Shown here in pieces: positions 1 through 64,000 of a stretch of DNA of 64,000 nucleotides. The notes under the pieces are model-generated. The model was not told where the DNA came from. It saw only the letters and a program-made list of their open reading frames with translations, and did no database searches. Positions within the stretch are counted from its first letter, which is position 1, and each line of letters opens with the position of its first letter. Source of the stretch: Jacaranda mimosifolia (lineage: Eukaryota; Streptophyta; Magnoliopsida; Lamiales; Bignoniaceae); NCBI GenBank assembly GCA_018894105.1, contig CM032117.1, positions 48,146,503 to 48,210,502 of the forward strand, in the 5' to 3' direction. The position numbers were made by a program, and so were the translations under genes.

Positions 1-692
1 GGCCTTTTTCGCCAACACAAATACTGATGCCATGCCCTGTCGACCAGGCCGAGGAGGGTTAGTGTTACCAAGAAGATCCAAACTGAGCAGAGTTACCCTA
101 TGTCGACCAGAGTTTGCGCGAGCAACTCTTAGGCAGGCATTCACCTTGACCTGGGAGGTCAAATAGACGCGACCACATCTCTGCCATATTAAATACTCCG
201 ACATGCGACATGCCTCCACATTAATGGCGTGTGCCACCACCAGTACCACCTTTTCTACCGTGCCAAGGTAGTGCACGCCTCTTGTGTACTGTTTTCTCCT
301 AATGAGTTGGAAATGGCGCCACCTAGAATAGTACACGAGCTGGAGAAGACTTAAAGGCCCCCAGGAAAAGGCAAAAACCTTTTCTATATACACAAGTGCA
401 TCATGGATATATCACCCTCACCGTAAAGGCTATAAATAGCTAATTGCCTCCATTCAGCAAGGTATGCTCATATCACTAAAAGCCATCACTCTGCTTCTCT
501 TCCTTGTAGTTGATTTAGTACTGACTGAGTGTCGTAGTGCCTTAGCCGAGGGCACCTTGGTAAGCCTGACGTGTGCTATTAGTTGCAGAACTTGACCCAA
601 CTATCTCATCACGACATTTTCTTGACCTCCCATCTGGTCGATCAGATTGGATCACAACTCAATACACCCCTAACTAGTCTATACCCTCAACA
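1..692 (+). mobile_element. LTR retrotransposon, 3' part of an LTR (solo or 3' LTR)
   Basis: This stretch is far less AT-rich than what follows. It has a TATA-box-like TATAAATA at 431-438, a transcribed-looking stretch after it, and a CA terminus at 691-692 (CCTCAACA). That is the U3-R-U5 order of an LTR read on the + strand. No primer-binding site follows position 692, so it is a 3' LTR or a solo LTR rather than a 5' LTR. The left end lies outside the window. The LTR abuts a dispersed repeat whose other copy continues further left (see 2916), so the LTR probably inserted into that repeat. The family is not determined; a gypsy-type LTR is a guess. Confidence 0.5.
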
Positions 693-1580
693 CTATTATT
701 GTTATGTTTAATTGTTCATTTTCTGTTCTTTATCTTTTCAATAATTTTAGTAAACGTTCTTAATTTCTTCAAGGTTTTCTTATCAATTTCTTGAGGATTT
801 TAGGAATATAAGATAAATATTTTTTAATCTAACAGAAGAAATATTTCAAGAGTAGGGATCTTCATTAAGATGTTTATTCTATTAGTATGATGCTTTATAT
901 ATATATACTATAGATATTTTGAAATGTTAAACATTTAATGTTTTATTTGATAAGTGTTTGAATTTTATCAATAAAACATTAAGAAATATATTTTTTTTGC
1001 GTCAAAGTTAGCAATTTGTATTTTATGTTTGGATTTATTTTTTTTTTCATTTTCTTGTCAAAATTAAGGTTCAATCTTAGAATAAAAGTGTTTAGGTATT
1101 TTCAATTTAATATTTTATTTAGTGCTATAGATTTTGTCCATTATTTACTAAGTACCATTAATTTCTCTATTTTTATAAATTTAGTTTTACATGTCTAACG
1201 TGATATAAGCTTCATGCAATATCAAGAACAACAAGATATATTTGAACCTTCACAAGTGTGTGTATATAGATGAATGTGTGTGTGTGCGCGCGCATGCACA
1301 CGCTTTTGTGTATATATGAAAAATTATAATTGAATTTTAATTACATTAAAAGCTTGATAAGATAAAAGCAGAAAAGTTTTAACTACTAGATTTTTATACG
1401 AAAAAATATTTATGAATGGAGTGCTCTTATAATTTTCAATAAAATATTTTTGAAATTTTAAAAATAAATTCATTTATACAAACTTTATTTATTACTAGTA
1501 ATTTTGAATCTAAATTGTTTTTATTATAACAAGATGATTTATTTACTTTTTTATTTTTAAATTATTTTTAATGTACTTAT
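693..1580 (+). repeat. Direct repeat copy 1 (~0.88 kb), unclassified
   Basis: This stretch is repeated in the same orientation at 2916-3810 with small indels and scattered substitutions. Shared landmarks include a TG/CG microsatellite near 1258-1310 (3498-3555 in the other copy). Copy 1 starts exactly where the LTR at 1-692 ends. No open reading frame beyond chance length and no primer-binding site or TG..CA ends are seen. It is probably a fragment of a non-autonomous element or a segmental duplication. Confidence 0.7.
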
Positions 1581-1752
1581 TTAAAGTTTTCATGATAAAT
1601 AAAAAAAAGGTAATATAAAATAAAGTAATAGGAGGAAAAAAGGAAAAAAGTATATAATTGACAAGAAAAATTACATTGTAATTATTATTTGAAATTGGAT
1701 TAATTATATCAACTAAGAAAAATATCACACCATTAAAGCTCTAATCCTTTAT

Positions 1753-2692
1753 GGGCAAGTTTGGTTGGATTTTGAATTTATCTCATGATAAGTTGTTTGA
1801 TTATTAACTATTGTAGTGTTGTTTGGTTTGCATAATTGTTTGCAAGTATACCTACATGCTTGCTGTTTGGTTGGAAGTATAATAGTCCTTGTCATTTGAT
1901 TATTTCCATGAAATGACCATGTTATCCTTGACTAGTTTGCAATTCTATAAATTTTGAGTTTAATTACTTATATTTGCAATTAATTTAATTTGGCGGGTCC
2001 ATGAAATAATTTAATTAAAGATTATTATATAGTTTATATAGTTTAATTAACTTGAACCTCGCAAAATAACAATAATTAATATATTATTAGTTGGAGTGTA
2101 TATATCTTAACTCGTCTTAAAAGTAATTATACTTCAATTTATATAGTTAATTCACAATCATGGACATAATTAATTAACAAGTTGTTAGAGTCTAAATTGG
2201 TCAACAAGCAACTAAATTTTGCAAAATAATTTATGGACTAAAACGACTTTTTATAGCAAAAGGAAGTCAACTCTATCAAATGTGATAAGTTATTGGGAGG
2301 GGGGGGGGGGTTAGTTTTACCACAAGTTAGGATTAGATATACGGGCCTAATGATAAGTCATGGGCCTACAGGTAAACAAACACACAAACCAAACATGGGA
2401 TTATACATGATAAATTTCCCTAATCCTTAGTTATACCCCCAACCAATATATTTTTTTGTATTGTATGCCAAAAATATTGGGATTTGAACTTGTCTTATTA
2501 TAATTTGTATTTTAGTAAATTGAATAGCCCAATTATTTAATACTTGTATCCATACAAATGAGTGATAAAATAAATACATATCCAAAATGCATAATCCAAA
2601 GCCCCAAACACAGTATTATTTTATCTTGAATAGTGTAATCTCACTGTATTAATATAATCTTATCAGTCCTATCTATATATCCAAACTTGCCC
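1753..2692. mobile_element. Non-autonomous TIR DNA transposon (~0.94 kb)
   Basis: The ends carry a perfect 12-bp terminal inverted repeat, GGGCAAGTTTGG at 1753-1764 and its complement at 2681-2692. Further inward, imperfectly complementary stretches occur (about 1768-1800 against about 2395-2440). The inside is AT-rich and non-coding, with a run of 12 G at 2299-2310. The GTTTGG-type terminus is common in plant PIF/Harbinger and hAT MITEs, but I find no clean target duplication, so the superfamily is open. Confidence 0.55.
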
Positions 2693-2841
2693 AATGGGTT
2701 TTGGGTTAGATAATGTTGGGTAGGGTTAGGGTCTTATTGTTTTGGGTATTTTAGGATAGGGTAAAAAAATATAATATTTTTGTTTGAATATTTTAGGGTA
2801 TGGACTCGGGTAGGGTGATAGCCCACCCATTGACAGGCCTA
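2693..2841. mobile_element. hAT-like MITE, right-end fragment
   Basis: This ~150-bp piece ends in CCCATTGACAGGCCTA and is rich in GGGTAGGGT-type motifs. It closely resembles the right end of the 1.5 kb element at 48936-50468, which ends in CCCAATGACAGGCCA. Its left part is missing and is replaced by the TIR element that ends at 2692. Confidence 0.5.
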
Positions 2842-2915
2842 GATATTGTAAATTGTATTTACAACTTTTATTCGTGGTTATACATTTTAACTTGTATCTC
2901 TATTATTGCTATCTT

Positions 2916-3810
2916 TATTATTGTTATGTTTAATTGTTCATTTTCAGTTCTCTATCTTTTCAATAATTTTAGTAAACGTTCTTAATTTCTTCAAGGTTTT
3001 TTTATCAGTTTCTTGAGGATTTTAGGAATATAAGATAAATAATTTTTTAATCTAACAAAAGAAATATTTCAAGATCAGTAGGGATCTTCATTAAGATGTT
3101 TATTCTATTAGTATGATGCTTTATATATATATATACACACACACACTAAATATTTTGAAACGTTAAACATTTAATGTTTTATTGATAAGTGCTTGAATTT
3201 TATCAATAAAACATTAAGAAATATATTTTTCTCGAGTCAAAGTTAGCAATTTGTATTTTATGTTTGGAGTACTTTTATTTGTTCTTTTTCATTTTCTTAT
3301 CAAAATTAAGGTTCAATCTTAGAATAAATGTGTTTAGGTATTTTCAGTTTAATATTTTATTTAGTGCTATAGATTTTGTCCATTATTTACTAAGTACCAT
3401 TAATTTCTCTATTTTTATAAATTTAGTTTACGTGTCTAACATGATATAAGCTTCATGCAATATCAAGAACAACAAGATATATTTGAGCCTTCACAAGTGT
3501 GTGTGTGTGTGTGTATATATATGTGTGTGCGTGCGCGCGTGCTTGTGTGTATATATGAAAAATTATAATAGAATTTTAATTGCATTAAAAGTTTGATAAG
3601 ATAAAAGCAGAAAAGTTTTAACTATTAGATTTTTATAAGAAAAAATATTTATGAATGGAGTGATCTTATAATTTTCAATAAAATATTTGTGAAATTTTAA
3701 AAATAAATTCATTTATACAAACTTATTTATTACTAGTAATTTTGAATCTAAATTGTTTTTATTATAACAAGATGATTTATTTATTTATTATTTTTAATTA
3801 TTTTCAATGA
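2916..3810 (+). repeat. Direct repeat copy 2 (~0.89 kb), unclassified
   Basis: Second copy of the repeat at 693-1580, with the same order of landmarks throughout. A TA/CA microsatellite at about 3121-3146 and a GT/TA/GC microsatellite at about 3498-3555 are expanded compared with copy 1. Homology fades just before the hAT MITE at 3820. Confidence 0.7.
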
Positions 3811-3819
3811 ATATTTATT

Positions 3820-4446
3820 TTGGGGTGTTCACGATTCGGTTTGGATCGATTTTGGGATAAAAAGCTAATCGATCCAAACTATATAATGTATATTAGATCA
3901 TTTTGGATCGGTTATATTTTTATTGTAAATCCAACCCAATCCAATCCATTTTATATCGGTTTGGATTGGATCGGTTAATTCAATTTTTTAATTTAAATTT
4001 TTAATTGAAATATTTGATAAGTTACTATTGATAATTAAACTAATTTAATCAATCGATTTGTAAATTTCATTTAGTTATCATATCATACTAATCTTGTGGA
4101 ATTAAGTTAAATTATGTAAGAACACGCAACTATAAAGTTATAAGTTCACAATAATTATTCCTATGTATTTAATTTTTGAAAGTGAAAAAAATCCTAAGTT
4201 TAGTTTATTTTAATTTATTTGTGTATTTTACAATTAAGATACATATTTTTTATATTATTAGTATATAAATTATGGTTCAGTTTGGATTGGATCGTTTTTG
4301 AGATTAAAATCGAAAATCGATCCAATCCGATTGGTTTTTAGAAAACAAATCCAATTCAATCCAAAAAAATTCGATTTTGATCGATTTTCGATTTTTTGGA
4401 TCGATTCATTGGTTTTTTTGGATTGGATTGAATTTGAATACCCCTA
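3820..4446. mobile_element. hAT-type MITE (627 bp)
   Basis: The termini are TTGGGGTGTTCA on the left and TGAATACCCCTA on the right, an imperfect inverted repeat of the TAGGGGTGTTCA class seen in plant hAT elements. The flanks TATTTATT (3812-3819) and TATGTATT (4447-4454) match at 7 of 8 positions, as expected for an aged 8-bp hAT target duplication. The subterminal regions hold many GGATTGGATCGATTTT-like motifs in both orientations. There is no transposase. Confidence 0.75.
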
Positions 4447-5825
4447 TATGTATTGTAGATTAGCCTTCTCCAAACTCTTGGCTTGGCTTTATATATTATT
4501 GAACTTATTCATTTTTTTACAAGTTTAAAAAGATATTTTCTACACGTGATTATACTTTGAATAGGTAGGTTTTTTCCATGCTTCAAGAGGAAAGAAAATT
4601 AGATAATTATTTCAATATTATTGTATAAATTTAATCATTATATATTTGATTTATATATTCTTTTATTTTAAAATTCAATCTGTCGTGCATAATTGGAATT
4701 TTATACTAGTTTTAATGCACTTGATAATACTATCCATTTTAATTAGATTATTAAATTTGACATGGTTAAGAAATATGAAATTAAGATAGAAAAAATATAA
4801 TACAATTGTTAAAGTTTAGCTAGATGTATTATTTTTGCCTATTATTTAAAGTTGTTAATTCTGCAAGACATGCACATGTAATACGTGTTGGACTTGTTTT
4901 TGTTTCAATCAACTGCTCTGACATAGAAGTTTCTTTTTGGCTTTTGTGGTCCACTAATCATGTTTATCAATATGATAACATCTTGACATTCAATTAGATC
5001 TCTATAGGAAAAAAGGCTTTCTCATCAACATTATATAAAAAATCTTGATTAACAACTAAGAAAAATTTATATATCGAATTTCATATTTTCTCTACTGTGT
5101 CCTTTCATTTTTGTATACAATAATATTTAATTAAAAAATGAAATAAAATAAATAAAATGTTATAAACTAAAAAACACATAAGATCAACTTAAATAAATAT
5201 TATTGCTCTTTTGCTTTTCTCCTTCTTTTGTAGTTTAACTTTCATTTTCCGTTTCATTGTTCTTCTTCAAACAATCTTAAACAATTATGTATTTAAATAA
5301 AAAAATATGAAAATAATGCACTTTGATGGGTTCGTAATATTTAATTTTTTAACAATCTTAAAAATACAGAAGAAGAAGCCAAACTAACAAATAAATATTT
5401 ATTTATTTTGTTTACATAAATATTTCATTGGATTTTAGGTTCTTATAATACATTTTCATATACATTTTAGTTTTTTCAATCTTTATATTTAATATATATA
5501 TATATATATAAATATTCTATTGCATTCATGTTTTTATCTAACTTACATTATTAATGCTTATGAATTTAATGTCTATAAAAACAAAGAAAAGTCATATAGT
5601 TATTAAATGTTAAAAAATATATAAAAAAAATAGAAAGTTGTAAAGTTTAAAGGAAATTGGATAAGTACTCAAATTTATTTATAAAGAAAAAGAAAAACAG
5701 ATTATGGAGGAGAAATTGAAAGGTAATTTTGGAGGGAACTTAAGAGGTACAAATTTTGGAGGAAAATTGGAGGGAAATTGAAAGTAGAGTTTTGGAGGTA
5801 AAAAAAAATTAATTGTGATGACAAA
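4447..5825. other. AT-rich intergenic DNA, nothing recognised
   Basis: Very AT-rich sequence with a short TA microsatellite near 5490-5512 and a G/A-rich stretch near 5700-5800. No gene, tRNA or element terminus could be supported. Confidence 0.6.
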
Positions 5826-6235
5826 ATGAGTAACCAACCCTTATTTTCCCTTCAAAACATTAAAAAATATTTTTCAAAATACCATCTCCTATCCTTCATT
5901 ATTCCCAAAACTTTCCAATTTTTCAATATATACATACATATATTATACATACATCATATATATTTTATTATTATTATTTTAACAATAAAAAAAATCACTC
6001 AATTCCATTTTCATCCCAAAAACTCAACAAAAAATCATTGATTTGGTTGTTACAATAAAAAATATCTCTCCCAAAACATAAACAAACACACCAAAACTCT
6101 CCAAAATCAATTTTTAACTCTTCTCTAAAACATAACCAAAAATCCAATATGTTTCCCAACACAATTTTCACATTCTCCAATATCACTTTCAATATTCATT
6201 TTCCCGAACACATACTAAAATCACACACACACAAA
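5826..6235. mobile_element. Harbinger-related MITE copy (ends approximate)
   Basis: Read on the minus strand, this stretch aligns by eye with the minus strand of the MITE at 37831-38194, and with the left ~270 bp of the 6.5 kb Harbinger element that starts at 12735. Shared blocks include TTGGAGAATGTGAAAAT, a GTTTATGTTTTGG block, a CAAATCAATG block next to TTTTTTGTTG, and a central ATT-rich microsatellite. The exact ends and target duplication were not resolved, so the coordinates are approximate. Confidence 0.5.
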
Positions 6236-6444
6236 AAAAAAGAAACGAACATTACCTAAATTTTTAGTTACATATTTATTTAATTGTAAGGAAATCTTTT
6301 CAACTACATAATATATACAAGGTTTGCTATAAAATATTCATGCTAAGCGAAATGAGTTTTTAAAGGTAATCACTTTAGATAATAGTTTGCTAATGTAGTT
6401 ACTAAGCCTAAACATTAATAACTTGCTCTATATTTAACTTGTTG

Positions 6445-6560
6445 AGTGGCAAATTGGCTTAGTGGCATCGCTTGACACTTGTGTTTGTGAGGTTTGAGGT
6501 TCAAACTTTATCAAATATTTGGCGTGTGTGCATAAATAAAAAACTCAGTTATTGTCTTAA
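6445..6560 (+). mobile_element. tRNA-derived SINE candidate
   Basis: A pol III A box TGGCTTAGTGG lies at 6455-6465 and a B box GGTTCAAAC at 6498-6506. Their starts are 43 bp apart, the spacing of a tRNA gene. The sequence does not fold into a convincing tRNA cloverleaf and runs on into an A-rich tail near 6530-6545, which fits a SINE head better than a functional tRNA. The 3' limit is approximate and no target duplication was identified. Confidence 0.5.
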
Positions 6561-7407
6561 TTTTTTGCATGTCACATCTATTCAATAAATTAATATAAAA
6601 AATTATATAAAGATCGTTAAAAAATAATTTCACACGCAATCATGTATTTAAAGCATCTTTATACTGAATTTTTATTGTTGAATCAATTGATCAAATTTTG
6701 ACTTAAAAAAAACGTGTTGTAGGCATTAAAATGGACAAAAAAGTTCTTTTTAAAAAATAAAATATTCTAATTTAATTTATGAAATATAAGTTATTTTCAA
6801 AAAAGTTGGGACATGGGATTCAAGTAATATTTATAAATTGAGCATATAAAATTATTATTTAAATTTAATATTTTTTATTTATATTTATATTTATATTTTC
6901 TTAATTTTTAAATAAAGATACTTAAAAAAATCCATTTATTTATTTTTTTAATTAAGTTTGGACATGTCCCGACTTTTGATTTGGGAGGACGAGGGAAGGG
7001 CAGGGCTTCAAAGTTGAAGGGGTGGGGAGTGGTGGGAAATGAGGCATGGACTTTAAACATTTCGCATGTCTTTTTTTAGAATTTATTAATATTTTAATTT
7101 TATATTTTTAAATTTCATGATTAATTTTAGAAAAGCATGATTTCTACTGTTGATTTTTTTTAAAAAAATAATTTAATATTTTTAATTTCTCTAATTAATT
7201 TTTTGAAATTGAAGACTAGAAAATTTTTAAATTTTTGTTACAAATTAAGCACATGAAATGAAAAAGAAAAACACAAAAGATTAAAAGGATAAATTAAAAA
7301 AATTAGAAAATTTGTTAGAATTCCTATTACAATTTTAAGATTTGGTTATTTTATATTTTCATAAATTATATATATTTTTTATTTTACTTTATCGTTGTTA
7401 CTACTTG
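6561..7407. other. AT-rich intergenic DNA with one G-rich patch
   Basis: No gene was found. A short G-rich patch at about 6983-7045 interrupts long A/T runs; its origin is unknown. Confidence 0.5.
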
Positions 7408-7961
7408 CACTACAATAAAATTGTATATTAGAGGTACTAAAAATTGCCAATTAAATAGAATTATAGTGACATTTTTACATATAATGGCATTTTTCAGAAG
7501 TGCCATTTAAGTGGGTGTAGTTAAAGGTATGAATCTCACTATCTTATTCTTTTTGTGACATTAATAAAATGTAATAAGAAATGAATTAAATGACATGTTA
7601 AAATATAAAAAAAGTACATTAAATGACAGACTAACGTGTCACAAAAATTGTATATAGTGACGTATTAAAATGCCACAAAAAATCTCTTAAATGACATTAT
7701 AACATACCATAAAAAAAATGCAATAAATGACAGGTTAAAATGCCATGAAAGAATTTTTTTTTAATGATATATTAACATACCACAAAAAATATAGTAAATG
7801 ATATATTAAAATGTCACTAAAAGATTCTTTAAATGACATGTTAGCATGCCACAAAATAATACATTAATGGCATACTAAATATCACAAAAGATTTTTTTAG
7901 ATATAAATGTTAACCTACCCACACTCCCATATATATGTTAACCTACCCTTACTCCCCAATT

Positions 7962-8035
7962 GTGAGACTCCAACATGGTTCAATTGACTGTTCGCAAGAA
8001 TATAAATTTACCACTAAGCTATCCATCAATGTTCA
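7962..8035 (-). mobile_element. tRNA-like SINE head (fragment)
   Basis: On the minus strand an A box TAGCTTAGTGG (8021-8011) is followed at tRNA-like spacing by a degenerate B box TGTTGGAGTCT (about 7975-7965). This sits inside the CACTA left arm and interrupts its repeat pattern. It could be a SINE fragment or a chance match; the ends were not resolved. Confidence 0.35.
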
Positions 8036-9324
8036 ATATAATTAGAGATATTAATTAATTTGTATAGTTTGGAAGTACAACTACTCAATTATTCAAAAAT
8101 ATGGATGCACTCAAATTTATTATATGAAATAACATATTAAAGAAAGTTTGAGAGATTAATTTTAGAGATATAAAATATTCAAAAAATAAAGAGAGACAAA
8201 ACGTAATATAGGCGAGGAGAGAAAAAATTGACAAAAACTTAAATTTATTATACTTTTTAAGTATATGGTTAATTTAGTTAATACATTAACATAAATCAAA
8301 TAGGGCATCAATACATTAATGATAATATATGTGTGTGTATATATATATATATATTTGTAAATTTTATAGTTATTGATATACTTCTATATTATTTATCTAC
8401 TTTGTGATATTTTTTTATCTTGCACCATAATTAAGTTATGAATAGTATTTCCCTCTTTTTTTTCAAAAAAAAGTTATTGATACTAGTTAAATGCCTTTAA
8501 CATATTACTATGTTGGTTGTTTAGTAAAATGTCATTAGGTCTTTACATTTATTAATCAATTGACACTAAGTATTATATTATAATGATATTGTTCTTACTA
8601 CTATCACTATATTACTTTAAAATATCACTATACTATAAAATATCATTAATATATTCATTAACTATTGTGACATCTTTTTCACTATATTACTTTTATATAT
8701 GTCACTAAATAATTTGTGAAATCATTTTCAAATGAAAACATAATTAAATAACATTAAAAAAATTTAAGTAAAATTAATGGCATTGGTTGAATGCCTTGAA
8801 ATACATTTATATTGGCATTCATTTTTAATCAAATGTCATAATCTTTATTTGTCATTTATTAATCAAATGCCACTAAATATTTTAATGTAGTGGTATTTTT
8901 TAATAATTATCACTATATTACTCTCCTGTGTCACTACACCACAGAATGTCATTAAATTAGTGTCACTAAAATATTTCATGATATTTTTTTTTCTTAAAAG
9001 ACACCATAAATAAATATGAGTGGCATTTTCTAGAAAAATTAGTGGCACTAGCTAAATGCCTGCAAAATACATTTTTGTTGGTATTTTTAATCAAATGCCA
9101 CTATCTTATATGTCATTCAATAATCAAGTGTCATTAAATATTTTATTATAGTGGCATTTTTCTAAGACTAACACTATATTACTTTTATGTGTCATTATAC
9201 TAAAAAATGCCACTAAATACTTTTTTGATATTTTTTTTCAAATGACACCATAACTAGGTATTAGTGGCATTAGTTAAGTGTCTTTAAACTAAATGTATCT
9301 TCACATTTTCAATTAAATGTCATT

Positions 9325-9338
9325 AATTTATTTGTCAT
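9325..9338. repeat. LINE target-site duplication, left copy
   Basis: The 14 bases AATTTATTTGTCAT recur identically at 21226-21239. Joining the CACTA sequence across one copy restores the subterminal repeat pattern. Confidence 0.85.
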
Positions 9339-9482
9339 CTTTTTTTTGACACTAATAATTAGATGTCATTGTGAATCAGAGATGATTACATTAGATAAGT
9401 ATACAGGAAGATGATCCTCCCACATGATAGGTTTAGGCAAAGAAACAGAGGCTCTTGCTGGATAATAAGCCGCCTCATTCAT

Positions 9483-10118
9483 TCAACGATGAATAAAAGC
9501 AACACTACAATTTGCTAACTCTTCTAACATAGCTCGACAATCCAAAATCACTGATCCAAAATAAGATAAGTCTTCACTTTCGTTCAAAATAACTTTCACA
9601 ACAACTAAAACATCTAATTCAAGCAAGATATTTGACAGTCCTCCAAGTTTAACCCAGCTTAGGGCCTCTCTAAAAGAAAGTGCTTCTGCCATAGAAAGAT
9701 TGACAGAACCAACAAAAGGAATAGCAGCTGCAGCAAGAACAGTCCCATGATGATCTCTCAGAATCCATCCTGTGCCATATCTTTGATAAGATGAATTTAA
9801 TGCCGCATTAATATTGCATTTTAACCAACCTGTTGAGGGAAGAAGCCACCGTGTATTCACAGCTTGTTCTGTAGTCCACGCCATCTGATTTCTTTCCTTT
9901 TGTGTAGCGTTCCATTGATGTAAGGATGCATTGGCCAAATATAGCACATAATTAATAGTCCCAAGCTTTTCTTTCCAAATTACCTGGTTTCTGTTAATCC
10001 AGAAGCTCCATAGAAGCATGATCACTTTACATCTTTCCTCTGATTGAAGTCCACCCAATGCCTTATCAAGCCATTCATCAAAAGAAATTTCATTAGTAGG
10101 AAGAACTTTATCCACCAA
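9483..10118 (-). pseudogene. LINE ORF2: RNase H-like C-terminal domain
   Basis: A 211-residue open stretch. It holds the pattern W..P..GW.KCN.NAA..., a GWILRDHHGTVLAA segment, SMAEALSFREAL and LLELDVLVVVK, which matches the plant RVT_3 (RNase H-like) domain. That domain normally removes RNA from the RNA/DNA hybrid during target-primed reverse transcription. It lies downstream of the zf-RVT segment in LINE order. Frame breaks separate it from the upstream domains, so it is a relic. A host gene encoding a stand-alone RVT_3 protein is an unlikely alternative given the flanking LINE domains. Confidence 0.85.
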
Positions 10119-10159
10119 CTAACTTTGAGCCCAACATTCTTGCGCAAACTGACATTGCA

Positions 10160-10432
10160 CTAAAATATGCGCATTGTTGTTTCTGTCCCACTGCTGCAAA
10201 TTGGGCAAAGGGGAACAATATTAACATGTTTTGAAAGCAAATGATCTTTGGTAGGAAGACGGTTGCTACAAGCCCTCCAAACCATGTTTCTCACTTTTGG
10301 AGGCACTCTTTGCTCCCAAATTTTTCGCCAGACTCCTAATGTAGATTGGTAGTTTAAACCATTCTGATTTTCAACCGTCTTTTTGTAACAGCTCTTAACA
10401 GTATATTTCCTATTTAAATCCCAATGCCACAT
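10160..10432 (-). pseudogene. LINE ORF2: zf-RVT domain fragment
   Basis: A 90-residue stretch. It contains W.WDLNRKYTVKSCYK, then WRKIWEQRVPPKVRNMVWRA, then LPTKDHLLSKH and a C-x2-C pair (CPICSS). This is the zinc-binding zf-RVT module found between reverse transcriptase and RNase H in plant non-LTR elements. It is out of frame with its neighbours on both sides. Confidence 0.85.
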
Positions 10433-10806
10433 CTAGATATCATCACACCATCTGTTTGTTAAGGGAATGCTCATTATAAGGCCAGCATCTCGATTGCTAA
10501 ATAGAGAGGAGACCAATTCAGAGTTCCAGCAATTTCTTTCCTGATTCATGGCAATGAAACTGATCTATTGCAAACTTCGTGACTCAATTCTGAAGACACA
10601 AAAGGATTATCAATGTCGGGTAACCACGGATCCTTTCCAATCACAATGTTTTCCCCATTTCCAACTTTACGGCTGCATCCTCACTTAATAATGGATTGGG
10701 TAGAAAAAATGCTCCACCAAACGTAGCTTGGGTTATTGCCAAGCTTTGCTACTAAGAATATCTTTCTAGGAAAGTACTTTTCTTGGAATATCTTAGAATC
10801 TAAAGC

Positions 10807-12424
10807 TTATTTGTTTAACAGCAAGTGCCACAACTGTTTGCCAACCAAAGCAAGATTAGATTCATGGATCTTTCTAAAATCGAGCCCTCCAGAAACCTTT
10901 GGCTTAGAAAAGCACTCCCATCGCGTCCACCTAATCCCATCACAGCCATTTTCATTTGCTCTATTGTTTTGCCACCGAAAAGCATTCATCATTCTTTCCA
11001 AATCATCACATAGATCTTTTGGAAGGAGAAACACGCTCATAGCATAGTTAAGAATTGATTGAGCCACCATCTTTAGCAAAATCTCATTTCCCACTCTTGA
11101 GAGCATTTTTTTTATTCCAACTTTGAAGTTGACTCCAAACCTTATCTTTCACAAATTTTAAAATGTCTTTCTTTCTTCGCCCAATTAATGCAGGAAGGCC
11201 AAGGTAGGACATATGATCCTGCATCAACAAAACATTCAGTCTTCCACATAATTCAATTTTGATAGCTTCTCCTGTGTTTGAGCTAAAGAAGACTGAGGAC
11301 TTTTGGAAATTTATGAGTTAGCCTAAGGCAGTTTCATAAGCCTTAAGACAGTCTTTTATCACTTCGCATTCCTGCACTTAAGCTCTAAAAACATCAAGCC
11401 GTCGTCAGCAAAAAATAAATGAGTAATAGGCGAGGCACCTCAAGCAATTCTACATCCGTGTAATCTGCCCTGTTTTTCCTTTCTTTTGAGTATCGGCGAT
11501 AGTCCTTCTGCACACAATATGAATAGGTAAAGAGATAATGGATCTCCTTGTCGAAGTCCCTTACTCGAATAAATCAGCCCAATCTCATAACCATCATGAA
11601 CAATCTTGTAACTAACAGAAAAAACACACATCATAATCAGCTTGATAAATTGTTTATCAAATCCTAATCTCTCCATCATCTGGCTCAAAAAACACAATTC
11701 CATTCTATCGTACGCCTTACTCATATCTATCTTTAGAGATGTTATTCTGATTTTCCCCTGAGATTTCCTTCTGAGGTAATGTAGAGTCTCAAAAGCTATT
11801 AGCACATTATTTGTGATAAGATGACCCAAGACAAATGCACTTTGACTCTTTGAAATGATCAAATGCAAGATACTCCTTGGCCTATTAGCATTCATTTTTG
11901 AGATGATTTTATAGAAGATATTGCATAAGGCTATAGGCCTCAACTCTGTGATAACCTCCCGACTTTGTTTTTTAGGAATTAAGGTAATCAGCGTGCCATT
12001 TAAACCTCCTGGAAGACAACCATTACACAAAATCGCCAAACACTCCCTCATAACATTTGCTCCAATAATGTGCCAAATTTTTTGAAAGAAAGCTGGATTC
12101 ATTCCATTTGGCCCCGCGCGACTTGTATGGATACATAGAGAAAATTGCCTTTTTTACTTCTTCTGGTCTGAAGTCCTCTAATAACTTGTTGTTTTGCTGG
12201 TCAGTAACTTTCTTATGAATACATTCCAGCACCGAGAAATCTGAACTAGATTGCGATGTGAACAAATCCTCAAAATAATCATGAATGATTGATCCCAAAC
12301 CATCATCCCACTTCTTCCAATTTCCTCTAGAATCACGAATTTGTGTAATAGTATTACGTTTTTGCCAAGCCATTGCTTTAGTATGAAAGAACCTTGTGTT
12401 TGATGTCTCCCTTCTTAGAGCCAA
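10807..12424 (-). pseudogene. LINE ORF2: reverse transcriptase domain, frameshifted
   Basis: Reverse transcriptase of the L1 type, spread over at least three frames. 12023-12424 gives the pre-RT segment (NTRFFHTKAMAWQKRN...). 11440-12102 gives the palm motifs LKIDMSKAYDRMEL and GLRQGDPLSLYLFI. The catalytic FADD motif is at about 11400-11411 in another frame, and 10807-11106 covers the thumb region. The enzyme would copy the LINE RNA at a nicked target. Frameshifts and stops rule out activity. Confidence 0.9.
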
Positions 12425-12431
12425 AACTGTT

Positions 12432-12734
12432 TAGCTCTCTGTTTCCAAAAGTCATCTTGTTGTTGAAGAACCAGCAAATTCTCCCTCTGTACGGCCAAAA
12501 ACTACCCAACCGAATCTAGATCATGTCAATGTTTCAGAGCCCTCATTCTGGACTTACAAGCCTGAATTCATTCTCGAAACTAGTCACATATTTACTGCCC
12601 CAGGAGGAAAGGTCTCGACCACACTCTTCTAATTCCGTTGAACTAGGAGTCCATTACTCTTTATCCAACTGTCTGCGACAACCTCATGACAATTATCAAT
12701 TCTCAGCTAGCTATTCTCAAATTAGAATCGTTTA
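12432..12734 (-). pseudogene. LINE ORF2: linker between endonuclease and RT
   Basis: Decayed coding sequence on the minus strand that continues the RT-proximal region (WKQRAKQFWL followed by a stop). It runs up to the Harbinger insertion point, and the matching upstream part resumes at 19281. Confidence 0.6.
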
Positions 12735-12776
12735 GGGCTTGTTCTTGTGCCTTTTGGATGAATTGTAGAAAATGTT

Positions 12777-13890
12777 TTGGGAGAATGGGTTTTTGGGAGA
12801 AAATTTGGAGAATGTCCCATGTGTTTCTTTGTGTTTTGGGAAAATATTGAGAATGAGTTGGTTGTTTTTTTATATTTTGCGAGGAGACAAACTTTACTAT
12901 TTATGTCAAATCAGTTGTTTTTTTGTTGGATTTGTAGGGTGATAGTGATTTTTTTAATGTAATATATATATATATATGTATATTTATTTGTTGGATGATG
13001 GATATGTGTGTGTGTGTATATTATTGTAGTGATTAAGATAGTATTGTAGTTAAATGATGTTTAATTAATTTCTTTGATTTATTAATTTGGCATATTATAT
13101 TTTCTTTATTCAGAATATAATATATGCCGAATGACATTTTAAAAATGTTAAAATAATTATTAAAAAGAAAGTTAAGTATTCAAAAATAAATTTATTAAAC
13201 TAATAAAAAATCAAGATTAGTAAATTTAATAAAAAATCGAGATTAGTAAATTTAAAATAAAATTATGGTTAATAATAAATGTGTACGAACAAGTAAAAAA
13301 ATATATAATTAATTGATTCAATAATATGCCAAAAATAACTTTATATATTTTTATTGTTACACTACATTATAATATATAATTTATTAATACACTCAAAATT
13401 ATTTGACTTGCAAATAATGACATTACTATATTACTAGTATTATAACATATAATTATAAGCCGTAATTGAATATAATACTAATGATTTATTACATTTAATC
13501 ATATGTAGTACAAATAAATTATACAATTGCATTAAACAAAATAATATTAACAGAATTATATTGCCTATATTTATTTTCATTCAATGTAATGATTTATTTA
13601 GATAAATGAATGAATGAATCTAAATAAAAGGACAATTTGAATTAGATGTTTAGAATGTTAATTACCGTATAGAAGTACTTATGAATAATAGTAATAATAA
13701 TATTAATTTATTCCCAATCAGTGATATTTTTTTAGTTGGTCTTTAATAATACATGACTTGGTAAGTCGAAAAGTAATGTTTAACAATGGCATAATTGTTA
13801 TCCTCATAGATGTCCAGTATGTGTTTAATTCAATAATACCATAAAGTAAAGGCGATGCATAGTTTGCTAAACCCGACATGAAGAAACTTT
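12777..13890. other. Harbinger left non-coding arm
   Basis: AT-rich subterminal region without a gene. The first ~270 bp resemble the MITEs at 5826-6235 and 37831-38194. It includes a TA microsatellite at 12962-12978 and a GT run near 13005-13017. Confidence 0.55.
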
Positions 13891-13896
13891 GAACAT

Positions 13897-14815
13897 GTGA
13901 TTCCAGATTACTCCCATGGCGATGGTAGGGTGTGTGGCCTGCATCGTGTGGTGCTAACCTCGCTTATACTAGTGGATCTAGATGCGCGCGGCGTGTTCAG
14001 ACGTCGCATAAGCCCACATCGTGTGTGGCTGACCCAACCATCCACTGATGCCTTATCACTATTATTATGTTCCCCAACATATGGTGGAGGTACATATGGA
14101 GGTGCATGATTGGGATGTACGTCTACCCCTAATTATACTGGCGACCATGTCGGTGCCTGCGGTCCGCAGTAATGAGGGGATGCTCGAGATGCATTAGAAT
14201 CCACAACAAGAATTGGTTGAAGGTAATCCCCACGCTACTGTACTCCAGGATGAATCGCGTCCTCGATATTATCAGATGGGTCAACAGGTATCGGCTCTGC
14301 AAAAATCTCCCGTAACAAATCATATCGGGGCTCCCCCCGCTCAAAATATCGTGTAGCTAAAGGCCCAAGCTGCAAAGGAAAATAAATTAGAGAAATATTA
14401 CATTGGTTTGCTAAAAAATAAAAATTAGGAAAAAAAACCAACATTAAATGGAATCATTTTGTGCATCGAATATTATGCTTGCACGAGCAAACCTCTCACG
14501 CAACTCAGGTGGCACATACGTCTCCCCCGTACGTTCATTATGCCGCATGCCAGGATGTTGCATGATTATGCTGACTGTTTCGTACCTATTCTTCAAGTCG
14601 TAAAATTGTTCAGTAACGAACGATACGGTGGAAGGCCACTGGAAGTGTCGCCTCAACTTGTATGCCAATTCTGGCATACATATCTCAGCATGCATGTCGT
14701 TTGTCAATGACTCAATGGTGTTAGCATTTAGCAACATGTGGATAAATCTCTCCTCGACAGCTGGCCCCCACACATCAGGGACTTGAGAAGTAAGAGCATC
14801 AACTGATCGACGTCA
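13897..14815 (-). CDS. Harbinger MYB/SANT-like accessory protein (exons approximate)
   Basis: Minus-strand coding sequence of the second Harbinger gene. The 14444-14812 exon encodes an N-terminal part with a W at the start of a trihelix/SANT-like fold (VWGPAVEERFIHMLL), then LAYKLRRHFQWPSTVSF and YDLKNRYETVSIIM. A likely intron follows, ending with the acceptor TTTGCAG near 14370. The next exon reads LGPLATRYFERGEPRYDLLREIF, a known continuation in these proteins. Downstream, 13897-14230 may encode a proline- and glycine-rich C terminus, but stops interrupt it. In Harbinger elements this protein helps the transposase enter the nucleus and bind the ends. No start codon is firmly set, so the gene may be broken. 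Confidence 0.6.
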
Positions 14816-17480
14816 ACTCATAACAACACCTACAGTTGCATAAATAATGAATATTAAAATAAATGCACCGATATACATACACATAAATCTTGAAATTAAA
14901 CATATTAAATAATGCATGGGGCATAGTGCATTTAGAAAGACACGCAAATCATACATTCGAAGTTACAGTAGTCCCAACCGTAAAATTTAAACATTACTAA
15001 AACACAAATCAAACATCATGTCCTAACATCACACCACTAGTAGCTTAATAAGTACAACAACCAGAAGGATCAAAATGACAAGTATGACAAACATAGGGAC
15101 ATTTATTTATGCCAAAAGGGGGAAAATATATGTTCAAATCAAGAATTTTGTAAGGGTGTTAAATTAAGTAAGAAGCCATCATTTGACATCTTTTAAAAAA
15201 AATATTCGTTACAAATTTTAGAAGACATGCTTTCACCACAATTTAAAATAAATTCAATTGACCACATTTACGTGAGTTTTATTGCACTTACCCCCATTCA
15301 AGATAAATTGAAATAGTTTTACGCAATTATCTTACAAATTAATTTTAACTATCTATGCGTATTTACAAAAAGTGGAGTAACAATTATATGTAAGTCGCTT
15401 GCACTAGCTTTTCGATTTGGTCAATGTAAAAGAGTAATTGAAGGGGCAAAAAAAAAAAATTTTTTATAATATAATTCAAAAAATAATACATTTGACATAT
15501 TTGATTGTACATACTTTATGTGAGAAATATACAAATATATTTAATTTGGGTATATTTAATTTGGGTTGTTAGATTTAAAATATGAAATTATACCTTTTAT
15601 TTTGATGATTAGTTGATGGTTTACTTGAATTGTATGTTAATGCTTTATTGTACTAAATTAAAATAGTGAGTACCAATAATAAAATTTTATATATTTGGAC
15701 TCCAACTTTTTAAATGGCTCCATATATATTTTGAGACCATGACTTTTCTTTAAATAACTTTCATTAAAACCACAAAATGTTGAATGGGCCTATTTATATT
15801 CATTTGTAATACTATATATTATCTTTTAATTTCAATATATATTGTAGTTTACTATCTTTTTATGTAATTTTTTTTAAGTCAATGAGAAAAATGATTGAAT
15901 TTGCAATAGAATACATTTGCTACGATTTTAATGTGAGATGAATTATGTAATACATTTGCTATAATTCTATATAAAACCAAGGTAAACGTTAATAAATTGA
16001 ACACATTTTTCACTAATGGTCCTAAACTATTTGCAAAAAATTGGTGCCTATTAAAGGTTAATAAAGAAATCACTAAAAGGGGTAAAACTTATTTGCTTTC
16101 TAACTTTTATTAATCAAATCAAATTCTTAAAGTATCTATCAAAACCCTTGAAGAAGGTTCATGAATTTAATCAATAACATTAGAAGCAAAATATATATAT
16201 ATACACACACACACACACATTTTCCTTTAATTTCAGTGCTAATCTCCCACTAATGGACAAATCTTTATTTTGTTCATTCTTTGGTTCTTATGACAATCTA
16301 CATCATTTCTAATTAATCACCTTGGAAACATAATACAAAGTACAGGATCATTTCTACAATATCATGCATAACTTATAGTACGGCTATAATATAACCTTAA
16401 ATTAGTGCTTGAACTCGAAAAAAACATCATTTGTAGAGATCTTCATAGTTTATACATAACAATAACATGATTTACACATAATTAAAAGATAACAATGACA
16501 ACTATAACAACTAATGCAGCTGCTGGGGAGCCAAGAGGAACCGTTTCATACGTTAACAACTCATAATGTCAATTCTTACCTCAAGAAAATGTTGGGTGGT
16601 GTGCTTGGAACAATGACATAAGAAGCCACGTCCCTTGTGGCACACTCCCACCCATGTTTTCTGTCACTTCATATACACAAGCCGAACTTATAATGGTTTG
16701 ATCGACCCAATGCATGACAACATACATGACCAATCCTAAAGATGAAGAAAGAAACAGGATGCAACTAGAATGCTTAACCAACTAGAACTACAAATTGCAA
16801 CGAGAAACCAAAAAATGCAGAAGCAGAATCTGCAGAACCCCATGGGAGACAGAAACAGAAACAACATGCAAAGAGAGATCGAAATCTGCAGAAGTAGAAA
16901 CCAGAAACAGAGGACAGATGCAATGCAAGCTACATGAGGACATATCAAATAGGGGATAGCCAACTAAGCCCAACATGAAGTTCTAAAAATGCAGGACACG
17001 TCCCCCAGTATGGTAACCACATACTAACTCAACACACAAAGCATATATGGAGTGATTAATGGACAGACTCAATGCTTAATGCTCAGGACTCAAGACCATC
17101 TCAACCTAAAATCCATGAGACTTATAGTAAGCACATAGGCTTATACCAACATAATGAACCACCCTTATTCACACTCAACTTCTGTAGTATGACAGAAACA
17201 TGCCCAAGAAATCACAAAAATGTGACTATAAAACTGAACACCAAAGAATGGTGTTTGAGAATATCAGATAATGGTCGCCATTGAGGTATGACAGAAACAT
17301 GCCCAAGAAACCCCAAGCATGGCGCCTCTGAATTAGCTTTATGACATGTATCAAATGACATAAAGCAATTTACCAATGCATTAAAACACTGAAATCAGAA
17401 CAATGTTCACTTCAAACCATATAAAATGCATGACAAAATTGTTGACTGAAGCTTATCAAACTACCTAGTAATATATTGAA
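14816..17480. other. Harbinger interior, no gene recognised
   Basis: Mostly AT-rich non-coding DNA. It contains a TA/CA microsatellite at about 16190-16220 and a purine-rich low-complexity stretch with recurring CAGAA words at about 16735-16920. A transposase with DDE motifs would be expected in a complete element, but none was found on either strand. Confidence 0.5.
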
Positions 17481-17639
17481 CATATTAGTAGGCAAATCAT
17501 AGCAAGCAATCATGATGAAGTAAATCTATCAAAAACCCAAAATAGCATTTCTTTAACATGTTTAAAAAACAAACTCCAAAAAGGGCCAAGTTCACAGAAC
17601 TCATAGTACACCTCAAAGTAGAAGAAAGAGTATCCTGCA

Positions 17640-17721
17640 AATCTCCCCCTTTTGAACCAAGCTCTAGAAATTTGTAATCCCCAACATTGTCACCACAGCT
17701 AGATGATTTTGGGGATGCCAT
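17640..17721 (-). CDS. Possible first exon inside the Harbinger element
   Basis: A minus-strand ATG at 17721 opens MASPKSSSCGDNVGDYKF and continues to about 17640. There GATTTGCAG or nearby sequence could serve as a splice site. A TATATATA box lies about 100 bp upstream (17820-17827). It is on the same strand as the MYB-like gene, so it could be that gene's or a lost transposase gene's first exon. This is inference only; no family is recognised. Confidence 0.25.
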
Positions 17722-18800
17722 TGTGCAAGTGTGTGAAGTGTAAGGGAGGTGTCATAGTGTTTGCAATGTATGTTGTGTGCTATGGAAAGGAAGTGAGTTT
17801 GGGTATGCTAGAAGGGTTGTATATATAGTGTAAAAGAGATTCAACATTCAAAGGAAATGCAACCACTAACAATGTAATTTCTGTCAAAGAATAGTATGGA
17901 TGTGATATAGCAATGCCTTTGTTAGCCTTATGCAAAGAAAACAAAAGACACTACCTCAGTCAGCCTTCCATTATTGAAGACCATGTGAAAAGGGGAAAGG
18001 TAGGAGAGTACACACACGAAGTTACAGTAACAACTTTAGCCACTACCAAGTACAACAGACCAACTATACAAGTGTTTCAGTAATGGCTTAAATTGTTATC
18101 CTCATAGACACACGTGAGTAGTATAGATATTACAGCAATAAATTGATTACCAATTCCAAAACAGAGAACTCTTGCTGACTTTCAAAACTAGCAAAACCAA
18201 AAAATATGTATATGTTGTTGGGTTACATTCAGAGGCGTTCACAGAAATTAAACCAATTTCAGACCAACAATCTCATAAAGCACATACGCCAAAACACCCT
18301 GGACCCATGCCATGTAAGAAATGCTTCAAAAACCTATCAAAATTTTGGAAAACACCAACTCAAAACAGATAAACCCATAACCTAGGTGTATTGACTCCCA
18401 TACAGAGGAACAACCCACAACCGAAGCAAGCAGATGATGGCTAAATACGAATAAACCCTAAATATGGCCTAAACATGCAACAAACAACAACAAAAATAGA
18501 CAGATTAGGGCATAATATCAACAACCTAAGCAAGCAATATTAATGTTTTCCCCAAAAATCATAGAAAAATTTCTGACCAAATTCAATTTTCGTGACGTTT
18601 CAGTATAACCCAATACTTATGCGCATAAATATGAAATGATGGACATGGTCCTCATTATAGTCTCGCCGATGAGGCTTTCAGTTTTTTCCCCAAACTAGAT
18701 TGGGGGAGTCCATCAACCAAAATCGCGATTGCAATAGGAGTTGCGACTAGACGGAGCCTTCGGGAGAGACGAGAGATGTGAGCCCATGAATATAAACTGA
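17722..18800. other. Harbinger interior, no gene recognised
   Basis: No convincing coding sequence. Composition is intermediate, and the only promoter-like sign is the TATA motif at 17820-17827 (minus strand). Confidence 0.45.
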
Positions 18801-19098
18801 GGGCAAACGTACAACAACATTCAATCGCTGAAATGGGTGTGACTTTTAAGCCTTCTGGTGGAGTAATTTTTCAGAAAAATAGAGATTGGAATGTGGGAAC
18901 AGAGCAGACGAAGATTGGGGGAGAGAGGAGAAATGTGGGAGACATTAAGGGCAAACGTACAATAATATTCAATCTAGGAAATGGGTGTGACTTTTACGCC
19001 TTTTGGTGGAGTAATTTTTCAGAAAAATAAGGGAGAGATGAGAAGTGGAGACTGGAAAGTGAGGAGAGCAAACGAAGATTGAGGGAGAGATGAGAAGT
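18801..19098. repeat. Tandem repeat, two units of ~148 bp, Harbinger right arm
   Basis: The block starting GGGCAAACGTACAA at 18801 recurs at 18949 with few changes. Each unit includes AATGGGTGTGACTTTTA and a purine-rich tail with GAAGATTG and GAGAGA words. Repeated subterminal units often bind transposase or accessory proteins; that role is inferred here. Confidence 0.75.
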
Positions 19099-19280
19099 AT
19101 GTCAGGCAGGGTCAGGGTAGGGTTAGGTAGAGTTATGGTGTTTTGTAAATGAATTCTGGGAGTTTTTTTGGGTATTAAAAGGTTGAATTCTAGAATTAAA
19201 ATGGGAGAATGTGTATGCATTTTGTATTTGTCCTAGGAGTTGGAAAATGTCCTAGGAAACACAAGGAGAACAAGTCTTTA

Positions 19281-19996
19281 GTTTTTATTCAAGCTTCATG
19301 CCGATAAGGTTGAAGAAAGATAGGATTATGATCCGATCCCGCAGATTCCAAATTGAACACCTTTGCTTCTTTGAAAAAATTAAACCAAGCCTGAGAAACC
19401 AACACACGATCAAGTTTCTCCTTGACCCATTGTTTGTTCCTCTACCTCTTTCCTATGTAAAAGGATATCCTCATAGCCCCAAATCTCGAAGTCCACATGA
19501 ATCAATTATAGCTTGAAGTCCCTCAAAGAGCCAAAAAGGGTGAAGACATCGACCCATTTTTCTTCTGGATGGAAGAGATCATTAAAATCTCCAACGCAAC
19601 ACCAAAGATGGGACGATCTATCCTTAAGATTACACAACAATGCCCACAACTCTCTACAATGAGTTCTTTTCGGAAAACCATAAAAACCTATTAGGCGCTA
19701 AATTTTTGTACGATTGATATGAACTTCTACATCAATATCATTCCTAGAATAACCAATAAGGTTTGCCATACCTTTCTTTCTCAACATCATATCTAGTCCT
19801 CCTCCATTATGAATACTATCAATCGCAAATAAACCTTCAAAACCCAGCTCCACTTTTACCTTTTCTATTTTAATTTTGTCAACCATCGTCTCCATAAAAA
19901 AAATAATATTGGGCTTCTTAAATTTAACTAAGTTTTTTAAGACTCAATTGTCTCTAGGTTCCCAAGCCCACGAAAATTCCAACTTAGAGTACTCAT
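19281..19996 (-). pseudogene. LINE ORF2: endonuclease domain
   Basis: From the ATG at 19996-19994 the minus strand reads MSTLSWNFRGLGN, the usual start of the plant L1 endonuclease. It is followed by METMVDKIKIEKVKVELGF with GGL (about 19895-19698), a GDFN motif further down, and the C-terminal LDRVLVSQAWF...SDHNPIFL at about 19420-19300. The enzyme nicks target DNA to prime reverse transcription. Several stops interrupt it. The domain ends at the Harbinger insertion, and the remainder continues from 12731 downward. Confidence 0.85.
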
Positions 19997-21140
19997 TTCT
20001 CTCGGCTGGCCTGGAAACCAGCACCCGCCACTTGAACATTTTTTGGCCCAAAATCCAACTCATCATTCTCTAATGGGCTTGGACTATTAAACTCATCCGC
20101 TTCCAAATTGTTTAATCCATCCTCTGTATTACGCCATTTGGGGTCTGAGATGATCAACATATTAGTATCCCCATACTCCCTTACTGGCAGTTTATTTCCT
20201 TCTTTTGTAACTAATCCACTTTCCCCAATTTGACCTATAGTCTTGCCATGTTCAGCGTAATTTTTGGCCATGCCCTGATTTTCTGCCATGCTAACATCTT
20301 TTCCATCGATACTCATCCGGTCCTTCTCCTGTCCATTTTTCGGCCAACTTTCTTCCAGTAAGGCGTATCGGAGCCACCTCTTTCCAATTCCAAATTGTTG
20401 CTTCCGATTTGATGCTCGTAGCCAAGTTCCATATGCAAACTCAACGAAATTGTGATCACAATCATAAAGCTTGGCACATAACATTTTCGAGTGACCTAAG
20501 ATTCCACAGAAGAAGCAAAATTTTGGAAGCCTCTCATATTTGAAATTCACCCTAAACCAATCTCTTCCTTGTTTCTTTAATTTCATTCTTCTTTTGATCG
20601 GCACTCTAACATCCATAGAAACCCTAATTCTCATAAACAACCTCCATATTCACCTTAAATTATTCAGATCAAATTCTAAATAAGTACCTATATAATCACC
20701 AATATTTTTACATATACGCTTATAGAGAAAGCCAACAGAAAGGTCAAAAATATGTACCCATGTATTAACATGATTGAGGAAAATGTTTTGAGGTTGCTCC
20801 CCAGGCATGACTTACTTTAAGAGAAGAAGCTTTTGATCAAAGGTCCATGGGCCTCTGGATAGAATACACTGCAAATCCATATCATGAAATAACTGAAATA
20901 GACATGTAGATTGATTCAATTCCTTGATACAGATCCCTTTCACTGGTTGCCAGATAGTTGCCATAGTGTTCTTAAATGCCATAAAATTAACGTGGCTGGA
21001 TGTCAGTAATCTACCCACTATACAATACTAAGGTTGAATAGATTCATCTTCTCCATCAAATATCCTTCTACAATGAGTCTTCCTTTTTCCTCCTCTTCTA
21101 GCGATACCCTTGCGCAGTTATCTATTAACTCTTGGTCCAT
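19993..21140 (-). pseudogene. LINE ORF1: nucleic-acid-binding protein (DUF4283 + CCHC)
   Basis: The N-terminal part (20812-21018) reads GRLLTSSHVNFMAFKNTMATIW...GPWTFD, matching the DUF4283 region of plant L1 ORF1. The C-terminal part (19993-20640) holds CFFCGILGHSKMLC, a C-x2-C-x4-H-x4-C zinc knuckle. ORF1 proteins coat the LINE RNA. The two parts are in different frames because of decay near 20650-20810. The ORF1 stop TGA (19995-19993) overlaps the ORF2 ATG (19996-19994) as ATGA. The 5' end near 21140 is approximate. Confidence 0.8.
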
Positions 21141-21239
21141 AACTTCAAACTAGAGAAACTCTCAAACAACCTTATCACCAAGGATAAGAAATACTAACTT
21201 GTCATGGAGATAAGAAAAAACTCACAATTTATTTGTCAT

Positions 21240-21375
21240 TTATAACCAAATGCCACCAAATATGATACTATAGTGGCATTTTTTTTTTACGACTATAACT
21301 ATATTAATTTTTTGTGTCATTATCTTAAAAAATGTCACTATGTTGATGCCACTAAATATCATATTTGTTGTAGTG
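21240..21375. repeat. CACTA subterminal repeats (right arm)
   Basis: After the LINE's right target copy, the same alternating AAATGCCACCAAATAT and AGTGGCATTTTT motifs resume and lead to the terminus TTTGTTGTAGTG at 21375. Confidence 0.75.
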
Positions 21376-24300
21376 TCGAAGCTCAGAATTGGAGCTATAG
21401 TCATTTCCTAAGTCAACAAATTTGATGAGGTTTTTGCTCTGAAATGCATTTGCACGGAGTTAGAGCTTGGAATCTTTTATGAATGATTTTTCTCCCCTTT
21501 TTGATTGTAGGCGTTGATATTTATAATTCTTAAGTATTTTTCGGGCCTTGACCTTTAGGTCTAGAGTTCGTCTTGAAAGCTTACTTGGTTAAGTTTATTA
21601 GCATTTTATTTAGTTATTATTTATTTAATCAAGGTTGTTTATTTATTATTTTACTTTTTACCCTTAGGATGTTATTTTTTCATATCAATCTTAAATTGTA
21701 TTATTAACAATGTGCTTATAAATTGATAAAAAGTTGTTAATTGATTAGGGACAAGATTATCGAACACAAAAACCTAGCAATAAGGCATTGTTCTGTTGGC
21801 ACTCAATAGAGGATTTTGTCCTTAAAAAATGTTTCAAACAGTGAAAGATATGATAAGTAATTTATAAACTAAGTCAAAAACTATAATTAAAAATTTAACA
21901 TATATAATTATGTTTATGATAAATTTTGAGATATATAATTATGTTTATGATAAATTTTGAGAAAATTAATCGATATATTATATTAATACTTAGTATTTAT
22001 AATTAGTTCTATTTGTAAAGAATTCATAATTAATTTTGAGATTCAGTTTATAATCAACTAATAGTTTATTTAACTTAGTAATAAAGTAATTTAATAAATA
22101 ATAAATATTGCTAAAAATTTTAATAATTAATTTGATATTTGATATTCAAATGAATTTTGAGTTTGGATTTATTATTGTACTAAAATTACTTGTGCTCTAA
22201 TAATTATAATTTTTTTTTTGGTCACATTTCGTAATCATTGTTGTGATAGTTTTGATATTTTTGAGTTTTTATAATAATTGCAACCATAAGTAAGTCTAAC
22301 AATAATAGTTCATCAATAATAATATGTAAAAAGAAAAATAGTGTTTGAGAACTTAAGAAAAGATATTGATTCTGTACGAAAGTGACATTAGGGTTCTTTA
22401 TGAGAATTGATGCCACTCAAAAATGGAGCCAGGTCCTTTTTAGAAAACAGTACAGTGTCAGTTTATCTTATTAGAAATACAGAGACTTACTCTTCTCGAG
22501 AGTTCTTCTATTCTGAGAAATTCGGTAAATGATGATTTCTTGTGTCTCTTTTCTGCCTGGGACTTGGTACTTATAAATTTTAATTAAGCTTGGTGGGACT
22601 AGGCTCATTAGAGTTTTTCTGCCCTCGGGCTTGGCTTGTCCTTTGAGCTTTTTACTCATTTATTTAGTTAATTAATTTTAGGGTTAATTGGTCATATTTA
22701 GTCAAATTACCAAAGTATCCTTAAATCCATTTTTAGTCACATAAGGAATCAACTCAATTGAATGAGTTTCTACTCTTCGAAAGTACTTTGCATGGAATCA
22801 GAATTTAATATTTTTTGTAAAATGATTTTATGTATCCATTTTGGCTTTGAAAGTTGATGTATAGTGGCTAAGTGCTTTCTGAGTTTTGGCCTACTTGGAT
22901 CTGGGTGCCCATCTTGATAGGCTGAATTCCTTGGACTCATTGATCTTTTACTTAATTATACTGTGTTTAATTGAGCTATGTTATAGTTTTATTTATTTTT
23001 TATTTTTTATTTTTTAACACCTTGGATCTTTTTTTTTTTTTTGTGCATGTATTAGATATCATTAAAAAATACAATTTAAGATAGAGTAAAATAGAAAAAT
23101 ATAATTTAAGAAAATATAAAATAAGTAAGTCTCATATTTATAATAGGAAAATCAACAAATTTTCTATATCTTTCAATTTATAATTTTAAGTTTTTATATG
23201 CTCTCATTTTATATAATCAATTTGTAATGGCGAAGCTGAAAAATTTATAATTTGAAATTTTTTAAAAATAATGATAAAAATATGATAATATATAATAAAA
23301 ATTTATAAAAAAAGTTAAGATTAGAAGTTTCACTTTTCCAAAAATTTAATTATAAAAATCTAAAAGTATATATAAATTAAAAAAAAAAAAATACACATTA
23401 AAAAATTTAAATCCCTCAATCCCAAAAACATAGGTTGACTGAAAAGCAGAGTCCAATTTCAAATTCCCTCGTCTTCTTCCCTCCACCAACCCAGATTTTT
23501 TATAATATTTATACAACTTTGTAGGTATATTTTATACAAAAAGTGTGATTCAAGGTCTAGACTTTTTATTATAGTAATATTAAAATTATTTTTTAAATAA
23601 AATATATTTTACTATATAATATGTGAAATCTTTTGTAGGTCTTTAATTGAATATCAATTAAAAATAACTAACCAAAGATTGAATAAAAAATTATTTTTTC
23701 TTAAAATGTGAACTTTAATAAGATTTAAATAAATTGTAGAAAAATTATGTTAGTATCAAAATTATTAAAAGTTGAGAAGTTTTGAATTTTAACCGATACA
23801 TGTCTAGAGCTAGACATATTTGTTTTTAAATAATTTATATATAAATCATATAATATAATGCTCATTAATTTTTTATAAACTATAAATGATATTAACAATT
23901 ATAATATAAATAACATAATGAATTCACATTAAACAAAAATAGCTATAAAGTTGGGACTTAATAATAAAACATTTAAATGCAAAACATTTTACTAATATAT
24001 TTTTAGTACTGTGTTTATCATATCAATGATAAAATATTTAAATCTTGTTCTAGTTATAGTTAAAATTGTAACTATAAAAAGAAGCCCACAATAAAGTGCA
24101 AAAAGAAAAAGTAGTAATTAACAATTAGACCAAGGGGCACCACTCAATGAAGCACAACTCAATAAAATGACATCATTTTATAATTAAAAAGTAGAAAAGA
24201 AAAAAAAAAAAAAAAAAAAGCAAACATGGGCGGTTAAAAAAATCACATACACATCCACACTGATAATATGGTAGAATTGCAAATAACCCCTCTCTGTGAT

Positions 24301-24650
24301 AATTGGAGTAAGCAAAAAGAAAAAATAAAAAAAAATGCAAAAATCCACCCTTTGTTTTCTAAAATCAAGCAAAAAATCTCTTCAAATATGAGGAGTGAAT
24401 CAAACGTGCCTTTTCTGCAATTGTTTAAGATTTTTTATGCATAAAATGACCATTATATCCTTATTTACCGCACTCGTTGAATTCTTGTGAAAAATGAATG
24501 GTCAAGATAATATAATATTTACTATTTATAAAAATATATATGATATTTTTTATTTTATTTATATACAAATATAATATATATATTTATATTAATACATATA
24601 TATTTCAGAACTACTCCCAAATATTCAGCTACCACTTTTATGTAATAAAC
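21376..24650. other. AT-rich intergenic DNA, nothing recognised
   Basis: No gene or element terminus could be supported over about 3.3 kb. A two-copy ~33-bp tandem repeat (ATATATAATTATGTTTATGA...) lies at about 21898-21962. There are an A-run at 24193-24219 and TA-rich stretches near 24530-24600. Confidence 0.55.
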
Positions 24651-24670
24651 CCTAATCTCTGGTTGCAAAT

Positions 24671-25954
24671 TTAGTTCGAGAATTGCGATATGTAGGAAAG
24701 AATATAAACACCAAGATCATGCAAGGCATTGTCGTAGATTTCAAATATAGAAACCATACATGTTGTCATTTCGTTAGGATCTAGTGCATCTTCCCCTATC
24801 ATGGCATAGGCACGAGCTCGTATATTTGGTCTCCTGCTAGCTCTTGCCACCTGTTTTCCTCTTTCTACAGGGGTGGTTCCTCTCCGTTTAGGGCAATTTT
24901 TCACAAAGTACTAGTCGTTACCGCAACTTACACATCTGCCCTGTTTTCTCCACCAGCCAGACTCGTCATGGCCAAATCCCCCATAGAAATCACATTGTTT
25001 GTGTGTTCTCTCTTTAGTCATATTTGCCTTCTCGCCAAAATGAGGGGCTTGTTGGGCAGTGCTTCCCACCTGAAGCTTCGGTTGTTTCCTTTCGGCACTA
25101 CCCTGTCCATCGAGGTACATCTTTCCCTTTCGACTTTTATCCTTGACTTTTCTGATCTCATGTAGTTCCGACTCAAGTTGTAGTGCCTTACTTACTGCTT
25201 GGTTGAAGTTCATCAGATCACAAGTGGCCAGATCCTTTCTCAATTCTGGTCGTAACCCTTGCACAAATCGTTGAGCCTGTCAAGCTTCATCATCTTGTAT
25301 GTAGGGGGCATATTGTATCAGTCAGCTAAAAGTAGCCTCGTACTGACTAACAGACTGGGCCCCCTGAACAAGGTCCATAAATTCTCTCTCCCTTGCTTGC
25401 TTCACCACCTCTAGCACATACTTATTCATAAATTTCCCTGTGAAATTCTTCCAGGTCCGTGGTGTTCCTTCAGCCGTCCACCTTCTGTTAATCATCTTTC
25501 ACCAACTTCAGGCGAAACCTCCAAGAAGAAACGTAGCAAACCGAACCTTCTGATCATCTGAATAGTGAAGTGTCTCGAAAATATTCTCTAAATCCTCAAT
25601 CCATTCTTCAGCTTTTCTATCATTGGAGCCTCCTAAGAACTTCGGGGGATTGAAACGAAGAAACCGTTCTAATGCCCGCTCTTTAGTCATCTCATTAACA
25701 CCTCTTGTTCTACTGCCTGAGTGTTGAGCCTGTAGCCCAAATGCTCGTTCCCTTGGGTACATGGGGTCCACTGGATGGCCCACAAAAGGGGTTTGTGGGA
25801 CCTTTTCTTCTTGTGTGGCTTGCGGGTGAGCAGGTACCCCTTGTCTTGGAGCTCGTCGGTCATTCACCCGTCGACTGAGAGGTCTTCCCCGACGTCCAGT
25901 TCTAGGCGGAACAGGAGTACTAGAGCTTCCTTGCAATGCCATTACTTCCACCAA
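24671..25954 (-). pseudogene. Ty3/gypsy gag and protease start, frameshifted
   Basis: The first part (25508-25954) is a basic, proline-rich N terminus followed by FLRFNPPKFLGGSNDRKAEEW, the entry to the Retrotrans_gag domain. A broken middle part around 25270-25500 keeps W.NF..KF and QYEATFS-like gag signatures. 24911-25264 has GLRPELRKDLATCDL and then a damaged zinc knuckle (CDFYGGFGHDESGWWRKQGRC). 24671-24904 continues into ARAYAMIGEDALDPNE, typical of the linker before the gypsy protease. The aspartic active site is not recognisable. Gag would form the particle core. Stops and frameshifts make it non-functional. Confidence 0.8.
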
Positions 25955-25959
25955 CTCCT

Positions 25960-26250
25960 CTAAGCTTCTAAAATAAAAGAAAAAGAAGAATAAGTATTAG
26001 ATAATATCAAATCAACTCATAAACACGCAAGTCTAATCATCATACGGTATACGACAAGATCCTGTAGGCATTCCGCAGTACGCAAACTAATCTCACTAAC
26101 ATCAACCAGTCAAAACATCTTAAACTCCTTAAATCACATAAGATCTTCCCAATACGCTATTACACCTAAATTAATACTTGAACTAATTTAAACAAAAGAT
26201 CAGTCACAATTCCCAAAATACCCAAATGCCTAGGTCATCGACAAACCTAG
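25960..26250 (-). other. Gypsy leader between primer site and gag
   Basis: Non-coding leader of the truncated gypsy element, about 290 bp, with no reading frame of note. Confidence 0.6.
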
Positions 26251-26262
26251 GCTCTGATACCA
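26251..26262 (-). other. Primer-binding site (initiator Met tRNA type)
   Basis: The minus strand reads TGGTATCAGAGC directly after the LTR end TGCTACATAGG. This is the classic complement of the 3' end of plant initiator-methionine tRNA, which starts minus-strand DNA synthesis. Confidence 0.9.
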
Positions 26263-26266
26263 CCTA

Positions 26267-29200
26267 TGTAGCACCCCCTCTCCGGTTGAGCCCTAGTTGA
26301 GGCACCATTCAGTTCAGTCTTAATTCAAAACCCCTAACGAGTAATAAGCCATCAAAACATTTCAAACTTATCAAAAATAGCAGCGGAATTCAACTTAAGT
26401 AACCTCAACAAGAATTATCAGAGATAGCACCATACTTTAACTTAATCAATTTTCAAAAATATCTATATACAAGCTTTAGTGATCCCATAACACTCAACAT
26501 AAGTACTAAGTACATACCATCAAAAATTCCAAAATGTTCAACATAATACATATACCCTGCAGATGTCAAATTCAAACATAACATATCACAACATCTCTAG
26601 GGTCACAAAACATGCTCAAGTATGCCCATTAGCAAATATACACAGCTATTCTAATACAAAATCATACTTGCCGATCTAACCGGAAGCCCAAGCTTATCAT
26701 CCAGTCCCGTCTAAGAAAATATAGAAGAAACAGGGGATAAGTCCAAAGGACTTAGTGAGGGATATTCATAAGACAAAATTTAGGGATCTGTAAGGGAAAA
26801 TCAACCTAACAAATTGTCAATTATAAACAAGAATAGAAATAGATCGGATGCAATCAATCAAGTATCAATTTATAAACGGATCAAATACAGACAGTCAAGA
26901 ATGGTCACAGAGACTAACAAGTTCAAAGCTATCGAAAAGTACTAGCTCTGGGGTTGTGACTGTCGGCTCGAACGACCTGGGATCGTCTCAACCGAACCTG
27001 CTCGGGAGGTATAGAGTGTCTCAACCGATCACAGTCGGGAGGAAATACAGACAGCTCGTTTGACCTGGACAACTGCCCGTTCTGGACAAGAAATTTCACT
27101 ACCCTTGTTGCTCTATGAGCAGGGTACAAACGATCATACTGCAATCAAAATATGGATCACAGCAGAACATACTTATCAGATTCACCTTATCATTAGTTAA
27201 GAGCTTACGGCTTATCCCATGCATATAGCAGGGATTAACGTCTCGTTACTCAACCAAGTATCACGGGCTTATGACTTATCCCATGCACACAGTAGGGATT
27301 AACATCCCATTACTTGTTCCAAGATTTTTGGGCTTACGGCTTATCCCGTGCACACAACAGGGATTAACATCCCGTTACTCAACCAAGTCTCACGGGCTTA
27401 CGGTTTATCCCATGCACACAGTAGGGATTAACGTCCCGTTACTCCCATATAATGATTACAAACAGTAACAGATAACAGAACGATCAAATAACAATAAGTC
27501 ATATAACAGAACGGATGGATAACACACAAACAGATAACAGACGGTTAGATAACAAAACTGACAGATAACGGATAGTCAAATAACAAAACAGACGAATGAT
27601 AGAATAGTATAGATAATATAACAGACAGATGGCAGAACAGTTGGATAATAGATGACAGACAGAAGTTCTGAGCGCCAAAATATATAGGAAACAGAGTCAT
27701 AATCAGAAATAACCTTCACAAGAGCGTTCAAATCAGATAACAGATACCAATCAAAATTCAAACACAATTCAGATTTCAAATAATCAAATTACGGTACAGA
27801 AACAGAGAACCCACATAGGGGTTTATTCCAATAATATATAAATAAAAGAAGTGCCAGGTTGGCAGACCCTCACCTCCACAGTCTCATAAAAAGCTACTAC
27901 AATCTGCCGTCTACTAATCTGTGCGACCACTTTCTCCGTCACCTAACCAAGAGAGTATATTCATAGTTAAATCCACATTCAACCTTAATTTTTACTAGCA
28001 TACTTATCAATATTCCAAAACCACTAATTATCCACTTAACATAGTAGTTATAGGGTTTAAGCGGTGTTATCAACACAAATCTACTAATTAAGCCACTAAT
28101 ACAGAAATAATCATGAGATTCACCTCAATTATTAAAGAAATATAATCCGGTTCCTATTTACATGTCATCCTCATATCATCATCCCAAAATATCAATAATA
28201 GTCCAATTATCTCAATTAACCCAATTCTGCCACTTAGATCTCAAATTCATGAAATTAGGGTTTTCTTATTACAATACTTGAAATTTCCCATAATCTTCAC
28301 AAATAATGCTATCCAATTTTACTAAACTCATACTAGCACATGCATACACTGAGTCTTAGTCCCATATCATCTCAAGTCACCTAATTATCATATCTCAAGT
28401 TTCCATTTCATAAATCATAGTTAAATTGCTTAATTGTCTCAACTAATCCTAACATTACATAAAATAATACAAATTCAGGCCCACTAATTACACTATAGTT
28501 CATGCATGGTCTCGATATACATATATATAATCCATATGACAACCTCATCTCACAACATAGTACAACATTTGAAGCAATACGGAACAACATGTATATATAT
28601 AACCAAACCCATTTCCCAACTCTTTTACCCACGAATCCGCATAACTGGACTTCGAAACCACGAACCAAGGACACCACTGCAATCTTTGCGACGAGACGAG
28701 GATTCTGTCTTGAAACCGCCACAGCGCCGTCGTCGCCGGCCGCTGCCGAAAACTGGCAACCACCACAGAATTTCTCCTCTTTACAAGAGCTATCCAATGG
28801 TCCCCTCAGTTCTAAATTTCACGGCATGTAGCTACCGAAATCGAGTTTCAACAACCAAGAAAATCACTTCCACCACCAAACTCCGATCATTCTCTCTCAC
28901 CACCGCTGCCGTGCAAAATTCCCATGCAAGACCACCAATGAGTTCTCCGTGCTGAGAGCTCTCCAACTGTCCGCCCAGAATCCCGATCAGTTCACCCTAC
29001 CGCCGCCTAGCGTGAAACCTGCGAGGTGGGTTTCTTCCACCTTCTTGCTACCAGTGGAGAGATGCCCGCTCAATGGTGCATGTGTGTGTAAGTGTGGTTG
29101 AAGGGTGAAGGGAGGTGTTTAAATGATGTGGTGTGGCGTGAAATGTTGCTGGTGAAAGAAAAAGGAGAAGGAAGAAAGAAGAAGAAGGAAAGGAAAATGG

Positions 29201-29536
29201 AGAAGGAAATCGTGCCGCCCGTTTTTTCTTTTTAAAATCAAAATTTTTATTTTTGCAATTTAGTCCCCAAGGAGTTAGAGTCATGCAATTGAGTCCAAGA
29301 ATTTACAAGAAATAAGGTTGAAACCCTAGTTGACTTAAGATCTTCCATGCAAGCCCCAAACCTTAATAAAATAGTCCAAATCAAGTCTTGACTATTTGCA
29401 ATTTAATCCCAAAACTTTCAATATTGTTGCAATTAAGTCCTTTTTATTTATTTTTTGAGCCCTAAAATCCGATCAACCAATATCTTAAATTCCAGATCCT
29501 TATTTCTTAAAAATACTGAATTTCAGGGGTGTTACA
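26267..29536 (-). repeat. Gypsy 5' LTR, 3.27 kb
   Basis: The LTR runs from TGTAACACCCCTGAAA (from 29536, minus strand) to GGGTGCTACA (ending 26267). It contains four tandem units of about 64 bp at 27201-27446 and a relatively GC-rich zone at 28620-29060. Overlapping frames open there by composition alone. Several segments match the solo LTR at 30926-33894, for example the GTGGAGGTGAGGGTCTG zone near 27870. Confidence 0.8.
27201..27446. repeat. Tandem repeat, four units of ~64 bp inside the LTR
   Basis: Units begin GCTTACGGCTTATCCC or a variant near 27201, 27264, 27330 and 27394. Each contains AGGGATTAACGTCCCGTTAC with small changes. Such arrays are common in long gypsy LTRs and may modulate transcription; that role is not shown here. 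Confidence 0.85.
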
Positions 29537-30925
29537 AATAATATAATAAGTAAATTTCTATTTTTCAATTCAAAATAAAATATTAATCTCTCATAGATTT
29601 CATCTATAAGTATATAAAAATGTATGTAGAAATAATTAAATGAATATTTACTTTTAGTCAAATTTTTTTGATCTCACATCATTAATCCATATAAAAATAT
29701 TTTTATAAATTATTATAAGTAAAAATATAAAAATAAATGTATGCTATTTAATTATAAAATAGAGTAATTAAATATATTAAAAATATAAATGATGTAATTG
29801 TTAAGTATTTTAATTTTACTTTTGAAGTAAATTTAATATAAATTATGTAATAGTTATATATATATATATTTAAATTCTAAGTTGTCTAAAAAATAATTAT
29901 TTAATTAAGAAATAAAAGAATTTATTTGATCAAATGATTGAATATTTTTGATTTATTTAGTAATATTTTTATTAGAAATAATTGAATATTGTATTACTTC
30001 AACTAAAAATAAAGCGAGTATATCTATATAAATATAAAAGAATTTATTAAGTACTAAAAATATGTTGTTGTTTTGAAACAACCTTGTTAGATAAATTTTA
30101 AGTTCTTTTTTTGGAAAAAAATGTATGACTAAATTAAAAAAAATCTAACTCTTTAACTGAAAAACAAGTTAATATTTGTTAGATAATTTCATTACTTTGT
30201 ATATCCATTTAATTTTTGATAGTTAATATTATCAAAGTGAATATAAATTATTAAATATGAAATATATCAATTGTGAAAAATTATTTACTTAGCAATGCAA
30301 TTTTGATTTTTAGTTGTACATGCATAATTTTTTATAAATAATTTTTTTTTATTGAAGATAAATAAAATGATTTTCTTAAAAAAATATTATAATAAGTAAA
30401 TATTCAACCAATCGAAATAAATCTATCAAAGCACATGATATTATATACAAAAAATAAAAAAATATTTCTTATATATATGCACATAATTAGAAATGGGTAA
30501 ATAAAGTGCTAATAAATTTAATGAATATTTTATAGAAAAATATATAGTATTTCTTAATTCATTTGATAAGAAAATTAAAATAATTTTAACAACTTAGTAA
30601 AATTATAATATTTTTAAATATTTCATGACATCATATTATTCAAGGTATATTACTCAGATATGAAGTATATATATATATAATTTTTTTTATCTAGATAAAT
30701 CGAGAGAGCTACAACTAAACTAATAGTGAAATAAAAATTCAATATCAAAATTCAAAGATATATAAATTCTTATATGAACATAGAGAAATATTGAAAATAG
30801 TATTAAAAATAAATACATAAAATATAATCAATTAAAATAAAAAAATACTGCATGCTGAGGTTTTTAAGTAATATAGAATATTAAAATCCTAAATTGGCCA
30901 TAAAAACTTTAATTTTAAAATAAAT
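29537..30925. other. AT-rich Helitron-like body, left part
   Basis: No gene. The first ~290 bp (29537-29830) are repeated in the same orientation at about 35612-35900 with many substitutions. Both copies lead, further right, to the same type of putative Helitron-like terminus (34590 and 36484). The gypsy element at 24660-29536 probably inserted into this copy. Confidence 0.4.
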
Positions 30926-33894
30926 TGTAACACCCCTAAAAATTTGGTATTTTGGAAAATAAGAATTAAGAAAATCAAGATTTTTATTGGTCAGATTTTA
31001 GGGCCCGAAAAATAAATGAAAAGGACTTGATTGCAAAATTTTTAAAATTTTTGGGGTCAAAGTGCAATTAGGCAAGACTTGATTGGACCATATCTTGAAA
31101 GTTTTGGGGTTGCATGGCTATTATTTTTGGTCAAATGGGTCAAAGTGAGGCACCCACTTAGTTAGGGATTGAATTGAAGTTTGTGGAAACTATGAAGGGC
31201 TTAATTATTGGCTGAAGAAACTTTTGGGGTCAATCTGCGAATTAGGAAAAGTTATTACTATATATAACTTATTTTCATTTTCCTCCACTATTTTCATCTT
31301 TTCCCTCACCTGAAACCCCTCATCATCAACTCTGGCGAACTTCCACCGGCGACGGCCAAACCTTAAAATAAAACCAGCTAAACGCTTCTCTTGACCATCA
31401 GCTCCACACCTATACCACATGCAGCCATAGTTCACGGCGGGCCACTGGAAAATCAAAGCTCAAAACTTACCTTGGTGGCGATCGACGGGCGACGGTGAAG
31501 ATGAGGCAGAGATCGATTTCTGGGCGGTGAAGGGTGAAGATTTCAGCTCAGGGAAGAAGGTGGTACACTTGGATTGGAGTAAGGGGTGAAGAATGACTCA
31601 TGTCGGGGCAGTGACTTCGGAGCTCAAATTGGAGGTCTTCTCGGCGGCGAAATGGTTAATTAAAGGGTGCGTTGAATAGCTCTTGTAGAGAGGAGTAGTT
31701 TGGTGGTAGTTTTGAGATTTTCAACCAGCGGCGGCGGCGGAGCTAGGTCAAAATTTGTAACTCGTCGCGAGGATCATGACGATGGTCTTGGTTCGTGGTT
31801 TCGAGGTCCGATTAAGCAAATTCGTGGGTGAAAAGGGAGTTAGATTATATATGTTTATATATATGTATATACATGCGATGTACCATTATTTCCATTGGAC
31901 TTTGTAATATGCCAAGGTAAGGATTTGTATAAGATTGATACATATATATTTCCATGCATGGCCTATAGTGGTTAGTGGGCCCGGATCTATATTACTTTAT
32001 GTAATATTGGGATTAATTGGGATAATTAAGCGATGTATTTATGATTTATGAAATTGGAGCTTGTGATATGGTAATTGGGGGAATTTAAGATGATATGGGA
32101 CTAGGACTTGGTATATGCATGTGCCAGTATAAATTTGGTAAATTTGGATTGTATTATTTTGTGAACATATTGGGAATTATCGAGTTAATTGGAAGAGAAA
32201 ACCCTAATTTTATGAATTTAGGACTAAATGGCAATAACTAGGTTGTTGAGCTAATTGGCCTGTTATTGATGAGTGGGGACATTGTTATGAGGTTAATTAG
32301 GTAATTAAGAAATTGATTATAAATATATTCTTTTGGTTAGGTGATGAAAAAGCGGGTCCCATGGAGCAGTAGACTACTGATTGTGGATTGCATTTATGAG
32401 ATTACGGAGGCGAGGATCTGTCATTCTGGCCTTGCTTATATATATATATCTGTTCTTCTGGAATGACCCCTGTGTGGGTTCAACTTGATTGTACTAATTG
32501 CTCTTGATTAATTGAAATCGCACTCGTTGAGTACTTGTTCTTAATATTAGAATTGTTCTTGCTCGCATGTTCAATTGTTATCTGTTACCTGATACTTGTA
32601 CCCCTGTGAGGGTTAATTGACTCGTACACCCCTATGAGGGTTAATTCTTGATCATATTCTGATATGATTTGTTCTTGTTTGTTTTGGTGCCTAGAACGTC
32701 TCGTTTGTTATCTGTCCGATTTGTTACCTGATTGTCTGTTATATGTTCGTTCTGATATCGTACTTGTTCTTGATCGGTACTTGTTATCTGTTATCGTTCT
32801 AGTATCTGGATATATGCCGGGAAAATTTGTATCGATTGATTAATATCTGTTATATGTACGCAGATATGTTAACAATACATTAGGGGCTTTTCCCTGAGTA
32901 TCAGCGATACCGCTAGGGGCGTTTCCCTAGGTATCATCAATTACGTTTGGGCCAAGTGCCAATATCAGCGAAATGCTGAGATATACTTGTACATGTTTGC
33001 GGTACATTAGGGGCGTTTCCCGGGTATCGGCAATACCGCTAAGGGCGTTTCCCTGGACATCAAAAGTTACTTGTTTGGCTGGTATAAGGGGAATTAGATA
33101 TGCATGTTTTGTTATGACCTGTTGGATTACATATGATTTGGGCTTGTATTGTTTGACTGTAACCTATTGTTTGCGTCCTGCTCGTGGAGCAATAAGGACG
33201 GTGTAGTTTCCTGATTTAAGTCGGGCTATTGTCCGGGCCGATCGAGCTATCTGCATTTTCTCCCGAACTGTGATCGATTGAGACGCTTTATACCTCCCGA
33301 GAAAAATCGATTGAGATGATACCGGGCCTTTCGAGCCGACAGTTAAAACCTTGAGCTATTACCCACTTGAGCTCTTGAATCCATTAATACTTGTTTATTG
33401 ACTTGTAATTGCCTGTTTCTTGATACGTTCCTATACTGTGTGTTATTTGATGATCCATTGTTGTTCTTATGTTTATCCCTCACTAAGTCTTTGGACTCAC
33501 CCCCTTCCCCCCTGGGGTATTTCTTTGACTTTGTCAGACAGGTTTTAAATGAAGGATATGGACTCCTGAATTCGGTTGGAGAAATGCTTTTGTAATAGAA
33601 CACATGCTTGTGTATGTTATTGAGCTCTCTTAAATGTTAACTTTGGTTTTGAGGCGATGTGATATGTCATGACTGATGTGGAGGACTTCAGGTCTGTACA
33701 TGTTATGTTAGATATAAGAAGTTGAATCATGGAACGTCTTTAAGTACTTGTCATGTTAATTAAGTTTGAATTTTCCACTACTTTTGATAAGTTAAGTTGA
33801 AATGTTTTGGGCCTATTGCTTGTTTATGGATTAAGATTTAAATCTGAATTGAGTGGCGCCTTAGCTAAGGGCAATCTCGAATGGGGGTGTTACA
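30926..33894 (+). mobile_element. Solo LTR, Ty3/gypsy, 2.97 kb
   Basis: It starts TGTAACACCCC at 30926 and ends GGGGGTGTTACA at 33894, flanked by a perfect 5-bp target duplication TAAAT (30921-30925 and 33895-33899). There is no primer site or polypurine tract and no internal region. This is the scar of recombination between the two LTRs of one element. It is related to the LTR at 26267-29536 but is in the opposite orientation and diverged. An imperfect tandem repeat of about 125 bp with GGGGCGTTTCCC motifs lies at 32877-33062. Confidence 0.9.
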
Positions 33895-33899
33895 TAAAT

Positions 33900-34547
33900 A
33901 TTGAGAAAATAATAAAGTAATAACATTGATAAAATATTTAAATATATTAGAAAAGTATTTAATAAATTTAAAATAAAAACAAAACAAAAATAATATAAAA
34001 ATATATTATCAAAAAATATAAAAAAATTTCTACTAAATGAACTTTAAATTAATTAAAAAGAAAAAAATATTATTATATTATGCTAATTGGGGAAAGAGGT
34101 CCTACAACTAAAAATATAGAATTGTACTACAAATAATGTAGAAATAAAAATGTAAAAAGAATAATTGTAGAATATCTAAATTTACATATGAGATAAATAA
34201 AATATTTATATATTAATCTTGTGATAAATTAAATTTGGAAGATAGAATTTTGTGAGAAAAGTACTTAATATGCTTATAAACTATTTTCAAAATTATAAAC
34301 TTATTTAGTGAGATAAAAATATGATAAAGATATATTTTTTGAATTATCTTATGATATAGGAATCTATATTGCAATTCTGGATAAACACAACATGATATTT
34401 TAGTTATAATAGATAAGTTGATCGTATTAAAATAAAATATAAAAGTAAATAAACAACAAATGAAAAAAATTCAATTGAATTAAAAAACTCAAAATTCTAA
34501 GAATTTGACATGTGGATAAAATTGCACAATTAGAATCAAAATTGTAC
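33900..34547. other. AT-rich Helitron-like body, right part
   Basis: AT-rich non-coding DNA. From about 34465 it resembles 36385-36484 and the complement of 44063-44170, sharing a CTCAAAATTCTAA..AATTT block. It ends with the palindromic GCACAAAATTGTGC near 34558. Confidence 0.4.
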
Positions 34548-35145
34548 AATTAGATGAGCACAAAATTGTGCTATAAATAATAGTACTAGCATGTGTCTTG
34601 TACGATGCACTGATTTTTTTTTTAATATTGAATAAATTATTTTATAATAATATTTATTTTACTTCATGTAATTAAAAATGAATCATAATTATTTTTAGTA
34701 TTTAAAGAAACAAAATTTATTACTAATTAAATAAAATAATATGCATATTTCAATTTAAAATATTATGATTGAAGATAATTTGTATTTAAATAAGTTGTGG
34801 AATATGAAGAATTGTTAACTCTAAGTTTATAAATTATACAAAAACCAATTAGATGAGCACAAAATTGTGCTATATATAATAGTACTAGCATGTGTCTTGT
34901 ACGATGCACTGAATTTTTTTTTTAATATTGAATAAATTATTTTATAATAATATTTATTTTACTTCATGTAAATAAAAATGAATCATAATTATTTTTAGTA
35001 TTTAAAGAAACAAAATTTATTACTAATTAAATAAAATAATATGCATATTTCAATTTAAAATATTATGGTTGAAGATAATTTGTATTTAAATAAGTTGTGG
35101 AATATGAAGAATTGTTAACTCTAAGTTTATAAATTATACAAAAAA
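34548..35145. repeat. Tandem duplication, two nearly identical 299-bp units
   Basis: The unit at 34548-34846 is repeated directly at 34847-35145 with only a handful of differences. Each starts AATTAGATGAGCACAAAATT and ends AAATTATACAAAAA. The near-identity points to a recent event compared with the surrounding decayed repeats. Confidence 0.9.
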
Positions 35146-36484
35146 TTTTAAAATGATAAAAATTTTAAAAATAAATGAAAGAATTAAGAAAATAAAAGTA
35201 GAGCTGAATATTTGACTAAATACACTTTTTAAATTAGATATATATATATATATTTGTTCATACATATTTTGATATGATAAGTAAGCAAATAATTTTTAAA
35301 AATATAAAGTTTTTTTATATGAATTTTTAATGATGTGGAAGTTACAGTTACAATTTTCATGATATTTGAGTTTTTAAATGTTAAGTGTTTTTTGTTATAG
35401 TAAATATATAAATCTCTTTATACTTATCTATGAAAATAACTTACATCATGTTATTATTTGATAACTAATTCAGTATGTAGCTTGAAATATGCAATTTTTA
35501 TAAACTAAAATATCTTTTAATATTTTATATAACTCTGATAATTAGATTTTATTTATATTTATTTATATATGTAGTTATTTTATTATTTTTAAAATTATCA
35601 AATAACATATATTATGTACATGAATAAAATAATAAGTAAATTTTCAATATTCAATTCAAGATAAAAGATCACTCTCTCATATATAAGTTTCTTTTATAAA
35701 TATATAAATATGTACAGATAATTAAATGGATACTTACTTGCAGACAAACTTTTTTTATCTGACATCATTAATTCATGTAAAAATATTTTTTATGAATTAT
35801 TATAAGCAAACATATTAAAATAAAGTAGGCGATATAATTATAAAATTATTTAACTAAATATATTGAAAAATATAAAATTGATATTATTTGTTATTTAAGC
35901 AGTCACTTATCAAGCTTTTGAAAATTTTCAACTATGTCAACTATATATATGTCCCATATAAAGTAACTTATTTCAAATAATTGAAAATGAGTTCTCTATT
36001 ATATTGCTAAAAAACTCAAATGATTTAAATTAATAATATAAAGATAAAGTTCAGAGTTTATAATTGTTGCGGGAAGTAACTTTTTATATTTAAAATATTC
36101 TTCAAATTGAATTATTTGTTGTATTTTATATATTTAATTTTATCTTAAAATATTTTATATATCTAAAAAATATTATTGTAAAAATAGTTAAATTTGAAAT
36201 TTTTTATAAATTGAGCTATTGCATAACAGTTAATTTATAATTATATATTTCTCAAACTTCTAACTCTTTAATAAAAATTATGAAATATTATTAAATATAT
36301 TTGAATTTTGGATGAAAGAAAATTAGAGATAAGATACAATCATATCAGTTAAAGATAGTGATCAATAACTAATGAAAATCTTTTAATTGAATTAAAATAC
36401 TTAAAATTCTAAAAATTTGCCATGTGACAAAAATTATATAACTATGGATCCCACAATGTTGTGCTATATATATAATAATATAGA
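35146..36484 (-). mobile_element. Helitron-like non-autonomous element, putative 5' end at 36484
   Basis: On the minus strand a TCTATATTATTATATATATAG terminus starts at 36484 and is preceded by A. A hairpin-forming CACAACATTGTG follows a few bases inward. The + strand copy at 44063 starts TCTATACTATTATATATAG, also after A. TC termini placed after A are typical of plant Helitron 5' ends. No Rep/helicase gene is present, the 3' end was not found, and the left limit is arbitrary. This is a hypothesis. Confidence 0.35.
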
Positions 36485-36531
36485 TAAATATCTATATATA
36501 ATATGTGTGTGTATGTATATATATATATATA

Positions 36532-37590
36532 AACTCACCAATCCCTCTCCCACCAAATCCTCAACTGCCCCAATCTCCATCCCCAAACTTTCAAACCCGT
36601 ACAGTAGTGGTCATGCTGATGGCGGCAAACGGTCACCGTGTATTTCTTCATCACACCACTCTTCCAATTTACCCCAAATCCTCGTAGTTGTCATGATTGC
36701 ATCCTTGTTGATCAGTGTTTTTAGAATTGGACCGGACGGACCGGTTGGGCCGGTGATCAAAGACCAATCCGGTCCGGTTCAAGCATAAAATTTGGTGACT
36801 GGTTCGATCGATCAAAATCGGTTAAACCAATACCGGTTTGATCGGTTTTTGACCGGTTCACTTCTTTTTTTTTTTAAATCTAAAAATTATTTTTTTAAAA
36901 AAGAATGAAAATTTTTAAAAAAATAAAAATTATGAGCTGAAAGATGATAATTAAATATTTTGGATATATAATTTTTTGAAACATGAATTTATTTTCTTGA
37001 AATTTAATGAAGTGGTAGTTATATGTGAATACTTATGTTTAATTTGTTGTTTTATTTTGTTTAATCTTTCTTAAATTATGTTGAATATTTAGTATAGAAG
37101 AATTTATTTTTACTTGGAGTTGAAATATAAAATGAATTATTATTTAAATTAATGTGAAATATTATTTTTTATTTATTTATAGTTGACTAATTGTGAAACA
37201 ATATTTTTTTTTCTTCTAAAAAACATATTTAAAAATAAGTATGTTAAAAAATTTTCAAATAATATTATTTCTATAGCATTGGAACTTTTACTTTTTGTTA
37301 ATATTAAAAAATTATATATATTTATAAAATTAAATATAATTATTACATCATTATGACATTATATCGATTGAATCAGTAGTCCAACCAGTCGAACTAGTAA
37401 TCAGTAACGTCGTCAGTTCTTTATCTGATCCAATTTTGAATACATTATTGTTGATGCTAGATGTAGAGGTAGGGTGGTAGGCAGGGATTGGAGCCTTGTG
37501 CATGATAGAGCTTTGGCTAGTGACGATAGTGGTGACGGCAATGACGGTAGTAAGTAGTTGGCCGTGAGGTAGATGGGTGAACAAAAAAAT
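36532..37590. other. CT-rich patch, split by a MITE
   Basis: A C/T-rich stretch (36532-36712) and its continuation (37456-37590) flank the MITE at 36713-37447. Short reading frames here are open because of composition, have no recognisable domain, and run across the MITE junction. A similar patch lies at 45360-45600. Its origin is unknown. Confidence 0.4.
36713..37447. mobile_element. hAT-type MITE (735 bp) with perfect 8-bp target duplication
   Basis: The left end CAGTGTTTTTAGAATTGGAC pairs with the right end, whose complement reads TAATGTATTCAAAATTGGAT, with few mismatches. The 8 bases TTGTTGAT flank both sides (36705-36712 and 37448-37455), as expected for hAT. The left arm is rich in GGACCGG and CCGGTTTGATCGG motifs in both orientations. 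The inside is AT-rich and non-coding. Confidence 0.85.
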
Positions 37591-37830
37591 AAGAAATAAA
37601 AAGAGAAGAAAAAATTGGAAAAAAAAAATGTTATATATTTAAATTGAATTAAAAATATATGAAATGAGAAATATAATTTATTTTTTGTGTACTAAAACTA
37701 GAGTAAATATACAACAAAGAAGAAGTGGGAGGCAATGTGCATAACTTTAGAAAATAAAGGATGAATTTTTGCATTTTTTTTATTGGGTTTTTGTTTGCCT
37801 GTAGTAGTATACTAGTATATGAGCATGTTA

Positions 37831-37952
37831 AAGGGAGTGTTTGGTTATATTTTTCCATAACAAAATTATTTTGGAAAAATATAACTAAATATATTCTCAT
37901 TTTTTCCTTCAAAATTTTCATTTTTCAATATATATATACATGTATATATATA

Positions 37953-38004
<52 letters not shown>

Positions 38005-38194
38005 ACAATAAAAAAATTACTCAATTTCATTTTTACCCCCCACTAACAAAAAAGTATTGATTTGATTGCTACAACAAAAAATATCTCTCCAAAATATAAA
38101 CAAATATACCAAAATATAATTTTCACATTCTCCAATAACTTATTCTCCAAAACACATAATAAAATCAAACAAAAAAAACATAACCAATATTCCC
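37831..38194. mobile_element. Tourist-like MITE (364 bp) at the MED20 promoter
   Basis: The left end AAGGGAGTGTTTGGTTATA and right end (complement GGGAATATTGGTTATG) form an imperfect inverted repeat flanked by TTA (37828-37830 and 38195-38197), the PIF/Harbinger target. An ATT microsatellite (37954-38002) sits in the middle. It resembles the MITE at 5826-6235 and the left arm of the 6.5 kb Harbinger at 12735. It ends only 143 bp before the MED20 start codon. Confidence 0.75.
37954..38002. repeat. ATT microsatellite
   Basis: About 16 uninterrupted ATT/TTA repeats inside the MITE. Confidence 0.95.
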
Positions 38195-38337
38195 TTAGTT
38201 GCCAAAACATTCCCAAAAGAGTACCAAGTATAGCCAAGGTTTGGGACCTTGGACGAAACAATAAAAGAAGAACTTTTCATTTTTACTAAAACATCATTAT
38301 CTCTCATTTTGCTCTCAAATTCTGAGTCCCCAGAACA
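38195..38337 (+). promoter_or_regulatory. MED20 proximal promoter and 5' UTR (inferred)
   Basis: The interval between the MITE end and the MED20 ATG. It contains a C/T-rich leader-like stretch (CATCATTATCTCTCATTTTG). No clear TATA box is seen. The transcription start must lie here or inside the MITE. Confidence 0.4.
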
Positions 38338-41300
38338 ATGCCGATCAAATGGTTCGAAAGCTCAATCCCTCATTGATATTTGAATTCTTTCTCAATTTCC
38401 ATCATGATTTCACCTTCCACAATCATCTTTCTCCATGAATTATACATTACATTGTAAAACGAGTGTGCGAATATACGCCTAACGATGTGTTGACATATGT
38501 AGGATATTACACTGGCAGCCAAACCCGGGCACATCAGTCAACTCCCAAATCCTCTCAGAAGTGTCTCAGTGCGCTGAGAGCATCAATGGTGTCAAGGAAG
38601 GCCGGTGGAAATCCACTCTCAGCTTCTACAAAGCCATGGTTAGAGGTATCAGATACACACTATCTAGTGTGTGTAGTATTTACTTTAGGGTTTTGATGAC
38701 CCTTCTATACTCTATATTGAAACCAATTTGATTTCATTTTGGTCAATTTACTATTATAAATAGTGCTGATTCATTATGAGAACACGTGCAATTTCTGTAT
38801 TGAAATGCATCTCGCTGTATTACAATGAATTTCTTTCCATTTCAATGTACTCCCTAACCCTTTTACTCTCTTTCCCGATGATTGTAAGAACAAGCGATTG
38901 GGAATGATTTTCCTCGTGATTTTGTGGGGATTTCGCTGGCAGAGCAGCCCACTAAATATTTCTTAGTAATTAGAGGGCAGCGTCTTGTGGTGGAGGCTGA
39001 GTCAAGTATTCAGATGATAATGGAAAAACTGCAGTCTTATAAAACACGGGTCGCTCTTAGTTTTGAGGTTAGTGGTTTTGAAATATGCTGATTTTTTTTT
39101 TATTTCTGGTGTGTGTGTGCGCGCGCGCACGTTCGAAAGAGTGAAAATGTGAAGAATAGAATGTGAAGTGATGGTTGCTTGAAGTCAATTGTTTATCAAA
39201 GTTTCGTGGTAAGCAGGGGAACCAGTATCAACTTGGTGACTTTCAGTTGCGAGTGGGGAAGGTGGTTCCAGTGCACTCTGAAAGTTTGAGGGGCATAGTT
39301 ATGGAGGTAAGTCTCCCATAGAATTTCTACTTTTGCTAACTTTTATATTCATATGGACCTAGTGCTTCTAATTATTCACAATGTTTTGAGGTTATAGATT
39401 CCTGAGGTGAAAATTTATAATTGTTTACTTTTTGATGAAATTTTTGGTCTATTCTATGAAACATTTTGTCTGCATCAGAAAATTGATCAGTAAGGTAATG
39501 GTTTTCTAGAGTGGTATCTGGAGAAAGGTAGCTTGAGAATGACCTCTGTCTTGTCCATCAAAAGAACTGATAATGGAAACAGAATGATGAAAGAGGGGGA
39601 CTTTCCAAGTTAATGATAAAATAATTTCCAATTTACACTGGTGTGAAAAGTCATGTCCTTTTAGTTGGGAAACCAGTTCCCATCTGACATACATACCAAT
39701 TTTCCATTAGAAAGCGCTTCCTCAAAATTAGAAATGAAAGTTATTCTAATATTTTTGATACTCAACCATTGTATAGAACATGGAAGGTTCTTAAACAGTT
39801 AGGACATTTTAAGAACTTTTCTCCCCCTGGAACCACAGTATACTTGAGACTCAACATCATATCCCTGCAAATTTGATTTCTTAATTAACACCTTCACCAA
39901 AAGGAAAATGATGCTTAAGACTAAGACTTTTTACAAAGCTAAACGAATCTCTGTCTGTAACCTCAAGGCTCATCAACACTTTGATCGCTTAAGTTGGAGT
40001 TGAATAGCAACTTCAGATTTCCCGTCTTCAAGTTCAGGAGAAATGCTTACATAGTCATCAAAGAGGAATGAAAATTGAGTAGTTGTGGAAGAGGGGGCCT
40101 AAGGCTCTTTGATTTGATCTGAAGGATCTATATATAAGTAGAGTGTGAAATGCAATCAATCTAGTCTGGATATGTTTGAAATTGAAATTGCGGCTGGTAG
40201 TTCAATGTCTATAACCCGAAATTGAATATATTGATGATAGAACATAAATTATATGGGGTGAATTACGGCTACTCCCACTGAGAAGCATGCTGCTATTGCC
40301 ATATAGTGTGCTTGAATGAGCCAATACACTAGTACGAGGCAATGTCATATTCATTGATTGGTTTGGACAAGTTGTCTTTTACTTTGGCTTGATCTCTATT
40401 CCTTTGGTTAGAATGTTTTTATGAGATTTAGTGTTAGATTGTTTGAATCAGATAGAGTAGAAACCTAGAGTTGAAATCATCAGCGTATCCATGCAGGCTT
40501 CTGGATGGGTGTTGAGTAAGGAGGTGAGGACCCATCTAGCCTCTGATTTCCTTTTCCACTCAGATACAGACAATTGTGGTAGCCCACATGACGATATTAG
40601 ACATACATGGCTGCCTGGCAACAGGTTCAAAATTGAAGACAGATCCATAAACCCTGTTTGTTTACTAATAAAATCCCACGGCTTATGATTATCAAATTCA
40701 TATATTATGAGGCCATCTATGGGGAAATATCAAGGTGCATTTATGTTGTCTTTGTGCTTTAAAATTGAAGATGTCAAAGAAAAACACATTTCCTTTTCTC
40801 TTTTCACTATTTTCTTTCTCGTGACATTCTAAGAAAAGAGGCCTAAAACTAATAACAGGAAAGGTGATTCTCAATGTTTACAAGAGAAAGAATAGATGCA
40901 GCTGATACTGGTCATAATGAGATTCGGCGCTTAACTTCTTCAACTCCAAAAGTCCAGATTAGAACTCACTTCACTGATCTCATATTACAATTTCTGTTTT
41001 CACTATCTGCATCATCCTCCCATTGCCAATTGCCAATTGCCACCTCAACTATCACCATTAACTAAAATACTGTTGCAATTGTCATTGGAACCATTCACAA
41101 CTCCTATGAATATTGATGAAAACAAATTAGATTTGCTCTTAGTTAACTAGTTATCATCAATCATGGTAGAAAATTGCTTTGCAAGTTCTGTTTATATATG
41201 TTTGCTCCATGTCTCCACATCTTTTCTTATTGTATAACTGTGGGTTTCTCTCCATTTTTGGTGGATGGTATTGGAGTACAGTGAACTCCCTTGCATACAG

Positions 41301-42291
41301 GAGTGTGCTAGAAAGATTATCTTGACAGAAGTTCTCTTCTTTTCTGTTTTCTTCTGTTTTTGGATGCCTCCTTTTTGGTTCCGATGGTGGGATTGGATTA
41401 CCTTGGGTATAGATGGTATTTTGATGGTGGTCATGAACCTAAAAAGAGATTGGACAGAATTCTGTTACTGCTAGACGAGGAAAAGCCATATATATTTCAT
41501 TTCTATTTGAAAACTTGAGCAACAGCATCTTATTTGCAGAAAACCAGTCCAACTTTTTGCGTATTGACTCAGAAAAATCTTCTAGATATCTTTTATATGA
41601 TTAATGTCCTTTTTTCCCCCCTTAAATACATGTTGACTGATGGTAATTATCTCAGATCTATAGCACTCGGTGCTCAATGTTTGCTTCGTTTAGATGGGTG
41701 GTTTTAGTTTCCTTTAACTTGATTTAAAATCTTTAAATATTAAAATTGCTGGTTTGTGTGAATGAATCAGCATTCAAGCCTCGCTTTTAGTTGCATAAGA
41801 ATGAATCATCATAGTGCTATGACATGCATAGTTTTTTAAGAGGGAATTGATCAGGATTGCTCTTGTTAGTTCATCAATGTTTGTCCTACAAAGGAACTTT
41901 AATACCCCAATGAGGTCTCCTCTCTCCATTTCTTTTTCTGTGCCCTACAAAATTGACTAGGAATGATGAGCTTTTATGCAAAGAATAGTTTGATAATTTT
42001 CTTCAATAATGAAGTCTGATTTGAATACTTGTTTGTTTTCTGTTGCAGATGGAGTATCTGCCCATCTCATCATGGGAAAAATCACATCAAATCATGGGTG
42101 AGTTCTTTGATCTGTGGCAGGAAGCTCTGTCAAAAAGATCATTACCAGGTCATTTTGTGCACATCGAGCCCAACTTTGCAGAGTACGGCCTCTCAGACCA
42201 ATATACGATGCAACACACAGCTGTTCAGTATGCCAGCATCACGGCTCAAATGATAGCCACATCTCAGTCCGTACAAGCCACAAGAAATTAG
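38338..42291 (+). CDS. MED20: Mediator complex subunit 20 (MED20), five exons
   Basis: Head-module subunit of Mediator, the nuclear coactivator that links transcription factors to RNA polymerase II. Exons: 38338-38351, 38503-38645, 38889-39067, 39217-39306 and 42049-42291, all with GT..AG introns and consistent phases. Spliced length is 669 nt, giving 222 residues, close to the ~220 of plant MED20. Recognisable stretches are [76 protein letters not shown], then [12 protein letters not shown] and [13 protein letters not shown] up to QATRN before the stop. Each matches the plant family in order. No stop or frameshift was found, so the gene looks intact. Intron 4 is long (2742 bp). Exon calls are by eye; transcript data were not available. 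Confidence 0.93.
39307..42048 (+). other. MED20 intron 4 (2.7 kb)
   Basis: It is bounded by GTAAGT at 39307 and TTCTGTTGCAG ending at 42048. Base composition is less AT-rich than the surrounding intergenic DNA. Short frames inside it show no known domain. I see no transposon termini. Confidence 0.8.
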
Positions 42292-43195
42292 ATCATTAGA
42301 GATTACCATTCTATGTGTCTGTATGTATATCTGCGGTTGAGTGGAAAATGAAGCTGTGTTATGCTAACTAATATTTGTTCCCCACGCGAACATTGCATGA
42401 AGCGTACTTTGGAGTGGGGACAGGAACTTACTACTCCATCATGTTCTGATAACAAAGGAATGAAGGATAAATAATTTCTTGTGATGGATTGACTATTTGG
42501 CTTTAATGATTTCGAGCACTGCCAACATCAAGAAAAATGTGGAAAGAAATATTGACGTGAGTCGTACATAGCGTGATAATCTGTGCCTAAGAGGCCGTTT
42601 GGTTTTGTTCTTTGGAGGTATTTTTATTTTATGATAAAAAGGAATAGTGAAAAATTAATTACAATTTTTTTTAAAAAAAAAAAAAAAAAGTGTTAGAGAA
42701 TAGTTGAAATTGCTATACCAAAAAAAGTTGCGAGTGAAAAATAAAGAAAAGAGATTTTTTTTTTTTAGCAAACCTTTCATTCAAATCAACTTCACAGCCT
42801 TGGTTTTTATATTTGGTTGTTTGCAAACAAGGCTAGCCTCATATTTAATATTTATATATTTCACCTCTTCAATTGGATAGTAAAAATTAAAAATATCTAA
42901 TGAATGTGGAGATTTTCATTAAATCTCTTCAAAAAATATTCTAAATATATTTCAAAAGAGATTTCTTAAATTATATTCGTTACTCATCTTTACGTTTCTA
43001 AATTGCTTGCTTCACATATTCCTAGTGGATGATCCTCTATGATTCACCTTCGGTCCTACAAATGTGAAATGTTTTAAAATTATCTAAATCCAATCTAAAA
43101 ATATCTAGAACTCTTTAGATTGGTTTAAACCTCTTAAAATATTTTAAAACTTTGTGGAGCCTTCTAGAAGCATCTAGATTCTTGTAAAAAGTTTA
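42292..43195. other. MED20 3' region and AT-rich DNA
   Basis: It holds the 3' UTR, with possible poly(A) signals such as GGATAAATAA near 42464. A GGCCGTTTGGTTTTG motif at about 42593, typical of a MITE end, has no partner found. From 42880 there are repeated CTAGAA words that continue after the MITE at 43196. Confidence 0.45.
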
Positions 43196-43573
43196 TTGGG
43201 TATTTGGTTTCATTTCCAACACCCATTTCTATTTTTACTCGAAAATAAAAAATATTCTTATTTTTATTTTTAAAATTTTTAAAACTTATTTTATCATCCT
43301 ATTATCACATCAATCAAATTTAAATTTGATATAACATAAAGTATAAACTATCATTTTAAAATTAATAATATATATTTTTAAAAAATAAATGTTTTAAAAT
43401 ATAAAAAATATAAATCAACTATGCTTTCAATCTTATGCCTACTCTAATAATTACTTTCCAACAATTCATCCAAACACATTTCCATTTTTATTTTCAAAAT
43501 TATAACTACCTTCCAAATTTTAAAAATAGTTGAAAATGGAAATGGGTTCTAGATATAAAATCAAACACCCCCG
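43196..43573. mobile_element. Tourist-like MITE (378 bp)
   Basis: The left end TTGGGTATTTGGTTTCATTT pairs with the right end, whose complement reads CGGGGGTGTTTGATTTTA. It is flanked by TTA (43193-43195 and 43574-43576). A CAACACCCATTTC block is shared with the partial copy that ends at 50957. CTAGAA-rich sequence flanks both sides, showing that it interrupted a single repeat. Confidence 0.65.
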
Positions 43574-44062
43574 TTAGAGACTTTTTCTAAAATTATTTGA
43601 AAACATCTAGAAATGCCTAGAATCCTCTAGACATTCTAGAATTTTTGAAATATTCTATAAATTTCTAAGAGCCTGTTTGGTTATGTTTTCATTTCCATTT
43701 TTCAATTTCAGCATTTTCAAAATTTTGAAAAAGCAGTTAGAGAAAACAAGTTAAAAATGAGTTTGTATTTGAATAGGTTATTGAAAAAGAAATTATGAAA
43801 TAAAGTTTAGATCAATTTCTTATCTCTTTTGTTAAATGACCTACAAATACAGTTACTCATGCTATAGCAGGGCGTCTGGTTCTTTGTCAGATTGTGGGGT
43901 TTGAATTAATAATCCCCCCAACTTTATTGTTGAAGCTATTGTGAAGGATCACTATGAATAAAAGTTAGATTTTATTTCAAAAAAAAAAGTAATTATTGTA
44001 TTTGGTCTAGTAGGTTGTAGATGAAATAGAAGTAGTAACAATGAAAATAGAAAGAGAAGATA
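43574..44062. other. AT-rich DNA with possible SINE
   Basis: A GAGCCTGTTTGGTTATG motif at 43670 looks like a MITE end without a found partner. From about 43860 to 43990 a segment with a degenerate B box (GGTTTGAATTA) ends in an A-run (43978-43988), reminiscent of a SINE or a retroposed tail. Neither is firm. Confidence 0.3.
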
Positions 44063-45350
44063 TCTATACTATTATATATAGCATAACAGTGTGTGACTCA
44101 CAATTGTGAAATGTAATTGACCAAATTCTAAATTTTTAGAATTTTGAGTTTTTTTTAATTAAATTTAAAAATTAATTTTTGGTTATTAAATTTGATATTA
44201 TTTATTCCTTTTAAAGATGTCTAGATTTTTTAAATTATTTTCTTAATTAGAACAAATTATTCTTTATTTATCTCCAATACCAAAAAATGATTATGTTTTA
44301 TCTACAAAATCTTTTTCATCTCTACTCTCAATATGTGGAAGATTCCTTAATCATTTAAACTCTATAGTTTGATAAGTCTTTTATAATTTCTCTTATTTTT
44401 AATAACAAATTTATATCTATACCACTATATATAGAGTGTTTCGAAAGTCATTTCATTAATATTTTCAATTTTTGGCATTTTCTTTATTCTGTTCTTTGTG
44501 TGCCTATTTATTCCCGAGCATTTTTCCCTCTACCTCTTTGTGTGGCTCTTTATTCATTCTTTAAATCGTTTTATTGTTTGTCTGATTCTATTATTCACTT
44601 TTTTTATTTCATTTTTTTGGTTTATTTTCTAGGTATATTACATGATAGAAGAAATTCTTGGATTTTAATGCTATAATTTTCTTTTCAAACATAAAAAAAG
44701 TTTATCATTTAGCTTTTATTGTTATTAAATTTTTGAACTTTTTTATTTTTTTTTCTTATTACTTAGTTTAAGTTATCAGTCCATTTATTTAATTTTTTTA
44801 TTTTTAAATTCTCTTTTTGTACATTTAATTTTATAGTTTTACAAGATGAGATATATTCATTGTTCTTAATATTTTTTAATTTGTTTCCTTTTTATTAGTT
44901 GCATTTTTTTCTCCCTAATTGATAAATTTTGTCATCTAATTTTTATTTTATTTAAATTGTTTTACATTCAGTATCCTTTTACTCATTGTTTGAAAGAAGT
45001 TATCAGTTTCTTTGTTAAAATTTGTAATTTATTTTTAAATTCTCTCTCTCTCTCTTTGTTCATCTAAGTTTATAATTTTATAGGATGAGATCTATTCTTC
45101 GATTTTAATATTTTTAAATTTTATTTCACTTTTTAATATTTATAATTTTAAAAGTATATATGTCATTTAATCTTTATTTTTTATTCATATATATATATGT
45201 ATAAGTATATATAATTCGAATTCTTTTTAAAAATTTTGTATACTACTTCATCAATATATATTTTTAGATCTTTTTTGATCTATTTGAAAAAATTATGAGA
45301 TGATAATTTTAAAAAATCCATGCATGACATAGGAATAATGCTCGTATATA
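44063..45350 (+). mobile_element. Helitron-like element, putative 5' end at 44063
   Basis: It begins TCTATACTATTATATATAG after A. About 110 bp of homology in opposite orientation links it to 36385-36484 and 34465-34590. A palindromic CACAATTGTG follows the terminus. The body is AT-rich and non-coding. The right limit is arbitrary because no CTRR terminus with hairpin was identified. Confidence 0.3.
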
Positions 45351-45353
45351 TTA

Positions 45354-45602
45354 TTGAGAGAAGATATACCCATGATACACCCCATACAACCCCTTCCCCA
45401 TCCATCTCCACATTCAATTTATTGTCTTCCATCTCAAACTCTAGCCAATACTCCTCCCAACACCCATCCCAGCCCTGTAGCAACCATTGCCACTAAAACC
45501 ACTATCGAGATGGGTTGTCTGAACAATGACCATGAAGAAATCCAACTAGCTACTCGAAGGACGAAGATGATGCTAGAAATCCAACCGGCTACTCGAAGAT
45601 GA
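45354..45602. other. CT-rich patch
   Basis: A C-rich stretch with overlapping open frames on both strands that lack domain signatures. The words AACTAGCTACTCGAAG and AACCGGCTACTCGAAG form a short direct repeat (45544 and 45583). Confidence 0.5.
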
Positions 45603-45858
45603 TCAAGGGTATTCACTGGATCAAATTTGTCAGATGAACCTGACGTTTGAATCAAACGAATTAAATTGATTTTGATTGGGTTGAATAATTGGGTTCAATC
45701 AAATAAAATCTGATTAGACCCGATTACAAGTGATTTGATTCTCGAATTTCATATTTACATGCCCAATTCAACTCGATACGGCCCTATGACTCGATTAAAA
45801 ATTAACCCAAAAAAATAAAATAATAATTTACTTTTTTATGCCAAAAGTGGATTTTGAT

Positions 45859-45891
<33 letters not shown>

Positions 45892-45923
45892 ATACATACA
45901 TACATACATATATATATATATAT
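45859..45923. repeat. Compound microsatellite TA/TG/CATA/TA
   Basis: TG repeats at about 45867-45891 are followed by TACA repeats and then TA repeats. Confidence 0.95.
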
Positions 45924-46138
45924 GCAAATAGAATGCATCAAGGTACCATGATTAATTTTAATGTCATTATGTATATGTGCAAACAGAATATATGCATCCA
46001 ATGTGCTGATTCTATAATGTCAATATTGCACATGCATGGTCCCAAATCAAATTCAGGCTGAATCTTTTGATTCAAATTAGTTGGTGCTTTTCTTTTCTTG
46101 CTTTTCTATTAGAAAAAAAATTGAAAAGAATTAAATGA

Positions 46139-46369
46139 GGCGGAATCACACTCAAGCTGCAAGAGGAGTGCGAGCACGTATTGGATTTCATGCCCAATGA
46201 GTCGGCCATTAAAGTTGATCGCATCGACCTTAATGATCCCATTGAGGTCAACCAAGAGACAATGAATTTGTTTGAGTCGCTTGGCATGAAGGAGCTGCCC
46301 CCATCATCAGCATTGCGCTTGAACTACAACCATGGATATCGAAGAGAAATTAGGTTGTTTTTTGATTAA
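46139..46369 (+). pseudogene. Unidentified coding fragment (~76 codons)
   Basis: Open from 46139 to the stop at 46367-46369. The reading gives GITLKLQEECEHVLDFMPNE, then KVDRIDLNDPIEVNQETM and LFESLGMKELPPSSALRLNY. Composition and codon use are clearly protein-like against the AT-rich surroundings, with an acidic, helical character. It has no start codon at its beginning and a stop precedes it, so it is an isolated exon or a gene fragment, perhaps retained or captured. I do not recognise the family. A possible continuation in another frame follows near 46540-46640. Confidence 0.5.
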
Positions 46370-46996
46370 TACATTCCTTTGCGTGTTTTTTTTTTTATTT
46401 TTTTAATTAAAACAGTATTTATCTGAAAATTTTAATTAATGTATATGTAGAAAGCAAGTAGTCTAAGTAGAAATCAAGTAACTTCAGACTTTGGTTCCCA
46501 AAGCTAACTAACAATTAACAGACTATATCTTTAAATGATGAAGAGGCATGATGTCGTCGTGGTTAACTTCGACGCTATCATTGGATGCTGGGTCACTCAT
46601 CATGTTGATTTATTGGGCTCTGAGGATTGCCGAAGCTCCAAAGACTGATCTTGGTTTTTGGAAGTCCCTTGTTCCGATAAGAATATTCAGGGTTGAACTT
46701 GTATTCAATGTTGTGATCTGAGGTTTTTTGTTTTTCAATCACTTCGGTTCTTTCTTTTTTAGCCAATTTTTTGATATTGGTCTTCTTCTCCCCCCCCCCC
46801 CCCCCCCCCCCCCCAACCCCCTCTTTTTTTAATCTTCTAATTTGAGTTGTATGTCTTAATTTCTATAATTTTTGTTTTCTTTCTTTCTTTCTTTCTTTTA
46901 TTTTTTATGATATGGGTTTTCCTATTTCTTGCCTTTTATGGTTTTTTGTCCTATGATAATTCTGTCTTGAAATTTACTTGCATCCACCCTCAAAAG
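46370..46996. other. Intergenic, with poly-C tract
   Basis: A run of 25 C lies at 46790-46814, followed by CTTT repeats at about 46876-46896. A weakly coding-like stretch at 46540-46660 may belong to the fragment at 46139. Confidence 0.6.
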
Positions 46997-47914
46997 TAGA
47001 GGTGCAAGTTGAGCTGCGTCAGCTCATGCAATCTGAAAAAGGCTCAACTCGAGCTCGAAATTAATTGAGCTTGAACTTGAAATTGAACTAAACTTGAGCT
47101 TTAATATGGTGGCTTGAAGGCTTATAAGTATTTTTTAAAATAATATATATTTAATAATATAAAAAAATAATACTTTAAAAAATATGTGCCACATATTGAG
47201 CTAAGTTTCAAACTATAATTTATTTATTCGCTTATACATTACTTATTAAATAATAAATAATAATTTATAAGATAATATTTTATAAATTGTAAAATACTAA
47301 AAAATAATAGCATGATATATTTGAAGAAAAATATAAATTTAAATAATTTTATAAAAATAGATGTAATTATATAATAACATTTCATTGTATAATATATTAT
47401 ATGTGATTAATGTATGTTTTTTGAATATAATAATGCAAGTATGAAATAGAAATTCATCAGTATCTTAACAAATTTATTTTTATATTTTAATGTCCAAACT
47501 TTAAAAGTTAAAATAATAACTTCCTTGAATTTTATAAAAATTGATTTGACTTTTAAAAAATTTGATAATGCTATTAAATTTGCTAATAGATAGTATTTCT
47601 TGAGAGTTTTATTAGAAATAGTGAGGACTAAATTGAGCCCAATGAGTTCTAGCTCAAGCTCACACGATAAGTGTGAAAGATGTTGGATGAGTTCAAGTTC
47701 GGCCCAAGCTCGATTGTGGTTCGATATCTTATCAGCTCATCGAGCTCAAGTTTAAACTTGAGTTTATTGTAAGCTTGGTATTTATCAATAAACTCAAGCT
47801 TGAGCCTAAAATTTGGAGCTCGATGAGTTCGAGCTTGTGTATTTTAAAAACAAACCAAGCTCGAACTTGAGATTTTTGCTAAGCTCAACTTAGCTCAACC
47901 TGTTTACAGTCCTA
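46997..47914. mobile_element. hAT-type MITE (918 bp)
   Basis: The left end TAGAGGTGCAAGTTGAGC and right end (complement TAGGACTGTAAACAGGTTGAGC) belong to the TAGGGGTGTAAACGAGCC class of plant hAT MITEs. The flanks CTCAAAAG (46989-46996) and CTTAGAAG (47915-47922) match at 6 of 8. GAGCTCGA and AAGCTCAAC motifs in both orientations crowd the ends. Confidence 0.7.
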
Positions 47915-47922
47915 CTTAGAAG

Positions 47923-48785
47923 GCATTGACTCACATAACCAATGGTGACCACATCCAAAGAGAAGTTTGCTGTCTTATTGTTATGATTGTGTCGTCTTCC
48001 TTAAGCAATACTAATGTTGCACAGATTAGTGTCAGTATATTTTTATCTTTATATTGATAAGGTTAAAATAAGGTTGGACTCGGGTGGGTCTCACAATCTT
48101 GGTCCAATGGGATGGCCGAGTAGTTGGTGGTCGGAGCTCGGGACAGGTAACTCTGAAGGTCGGTAGTTTCTTAGCCAAGTAGCGAATAGAGCTTTCTGTC
48201 TCTGCTTTTCCAAATTAAATGAGAGGGCATTTATAGTTTTTGATTGAAGTGACTCATTGTTACTTGTCCTAGGTATCCTCATGAGATGGTGCCAAGTGTT
48301 CTTCAATGAATGACTTAGATTACCCCTTTTTTCGGTTCGGGTCAGGTTACAGTCTGACCTGCGTAAAGGGACGCGGATCCTTAAGGTTAACTTATATATT
48401 TTGCCTCCCTTCAAGGGCATTTAAGTCATTTTTCCTATTTTCACCATCAAATAGTCTATTTGTAAGTCTTGATAACTTTATCTTCTTAAAAAAGGAATCC
48501 TTTAATATTACATTGTTATAGATACTGATTAACACTGAATAAATTTTATGTTGTTTGGTCAATTCTCCTTAATTAGGTTTTCCCTTTTTTAATGTTTGCA
48601 TATGGTCTAGAGTCTTAGTCACTTATTTTGTGCATGTGTTATTACAGCTTTCTCAATTTGTATCTATCGCTAGAGCTTCTTGTAATTATATATTATCAAG
48701 TAAAATTTACCAGTGGCCATAAACTGAAAGGAGGGTGTATAATCTCAAAGAAAAGAAAGCCATATATATATATATTGAGAACCAT
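47923..48785. other. Unclassified, moderate-GC repeat-like patch
   Basis: 48070-48420 is richer in G/C, with short direct and inverted words (GGTCAGGTTACAGTCTGACC at 48340). It may be part of an LTR or another element; no ends were found. Confidence 0.4.
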
Positions 48786-48935
48786 ACTATGGTTCTGAGG
48801 CAGCTGTGTTGCTGGTTTTGATGCTTTGAATGGACTTGATGATGGTGTTGAAAATTTGGTCTCTGTTGAAAATGTTAATATTGGTGGTTAGAAGCGAATG
48901 AGTAATGTTTTGATTGATTTAGGTACTATTGGCTT

Positions 48936-50468
48936 AGGATTGTCAATGGGTAGGGTTTTATTTTATTCAAGTCCATGATAATAGCACAATACTCAAACCC
49001 ATTAAGAAAAATGAAATAGGTAAGGGAAGAGTCTATACCCATAAAATACCCAAATACCTAACATCAAATACTCATGTTCCAATTTCCTCTTCCCAAGTTT
49101 AATCTTTTTTACTCATAAAACTTTATTTAGTTACTATTTTCGTCAAACCTAAACCCAAAAATATATTAAAAATAATTGAATGGGTGTAAATATGTTTATA
49201 CGCAACTTACCTACATATCCTATACCTCGAAATTACTCATTATCCAAATACTCAAATTTAACTAGTTTACTCAAATTACTTATATCAATATTAAATTTAT
49301 ACTAATAATTATGGCATATTTTAAGTGTATACTTAAATTTTTAATATATATATATATTTATAAAATAAAAAAACTTAAAAGTATTTTAAATTTATTTATT
49401 TTCAGTAGCTTTGAATAGTGGAGATAGAAAGAATATTTAAAGGGTGTTTACATAACTGCAGAAAAATTTAAAAGTATAAATATTGTTAAATTCTTCGTTT
49501 TTTGGGGGAGGAGGATAGTGTTGCAGTGCTTGATGCAAGTCATTTCGATGCATTATGGAATGAGAAGGCTCTGCATATATTAAACTTGAAAGTATGTCTA
49601 TTATCCGCGTGTCCACATTATTTTGTTTATATTTTGAAAACGAAACATTATCTTTGAAAATATGAAAAATTATGGTGCACTATTTAAAATTTTTTATTTT
49701 TCAAAAGTATTTTTTAAAATTATATTTTATCAAACATGTTCTCTTGGGAAAAAATGTGTGCTTATTCGAGAATGATTTTAAGACATTCTTGCTTTTTCCT
49801 TTTTTATTTATATCTGAAAATATTTACTAAATGTAATAGCATAAACTTTTTTTACTATTTACATATATATTATATGAAATAATAATATTTCAAAAAAAAA
49901 ATGAAAAGAATAAAGTTAAAGAAAAAAAATAATATTTTAGAGGAAAAATAGAGAGAAAAAACATAATATGTGGAAGATAATATGGGGAAGAGAGAGAAAA
50001 GTGATACATACTTTTGTGGTTTTTATTTGTTTAGCATACCAAAAATTAAATATATAACTTAACTGAATTAAATCAAATGACTAAAATTAAATGTATACTT
50101 TTTTTTTTAATTTACAAAAAATCAAGGTTAACTTTTTCAAAATATGTGGAAAAAAAATTAGTCAATATTAATAAATTACTCTAGCATTCGAATAGTAGGT
50201 AGTTTTAGCATTTTGACTAACAATATGAAAATTTGGGAAATATGAAAAAATTAGTGAGGTCAAAACACAATCAAAAAATTGGGTCTAATAAGCTAGACCC
50301 AATGGGTCTTGGGTTTGATAGGGTAGGGTCTATTATTTGAGTATTTTAGAGTATGAGTCTAATTGGGTCTATGAATTGAATAGAGTAAGATAAATAAGTC
50401 TAATTACTTAGGTATATTAGGGTATGGATTTAAGTAGCGCAATACGTACCCTACCCAATGACAGGCCA
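48936..50468. mobile_element. hAT-like non-autonomous transposon (1.53 kb)
   Basis: The left end AGGATTGTCAATGGGTAGGG pairs with the right end (complement TGGCCTGTCATTGGGTAGGG). The flanks ATTGGCTT (48928-48935) and GCTGGCTT (50469-50476) match at 6 of 8, an aged 8-bp duplication. The family also occurs as a fragment at 2693-2841. The inside is AT-rich and non-coding. Confidence 0.6.
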
Positions 50469-50749
50469 GCTGGCTTGAATGGTAATATTAATTGTTTGAT
50501 TGGCTCTGATATGAATGGAAATGTTGATAACATGAAAAATTAATTAACTATTCTAATACTGTTTGTGAGGAAAATTATGCTTTATCTGTTAATATTGTGC
50601 TTGGAAATCCCATCTCAGATGATAGAGTAAAATCTTCAGTGATGTTTGTGAGGGCGCTGAAAAAGTTGGTGTTAGGACTCTTAAATTTGACAATTTTGGT
50701 GAAGATGTGAATGTGAAGGTGGAGCTAATACAAGAATCAATTACCTTTC

Positions 50750-50957
50750 TCTAAATTTGTAAAAGAAAACACTCAAACTCTCACTCTATTTCCAAATAAG
50801 AATTGGAGAAGGAGTTCCCCAGATTTGGTAAAATCAAAGAATTTAGATTCCTTAAAATGAAATGTTTGAGAAAATGGTGTAGATAGTGATAACTTTTATT
50901 TTTTATTTTGAGGAGAAAATGAAAATGGGTGTTGAAAATGAAACCAAACAGGCCCTT
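50750..50957. mobile_element. Tourist-like MITE, partial copy
   Basis: The right end reads AACCAAACAGGCCC followed by TTA (50958-50960). Its inside shares AAAATGGGTGTTGAAAATGA with the complement of the MITE at 43196. The left end is not resolved. Confidence 0.45.
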
Positions 50958-51306
50958 AGGGACCGAAAACACTGTATATGTTGATTATGTTGTATTGGAA
51001 GATGCTACTCAGGCATTAAAAATTTTGAATGGGAAATGAGTATCTTAGACCACAACTTTCGAGAAGAGCAAGTTAATTTTTCCAAAAACTGATTCAGTAT
51101 AATTCTCTAAGACGCTTCATATCTCAGTACCAAATAATTTTTATTTGGTGACCATTTGTCTCTGATTCTATATCTGCGTAAATGATGGTTGAAATCCCCG
51201 AACCTTATCTCGAGGAGGATGCTGAATTATGATATGTTATTTTTATATTATTGCTTCTTGTCCCATACTTATTCCTCAGTATATCTTGCACCCTTAATTC
51301 CTTATC

Positions 51307-52125
51307 TAAGGGTGTAAATGGATATTAAAAGAATTAAATATACTGTTTTCATATTCGTATTCATTTAATTTTTTGAATATTTTAATACGCCTACAAATTT
51401 TACGGATATTTAAAAATGATATTCGAATTCGTATCCGTCGAATATCGGTTGAATTCGGATATATCCGTATTTGATTATAATTATTCAGATGCATTCATAT
51501 TTGATTAAAGTTATTCGTATTCAAATTTTTTTTTTTAATATTTATATTCAATGATAATTATTTAGATATCTATTTACAAATATCCAAATACGTGAATTTA
51601 TGAACCTATAACAATACATATTTTAATTAATAGAAGGAACTATACAACTTCGTTAAAAAGAAAGCAATCAAACAAATAACATAGTTTTTAATTAATAATT
51701 GACTTTATAATTGATTATTAGTACTAATTAATTTAATAGTGATATTTAAGTGTATTAATCATAAAGTCAATCAATAATAATTATGTTGATTAATTAATTT
51801 ATTCTTCAATTTTTTCTCTATATTACAATAATTTTTTAAAGTTTTTTTTCTTCCCAATTCTTCAATTAAAATTTATATATGTGCATATATGGATTATGAG
51901 ATTTTTATTCAAAAATATAAATAATATATTATTTAATAAATATATATTCGAATCGGATATTAAATGGATCGGATACGCATTTATCATATCCGTATCCATT
52001 TATAATCGGATATCTACTAATCGAATACATATAATTTCCACTTTAAACGAATACGGATAAATTTTGTATAAACAAATACAAATACGAATAATAAATAAAT
52101 TTTTGAATATCTATTTATAGCCCTA
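51307..52125. mobile_element. hAT-type MITE (~0.82 kb)
   Basis: The left end TAAGGGTGTAAATGGATATT pairs with the right end (complement TAGGGCTATAAATAGATATTC). The 8-base words CCTTATCT and ACTTATCT occur near the two ends but are offset by a few bases, so the duplication is uncertain. Numerous ATATCCGTATT-type motifs in both orientations fill the arms. Confidence 0.6.
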
Positions 52126-52209
52126 TGAACTTATCTAACATTGGCAGCTAAGCTACATTGGTCTCAATCAAAGTGTTATTGTGTGTAAAACTATTAGAAA
52201 GTGGTAGTA

Positions 52210-52210
<1 letters not shown>

Positions 52211-52241
<31 letters not shown>

Positions 52242-52620
52242 AAAGATTGATTTCCGGCGGAATATTCTTTTGAATTTTTTTGACGAGTTTTCAATGGAAA
52301 TACCTTGGAGAAATTAGGCAAGATAAATATGCTTTATTTTCGATAAATTTTCAACGAAATCTTGACAAAAATCCATCAGAGAAATTAGACAGGACAAATA
52401 CGTTTTATTTCCAATGAATTTCTAACAAACTTTTGTCAGAAAAATGCATAATTTTTTTTGAATTTTAATATTTTTTTGATGAAATTTTCGTAGAAAAAAT
52501 CCATAGGAAAATTATCGATATCTATTTCTTCTTTCTTCCCTACATTTATGGAGAAATCTAGCATTAGTCATAAATTGTAGGCGACTAATGCTAGTCGTAA
52601 CAAATCTATTCCCTTAGTTT
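52211..52620. repeat. Poly-A run followed by short tandem-like repeats
   Basis: 30 A at 52211-52240 are followed by degenerate units of about 85 bp (GAGAAATTAGGCAAGATAAATA / GAGAAATTAGACAGGACAAATA). Motifs such as TTTCCGGCGGAA recall CACTA subterminal repeats, but no CACTA end was found. Confidence 0.5.
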
Positions 52621-52764
52621 GATATGCTACAACAAATCTACACTATCCATTTATTATAATTGATTACTTGCTAAACAGGTTTCATAAACTTACTATTTGT
52701 ACAGCTCTTATATATGATCCTCATAGATATGCGTAGTTTTGTTAAATTTAGTATGTAAATGTAG

Positions 52765-53101
52765 GGGAAAATTGCCTTTTTAATCCCATAATTTAATTAT
52801 GTATGCATTGTTAGTCCCGAGCTAATGGATTGAACATTTTAGTCCAAATTTCATAACTCTTTTAACACTTGTGGTCCTCCTCCCAATTTTCCGTTAAAAT
52901 TTGAACATAAACTATTATCTATTTATGAGAATCACCCTAAAATTTTAGCTATTTATGAAAAGATGCACAAAATATACTATTTAAACCTCATTAAAAAAAT
53001 TAAAAATTAAGTACCGCAGAAACTCTTTAAAAATATATTTTAAAATAATATTTATCTATATATATGTAGATATATTTACATATATTTAAACACTACACAC
53101 G

Positions 53102-53135
<34 letters not shown>

Positions 53136-53480
53136 AATACATACATGTATGGAAAAATTATCTTTTTGATCCCATAGTTTAACTGTGTATGCACTATTAG
53201 TCCTGAATTTATGGCGTTAAACACATTTGGTCCAAATTTCTTAACTTTTTCAACACGTTTGGTCCCCCTCCCAATTTTTAATTAAAATTTGAACGAAAAC
53301 TATTATCTATTTATTAAAACTCCACTATAATTTTATCTATTTTATAAAAATACCTAAAAAATATGCCATTTAATCCATACTACAAAAAATAAAAATTAAA
53401 TATCACAAAACTCTTCAATTTTTTAAAATTATATATTTATATATATATATATATACACACACACGCACACACATTTATAT
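52765..53480. repeat. Direct repeat, two diverged units (~0.39 kb spacing)
   Basis: 52765-53090 and 53152-53430 share the same order of phrases, for example TCCCATAGTTTAACTGTGTA with TAGTCC, then CCTCCCAATTTT and ACTATTATCTATTTAT. Each unit ends in TA/CA microsatellites (about 53098-53130 and 53436-53472). Confidence 0.75.
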
Positions 53481-53595
53481 TATGTGCTCCGCCGACTGCC
53501 AATTATCAGCGGCTGCCGCCAGCCATAGCCAACTCAACTATAGGCTGGCGGGAGTTGGGGAGAGGGGGTGGTGGGCAGGTGTGGGGTGTTGGAAG
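53481..53595. other. GC-rich patch split by the copia element
   Basis: The GC-rich sequence continues at 61581-61660 after the copia element. A similar patch lies at 62795-62960. No coding domain was recognised. Confidence 0.5.
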
Positions 53596-54044
53596 TGTAA
53601 GATATGATTTAAGCCAAGATGCATATACACATGAAATCAAAACACCGTTAGATTGATTTGTTCGGGATACCTGTTTGAGCTATGAGATTAATGATCAATG
53701 ATTCCTACAATTTTATGATTAATTGCTAAGTCTTCCTCTCCCTCTCACACAAACCACTTGACAGCTTTAATGGGACAACAATATCAAAACATGGAGTAGA
53801 GAGGTGATCTAGCCATAATATATAAGATAAAACTCTAGAGAGTCATCCCATCACGAGCTTTTAAGATTGGGCCTACACCAGCTGTCGTAACAAGTTTGTT
53901 TAGAAAAAGGCCTTAACAACATTATGTCAAAATATTAGGTCATATGAATTTGTCTCATTAACCGTATTAATTTAGCCCGTTTTATTTTATTAGAAAAACA
54001 AATCCAATTAATAGAAGTTCACATATTGGAATAAAATTTCAACA
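53596..54044 (-). repeat. Copia 3' LTR
   Basis: Minus strand from TGTTGAAATTTTATTCC (54044) to ATATCTTACA (53596). A purine tract, CCAGGTGGGAGAA (54057-54045), lies directly upstream and would prime plus-strand synthesis. Confidence 0.9.
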
Positions 54045-54059
54045 TTCTCCCACCTGGAC

Positions 54060-54810
54060 AAATATTCATTGTAACTTTAAAACAACTAAAAGGTAAAGTT
54101 TGAGAAAATGACTCTTGGGCTGAATTACAAAAAAAAATTTAAAAAAATTGACTATGGCCACAATTTAAAGAAATGAAATACGATAATGAGACAAGACTAT
54201 TAACACAATTCGGTCCAGTAAAAATTACTAATATTGGATCATGGCGGTGATTGCATCTTTCATTAACACAAAACCTTCCATGGTCACATATACCAGCAAT
54301 TCCACCAACATGGACATGGTGGTGTAGCAACAAATAGCAACTAAAATATAACCCAAATTTGTATGCTATTTCATTGTTGGTCCTCCAATTTTCTTGTAAG
54401 ACATGAATTTCTAAACTATATGAAATCCCAAGAAATTTTGATTTTTTTATAAGATATGGATCTCTTGAGCAATAGGAAATCCCAAGCAAATCCATGATTT
54501 TCTTGTAGACATGAATTTCTAGAAACAATATGAAATTTCAGGAAAATCCAACTTCAAAAGAATAACTCATGTATGCCTCGTTCAATACTAAATACAATAT
54601 GTTATCATTTATGGGACATACCCAACTCTTAAGATCAACACCTAATCTCAAGATACATGTTAAGCGAGATATAACAACAAAATGTGCACACAATTATAAC
54701 AAATATATCAACAGTTGAAAAAGAATCTCGCATTAATAAAAGCCAATAAGACAAAAGGCTTCAATATTGTAACAATTTTAATAAAGAAAAAAGGTCTCTC
54801 TTAACCCAAT
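54060..54810 (-). other. Copia 3' untranslated region with ~65-bp repeats
   Basis: Between RNase H and the 3' LTR. Three degenerate tandem units at about 54390-54545 share phrases such as GACATGAATTTCTA and GAAATCCCAAG. A minus-strand frame at 54139-54528 is open partly because of these repeats and matches no known family. Confidence 0.55.
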
Positions 54811-54813
54811 ACA

Positions 54814-55077
54814 TCAAAAGACACAATCATACCCATGTGTTCTACATGTCTTGAAAATAGTAGGCCTCAATCCCTTGGTTGAAGGGTTCGCTAGCATAGA
54901 GTCAGTATCGACATGCTCTATCATGATGGTGCCATTTTTAACCAAGTCTCTCACAACAAGATATTTAAGCTCTACATGTTTAGATACACTGGAGGACTTA
55001 TTATTTCTTGAAAAGAACACAGCGGCAACATTATCACAATAAATCCTCGCTGGCCTAGAAATTGAATCAACAACCAA
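54814..55077 (-). pseudogene. Copia RNase H domain, C-terminal part
   Basis: The reading contains RPARIYCDNVAAVFFSRN and SKHVELKYLVVRD, then IEHVDTDSMLANPSTKGL, the standard C-terminal copia RNase H signature. The enzyme degrades the RNA strand during reverse transcription. It is out of frame with 55084-55497, which carries the preceding part, but ends at a plausible natural stop. Confidence 0.9.
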
Positions 55078-55083
55078 AAGTCC

Positions 55084-56217
55084 TTAAATGAAGCTCTTTA
55101 GCCATACAGCATGCATGGTTGCTCCGTAACAAGCAACAAACTCAGCTTGCATGGTTGATGAAGTGGTAAGCATATGCTCAACACTCTTCCATGAGATAGC
55201 TCCACCTACCATTGTGAAAATATAACCTAAGGTAGATCTCAAGTCATCGACACAACTAGCAAAATCCGAATCCGAGTATCCAATAACCTCAAGACAGTCA
55301 ACTTTTCTATATACGAACATGAAGACTCTAGTTTTCTTCAAATATCTCAAGACTTTCTTAACAGCCACCCAATGTTCTTGTCCTGGATTAGAAAGATAGC
55401 GCCCAAGAACACCAACAATGAAGGCTACATCAGGCCTAGTGCAGACTTGTGCATACATCAAACTACTAACAATACTAGAGTAAGGAATATTCTTCATAAA
55501 CTCTTGCTCAAGTTTGTTTTTTGGGCATTATACAATGCTAAGTTTATCACTTTTCACAATAGGCACATCACTGGGTTTACAATTCTGCATGTTAAACCTA
55601 GCCAAAACACGATCGATGTAACTCACTTGAGAAAGTCCGAACAAGCCTCGAGTGCTATCATGATGGATCTCAATTCCACCAAGATCCTTCATGTCAAAAC
55701 TACGACATAACATTTGTTTAGTTTCATGGAGCAAATCCAAATCACTACTAGCAAGTAAATAATCATCAACATAAAGCACCAAAAATATGAATCTGCTCCC
55801 ACTGATCTTGAGGTAAATAAAATGGTTCACCTTATTTTCCTCAAAACCTAATGAAGTCATTACCTTATCAAACTTCAAGTACCACTGCTGAGAAACCTAT
55901 TTAAGGCCATAAATTGACTTATTCAGCTTACACACAAGGTGTTCCTTCCGTTCTTGAATAAAACCCTCTGGTTAAGTCATACAAAGTACTTCTACATCAA
56001 GGTTGCCATTAAGGAAAGTTGTCCTAACATCCATTTGGTGGAGTTCCAAGTCAAAATGTGCTACTAAACTCATAATGGTCCTGAAGGAATCTTTGGAGGA
56101 AACAAGGGAGAAAGTATCATCATAATCAATTCCAGCTTTTTGAGTAAAGCCTTTAGCTACAAGTCTAGCCTTAAACCTTTCAATCTTCCTTTTTGAGTCT
56201 TTCTTGGTTTTAAACAC
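55084..56217 (-). pseudogene. Copia reverse transcriptase and RNase H start
   Basis: Three broken frames. 55972-56217 contains ARLVAKGFTQKAGIDYDDTF and MDVRTTFLNGNL. 55528-55878 contains the catalytic YVDDYLLA motif and DMKDLGGIE. 55084-55497 contains PYSSIVSSLMYAQVCTRPD and YSDSDFASCVDDLRSTLGY. Together they are the copia RT palm, thumb and connection to RNase H. Several frameshifts show loss of function. Confidence 0.92.
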
Positions 56218-56282
56218 CCATTTGCAACCTATAGTCTTTCAACCTTGGGGCAGATCAACTAACTCCCACACATTATTCCCTT

Positions 56283-57168
56283 TCATTGAGTGAACTCATC
56301 TTCCATAGCATTAAACCACAAATCTAATTGAGGACTAGACATGGCCTCAGAATAGCTGATAGGATCTACTACAAGACTAACATCATAATCACTTTCTAAG
56401 AGATACACATAGTAGTCATCTAGAATTGTTGTACATCTCTCTCTAGTAGAACATCTAGGGGGCATTTGATGTATACGATTTTGAGGTGGATCAATATTCA
56501 AATCATCCTCCATATTAGCAGTAGGTGTAGCTACTTGATCATGAGAATTTTCAATTTCATGCACAGCAGATAGGGCAGATTCAATTGGATCATCAGCTAC
56601 TATAAGATGAGAACATTCACTTCTGTTAGGTACATCATGCTCTAAGAACTTAGCTGTCTGAGACTCAACCACTCGAGTTCCACGTGAAGGACAAAAGAGT
56701 CTATATCCTTTAGAATGATCTGGATACCCAATGAAGTGACCTCGAGTAGATTTGGAGTTAGTCTTTTTTCTCAAAAGGGTTATAAATTCTAACCTCAGCA
56801 AGACATCCCTGCACATGAAAATGATTTAAGCTAGGCTTCCTACCGACCTATAACTCAAAAGGTGTTTTAGGAACTGATTTGGTAGGAAGACGATTAAGTA
56901 TATACATAGCAGTTCTTATGGCTTCACCCCAAAGAAATTTAGGTAACTCACATCGGCTCATGAGGCTCCTCATCATCTCAGCTAGGGTGCGATTACGCCT
57001 TTCGGCTACACCATTTTGCTCAGGACTCCTAGGCATGGTATATTGAGCAACAATTCCAGATTCTTGTAAATATTTGGCAAATGGTCCCATATATTGCCCA
57101 GTCTCATCATGTTTGCCATAATATTCACCACCTCGGTCAGACCTTACAATTTTAATGACCTTTCCCAA
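56283..57168 (-). pseudogene. Copia integrase domain
   Basis: 56848-57168 shows the integrase core: [12 protein letters not shown] with catalytic D, and [20 protein letters not shown] with the catalytic E. 56283-56816 carries the C-terminal part (GHFIGYPDHSKGYRLF, then an acidic linker toward RT). Integrase joins the cDNA to host DNA. The two parts are frameshifted near 56820-56850. Confidence 0.9.
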
Positions 57169-57893
57169 TTGTTTTTCAACTTCAGTCTTAAAAATCTTGA
57201 ATTTTTCAAGAGAATTTGATTTTTCTTTAATAAGATAAATATAACCATATTAGGAAAAATCATCGATAAAGGTGATAAAATACTTATTACCACATAAGAT
57301 ATGAATATATAGGCAAGAGATATCCGTATGAATAATCTCCAAGAGGTCAGAACTACGAGTGGAACCCTTTTCTTGGACTTAGTTAATTTTCCCCTAATAC
57401 AATCAACACAAATCTCCATGTCCCCAAAATGAAGACTAGGAAGAATGCTAGCTTTTATCAGTCTTTCTATTCTATCTTTAGAAATATGGCCAAGACGTCT
57501 ATGCCATAACATGGAAGAGTTCTCATTACTTAGGGGTCTTTTGGACACAATATTTTCAATATTGAAGGATGAATAAATTTGATTAGAAACCAAGGTCAAA
57601 ATATACAAGCCATTGTATGAAATACCGCAACCAATAATTTTAGAATCTAAAATCAAATTAACTTTTCCTTTGCCAAAAGAAACATCATAACCCAAATTAT
57701 CCAAAACAGAAATAGAAATTAAATTCTGAGTAAAAGTCGGTACATAAAAGTCATTTTCCAAAACAAGCTTAAAACCAGATTCTAAGTTCAAAATGATTGT
57801 TCCTACATATTCTACTACTACTAGGGCTTCAATAGCTACTCCAATTTTAGACTTTTCTCTACTTGGCTTCCTTTTGTTTATGAACCACTGCAA
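57144..57893 (-). pseudogene. Copia protease remnant and pre-integrase domain
   Basis: The reading has LENDFYVPTFTQNLISISVL, typical of the region after the copia protease, and MLWHRRLGHISKDRIERL followed by CVDCIRGKLTKSKK, the GAG_pre-integrase zinc-binding motif. The protease active-site triad is not visible in this frame, so it was lost or lies in the gap to 57932. Confidence 0.85.
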
Positions 57894-57931
57894 TGAAATT
57901 GCAACATGGACATTTGCCTACTGTCAAGCCA

Positions 57932-58801
57932 CTAAGAATTAATTGGAATGTTAACTAAATTTGACTCAAAACAAACTAGGGCTAATGAATTACAAAAGTA
58001 ACATTTTACTTCCTTTTTAGGACCAACTTTCTGGACTTCTAGGTTATGGGTCTGGCCATTACCATGCCTGTCAATATTCTGCGCCTTCTTATGAGAACGA
58101 TAATGAGGTTTCTTAGGGTTGGAGATATTTTGGCTCTTTCCAGATTTAGGACCAGGATGAGAAACAAGCAAGGCTATCTATCCACTCTCCCTCTTAATTT
58201 TCTCTTCCTCAGAGACACATTTGGAGATAAGGTCAAAAATACTCCATGACTCATTTTGGGTATTATAGGCTGTTTTGATTTGACTGAATTCCATAGGCAA
58301 GGAATTGAGAGCAGTGTGAACAATATAATTATTAGGTAGGATAATATTAAAATCCTTGAGTCTGGATTGGATGTGAACCATTTTCAAAATATATTCCCTA
58401 ACCCCACCAGAGTTATTGTACTTCATATTCGCCAAATTACTCATTAGATTCCTAGCCTCAAACTTATTAGACACTTGATACCTTTGTCCGATCACGTGAC
58501 AAAACTCCCTAGCATTATTGGTCTCAAGAAGTACACCAACCAAATGCTCTCCAGTAGACTTTTTCATAGCTAGAAGACTTAGGCGATTGGACCTCTCCCA
58601 CTGAGCATAAGCTCTTTTCCCAGCGTCAGAAGCATTATCAGCAGGTAGGGGAGGTTGATCCTCTCGAAGAGCTATATTAATATCAGCTAATCCCAAGACA
58701 AACTCAATATCACGCTTCCGTCTTTTATAATTTTTGCCATTCAACACTTCAATAGTCGCATTACCATTATTTAAATTCACAGTAACTATCCAAAATAACA
58801 A
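57932..58801 (-). pseudogene. Copia gag and zinc knuckle remnant
   Basis: 58178-58801 encodes the UBN2-type gag, with LNGKNYKRRKRDIEFVLGLA, then YQVSNKFEARNLMSNLANMK and LNSLPMEFSQIKTAYNTQ. 57932-58171 continues in another frame with a basic stretch and half a zinc knuckle (KCYFCN); the His/Cys second half is not readable. Gag packages the element RNA. The ATG at the start of the 58801 frame is not certain. Confidence 0.88.
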
Positions 58802-59023
58802 GAATGCAACAAACCAAATTAATAATACACAATTAACAAGAATAAGCTTAGAATAATAGAGCTTAATTCCTCATAGAGTCATTGTGAGTCATGACAAACT
58901 CCCATTTGGGCAGAGAATGCCACACGCACAAGACTTCTCGTGCAAGAACAGTACAGAGATATACTGATTGTTGAAGAGTCGCCTCCTTTGTGAAACAAAT
59001 CTTCTAAATTAATATATCCCTGT
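58802..59023 (-). other. Copia leader, gag-proximal part
   Basis: Untranslated leader between the inner solo LTR and gag. No further feature was seen. Confidence 0.5.
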
Positions 59024-59028
59024 CAATA

Positions 59029-59767
59029 TGTTCTGCACCAATAAAACCAATTATCATACATATCTAACCCCCTTTGGGTAGGTAAGAATGCATAATAATT
59101 CCAACTCGAAATATGCATACTACAAATTTTACTAATCTCAATAAATAAAACACTTTGGTGTAACTATTTATTTCAACTCATAAAATAAGCACATGACCGA
59201 GTCCAATAATTAATTGCCCAACTTTCACACGCACAATATGTGAGAATTTGGCATTAATGAGTGATGACCCACCAAATTTGGTTAGAGTTTAATGAGAGTT
59301 TTATAAAGTCAAATTTAATGACTTTAAACTAACAAATTCATTTCATTGAGGAGATGTTTATTAAGTGGTTGTATGGCAAAAATCAATGAGAGAGTGAATG
59401 AGAAAATTGAGCTAAAAGAATGAATAATAAGTTAAGAAATAGTTAAGACACGTGTGGATGGATGGCTTCAAAGTGTCCATCCCACATTGGAATCTAAAGC
59501 TAGAATGGAGCTAGTTAAATAACTTGGGTATGGCCTAAGGGATTGGACCCCTTTGGGGGTACCCAAGCTTTTGGAGGGGAGAGGACCTACTTAAGTACAG
59601 GTTTGGGTTTGCTTGCAATGAACCACACGCCCGTGTGCTGTCGGCTAGTCCAGCCGGCTCAGCTCGGATCGAGCCGAGGCGTGGGCGAGGGCATGGGTGC
59701 GGTCCGAATATTATCTTTTTAGAGAAAATTATTTTAATTTATTTTTAAATTAAAATAAATAGCTTTA

Positions 59768-59845
<78 letters not shown>

Positions 59846-60411
59846 GTTACCGAATAATTTTCGTTACATAATTAATTTTTTTGGTTTTGAGAACCAACAT
59901 TGGTCCTCTCTTAATAATCATGTCCAGAAACTCTAACCAGTTGCAGCCATGTCTGTTCATTGAGTTCTGTCCTTAACATTTGAAAATTAAAGGTTTGCAA
60001 CCTTTAACGTGTCTGATGGGCATATAGTCATGTCTCACAGTAGCAGACACCTAGCCTCTATAAATATGGGGGGTACATTCGTGCATTAATCATAAGAAAA
60101 AATAACATTCATACATACACACTCACGCATACAAAGCAATCAAAACAGAGGTTCAAGTCAGTTTAGTGTTCGGAGTCCAGTCAATTGGAGTGCAGCCTTT
60201 GTTTGGCCGGGTCGTTGTATCTTGAGAGGTTGTTCGTTGGAAGTCCTCGTGCACTGTTGGGAGGCGAATAAAACCTTAAGGACACTGCGTACGTGCAGGC
60301 CTCGACTCAATTATATTGCTAACACAGTTTCTGTTCCTGGTTTGTTTTATAGAGTTTAGTTCTCTTAATATTAGTTTCTGAGATAGATGGTGTATGTATA
60401 TAATTCCAACA
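59029..60411 (+). mobile_element. Solo LTR (1.38 kb) inserted in the copia leader
   Basis: Starts TG at 59029 and ends ATTCCAACA at 60411, flanked by CAATA on both sides (59024-59028 and 60412-60416). A promoter TATAAATA is at 60059-60066, and the order U3, TATA, R-U5 gives the + orientation. No internal region, primer site or polypurine tract remains. It is unrelated to the 449-bp copia LTRs around it. Since the next bases TGT also match, an 8-bp duplication of another element type is a minor alternative. Confidence 0.75.
59767..59844. repeat. AAT/ATT inverted microsatellite
   Basis: About 14 AAT units are followed at once by about 11 ATT units, giving a long self-complementary AT hairpin. 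Confidence 0.95.
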
Positions 60412-60416
60412 CAATA

Positions 60417-61113
60417 TGTATACAAGATTCCCATAAAATTGAGTAATAAAACAATATGTACTTTGAGGAGATATGAAGAAAATTCGCAGCATTTAAATTA
60501 TTTTAGAATCTAATTATTTAATTCTCATGATATAAGACATCCCACAAGAAAACTACTTTAAAAAAAAAAAATTGATTTCCCTAGTGATATTCAGAAACCT
60601 ATAAAATAGTCTCCCTATCAACATATATGGTAAACACGAAAAACGTACATATATACAAAACTAGTATGCTTTTAATATATAATAAAATAAATCCATATAT
60701 GTGGAATAAAAGCCTGTTTGAGTAGAAAATTCAAACACAATAAAAGAAAGACAATGCATTTATGTAAAATAGAAGGGTCCACGCCTGATGATTCAATTAA
60801 TATATAAGTATGTCGACGTGGCAATTTTTGTATGAAAGCAAACTTGTTCCCTAATTCATCATCTTTATTGACTCGTCAAAATTGGGCAAATCATGGCAAT
60901 GAAAGAAATCGGCAGATTTCTTCTTTCAAAAAAAAAAAAAAAAAAAGGGAAATCGGCGGATTCCGTCGTATAGATGTATACAGGATTTAAATTTCTTCAA
61001 TTCATACATATCATAAAAGATTATCAATACATACACATGCATAATAATGAATTAACATATCTACAAAAATACAATCAATAAAATTAGGATTTGATTCATA
61101 GATACAATAAGCT
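60417..61113 (-). other. Copia leader, LTR-proximal part
   Basis: Non-coding, AT-rich, with an A-run at 60929-60947. No gene found. Together with 58802-59023 it makes an unusually long leader of about 0.9 kb. Confidence 0.5.
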
Positions 61114-61126
61114 TCTATACCAACTC
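61114..61126 (-). other. Copia primer-binding site (degenerate)
   Basis: The minus strand reads GTTGGTATAGAAG next to the 5' LTR end, a decayed form of the TGGTATCAGAGC initiator-tRNA site. Confidence 0.7.
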
Positions 61127-61575
61127 TAAGATATAATTTAACCCAAGATGCATATACCCATGAAATCAAAACACCATTAGATTGATTTGTTTGGGATACA
61201 TGTTTGAGCCATGAAATTGATGATCAATAATTCCTGCAATTTCACGATTAATTGCTAAGTCTTTCTCTCCTTCTCACGCAAACCACTTGACAGCTTTAAT
61301 GGGACAGCAATATCAAAAAATAGAGTGGAGAGGGAACCTAGCCACAATATATATAAGATAAGACCCTAGAGAGCCCTCCCATTACGGGTTTCTAAAATTG
61401 AGCCTACACCAACTATCGTACTAAGTCTGTTTAGAAAAAGCCCTTAACAACATTGGGTCCAAATATTAGGTCATATGAGTCTGTCTTATTGACCGTATTA
61501 ATTTAGCCCCTTTTTTTTTATTAGAAAAACAAATCCAATTAATAGAAATCTACATATTGGAATAAAATTCCAACA
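61127..61575 (-). repeat. Copia 5' LTR
   Basis: Minus strand from TGTTGGAATTTTATTCC (61575) to ATATCTTAGA (61127); the terminal CA has mutated. It aligns end to end with the 3' LTR at 53596-54044. Confidence 0.9.
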
Positions 61576-61580
61576 GGAAG

Positions 61581-62764
61581 CTCGCCTAGTTGGGGTGGAG
61601 GGGGGAGGAAAGAGAGGGGGAGTGCTTGTGGTGGGGGCGGGGGGCGGCATGGCCAGCCCGATTATGTAATTTTAATACTATGGAGTATGTAATTTAAAGT
61701 TATAAAATTATATCTTTTAAGAGAATGGTTTTCTTTTTTTTATTTTTTTACTTTTAATTAATAAATCAGTTTAATTAAATTATTTTGTATATGTATATGT
61801 TTATGTTTTTATTTTTTTATTTTTCATTCAACTTGAATTTAAAGATTATTCAATATTTAAATAATTTTATTAATAATAAAATATATTTAAATTTTATGAA
61901 TAATTTAAACAATATTAAAATTACACAATAGTATAAAAAATATTGCGAATAGTATAAATTATGCAAACACTGATGATAAACAAAAAAATAGGAGACAATT
62001 TTATTTCTTGTAATATAGTCTAACCTGTATAGAAACACGATTGCCTTTACTAAAGCTTTAGAATCTTATGTTCCTCAGATATCCTAGTGAACTTTACTCC
62101 AAAATTATGGTCTTTATTTCTAAAACGTATACAAAATTTCACTAATCAAATTTATATTTTAAAAATAAACTAGCCAACCTTAATCTAAATAAAGATGCAA
62201 TACCAAATAATATGTTAAAATTTCCATAAGACTCTCTGTAATAACAGTACTTAATATTTTTCCTCAAAATGCATATTATACTAGAAGATGAAAGAAAAAC
62301 TTACTTGAAAGCAATTCAAAGTCGTCGCCCTCTACTACCCATCAATCGTTGCGAGTTTCATCAAATGAAATCTTAGTTATATTTCTTAAATTAAATACCG
62401 ATGCTAATTTTAATAGGAATAAGAATTTAGGGTTGTTTGATTCCTAGTGATTGAAGTGAAAATTTGGAGCATAGAGAAAAACTTCAATCATAGGGTTCAA
62501 ACAACGATAAATGAAAAAAAAATTTAATTAAGATATAAAATAAATAAAAATAAAAAAAATATAAAAATCTAAATCTATCATCTTAGACAATATAATGTTA
62601 GTAATTTAAATTATACACCCAAAAATATCTAAAATAATTTATTTAATTTGAATTAAATTTATTTATTAATTTAAATAAATTAAATTAAAATGTTAAAAAT
62701 CTATGCACTTAACTATATAATTTAAATTACTTATTAATACTAAACTTCATAATATATTTAAAAT
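61581..62764. other. GC-rich patch remainder and AT-rich DNA
   Basis: 61581-61660 is the second half of the GC-rich patch split by the copia element. After that the sequence is AT-rich with no gene or element end that I can support. Confidence 0.5.
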
Positions 62765-63002
62765 AATTTAAATTAGAGAGAGAGAGAGAGATATGCATTT
62801 GACAGCCCCAACCACCCAACACCTCCCCCACCCCCAAATGGCTGTTGGCCAGCGGCCACCAGGCGCAGGCGGCCACATGACCGGTGGCCCCCCTCCCCCA
62901 AAATGGCCACTAGCTAGAGGCCGCCTCCCCTGCCATGGCCAGCCGGAGGGGAGGGGTTTAGAAGATATATATATATATATTTATTTATATTATATATTTT
63001 AA
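62765..63002. other. GA microsatellite, GC-rich patch and TA microsatellite
   Basis: GA repeats at 62775-62792 lead into a GC-rich stretch (62798-62958) with GGCCAGCGGCCACC-like words, then TA repeats at 62964-62980. The reading frame across it is open by composition only. The arrangement resembles 53436-53595 plus 61581-61660 in reverse. Confidence 0.6.
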
Positions 63003-64000
63003 AATATATTTATGTATTTAAAATATGAGGGGTAAAAGTATATTTTATGTTTTTATGTGTAAATTTAATTTTGATTTTTTTATATTTATTTTCATTTTTC
63101 AAGTTTTAGGCATTTTCATTTGTGTTGGTCCTTCTATTTGGTTTTTTATATATAAATTTATTTTTTACTTTTTTGGCATTTGTAATTTTATTTATTTTTG
63201 TTGAAGTGACAAGTTATGTTACCACATCATACGTCTCGCAGGAAAGAGTGGATATGTTTGATGATGAGGCGCCAAATCAACTGCCACGCTTATGCGGACT
63301 GCTTAAAAGTGTAATTTGGGTTCAACTTGTTGTAAAATTGCCAAATTTTTTAAGATGATGTTAATAATTCTGCGACTCGAAAAATTAAAGTCTTTTGCAA
63401 GTGAGATATAGTTACAAGATGAATTTTACAATTTTGCCTTTAATTTATCATTTTAATTTCTATAAATGATTTAATTTTTCAAGCAATGCAAGAGTCCAAC
63501 TCGGTCCAGAAAAATTGCATTTGCCCAATTGAAGCCTAATCAATTTTACCGGAAGAAGAGAATCTGCCATGCCAATCCAATTTTCTGGACACTGGCCAGG
63601 GCACAATTAATTCTGCCACGCCCAATTGATTTTGGAGATGGGCCAATAACATATCACTATCTTTAGTAAGCCCATGGCAAACCCATTTCAACATTTGCAT
63701 CCCAATAGCCCAGCTCTCCATTGATCTAGGTACTCAAGATTAAATCCCAATCTCACTATTTTTTATTATTTTGCTACAATCAATAGACCCAGAATCGAGA
63801 CTTTATGCCAATAAAAATATTTAATCTTAATAATAATAATAATAAGTTGCATTTAATATTAATAGACAAGTTCCCTATTATAAAAAAGCTAATAAAATAC
63901 ACGTATCATAATTTTATAATATAACTACCAGTTAGTCAACTATAAGGCTACTAATACTAGAACTCCCTACATTTATTTTCTCCTCCACAACACTATTTAA
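63003..64000. other. AT-rich DNA, nothing assigned
   Basis: The frame at 63122-63358 is hydrophobic at its start, lacks recognisable domains and looks like chance. An AAT run lies at about 63830-63844. No element ends were found. Confidence 0.5.

What the first reader, a model, noticed from the sequence alone, without database searches (positions are those of the whole stretch)
7408..21375. Three-level nested insertion: CACTA, then LINE, then Harbinger
All three boundaries are readable to the base: CACTA termini at 7408 and 21375, a perfect 14-bp LINE duplication (9325-9338 / 21226-21239), and a TTA duplication around the Harbinger (12732-12734 / 19278-19280). Three different mechanisms, three ordered events. 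The order of insertion is fixed without any dating.
Basis: partly seen in the sequence, partly recalled or inferred. Interest (0 to 1): 0.75.

Follow-up and report, generated by a model that had tools for sequence, protein, structure and literature searches.

The report
Three plant transposons nested in order
In a plant genome, one jumping gene landed inside another that had itself landed inside a third; the sequence shows which came first, but such nests are ordinary in plants.

Summary
The nest is real, and the order CACTA-like, then LINE, then Harbinger-like is supported. (1) CACTA-like element: 7408-9338 plus 21240-21375, 2,067 bp without the LINE, no coding capacity found. Its internal repeat units (spaced 261-307 bp) read straight across the LINE site. 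(2) L1-type LINE, minus strand, 9339-21225, 5,341 bp without its insert. It has an exact 14-bp duplication and an A8 tail; pieces match DUF4283, zf-CCHC_4, RVT_1, zf-RVT and RVT_3. Of 106 relatives matching both flanks, the 24 whose matches come closest to the site all span it with 0-2 residues unaccounted for. (3) Insertion 12735-19277, 6,543 bp, TTA duplicated, ends matching at 9 of 11 bases (2 of 2,000 shuffles do as well). 'Harbinger' is the best label but not proven: no transposase was found, the Myb-like match is below cut-off, and one end lacks the leading G. The weak point is the outermost insertion: the CACTA flanks read TTG and TCG, not an intact 3-bp duplication, and no empty site could be examined because the own-genome search did not complete. 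The kinds are known; interest is low.

The parts
7408..9338 (.). Left part of a CACTA-like element without recognised genes: terminal CACTACAA, 34/70-bp tandem repeats (7556-7919), repeat units of about 260-306 bp from about 8480, first copy of the LINE target duplication at its end
   Evidence: the 8 ORFs of 50 aa or more that overlap the two CACTA parts (3 of them run over its outer ends) match no Pfam family above cut-off
21240..21375 (.). Right part of the CACTA-like element, ending TTGTAGTG
9325..9338 (.). LINE target-site duplication, left copy (14 bp, exact)
21226..21239 (.). LINE target-site duplication, right copy
9339..12734 (-). 3' part of the LINE: A8 tail (T run 9340-9347, one base from the duplication), RNase H (RVT_3 in 9483-10118), zf-RVT (10160-10432), reverse transcriptase (RVT_1 in 11440-12153), linker up to 12734 (which includes one TTA copy)
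   Evidence: broken by stops and frame changes
19281..21225 (-). 5' part of the LINE: ORF1 with DUF4283 (20650-21027) and zf-CCHC_4 (19993-20649), then the endonuclease region (about 19943-19281)
   Evidence: three endonuclease pieces have no Pfam hit of their own but the region aligns to relatives many of which carry PF03372
12732..12734 (.). TTA target duplication, left copy
19278..19280 (.). TTA target duplication, right copy
12735..19277 (.). PIF/Harbinger-like insertion, 6,543 bp, ends GGGCTTGTTCT / AGACTTGTTCT (right end read inwards); about 150-160-bp tandem repeats near the right end (18621-19108)
14444..14812 (-). Myb/SANT-like ORF fragment inside the Harbinger-like insertion
   Evidence: PF12776 E 0.0037, 18.6 bits, below its cut-off of 23.6; no homologue found

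Best explanation
An ordinary three-level transposon nest in a plant genome (plant: inferred from the named LINE relatives; the species is unknown). First, a non-autonomous CACTA-like DNA transposon of about 2.07 kb was present (its own insertion is inferred from its ends and repeats). Then an L1-type LINE of about 5.3 kb, near full length to judge by its domains (inference), was copied into one of its internal repeat units by target-primed reverse transcription, minus strand, leaving a 14-bp duplication and a short poly(A) tail (duplication, tail and continuity shown; mechanism inferred from the family). Last, a 6.5-kb PIF/Harbinger-like DNA element was pasted into the LINE's ORF2, between endonuclease and reverse transcriptase, duplicating TTA (duplication and continuity shown; family inferred). 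The order follows from containment. As it stands the LINE is broken by the insert as well as by stops and frame changes, and no transposase was recognised in either DNA element.
For: Exact 14-bp duplication, 0 of 2,000 shuffles reach it. CACTA repeat units span the LINE site. 24 of 24 LINE relatives whose flank matches leave at most 45 window bases unaligned span the Harbinger-like site with 0-2 residues unaccounted for, out of 106 of 120 that match both flanks. Frame continuous over the joined site, stops included. TTA plus 9 of 11 end bases, 2 of 2,000 shuffles. LINE domains in the expected order.
Against: CACTA 3-bp flanks differ (TTG/TCG). No transposase match in the 8 ORFs overlapping the CACTA parts or in the 31 interior Harbinger-like ORFs tested. 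The right Harbinger-like end starts with A instead of G. Of the 106 relatives, 46 leave more than 6 residues unaccounted for: 25 have fewer residues than expected (-11.3 to -238.3) and 21 more (7.7 to 11.7); in all 46 at least 136 window bases lie unaligned. 14 of 120 relatives did not match both flanks. No empty site in another copy or genome was seen.
Confidence: 0.9

Rival explanations
1. The order is right (so this rival overlaps with the best explanation) but the innermost element is not PIF/Harbinger: another cut-and-paste element with a 3-bp duplication, or a decayed composite that only resembles it at the ends.
For: No transposase among 31 interior ORFs tested, Myb-like match below cut-off, no protein homologue, right end lacks the leading G, no longer similarity between the two subterminal regions.
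Against: TTA duplication, left end fits G(N)5GTT as given for PIF/Harbinger ends in PMC2213677 (passages read), 10 of 14 end bases match (that paper allowed up to four mismatches in 14), and a Myb-like ORF is expected in this superfamily (recalled).
Confidence: 0.15
2. The outermost 7408-21375 unit is not one inserted CACTA element but a local repeat array that happens to have CACTA-like ends.
For: TTG/TCG flanks give no intact duplication; no transposase; CACTACWA occurs 3 times and TWGTAGTG 4 times in the window.
Against: Ends agree at 11 of 12 bases; the right part carries the same repeat family as the left part, in direct orientation, and also matches it in inverted orientation, as subterminal CACTA repeats do.
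Confidence: 0.07
3. Assembly artefact: separate transposons wrongly joined.
For: No reads or second assembly could be examined.
Against: Exact duplications, LINE frame continuity and repeat-unit continuity at both inner sites would hardly arise by misjoining.
Confidence: 0.01

Closest known systems
Non-autonomous CACTA (En/Spm) elements; compared with soybean Tgmt* (PMC2613891, passages read)
   Same: CACTA terminal repeats of about 12-13 bp with a few mismatches, direct and inverted subterminal repeats
   Different: Only 2.07 kb, no coding capacity found, 3-bp duplication not intact; Tgmt* is 20.5 kb with a transposase gene and an ATA duplication. The repeat motifs were not compared
Plant L1-clade LINEs; compared with poplar Celine (PMC11288735, passages read)
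   Same: DUF4283 in ORF1, ORF2 with endonuclease and reverse transcriptase, terminal poly(A), target duplication of 10-30 bp (average 15 in Celine; 14 here), insertion into other transposons
   Different: Has an RNase H (RVT_3) region and zf-RVT, whereas the passages read name only endonuclease and RT for Celine. Shorter (5,341 bp against 6,114 bp from Celine's quoted coordinates), broken by stops and frame changes; clade not tested by a tree
PIF/Harbinger-like elements, including those with nested insertions in Medicago truncatula (PMC2213677, passages read)
   Same: TTA duplication, G(N)5GTT left end, size within their range, subterminal tandem repeats also seen in subfamily MtPH-A6-4 (60-bp units there)
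   Different: No transposase recognised, right end begins with A, Myb-like ORF only below cut-off. There PIF elements mostly receive insertions; here the element is the one inserted

Membership tests
CACTA (En/Spm) | Terminal inverted repeats beginning CACTA | tested here: met
   CACTACAA at both ends, 11 of 12
CACTA (En/Spm) | 3-bp target-site duplication | tested here: inconclusive
   TTG/TCG, 2 of 3 bases; too short to tell decay from absence
CACTA (En/Spm) | Direct and inverted subterminal repeats | tested here: met
CACTA (En/Spm) | Transposase (autonomous members only) | tested here: not met
   8 ORFs overlapping the two parts, no family above cut-off; hence at most a non-autonomous member
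Plant L1-type LINE | ORF1 with DUF4283 and zinc knuckle | tested here: met
   PF14111 (two pieces) and PF14392, all above cut-off
Plant L1-type LINE | ORF2 with endonuclease and reverse transcriptase | tested here: met
   RVT_1 E 5.8e-18; endonuclease region only through relatives, many bearing PF03372, no own Pfam hit
Plant L1-type LINE | Poly(A) tail and variable-length target duplication | tested here: met
   A8 and 14 bp
Plant L1-type LINE | Place in the L1 clade of an RT tree | not tested
   no tree was built
PIF/Harbinger | TTA/TAA target duplication | tested here: met
   TTA both sides
PIF/Harbinger | Terminal inverted repeats of 14 bp or more with G(N)5GTT | tested here: inconclusive
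   10 of 14 bases match; motif met at the left end, the right end begins with A (criteria from PMC2213677)
PIF/Harbinger | DDE transposase (autonomous members) | tested here: not met
   31 interior ORFs of 50 aa or more scanned, none matched a transposase; some shorter or overlapping ORFs were not scanned; hence at most non-autonomous or decayed
PIF/Harbinger | Myb-like second ORF (recalled) | tested here: inconclusive
   PF12776 18.6 bits against cut-off 23.6; 16.4 bits for the longer query

The most novel reading that the evidence does not exclude
The nest may have a fourth, outer level. The CACTA-like element begins 14 bases past the inner end of the left arm of a 311-bp inverted repeat pair (7092-7393 and 23080-23382, 71% identical), as if it had entered a larger long-TIR element; and the innermost insert may belong to an undescribed PIF/Harbinger-like lineage whose only recognisable gene is a divergent Myb-like one.
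Probability: 0.15. Interest if true: 0.3.

Novelty: new member of a known kind. Interest (0 to 1): 0.15.

Why it matters
It is a clean worked example of relative dating by containment across three transposition mechanisms, and the internal CACTA repeat offers an empty-site control without a second genome. Nested insertions in plant genomes are well described (for example PMC2213677, passages read; also PMC2672092, a program for the 'paleontology' of repeats, seen only in the search listing), so no open question becomes testable.

Tried and rejected
Rejected: chance duplications; separate elements merely lying side by side. Led nowhere: protein homologues of the Myb-like ORF (2 and 269 candidates, none under the E-value limits of 0.001 and 0.01); a transposase in the Harbinger-like insert (only stray matches below cut-off); a further LINE copy in the window (none at E 1e-8 for 9339-12731, the only part tried); a longer similarity between the two ends of the Harbinger-like insert. 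A possible alternative CACTA duplication, TCG at 7392-7394 / 21376-21378, would need 13 extra bases at the left end; noted, not adopted. Empty sites in other copies or accessions could not be looked for: the search of the window's own genome was asked six times in the same form and never answered; whether a plant genome is held there is unknown. Papers seen: passages of PMC2213677, PMC2613891 and PMC11288735; all others only in search listings.

Full report
Observation. Every coordinate in the finding was checked against the sequence. The CACTA-like ends stand at 7408 and 21375; read inwards they agree at 11 of 12 and 19 of 28 bases. The 14-bp LINE duplication at 9325-9338 and 21226-21239 is exact; 2,000 dinucleotide shuffles of the two junction zones gave a longest shared word of 12. 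The TTA pair at 12732-12734 and 19278-19280 flanks ends that match at 9 of 11 and 10 of 14 bases. It is the only TTA/TAA pair with 9 or more of 11 in the zones examined (12700-12775, 19240-19320), and 2 of 2,000 shuffles gave one.

LINE in CACTA. The CACTA-like element contains repeat units 306-307 and 261 bases apart, and a last copy lies beyond the LINE, in the right part. With the LINE and one duplication copy taken out of the count, that last copy stands 221-224 bases after the one before it (arithmetic), somewhat closer than the others. With 100 bases on each side of the LINE joined and one duplication copy left out, each of the three earlier units aligns across the joint as one stretch. 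Scores are 124, 168 and 184, against 85, 86 and 115 for the better flank alone, and at most 86, 118 and 118 for 300 joins to a shuffled right flank (the shuffle moved base pairs of neighbours as blocks). The same scores for the window as it stands were 59, 94 and 75 on the left and 99, 116 and 132 on the right. The earlier units thus serve as built-in empty sites, and the LINE entered an existing CACTA repeat unit. No relative from another locus or genome was available.

The LINE. On the minus strand the pieces carry, in order, DUF4283 (two pieces), zf-CCHC_4, RVT_1, zf-RVT and RVT_3, all above cut-off. The three endonuclease pieces have no Pfam match of their own, but relatives, many with PF03372, align there. 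Stops and frame changes are frequent. Without the insert and one TTA it is 5,341 bp. The T run at 9340-9347, one base from the left duplication, is the A8 tail. A 14-bp duplication fits the 10-30 bp, average 15, reported for the plant LINE Celine (PMC11288735, passages read).

Harbinger-like insert in the LINE. A search with a read-through of part of the broken ORF2 found 654 relatives, of which 120 were listed and available. The two flanks were then aligned to these 120 separately, unjoined. 106 of 120 matched both flanks; 14 did not. Where the two matches together leave at most 45 window bases unaligned (24 relatives), all 24 leave 0-2 residues unaccounted for. For 46-200 bases 23 of 26 are within 6 residues, for 201-500 bases 12 of 48, above that 1 of 8; in all 60 of 106. 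The 46 misfits all leave 136 or more window bases unaligned. In 25 the relative has fewer residues than the window bases allow (-11.3 to -238.3), in 21 more (7.7 to 11.7). I read them as matches that stop short in the decayed linker, or linkers of other length (inference, not tested). The relatives were found with a query that itself passed over the insert, so the sample leans to proteins that have both regions, but the spacing was measured on separate alignments. The frame that carries the endonuclease end also carries, with stops, the linker on the other side when 240-base flanks are joined.

What the insert is. The TTA duplication and a left end with G(N)5GTT point to PIF/Harbinger (criteria from PMC2213677, passages read). 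The right end begins with A, which misses that motif, and beyond the ends the two subterminal regions show no marked similarity. One ORF (14444-14812, minus) resembles Myb_DNA-bind_3 below the cut-off, and no homologue was found for it or for a longer read-through. In all, 31 interior ORFs of 50 aa or more were scanned (1, 10 each); one search lists some more that were not scanned. None matched a transposase; the few matches were to unrelated families below cut-off. It is therefore filed as Harbinger-like, non-autonomous or decayed.

The outer level. The CACTA-like element has no intact 3-bp duplication: TTG against TCG. The 8 ORFs that overlap its parts give no transposase. Its own arrival is inferred from its ends and repeats. 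The 311-bp inverted pair 7092-7393 / 23080-23382 (71% identity, 131 bits; highest of 40 shuffles 35.6) brackets it and may mark an older long-TIR element, but no outer boundary or duplication was established. Shuffles may flatter it: AT-rich stretches of this window match one another at about 60% identity and up to 84 bits under a looser scoring, under which the pair scores 166 bits.

Mechanism. Shown: containment, two exact duplications, continuity of both interrupted sequences. Inferred from the families: target-primed reverse transcription for the LINE, cut-and-paste for the other two. The order needs no dating because each inner element interrupts the outer one.

Judgement. Nested transposon insertions are well described in plants (PMC2213677, passages read), though I did not look for this very combination beyond one search (18 papers hold the four terms, 12 listed, only one opened). 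Interest is low.

Noticed in passing
7092-7393 and 23080-23382: Inverted repeat pair, 311-bp alignment, 71% identical, 131 bits (highest of 40 shuffles 35.6), bracketing the CACTA-like element; a possible fourth, outermost level.
   Followed up: partly
7392-7394 and 21376-21378: TCG occurs 13 bases before the left CACTA end and directly after the right end; an alternative duplication would need extra bases at the left end.
   Followed up: no
18621-19108: Tandem repeats of about 150-160 bp (64-91% alike) near the right end of the Harbinger-like insert.
   Followed up: no
17641-17830 (minus strand): Inside the Harbinger-like insert, a TATA-like stretch followed by a short open frame that looks like a first exon (read by eye); no Pfam match for the frame 17497-17751.
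   Followed up: partly
53593-61575: Copia-type LTR retrotransposon: direct repeats 53593-54044 / 61122-61575 at 87-89% with Retrotran_gag_2, gag_pre-integrs, RVT_2 and below-cut-off integrase matches between.
   Followed up: no
694-1557 and 2916-3795: Direct repeat blocks about 2.24 kb apart, 79-97% alike, unassigned.
   Followed up: no
34547-35144: Tandem duplication with a 300-bp period, 97-99% identical, presumably recent.
   Followed up: no
26952-28695 and 31761-33350: Large inverted repeat in several blocks, 73-81% complementary, unassigned.
   Followed up: no
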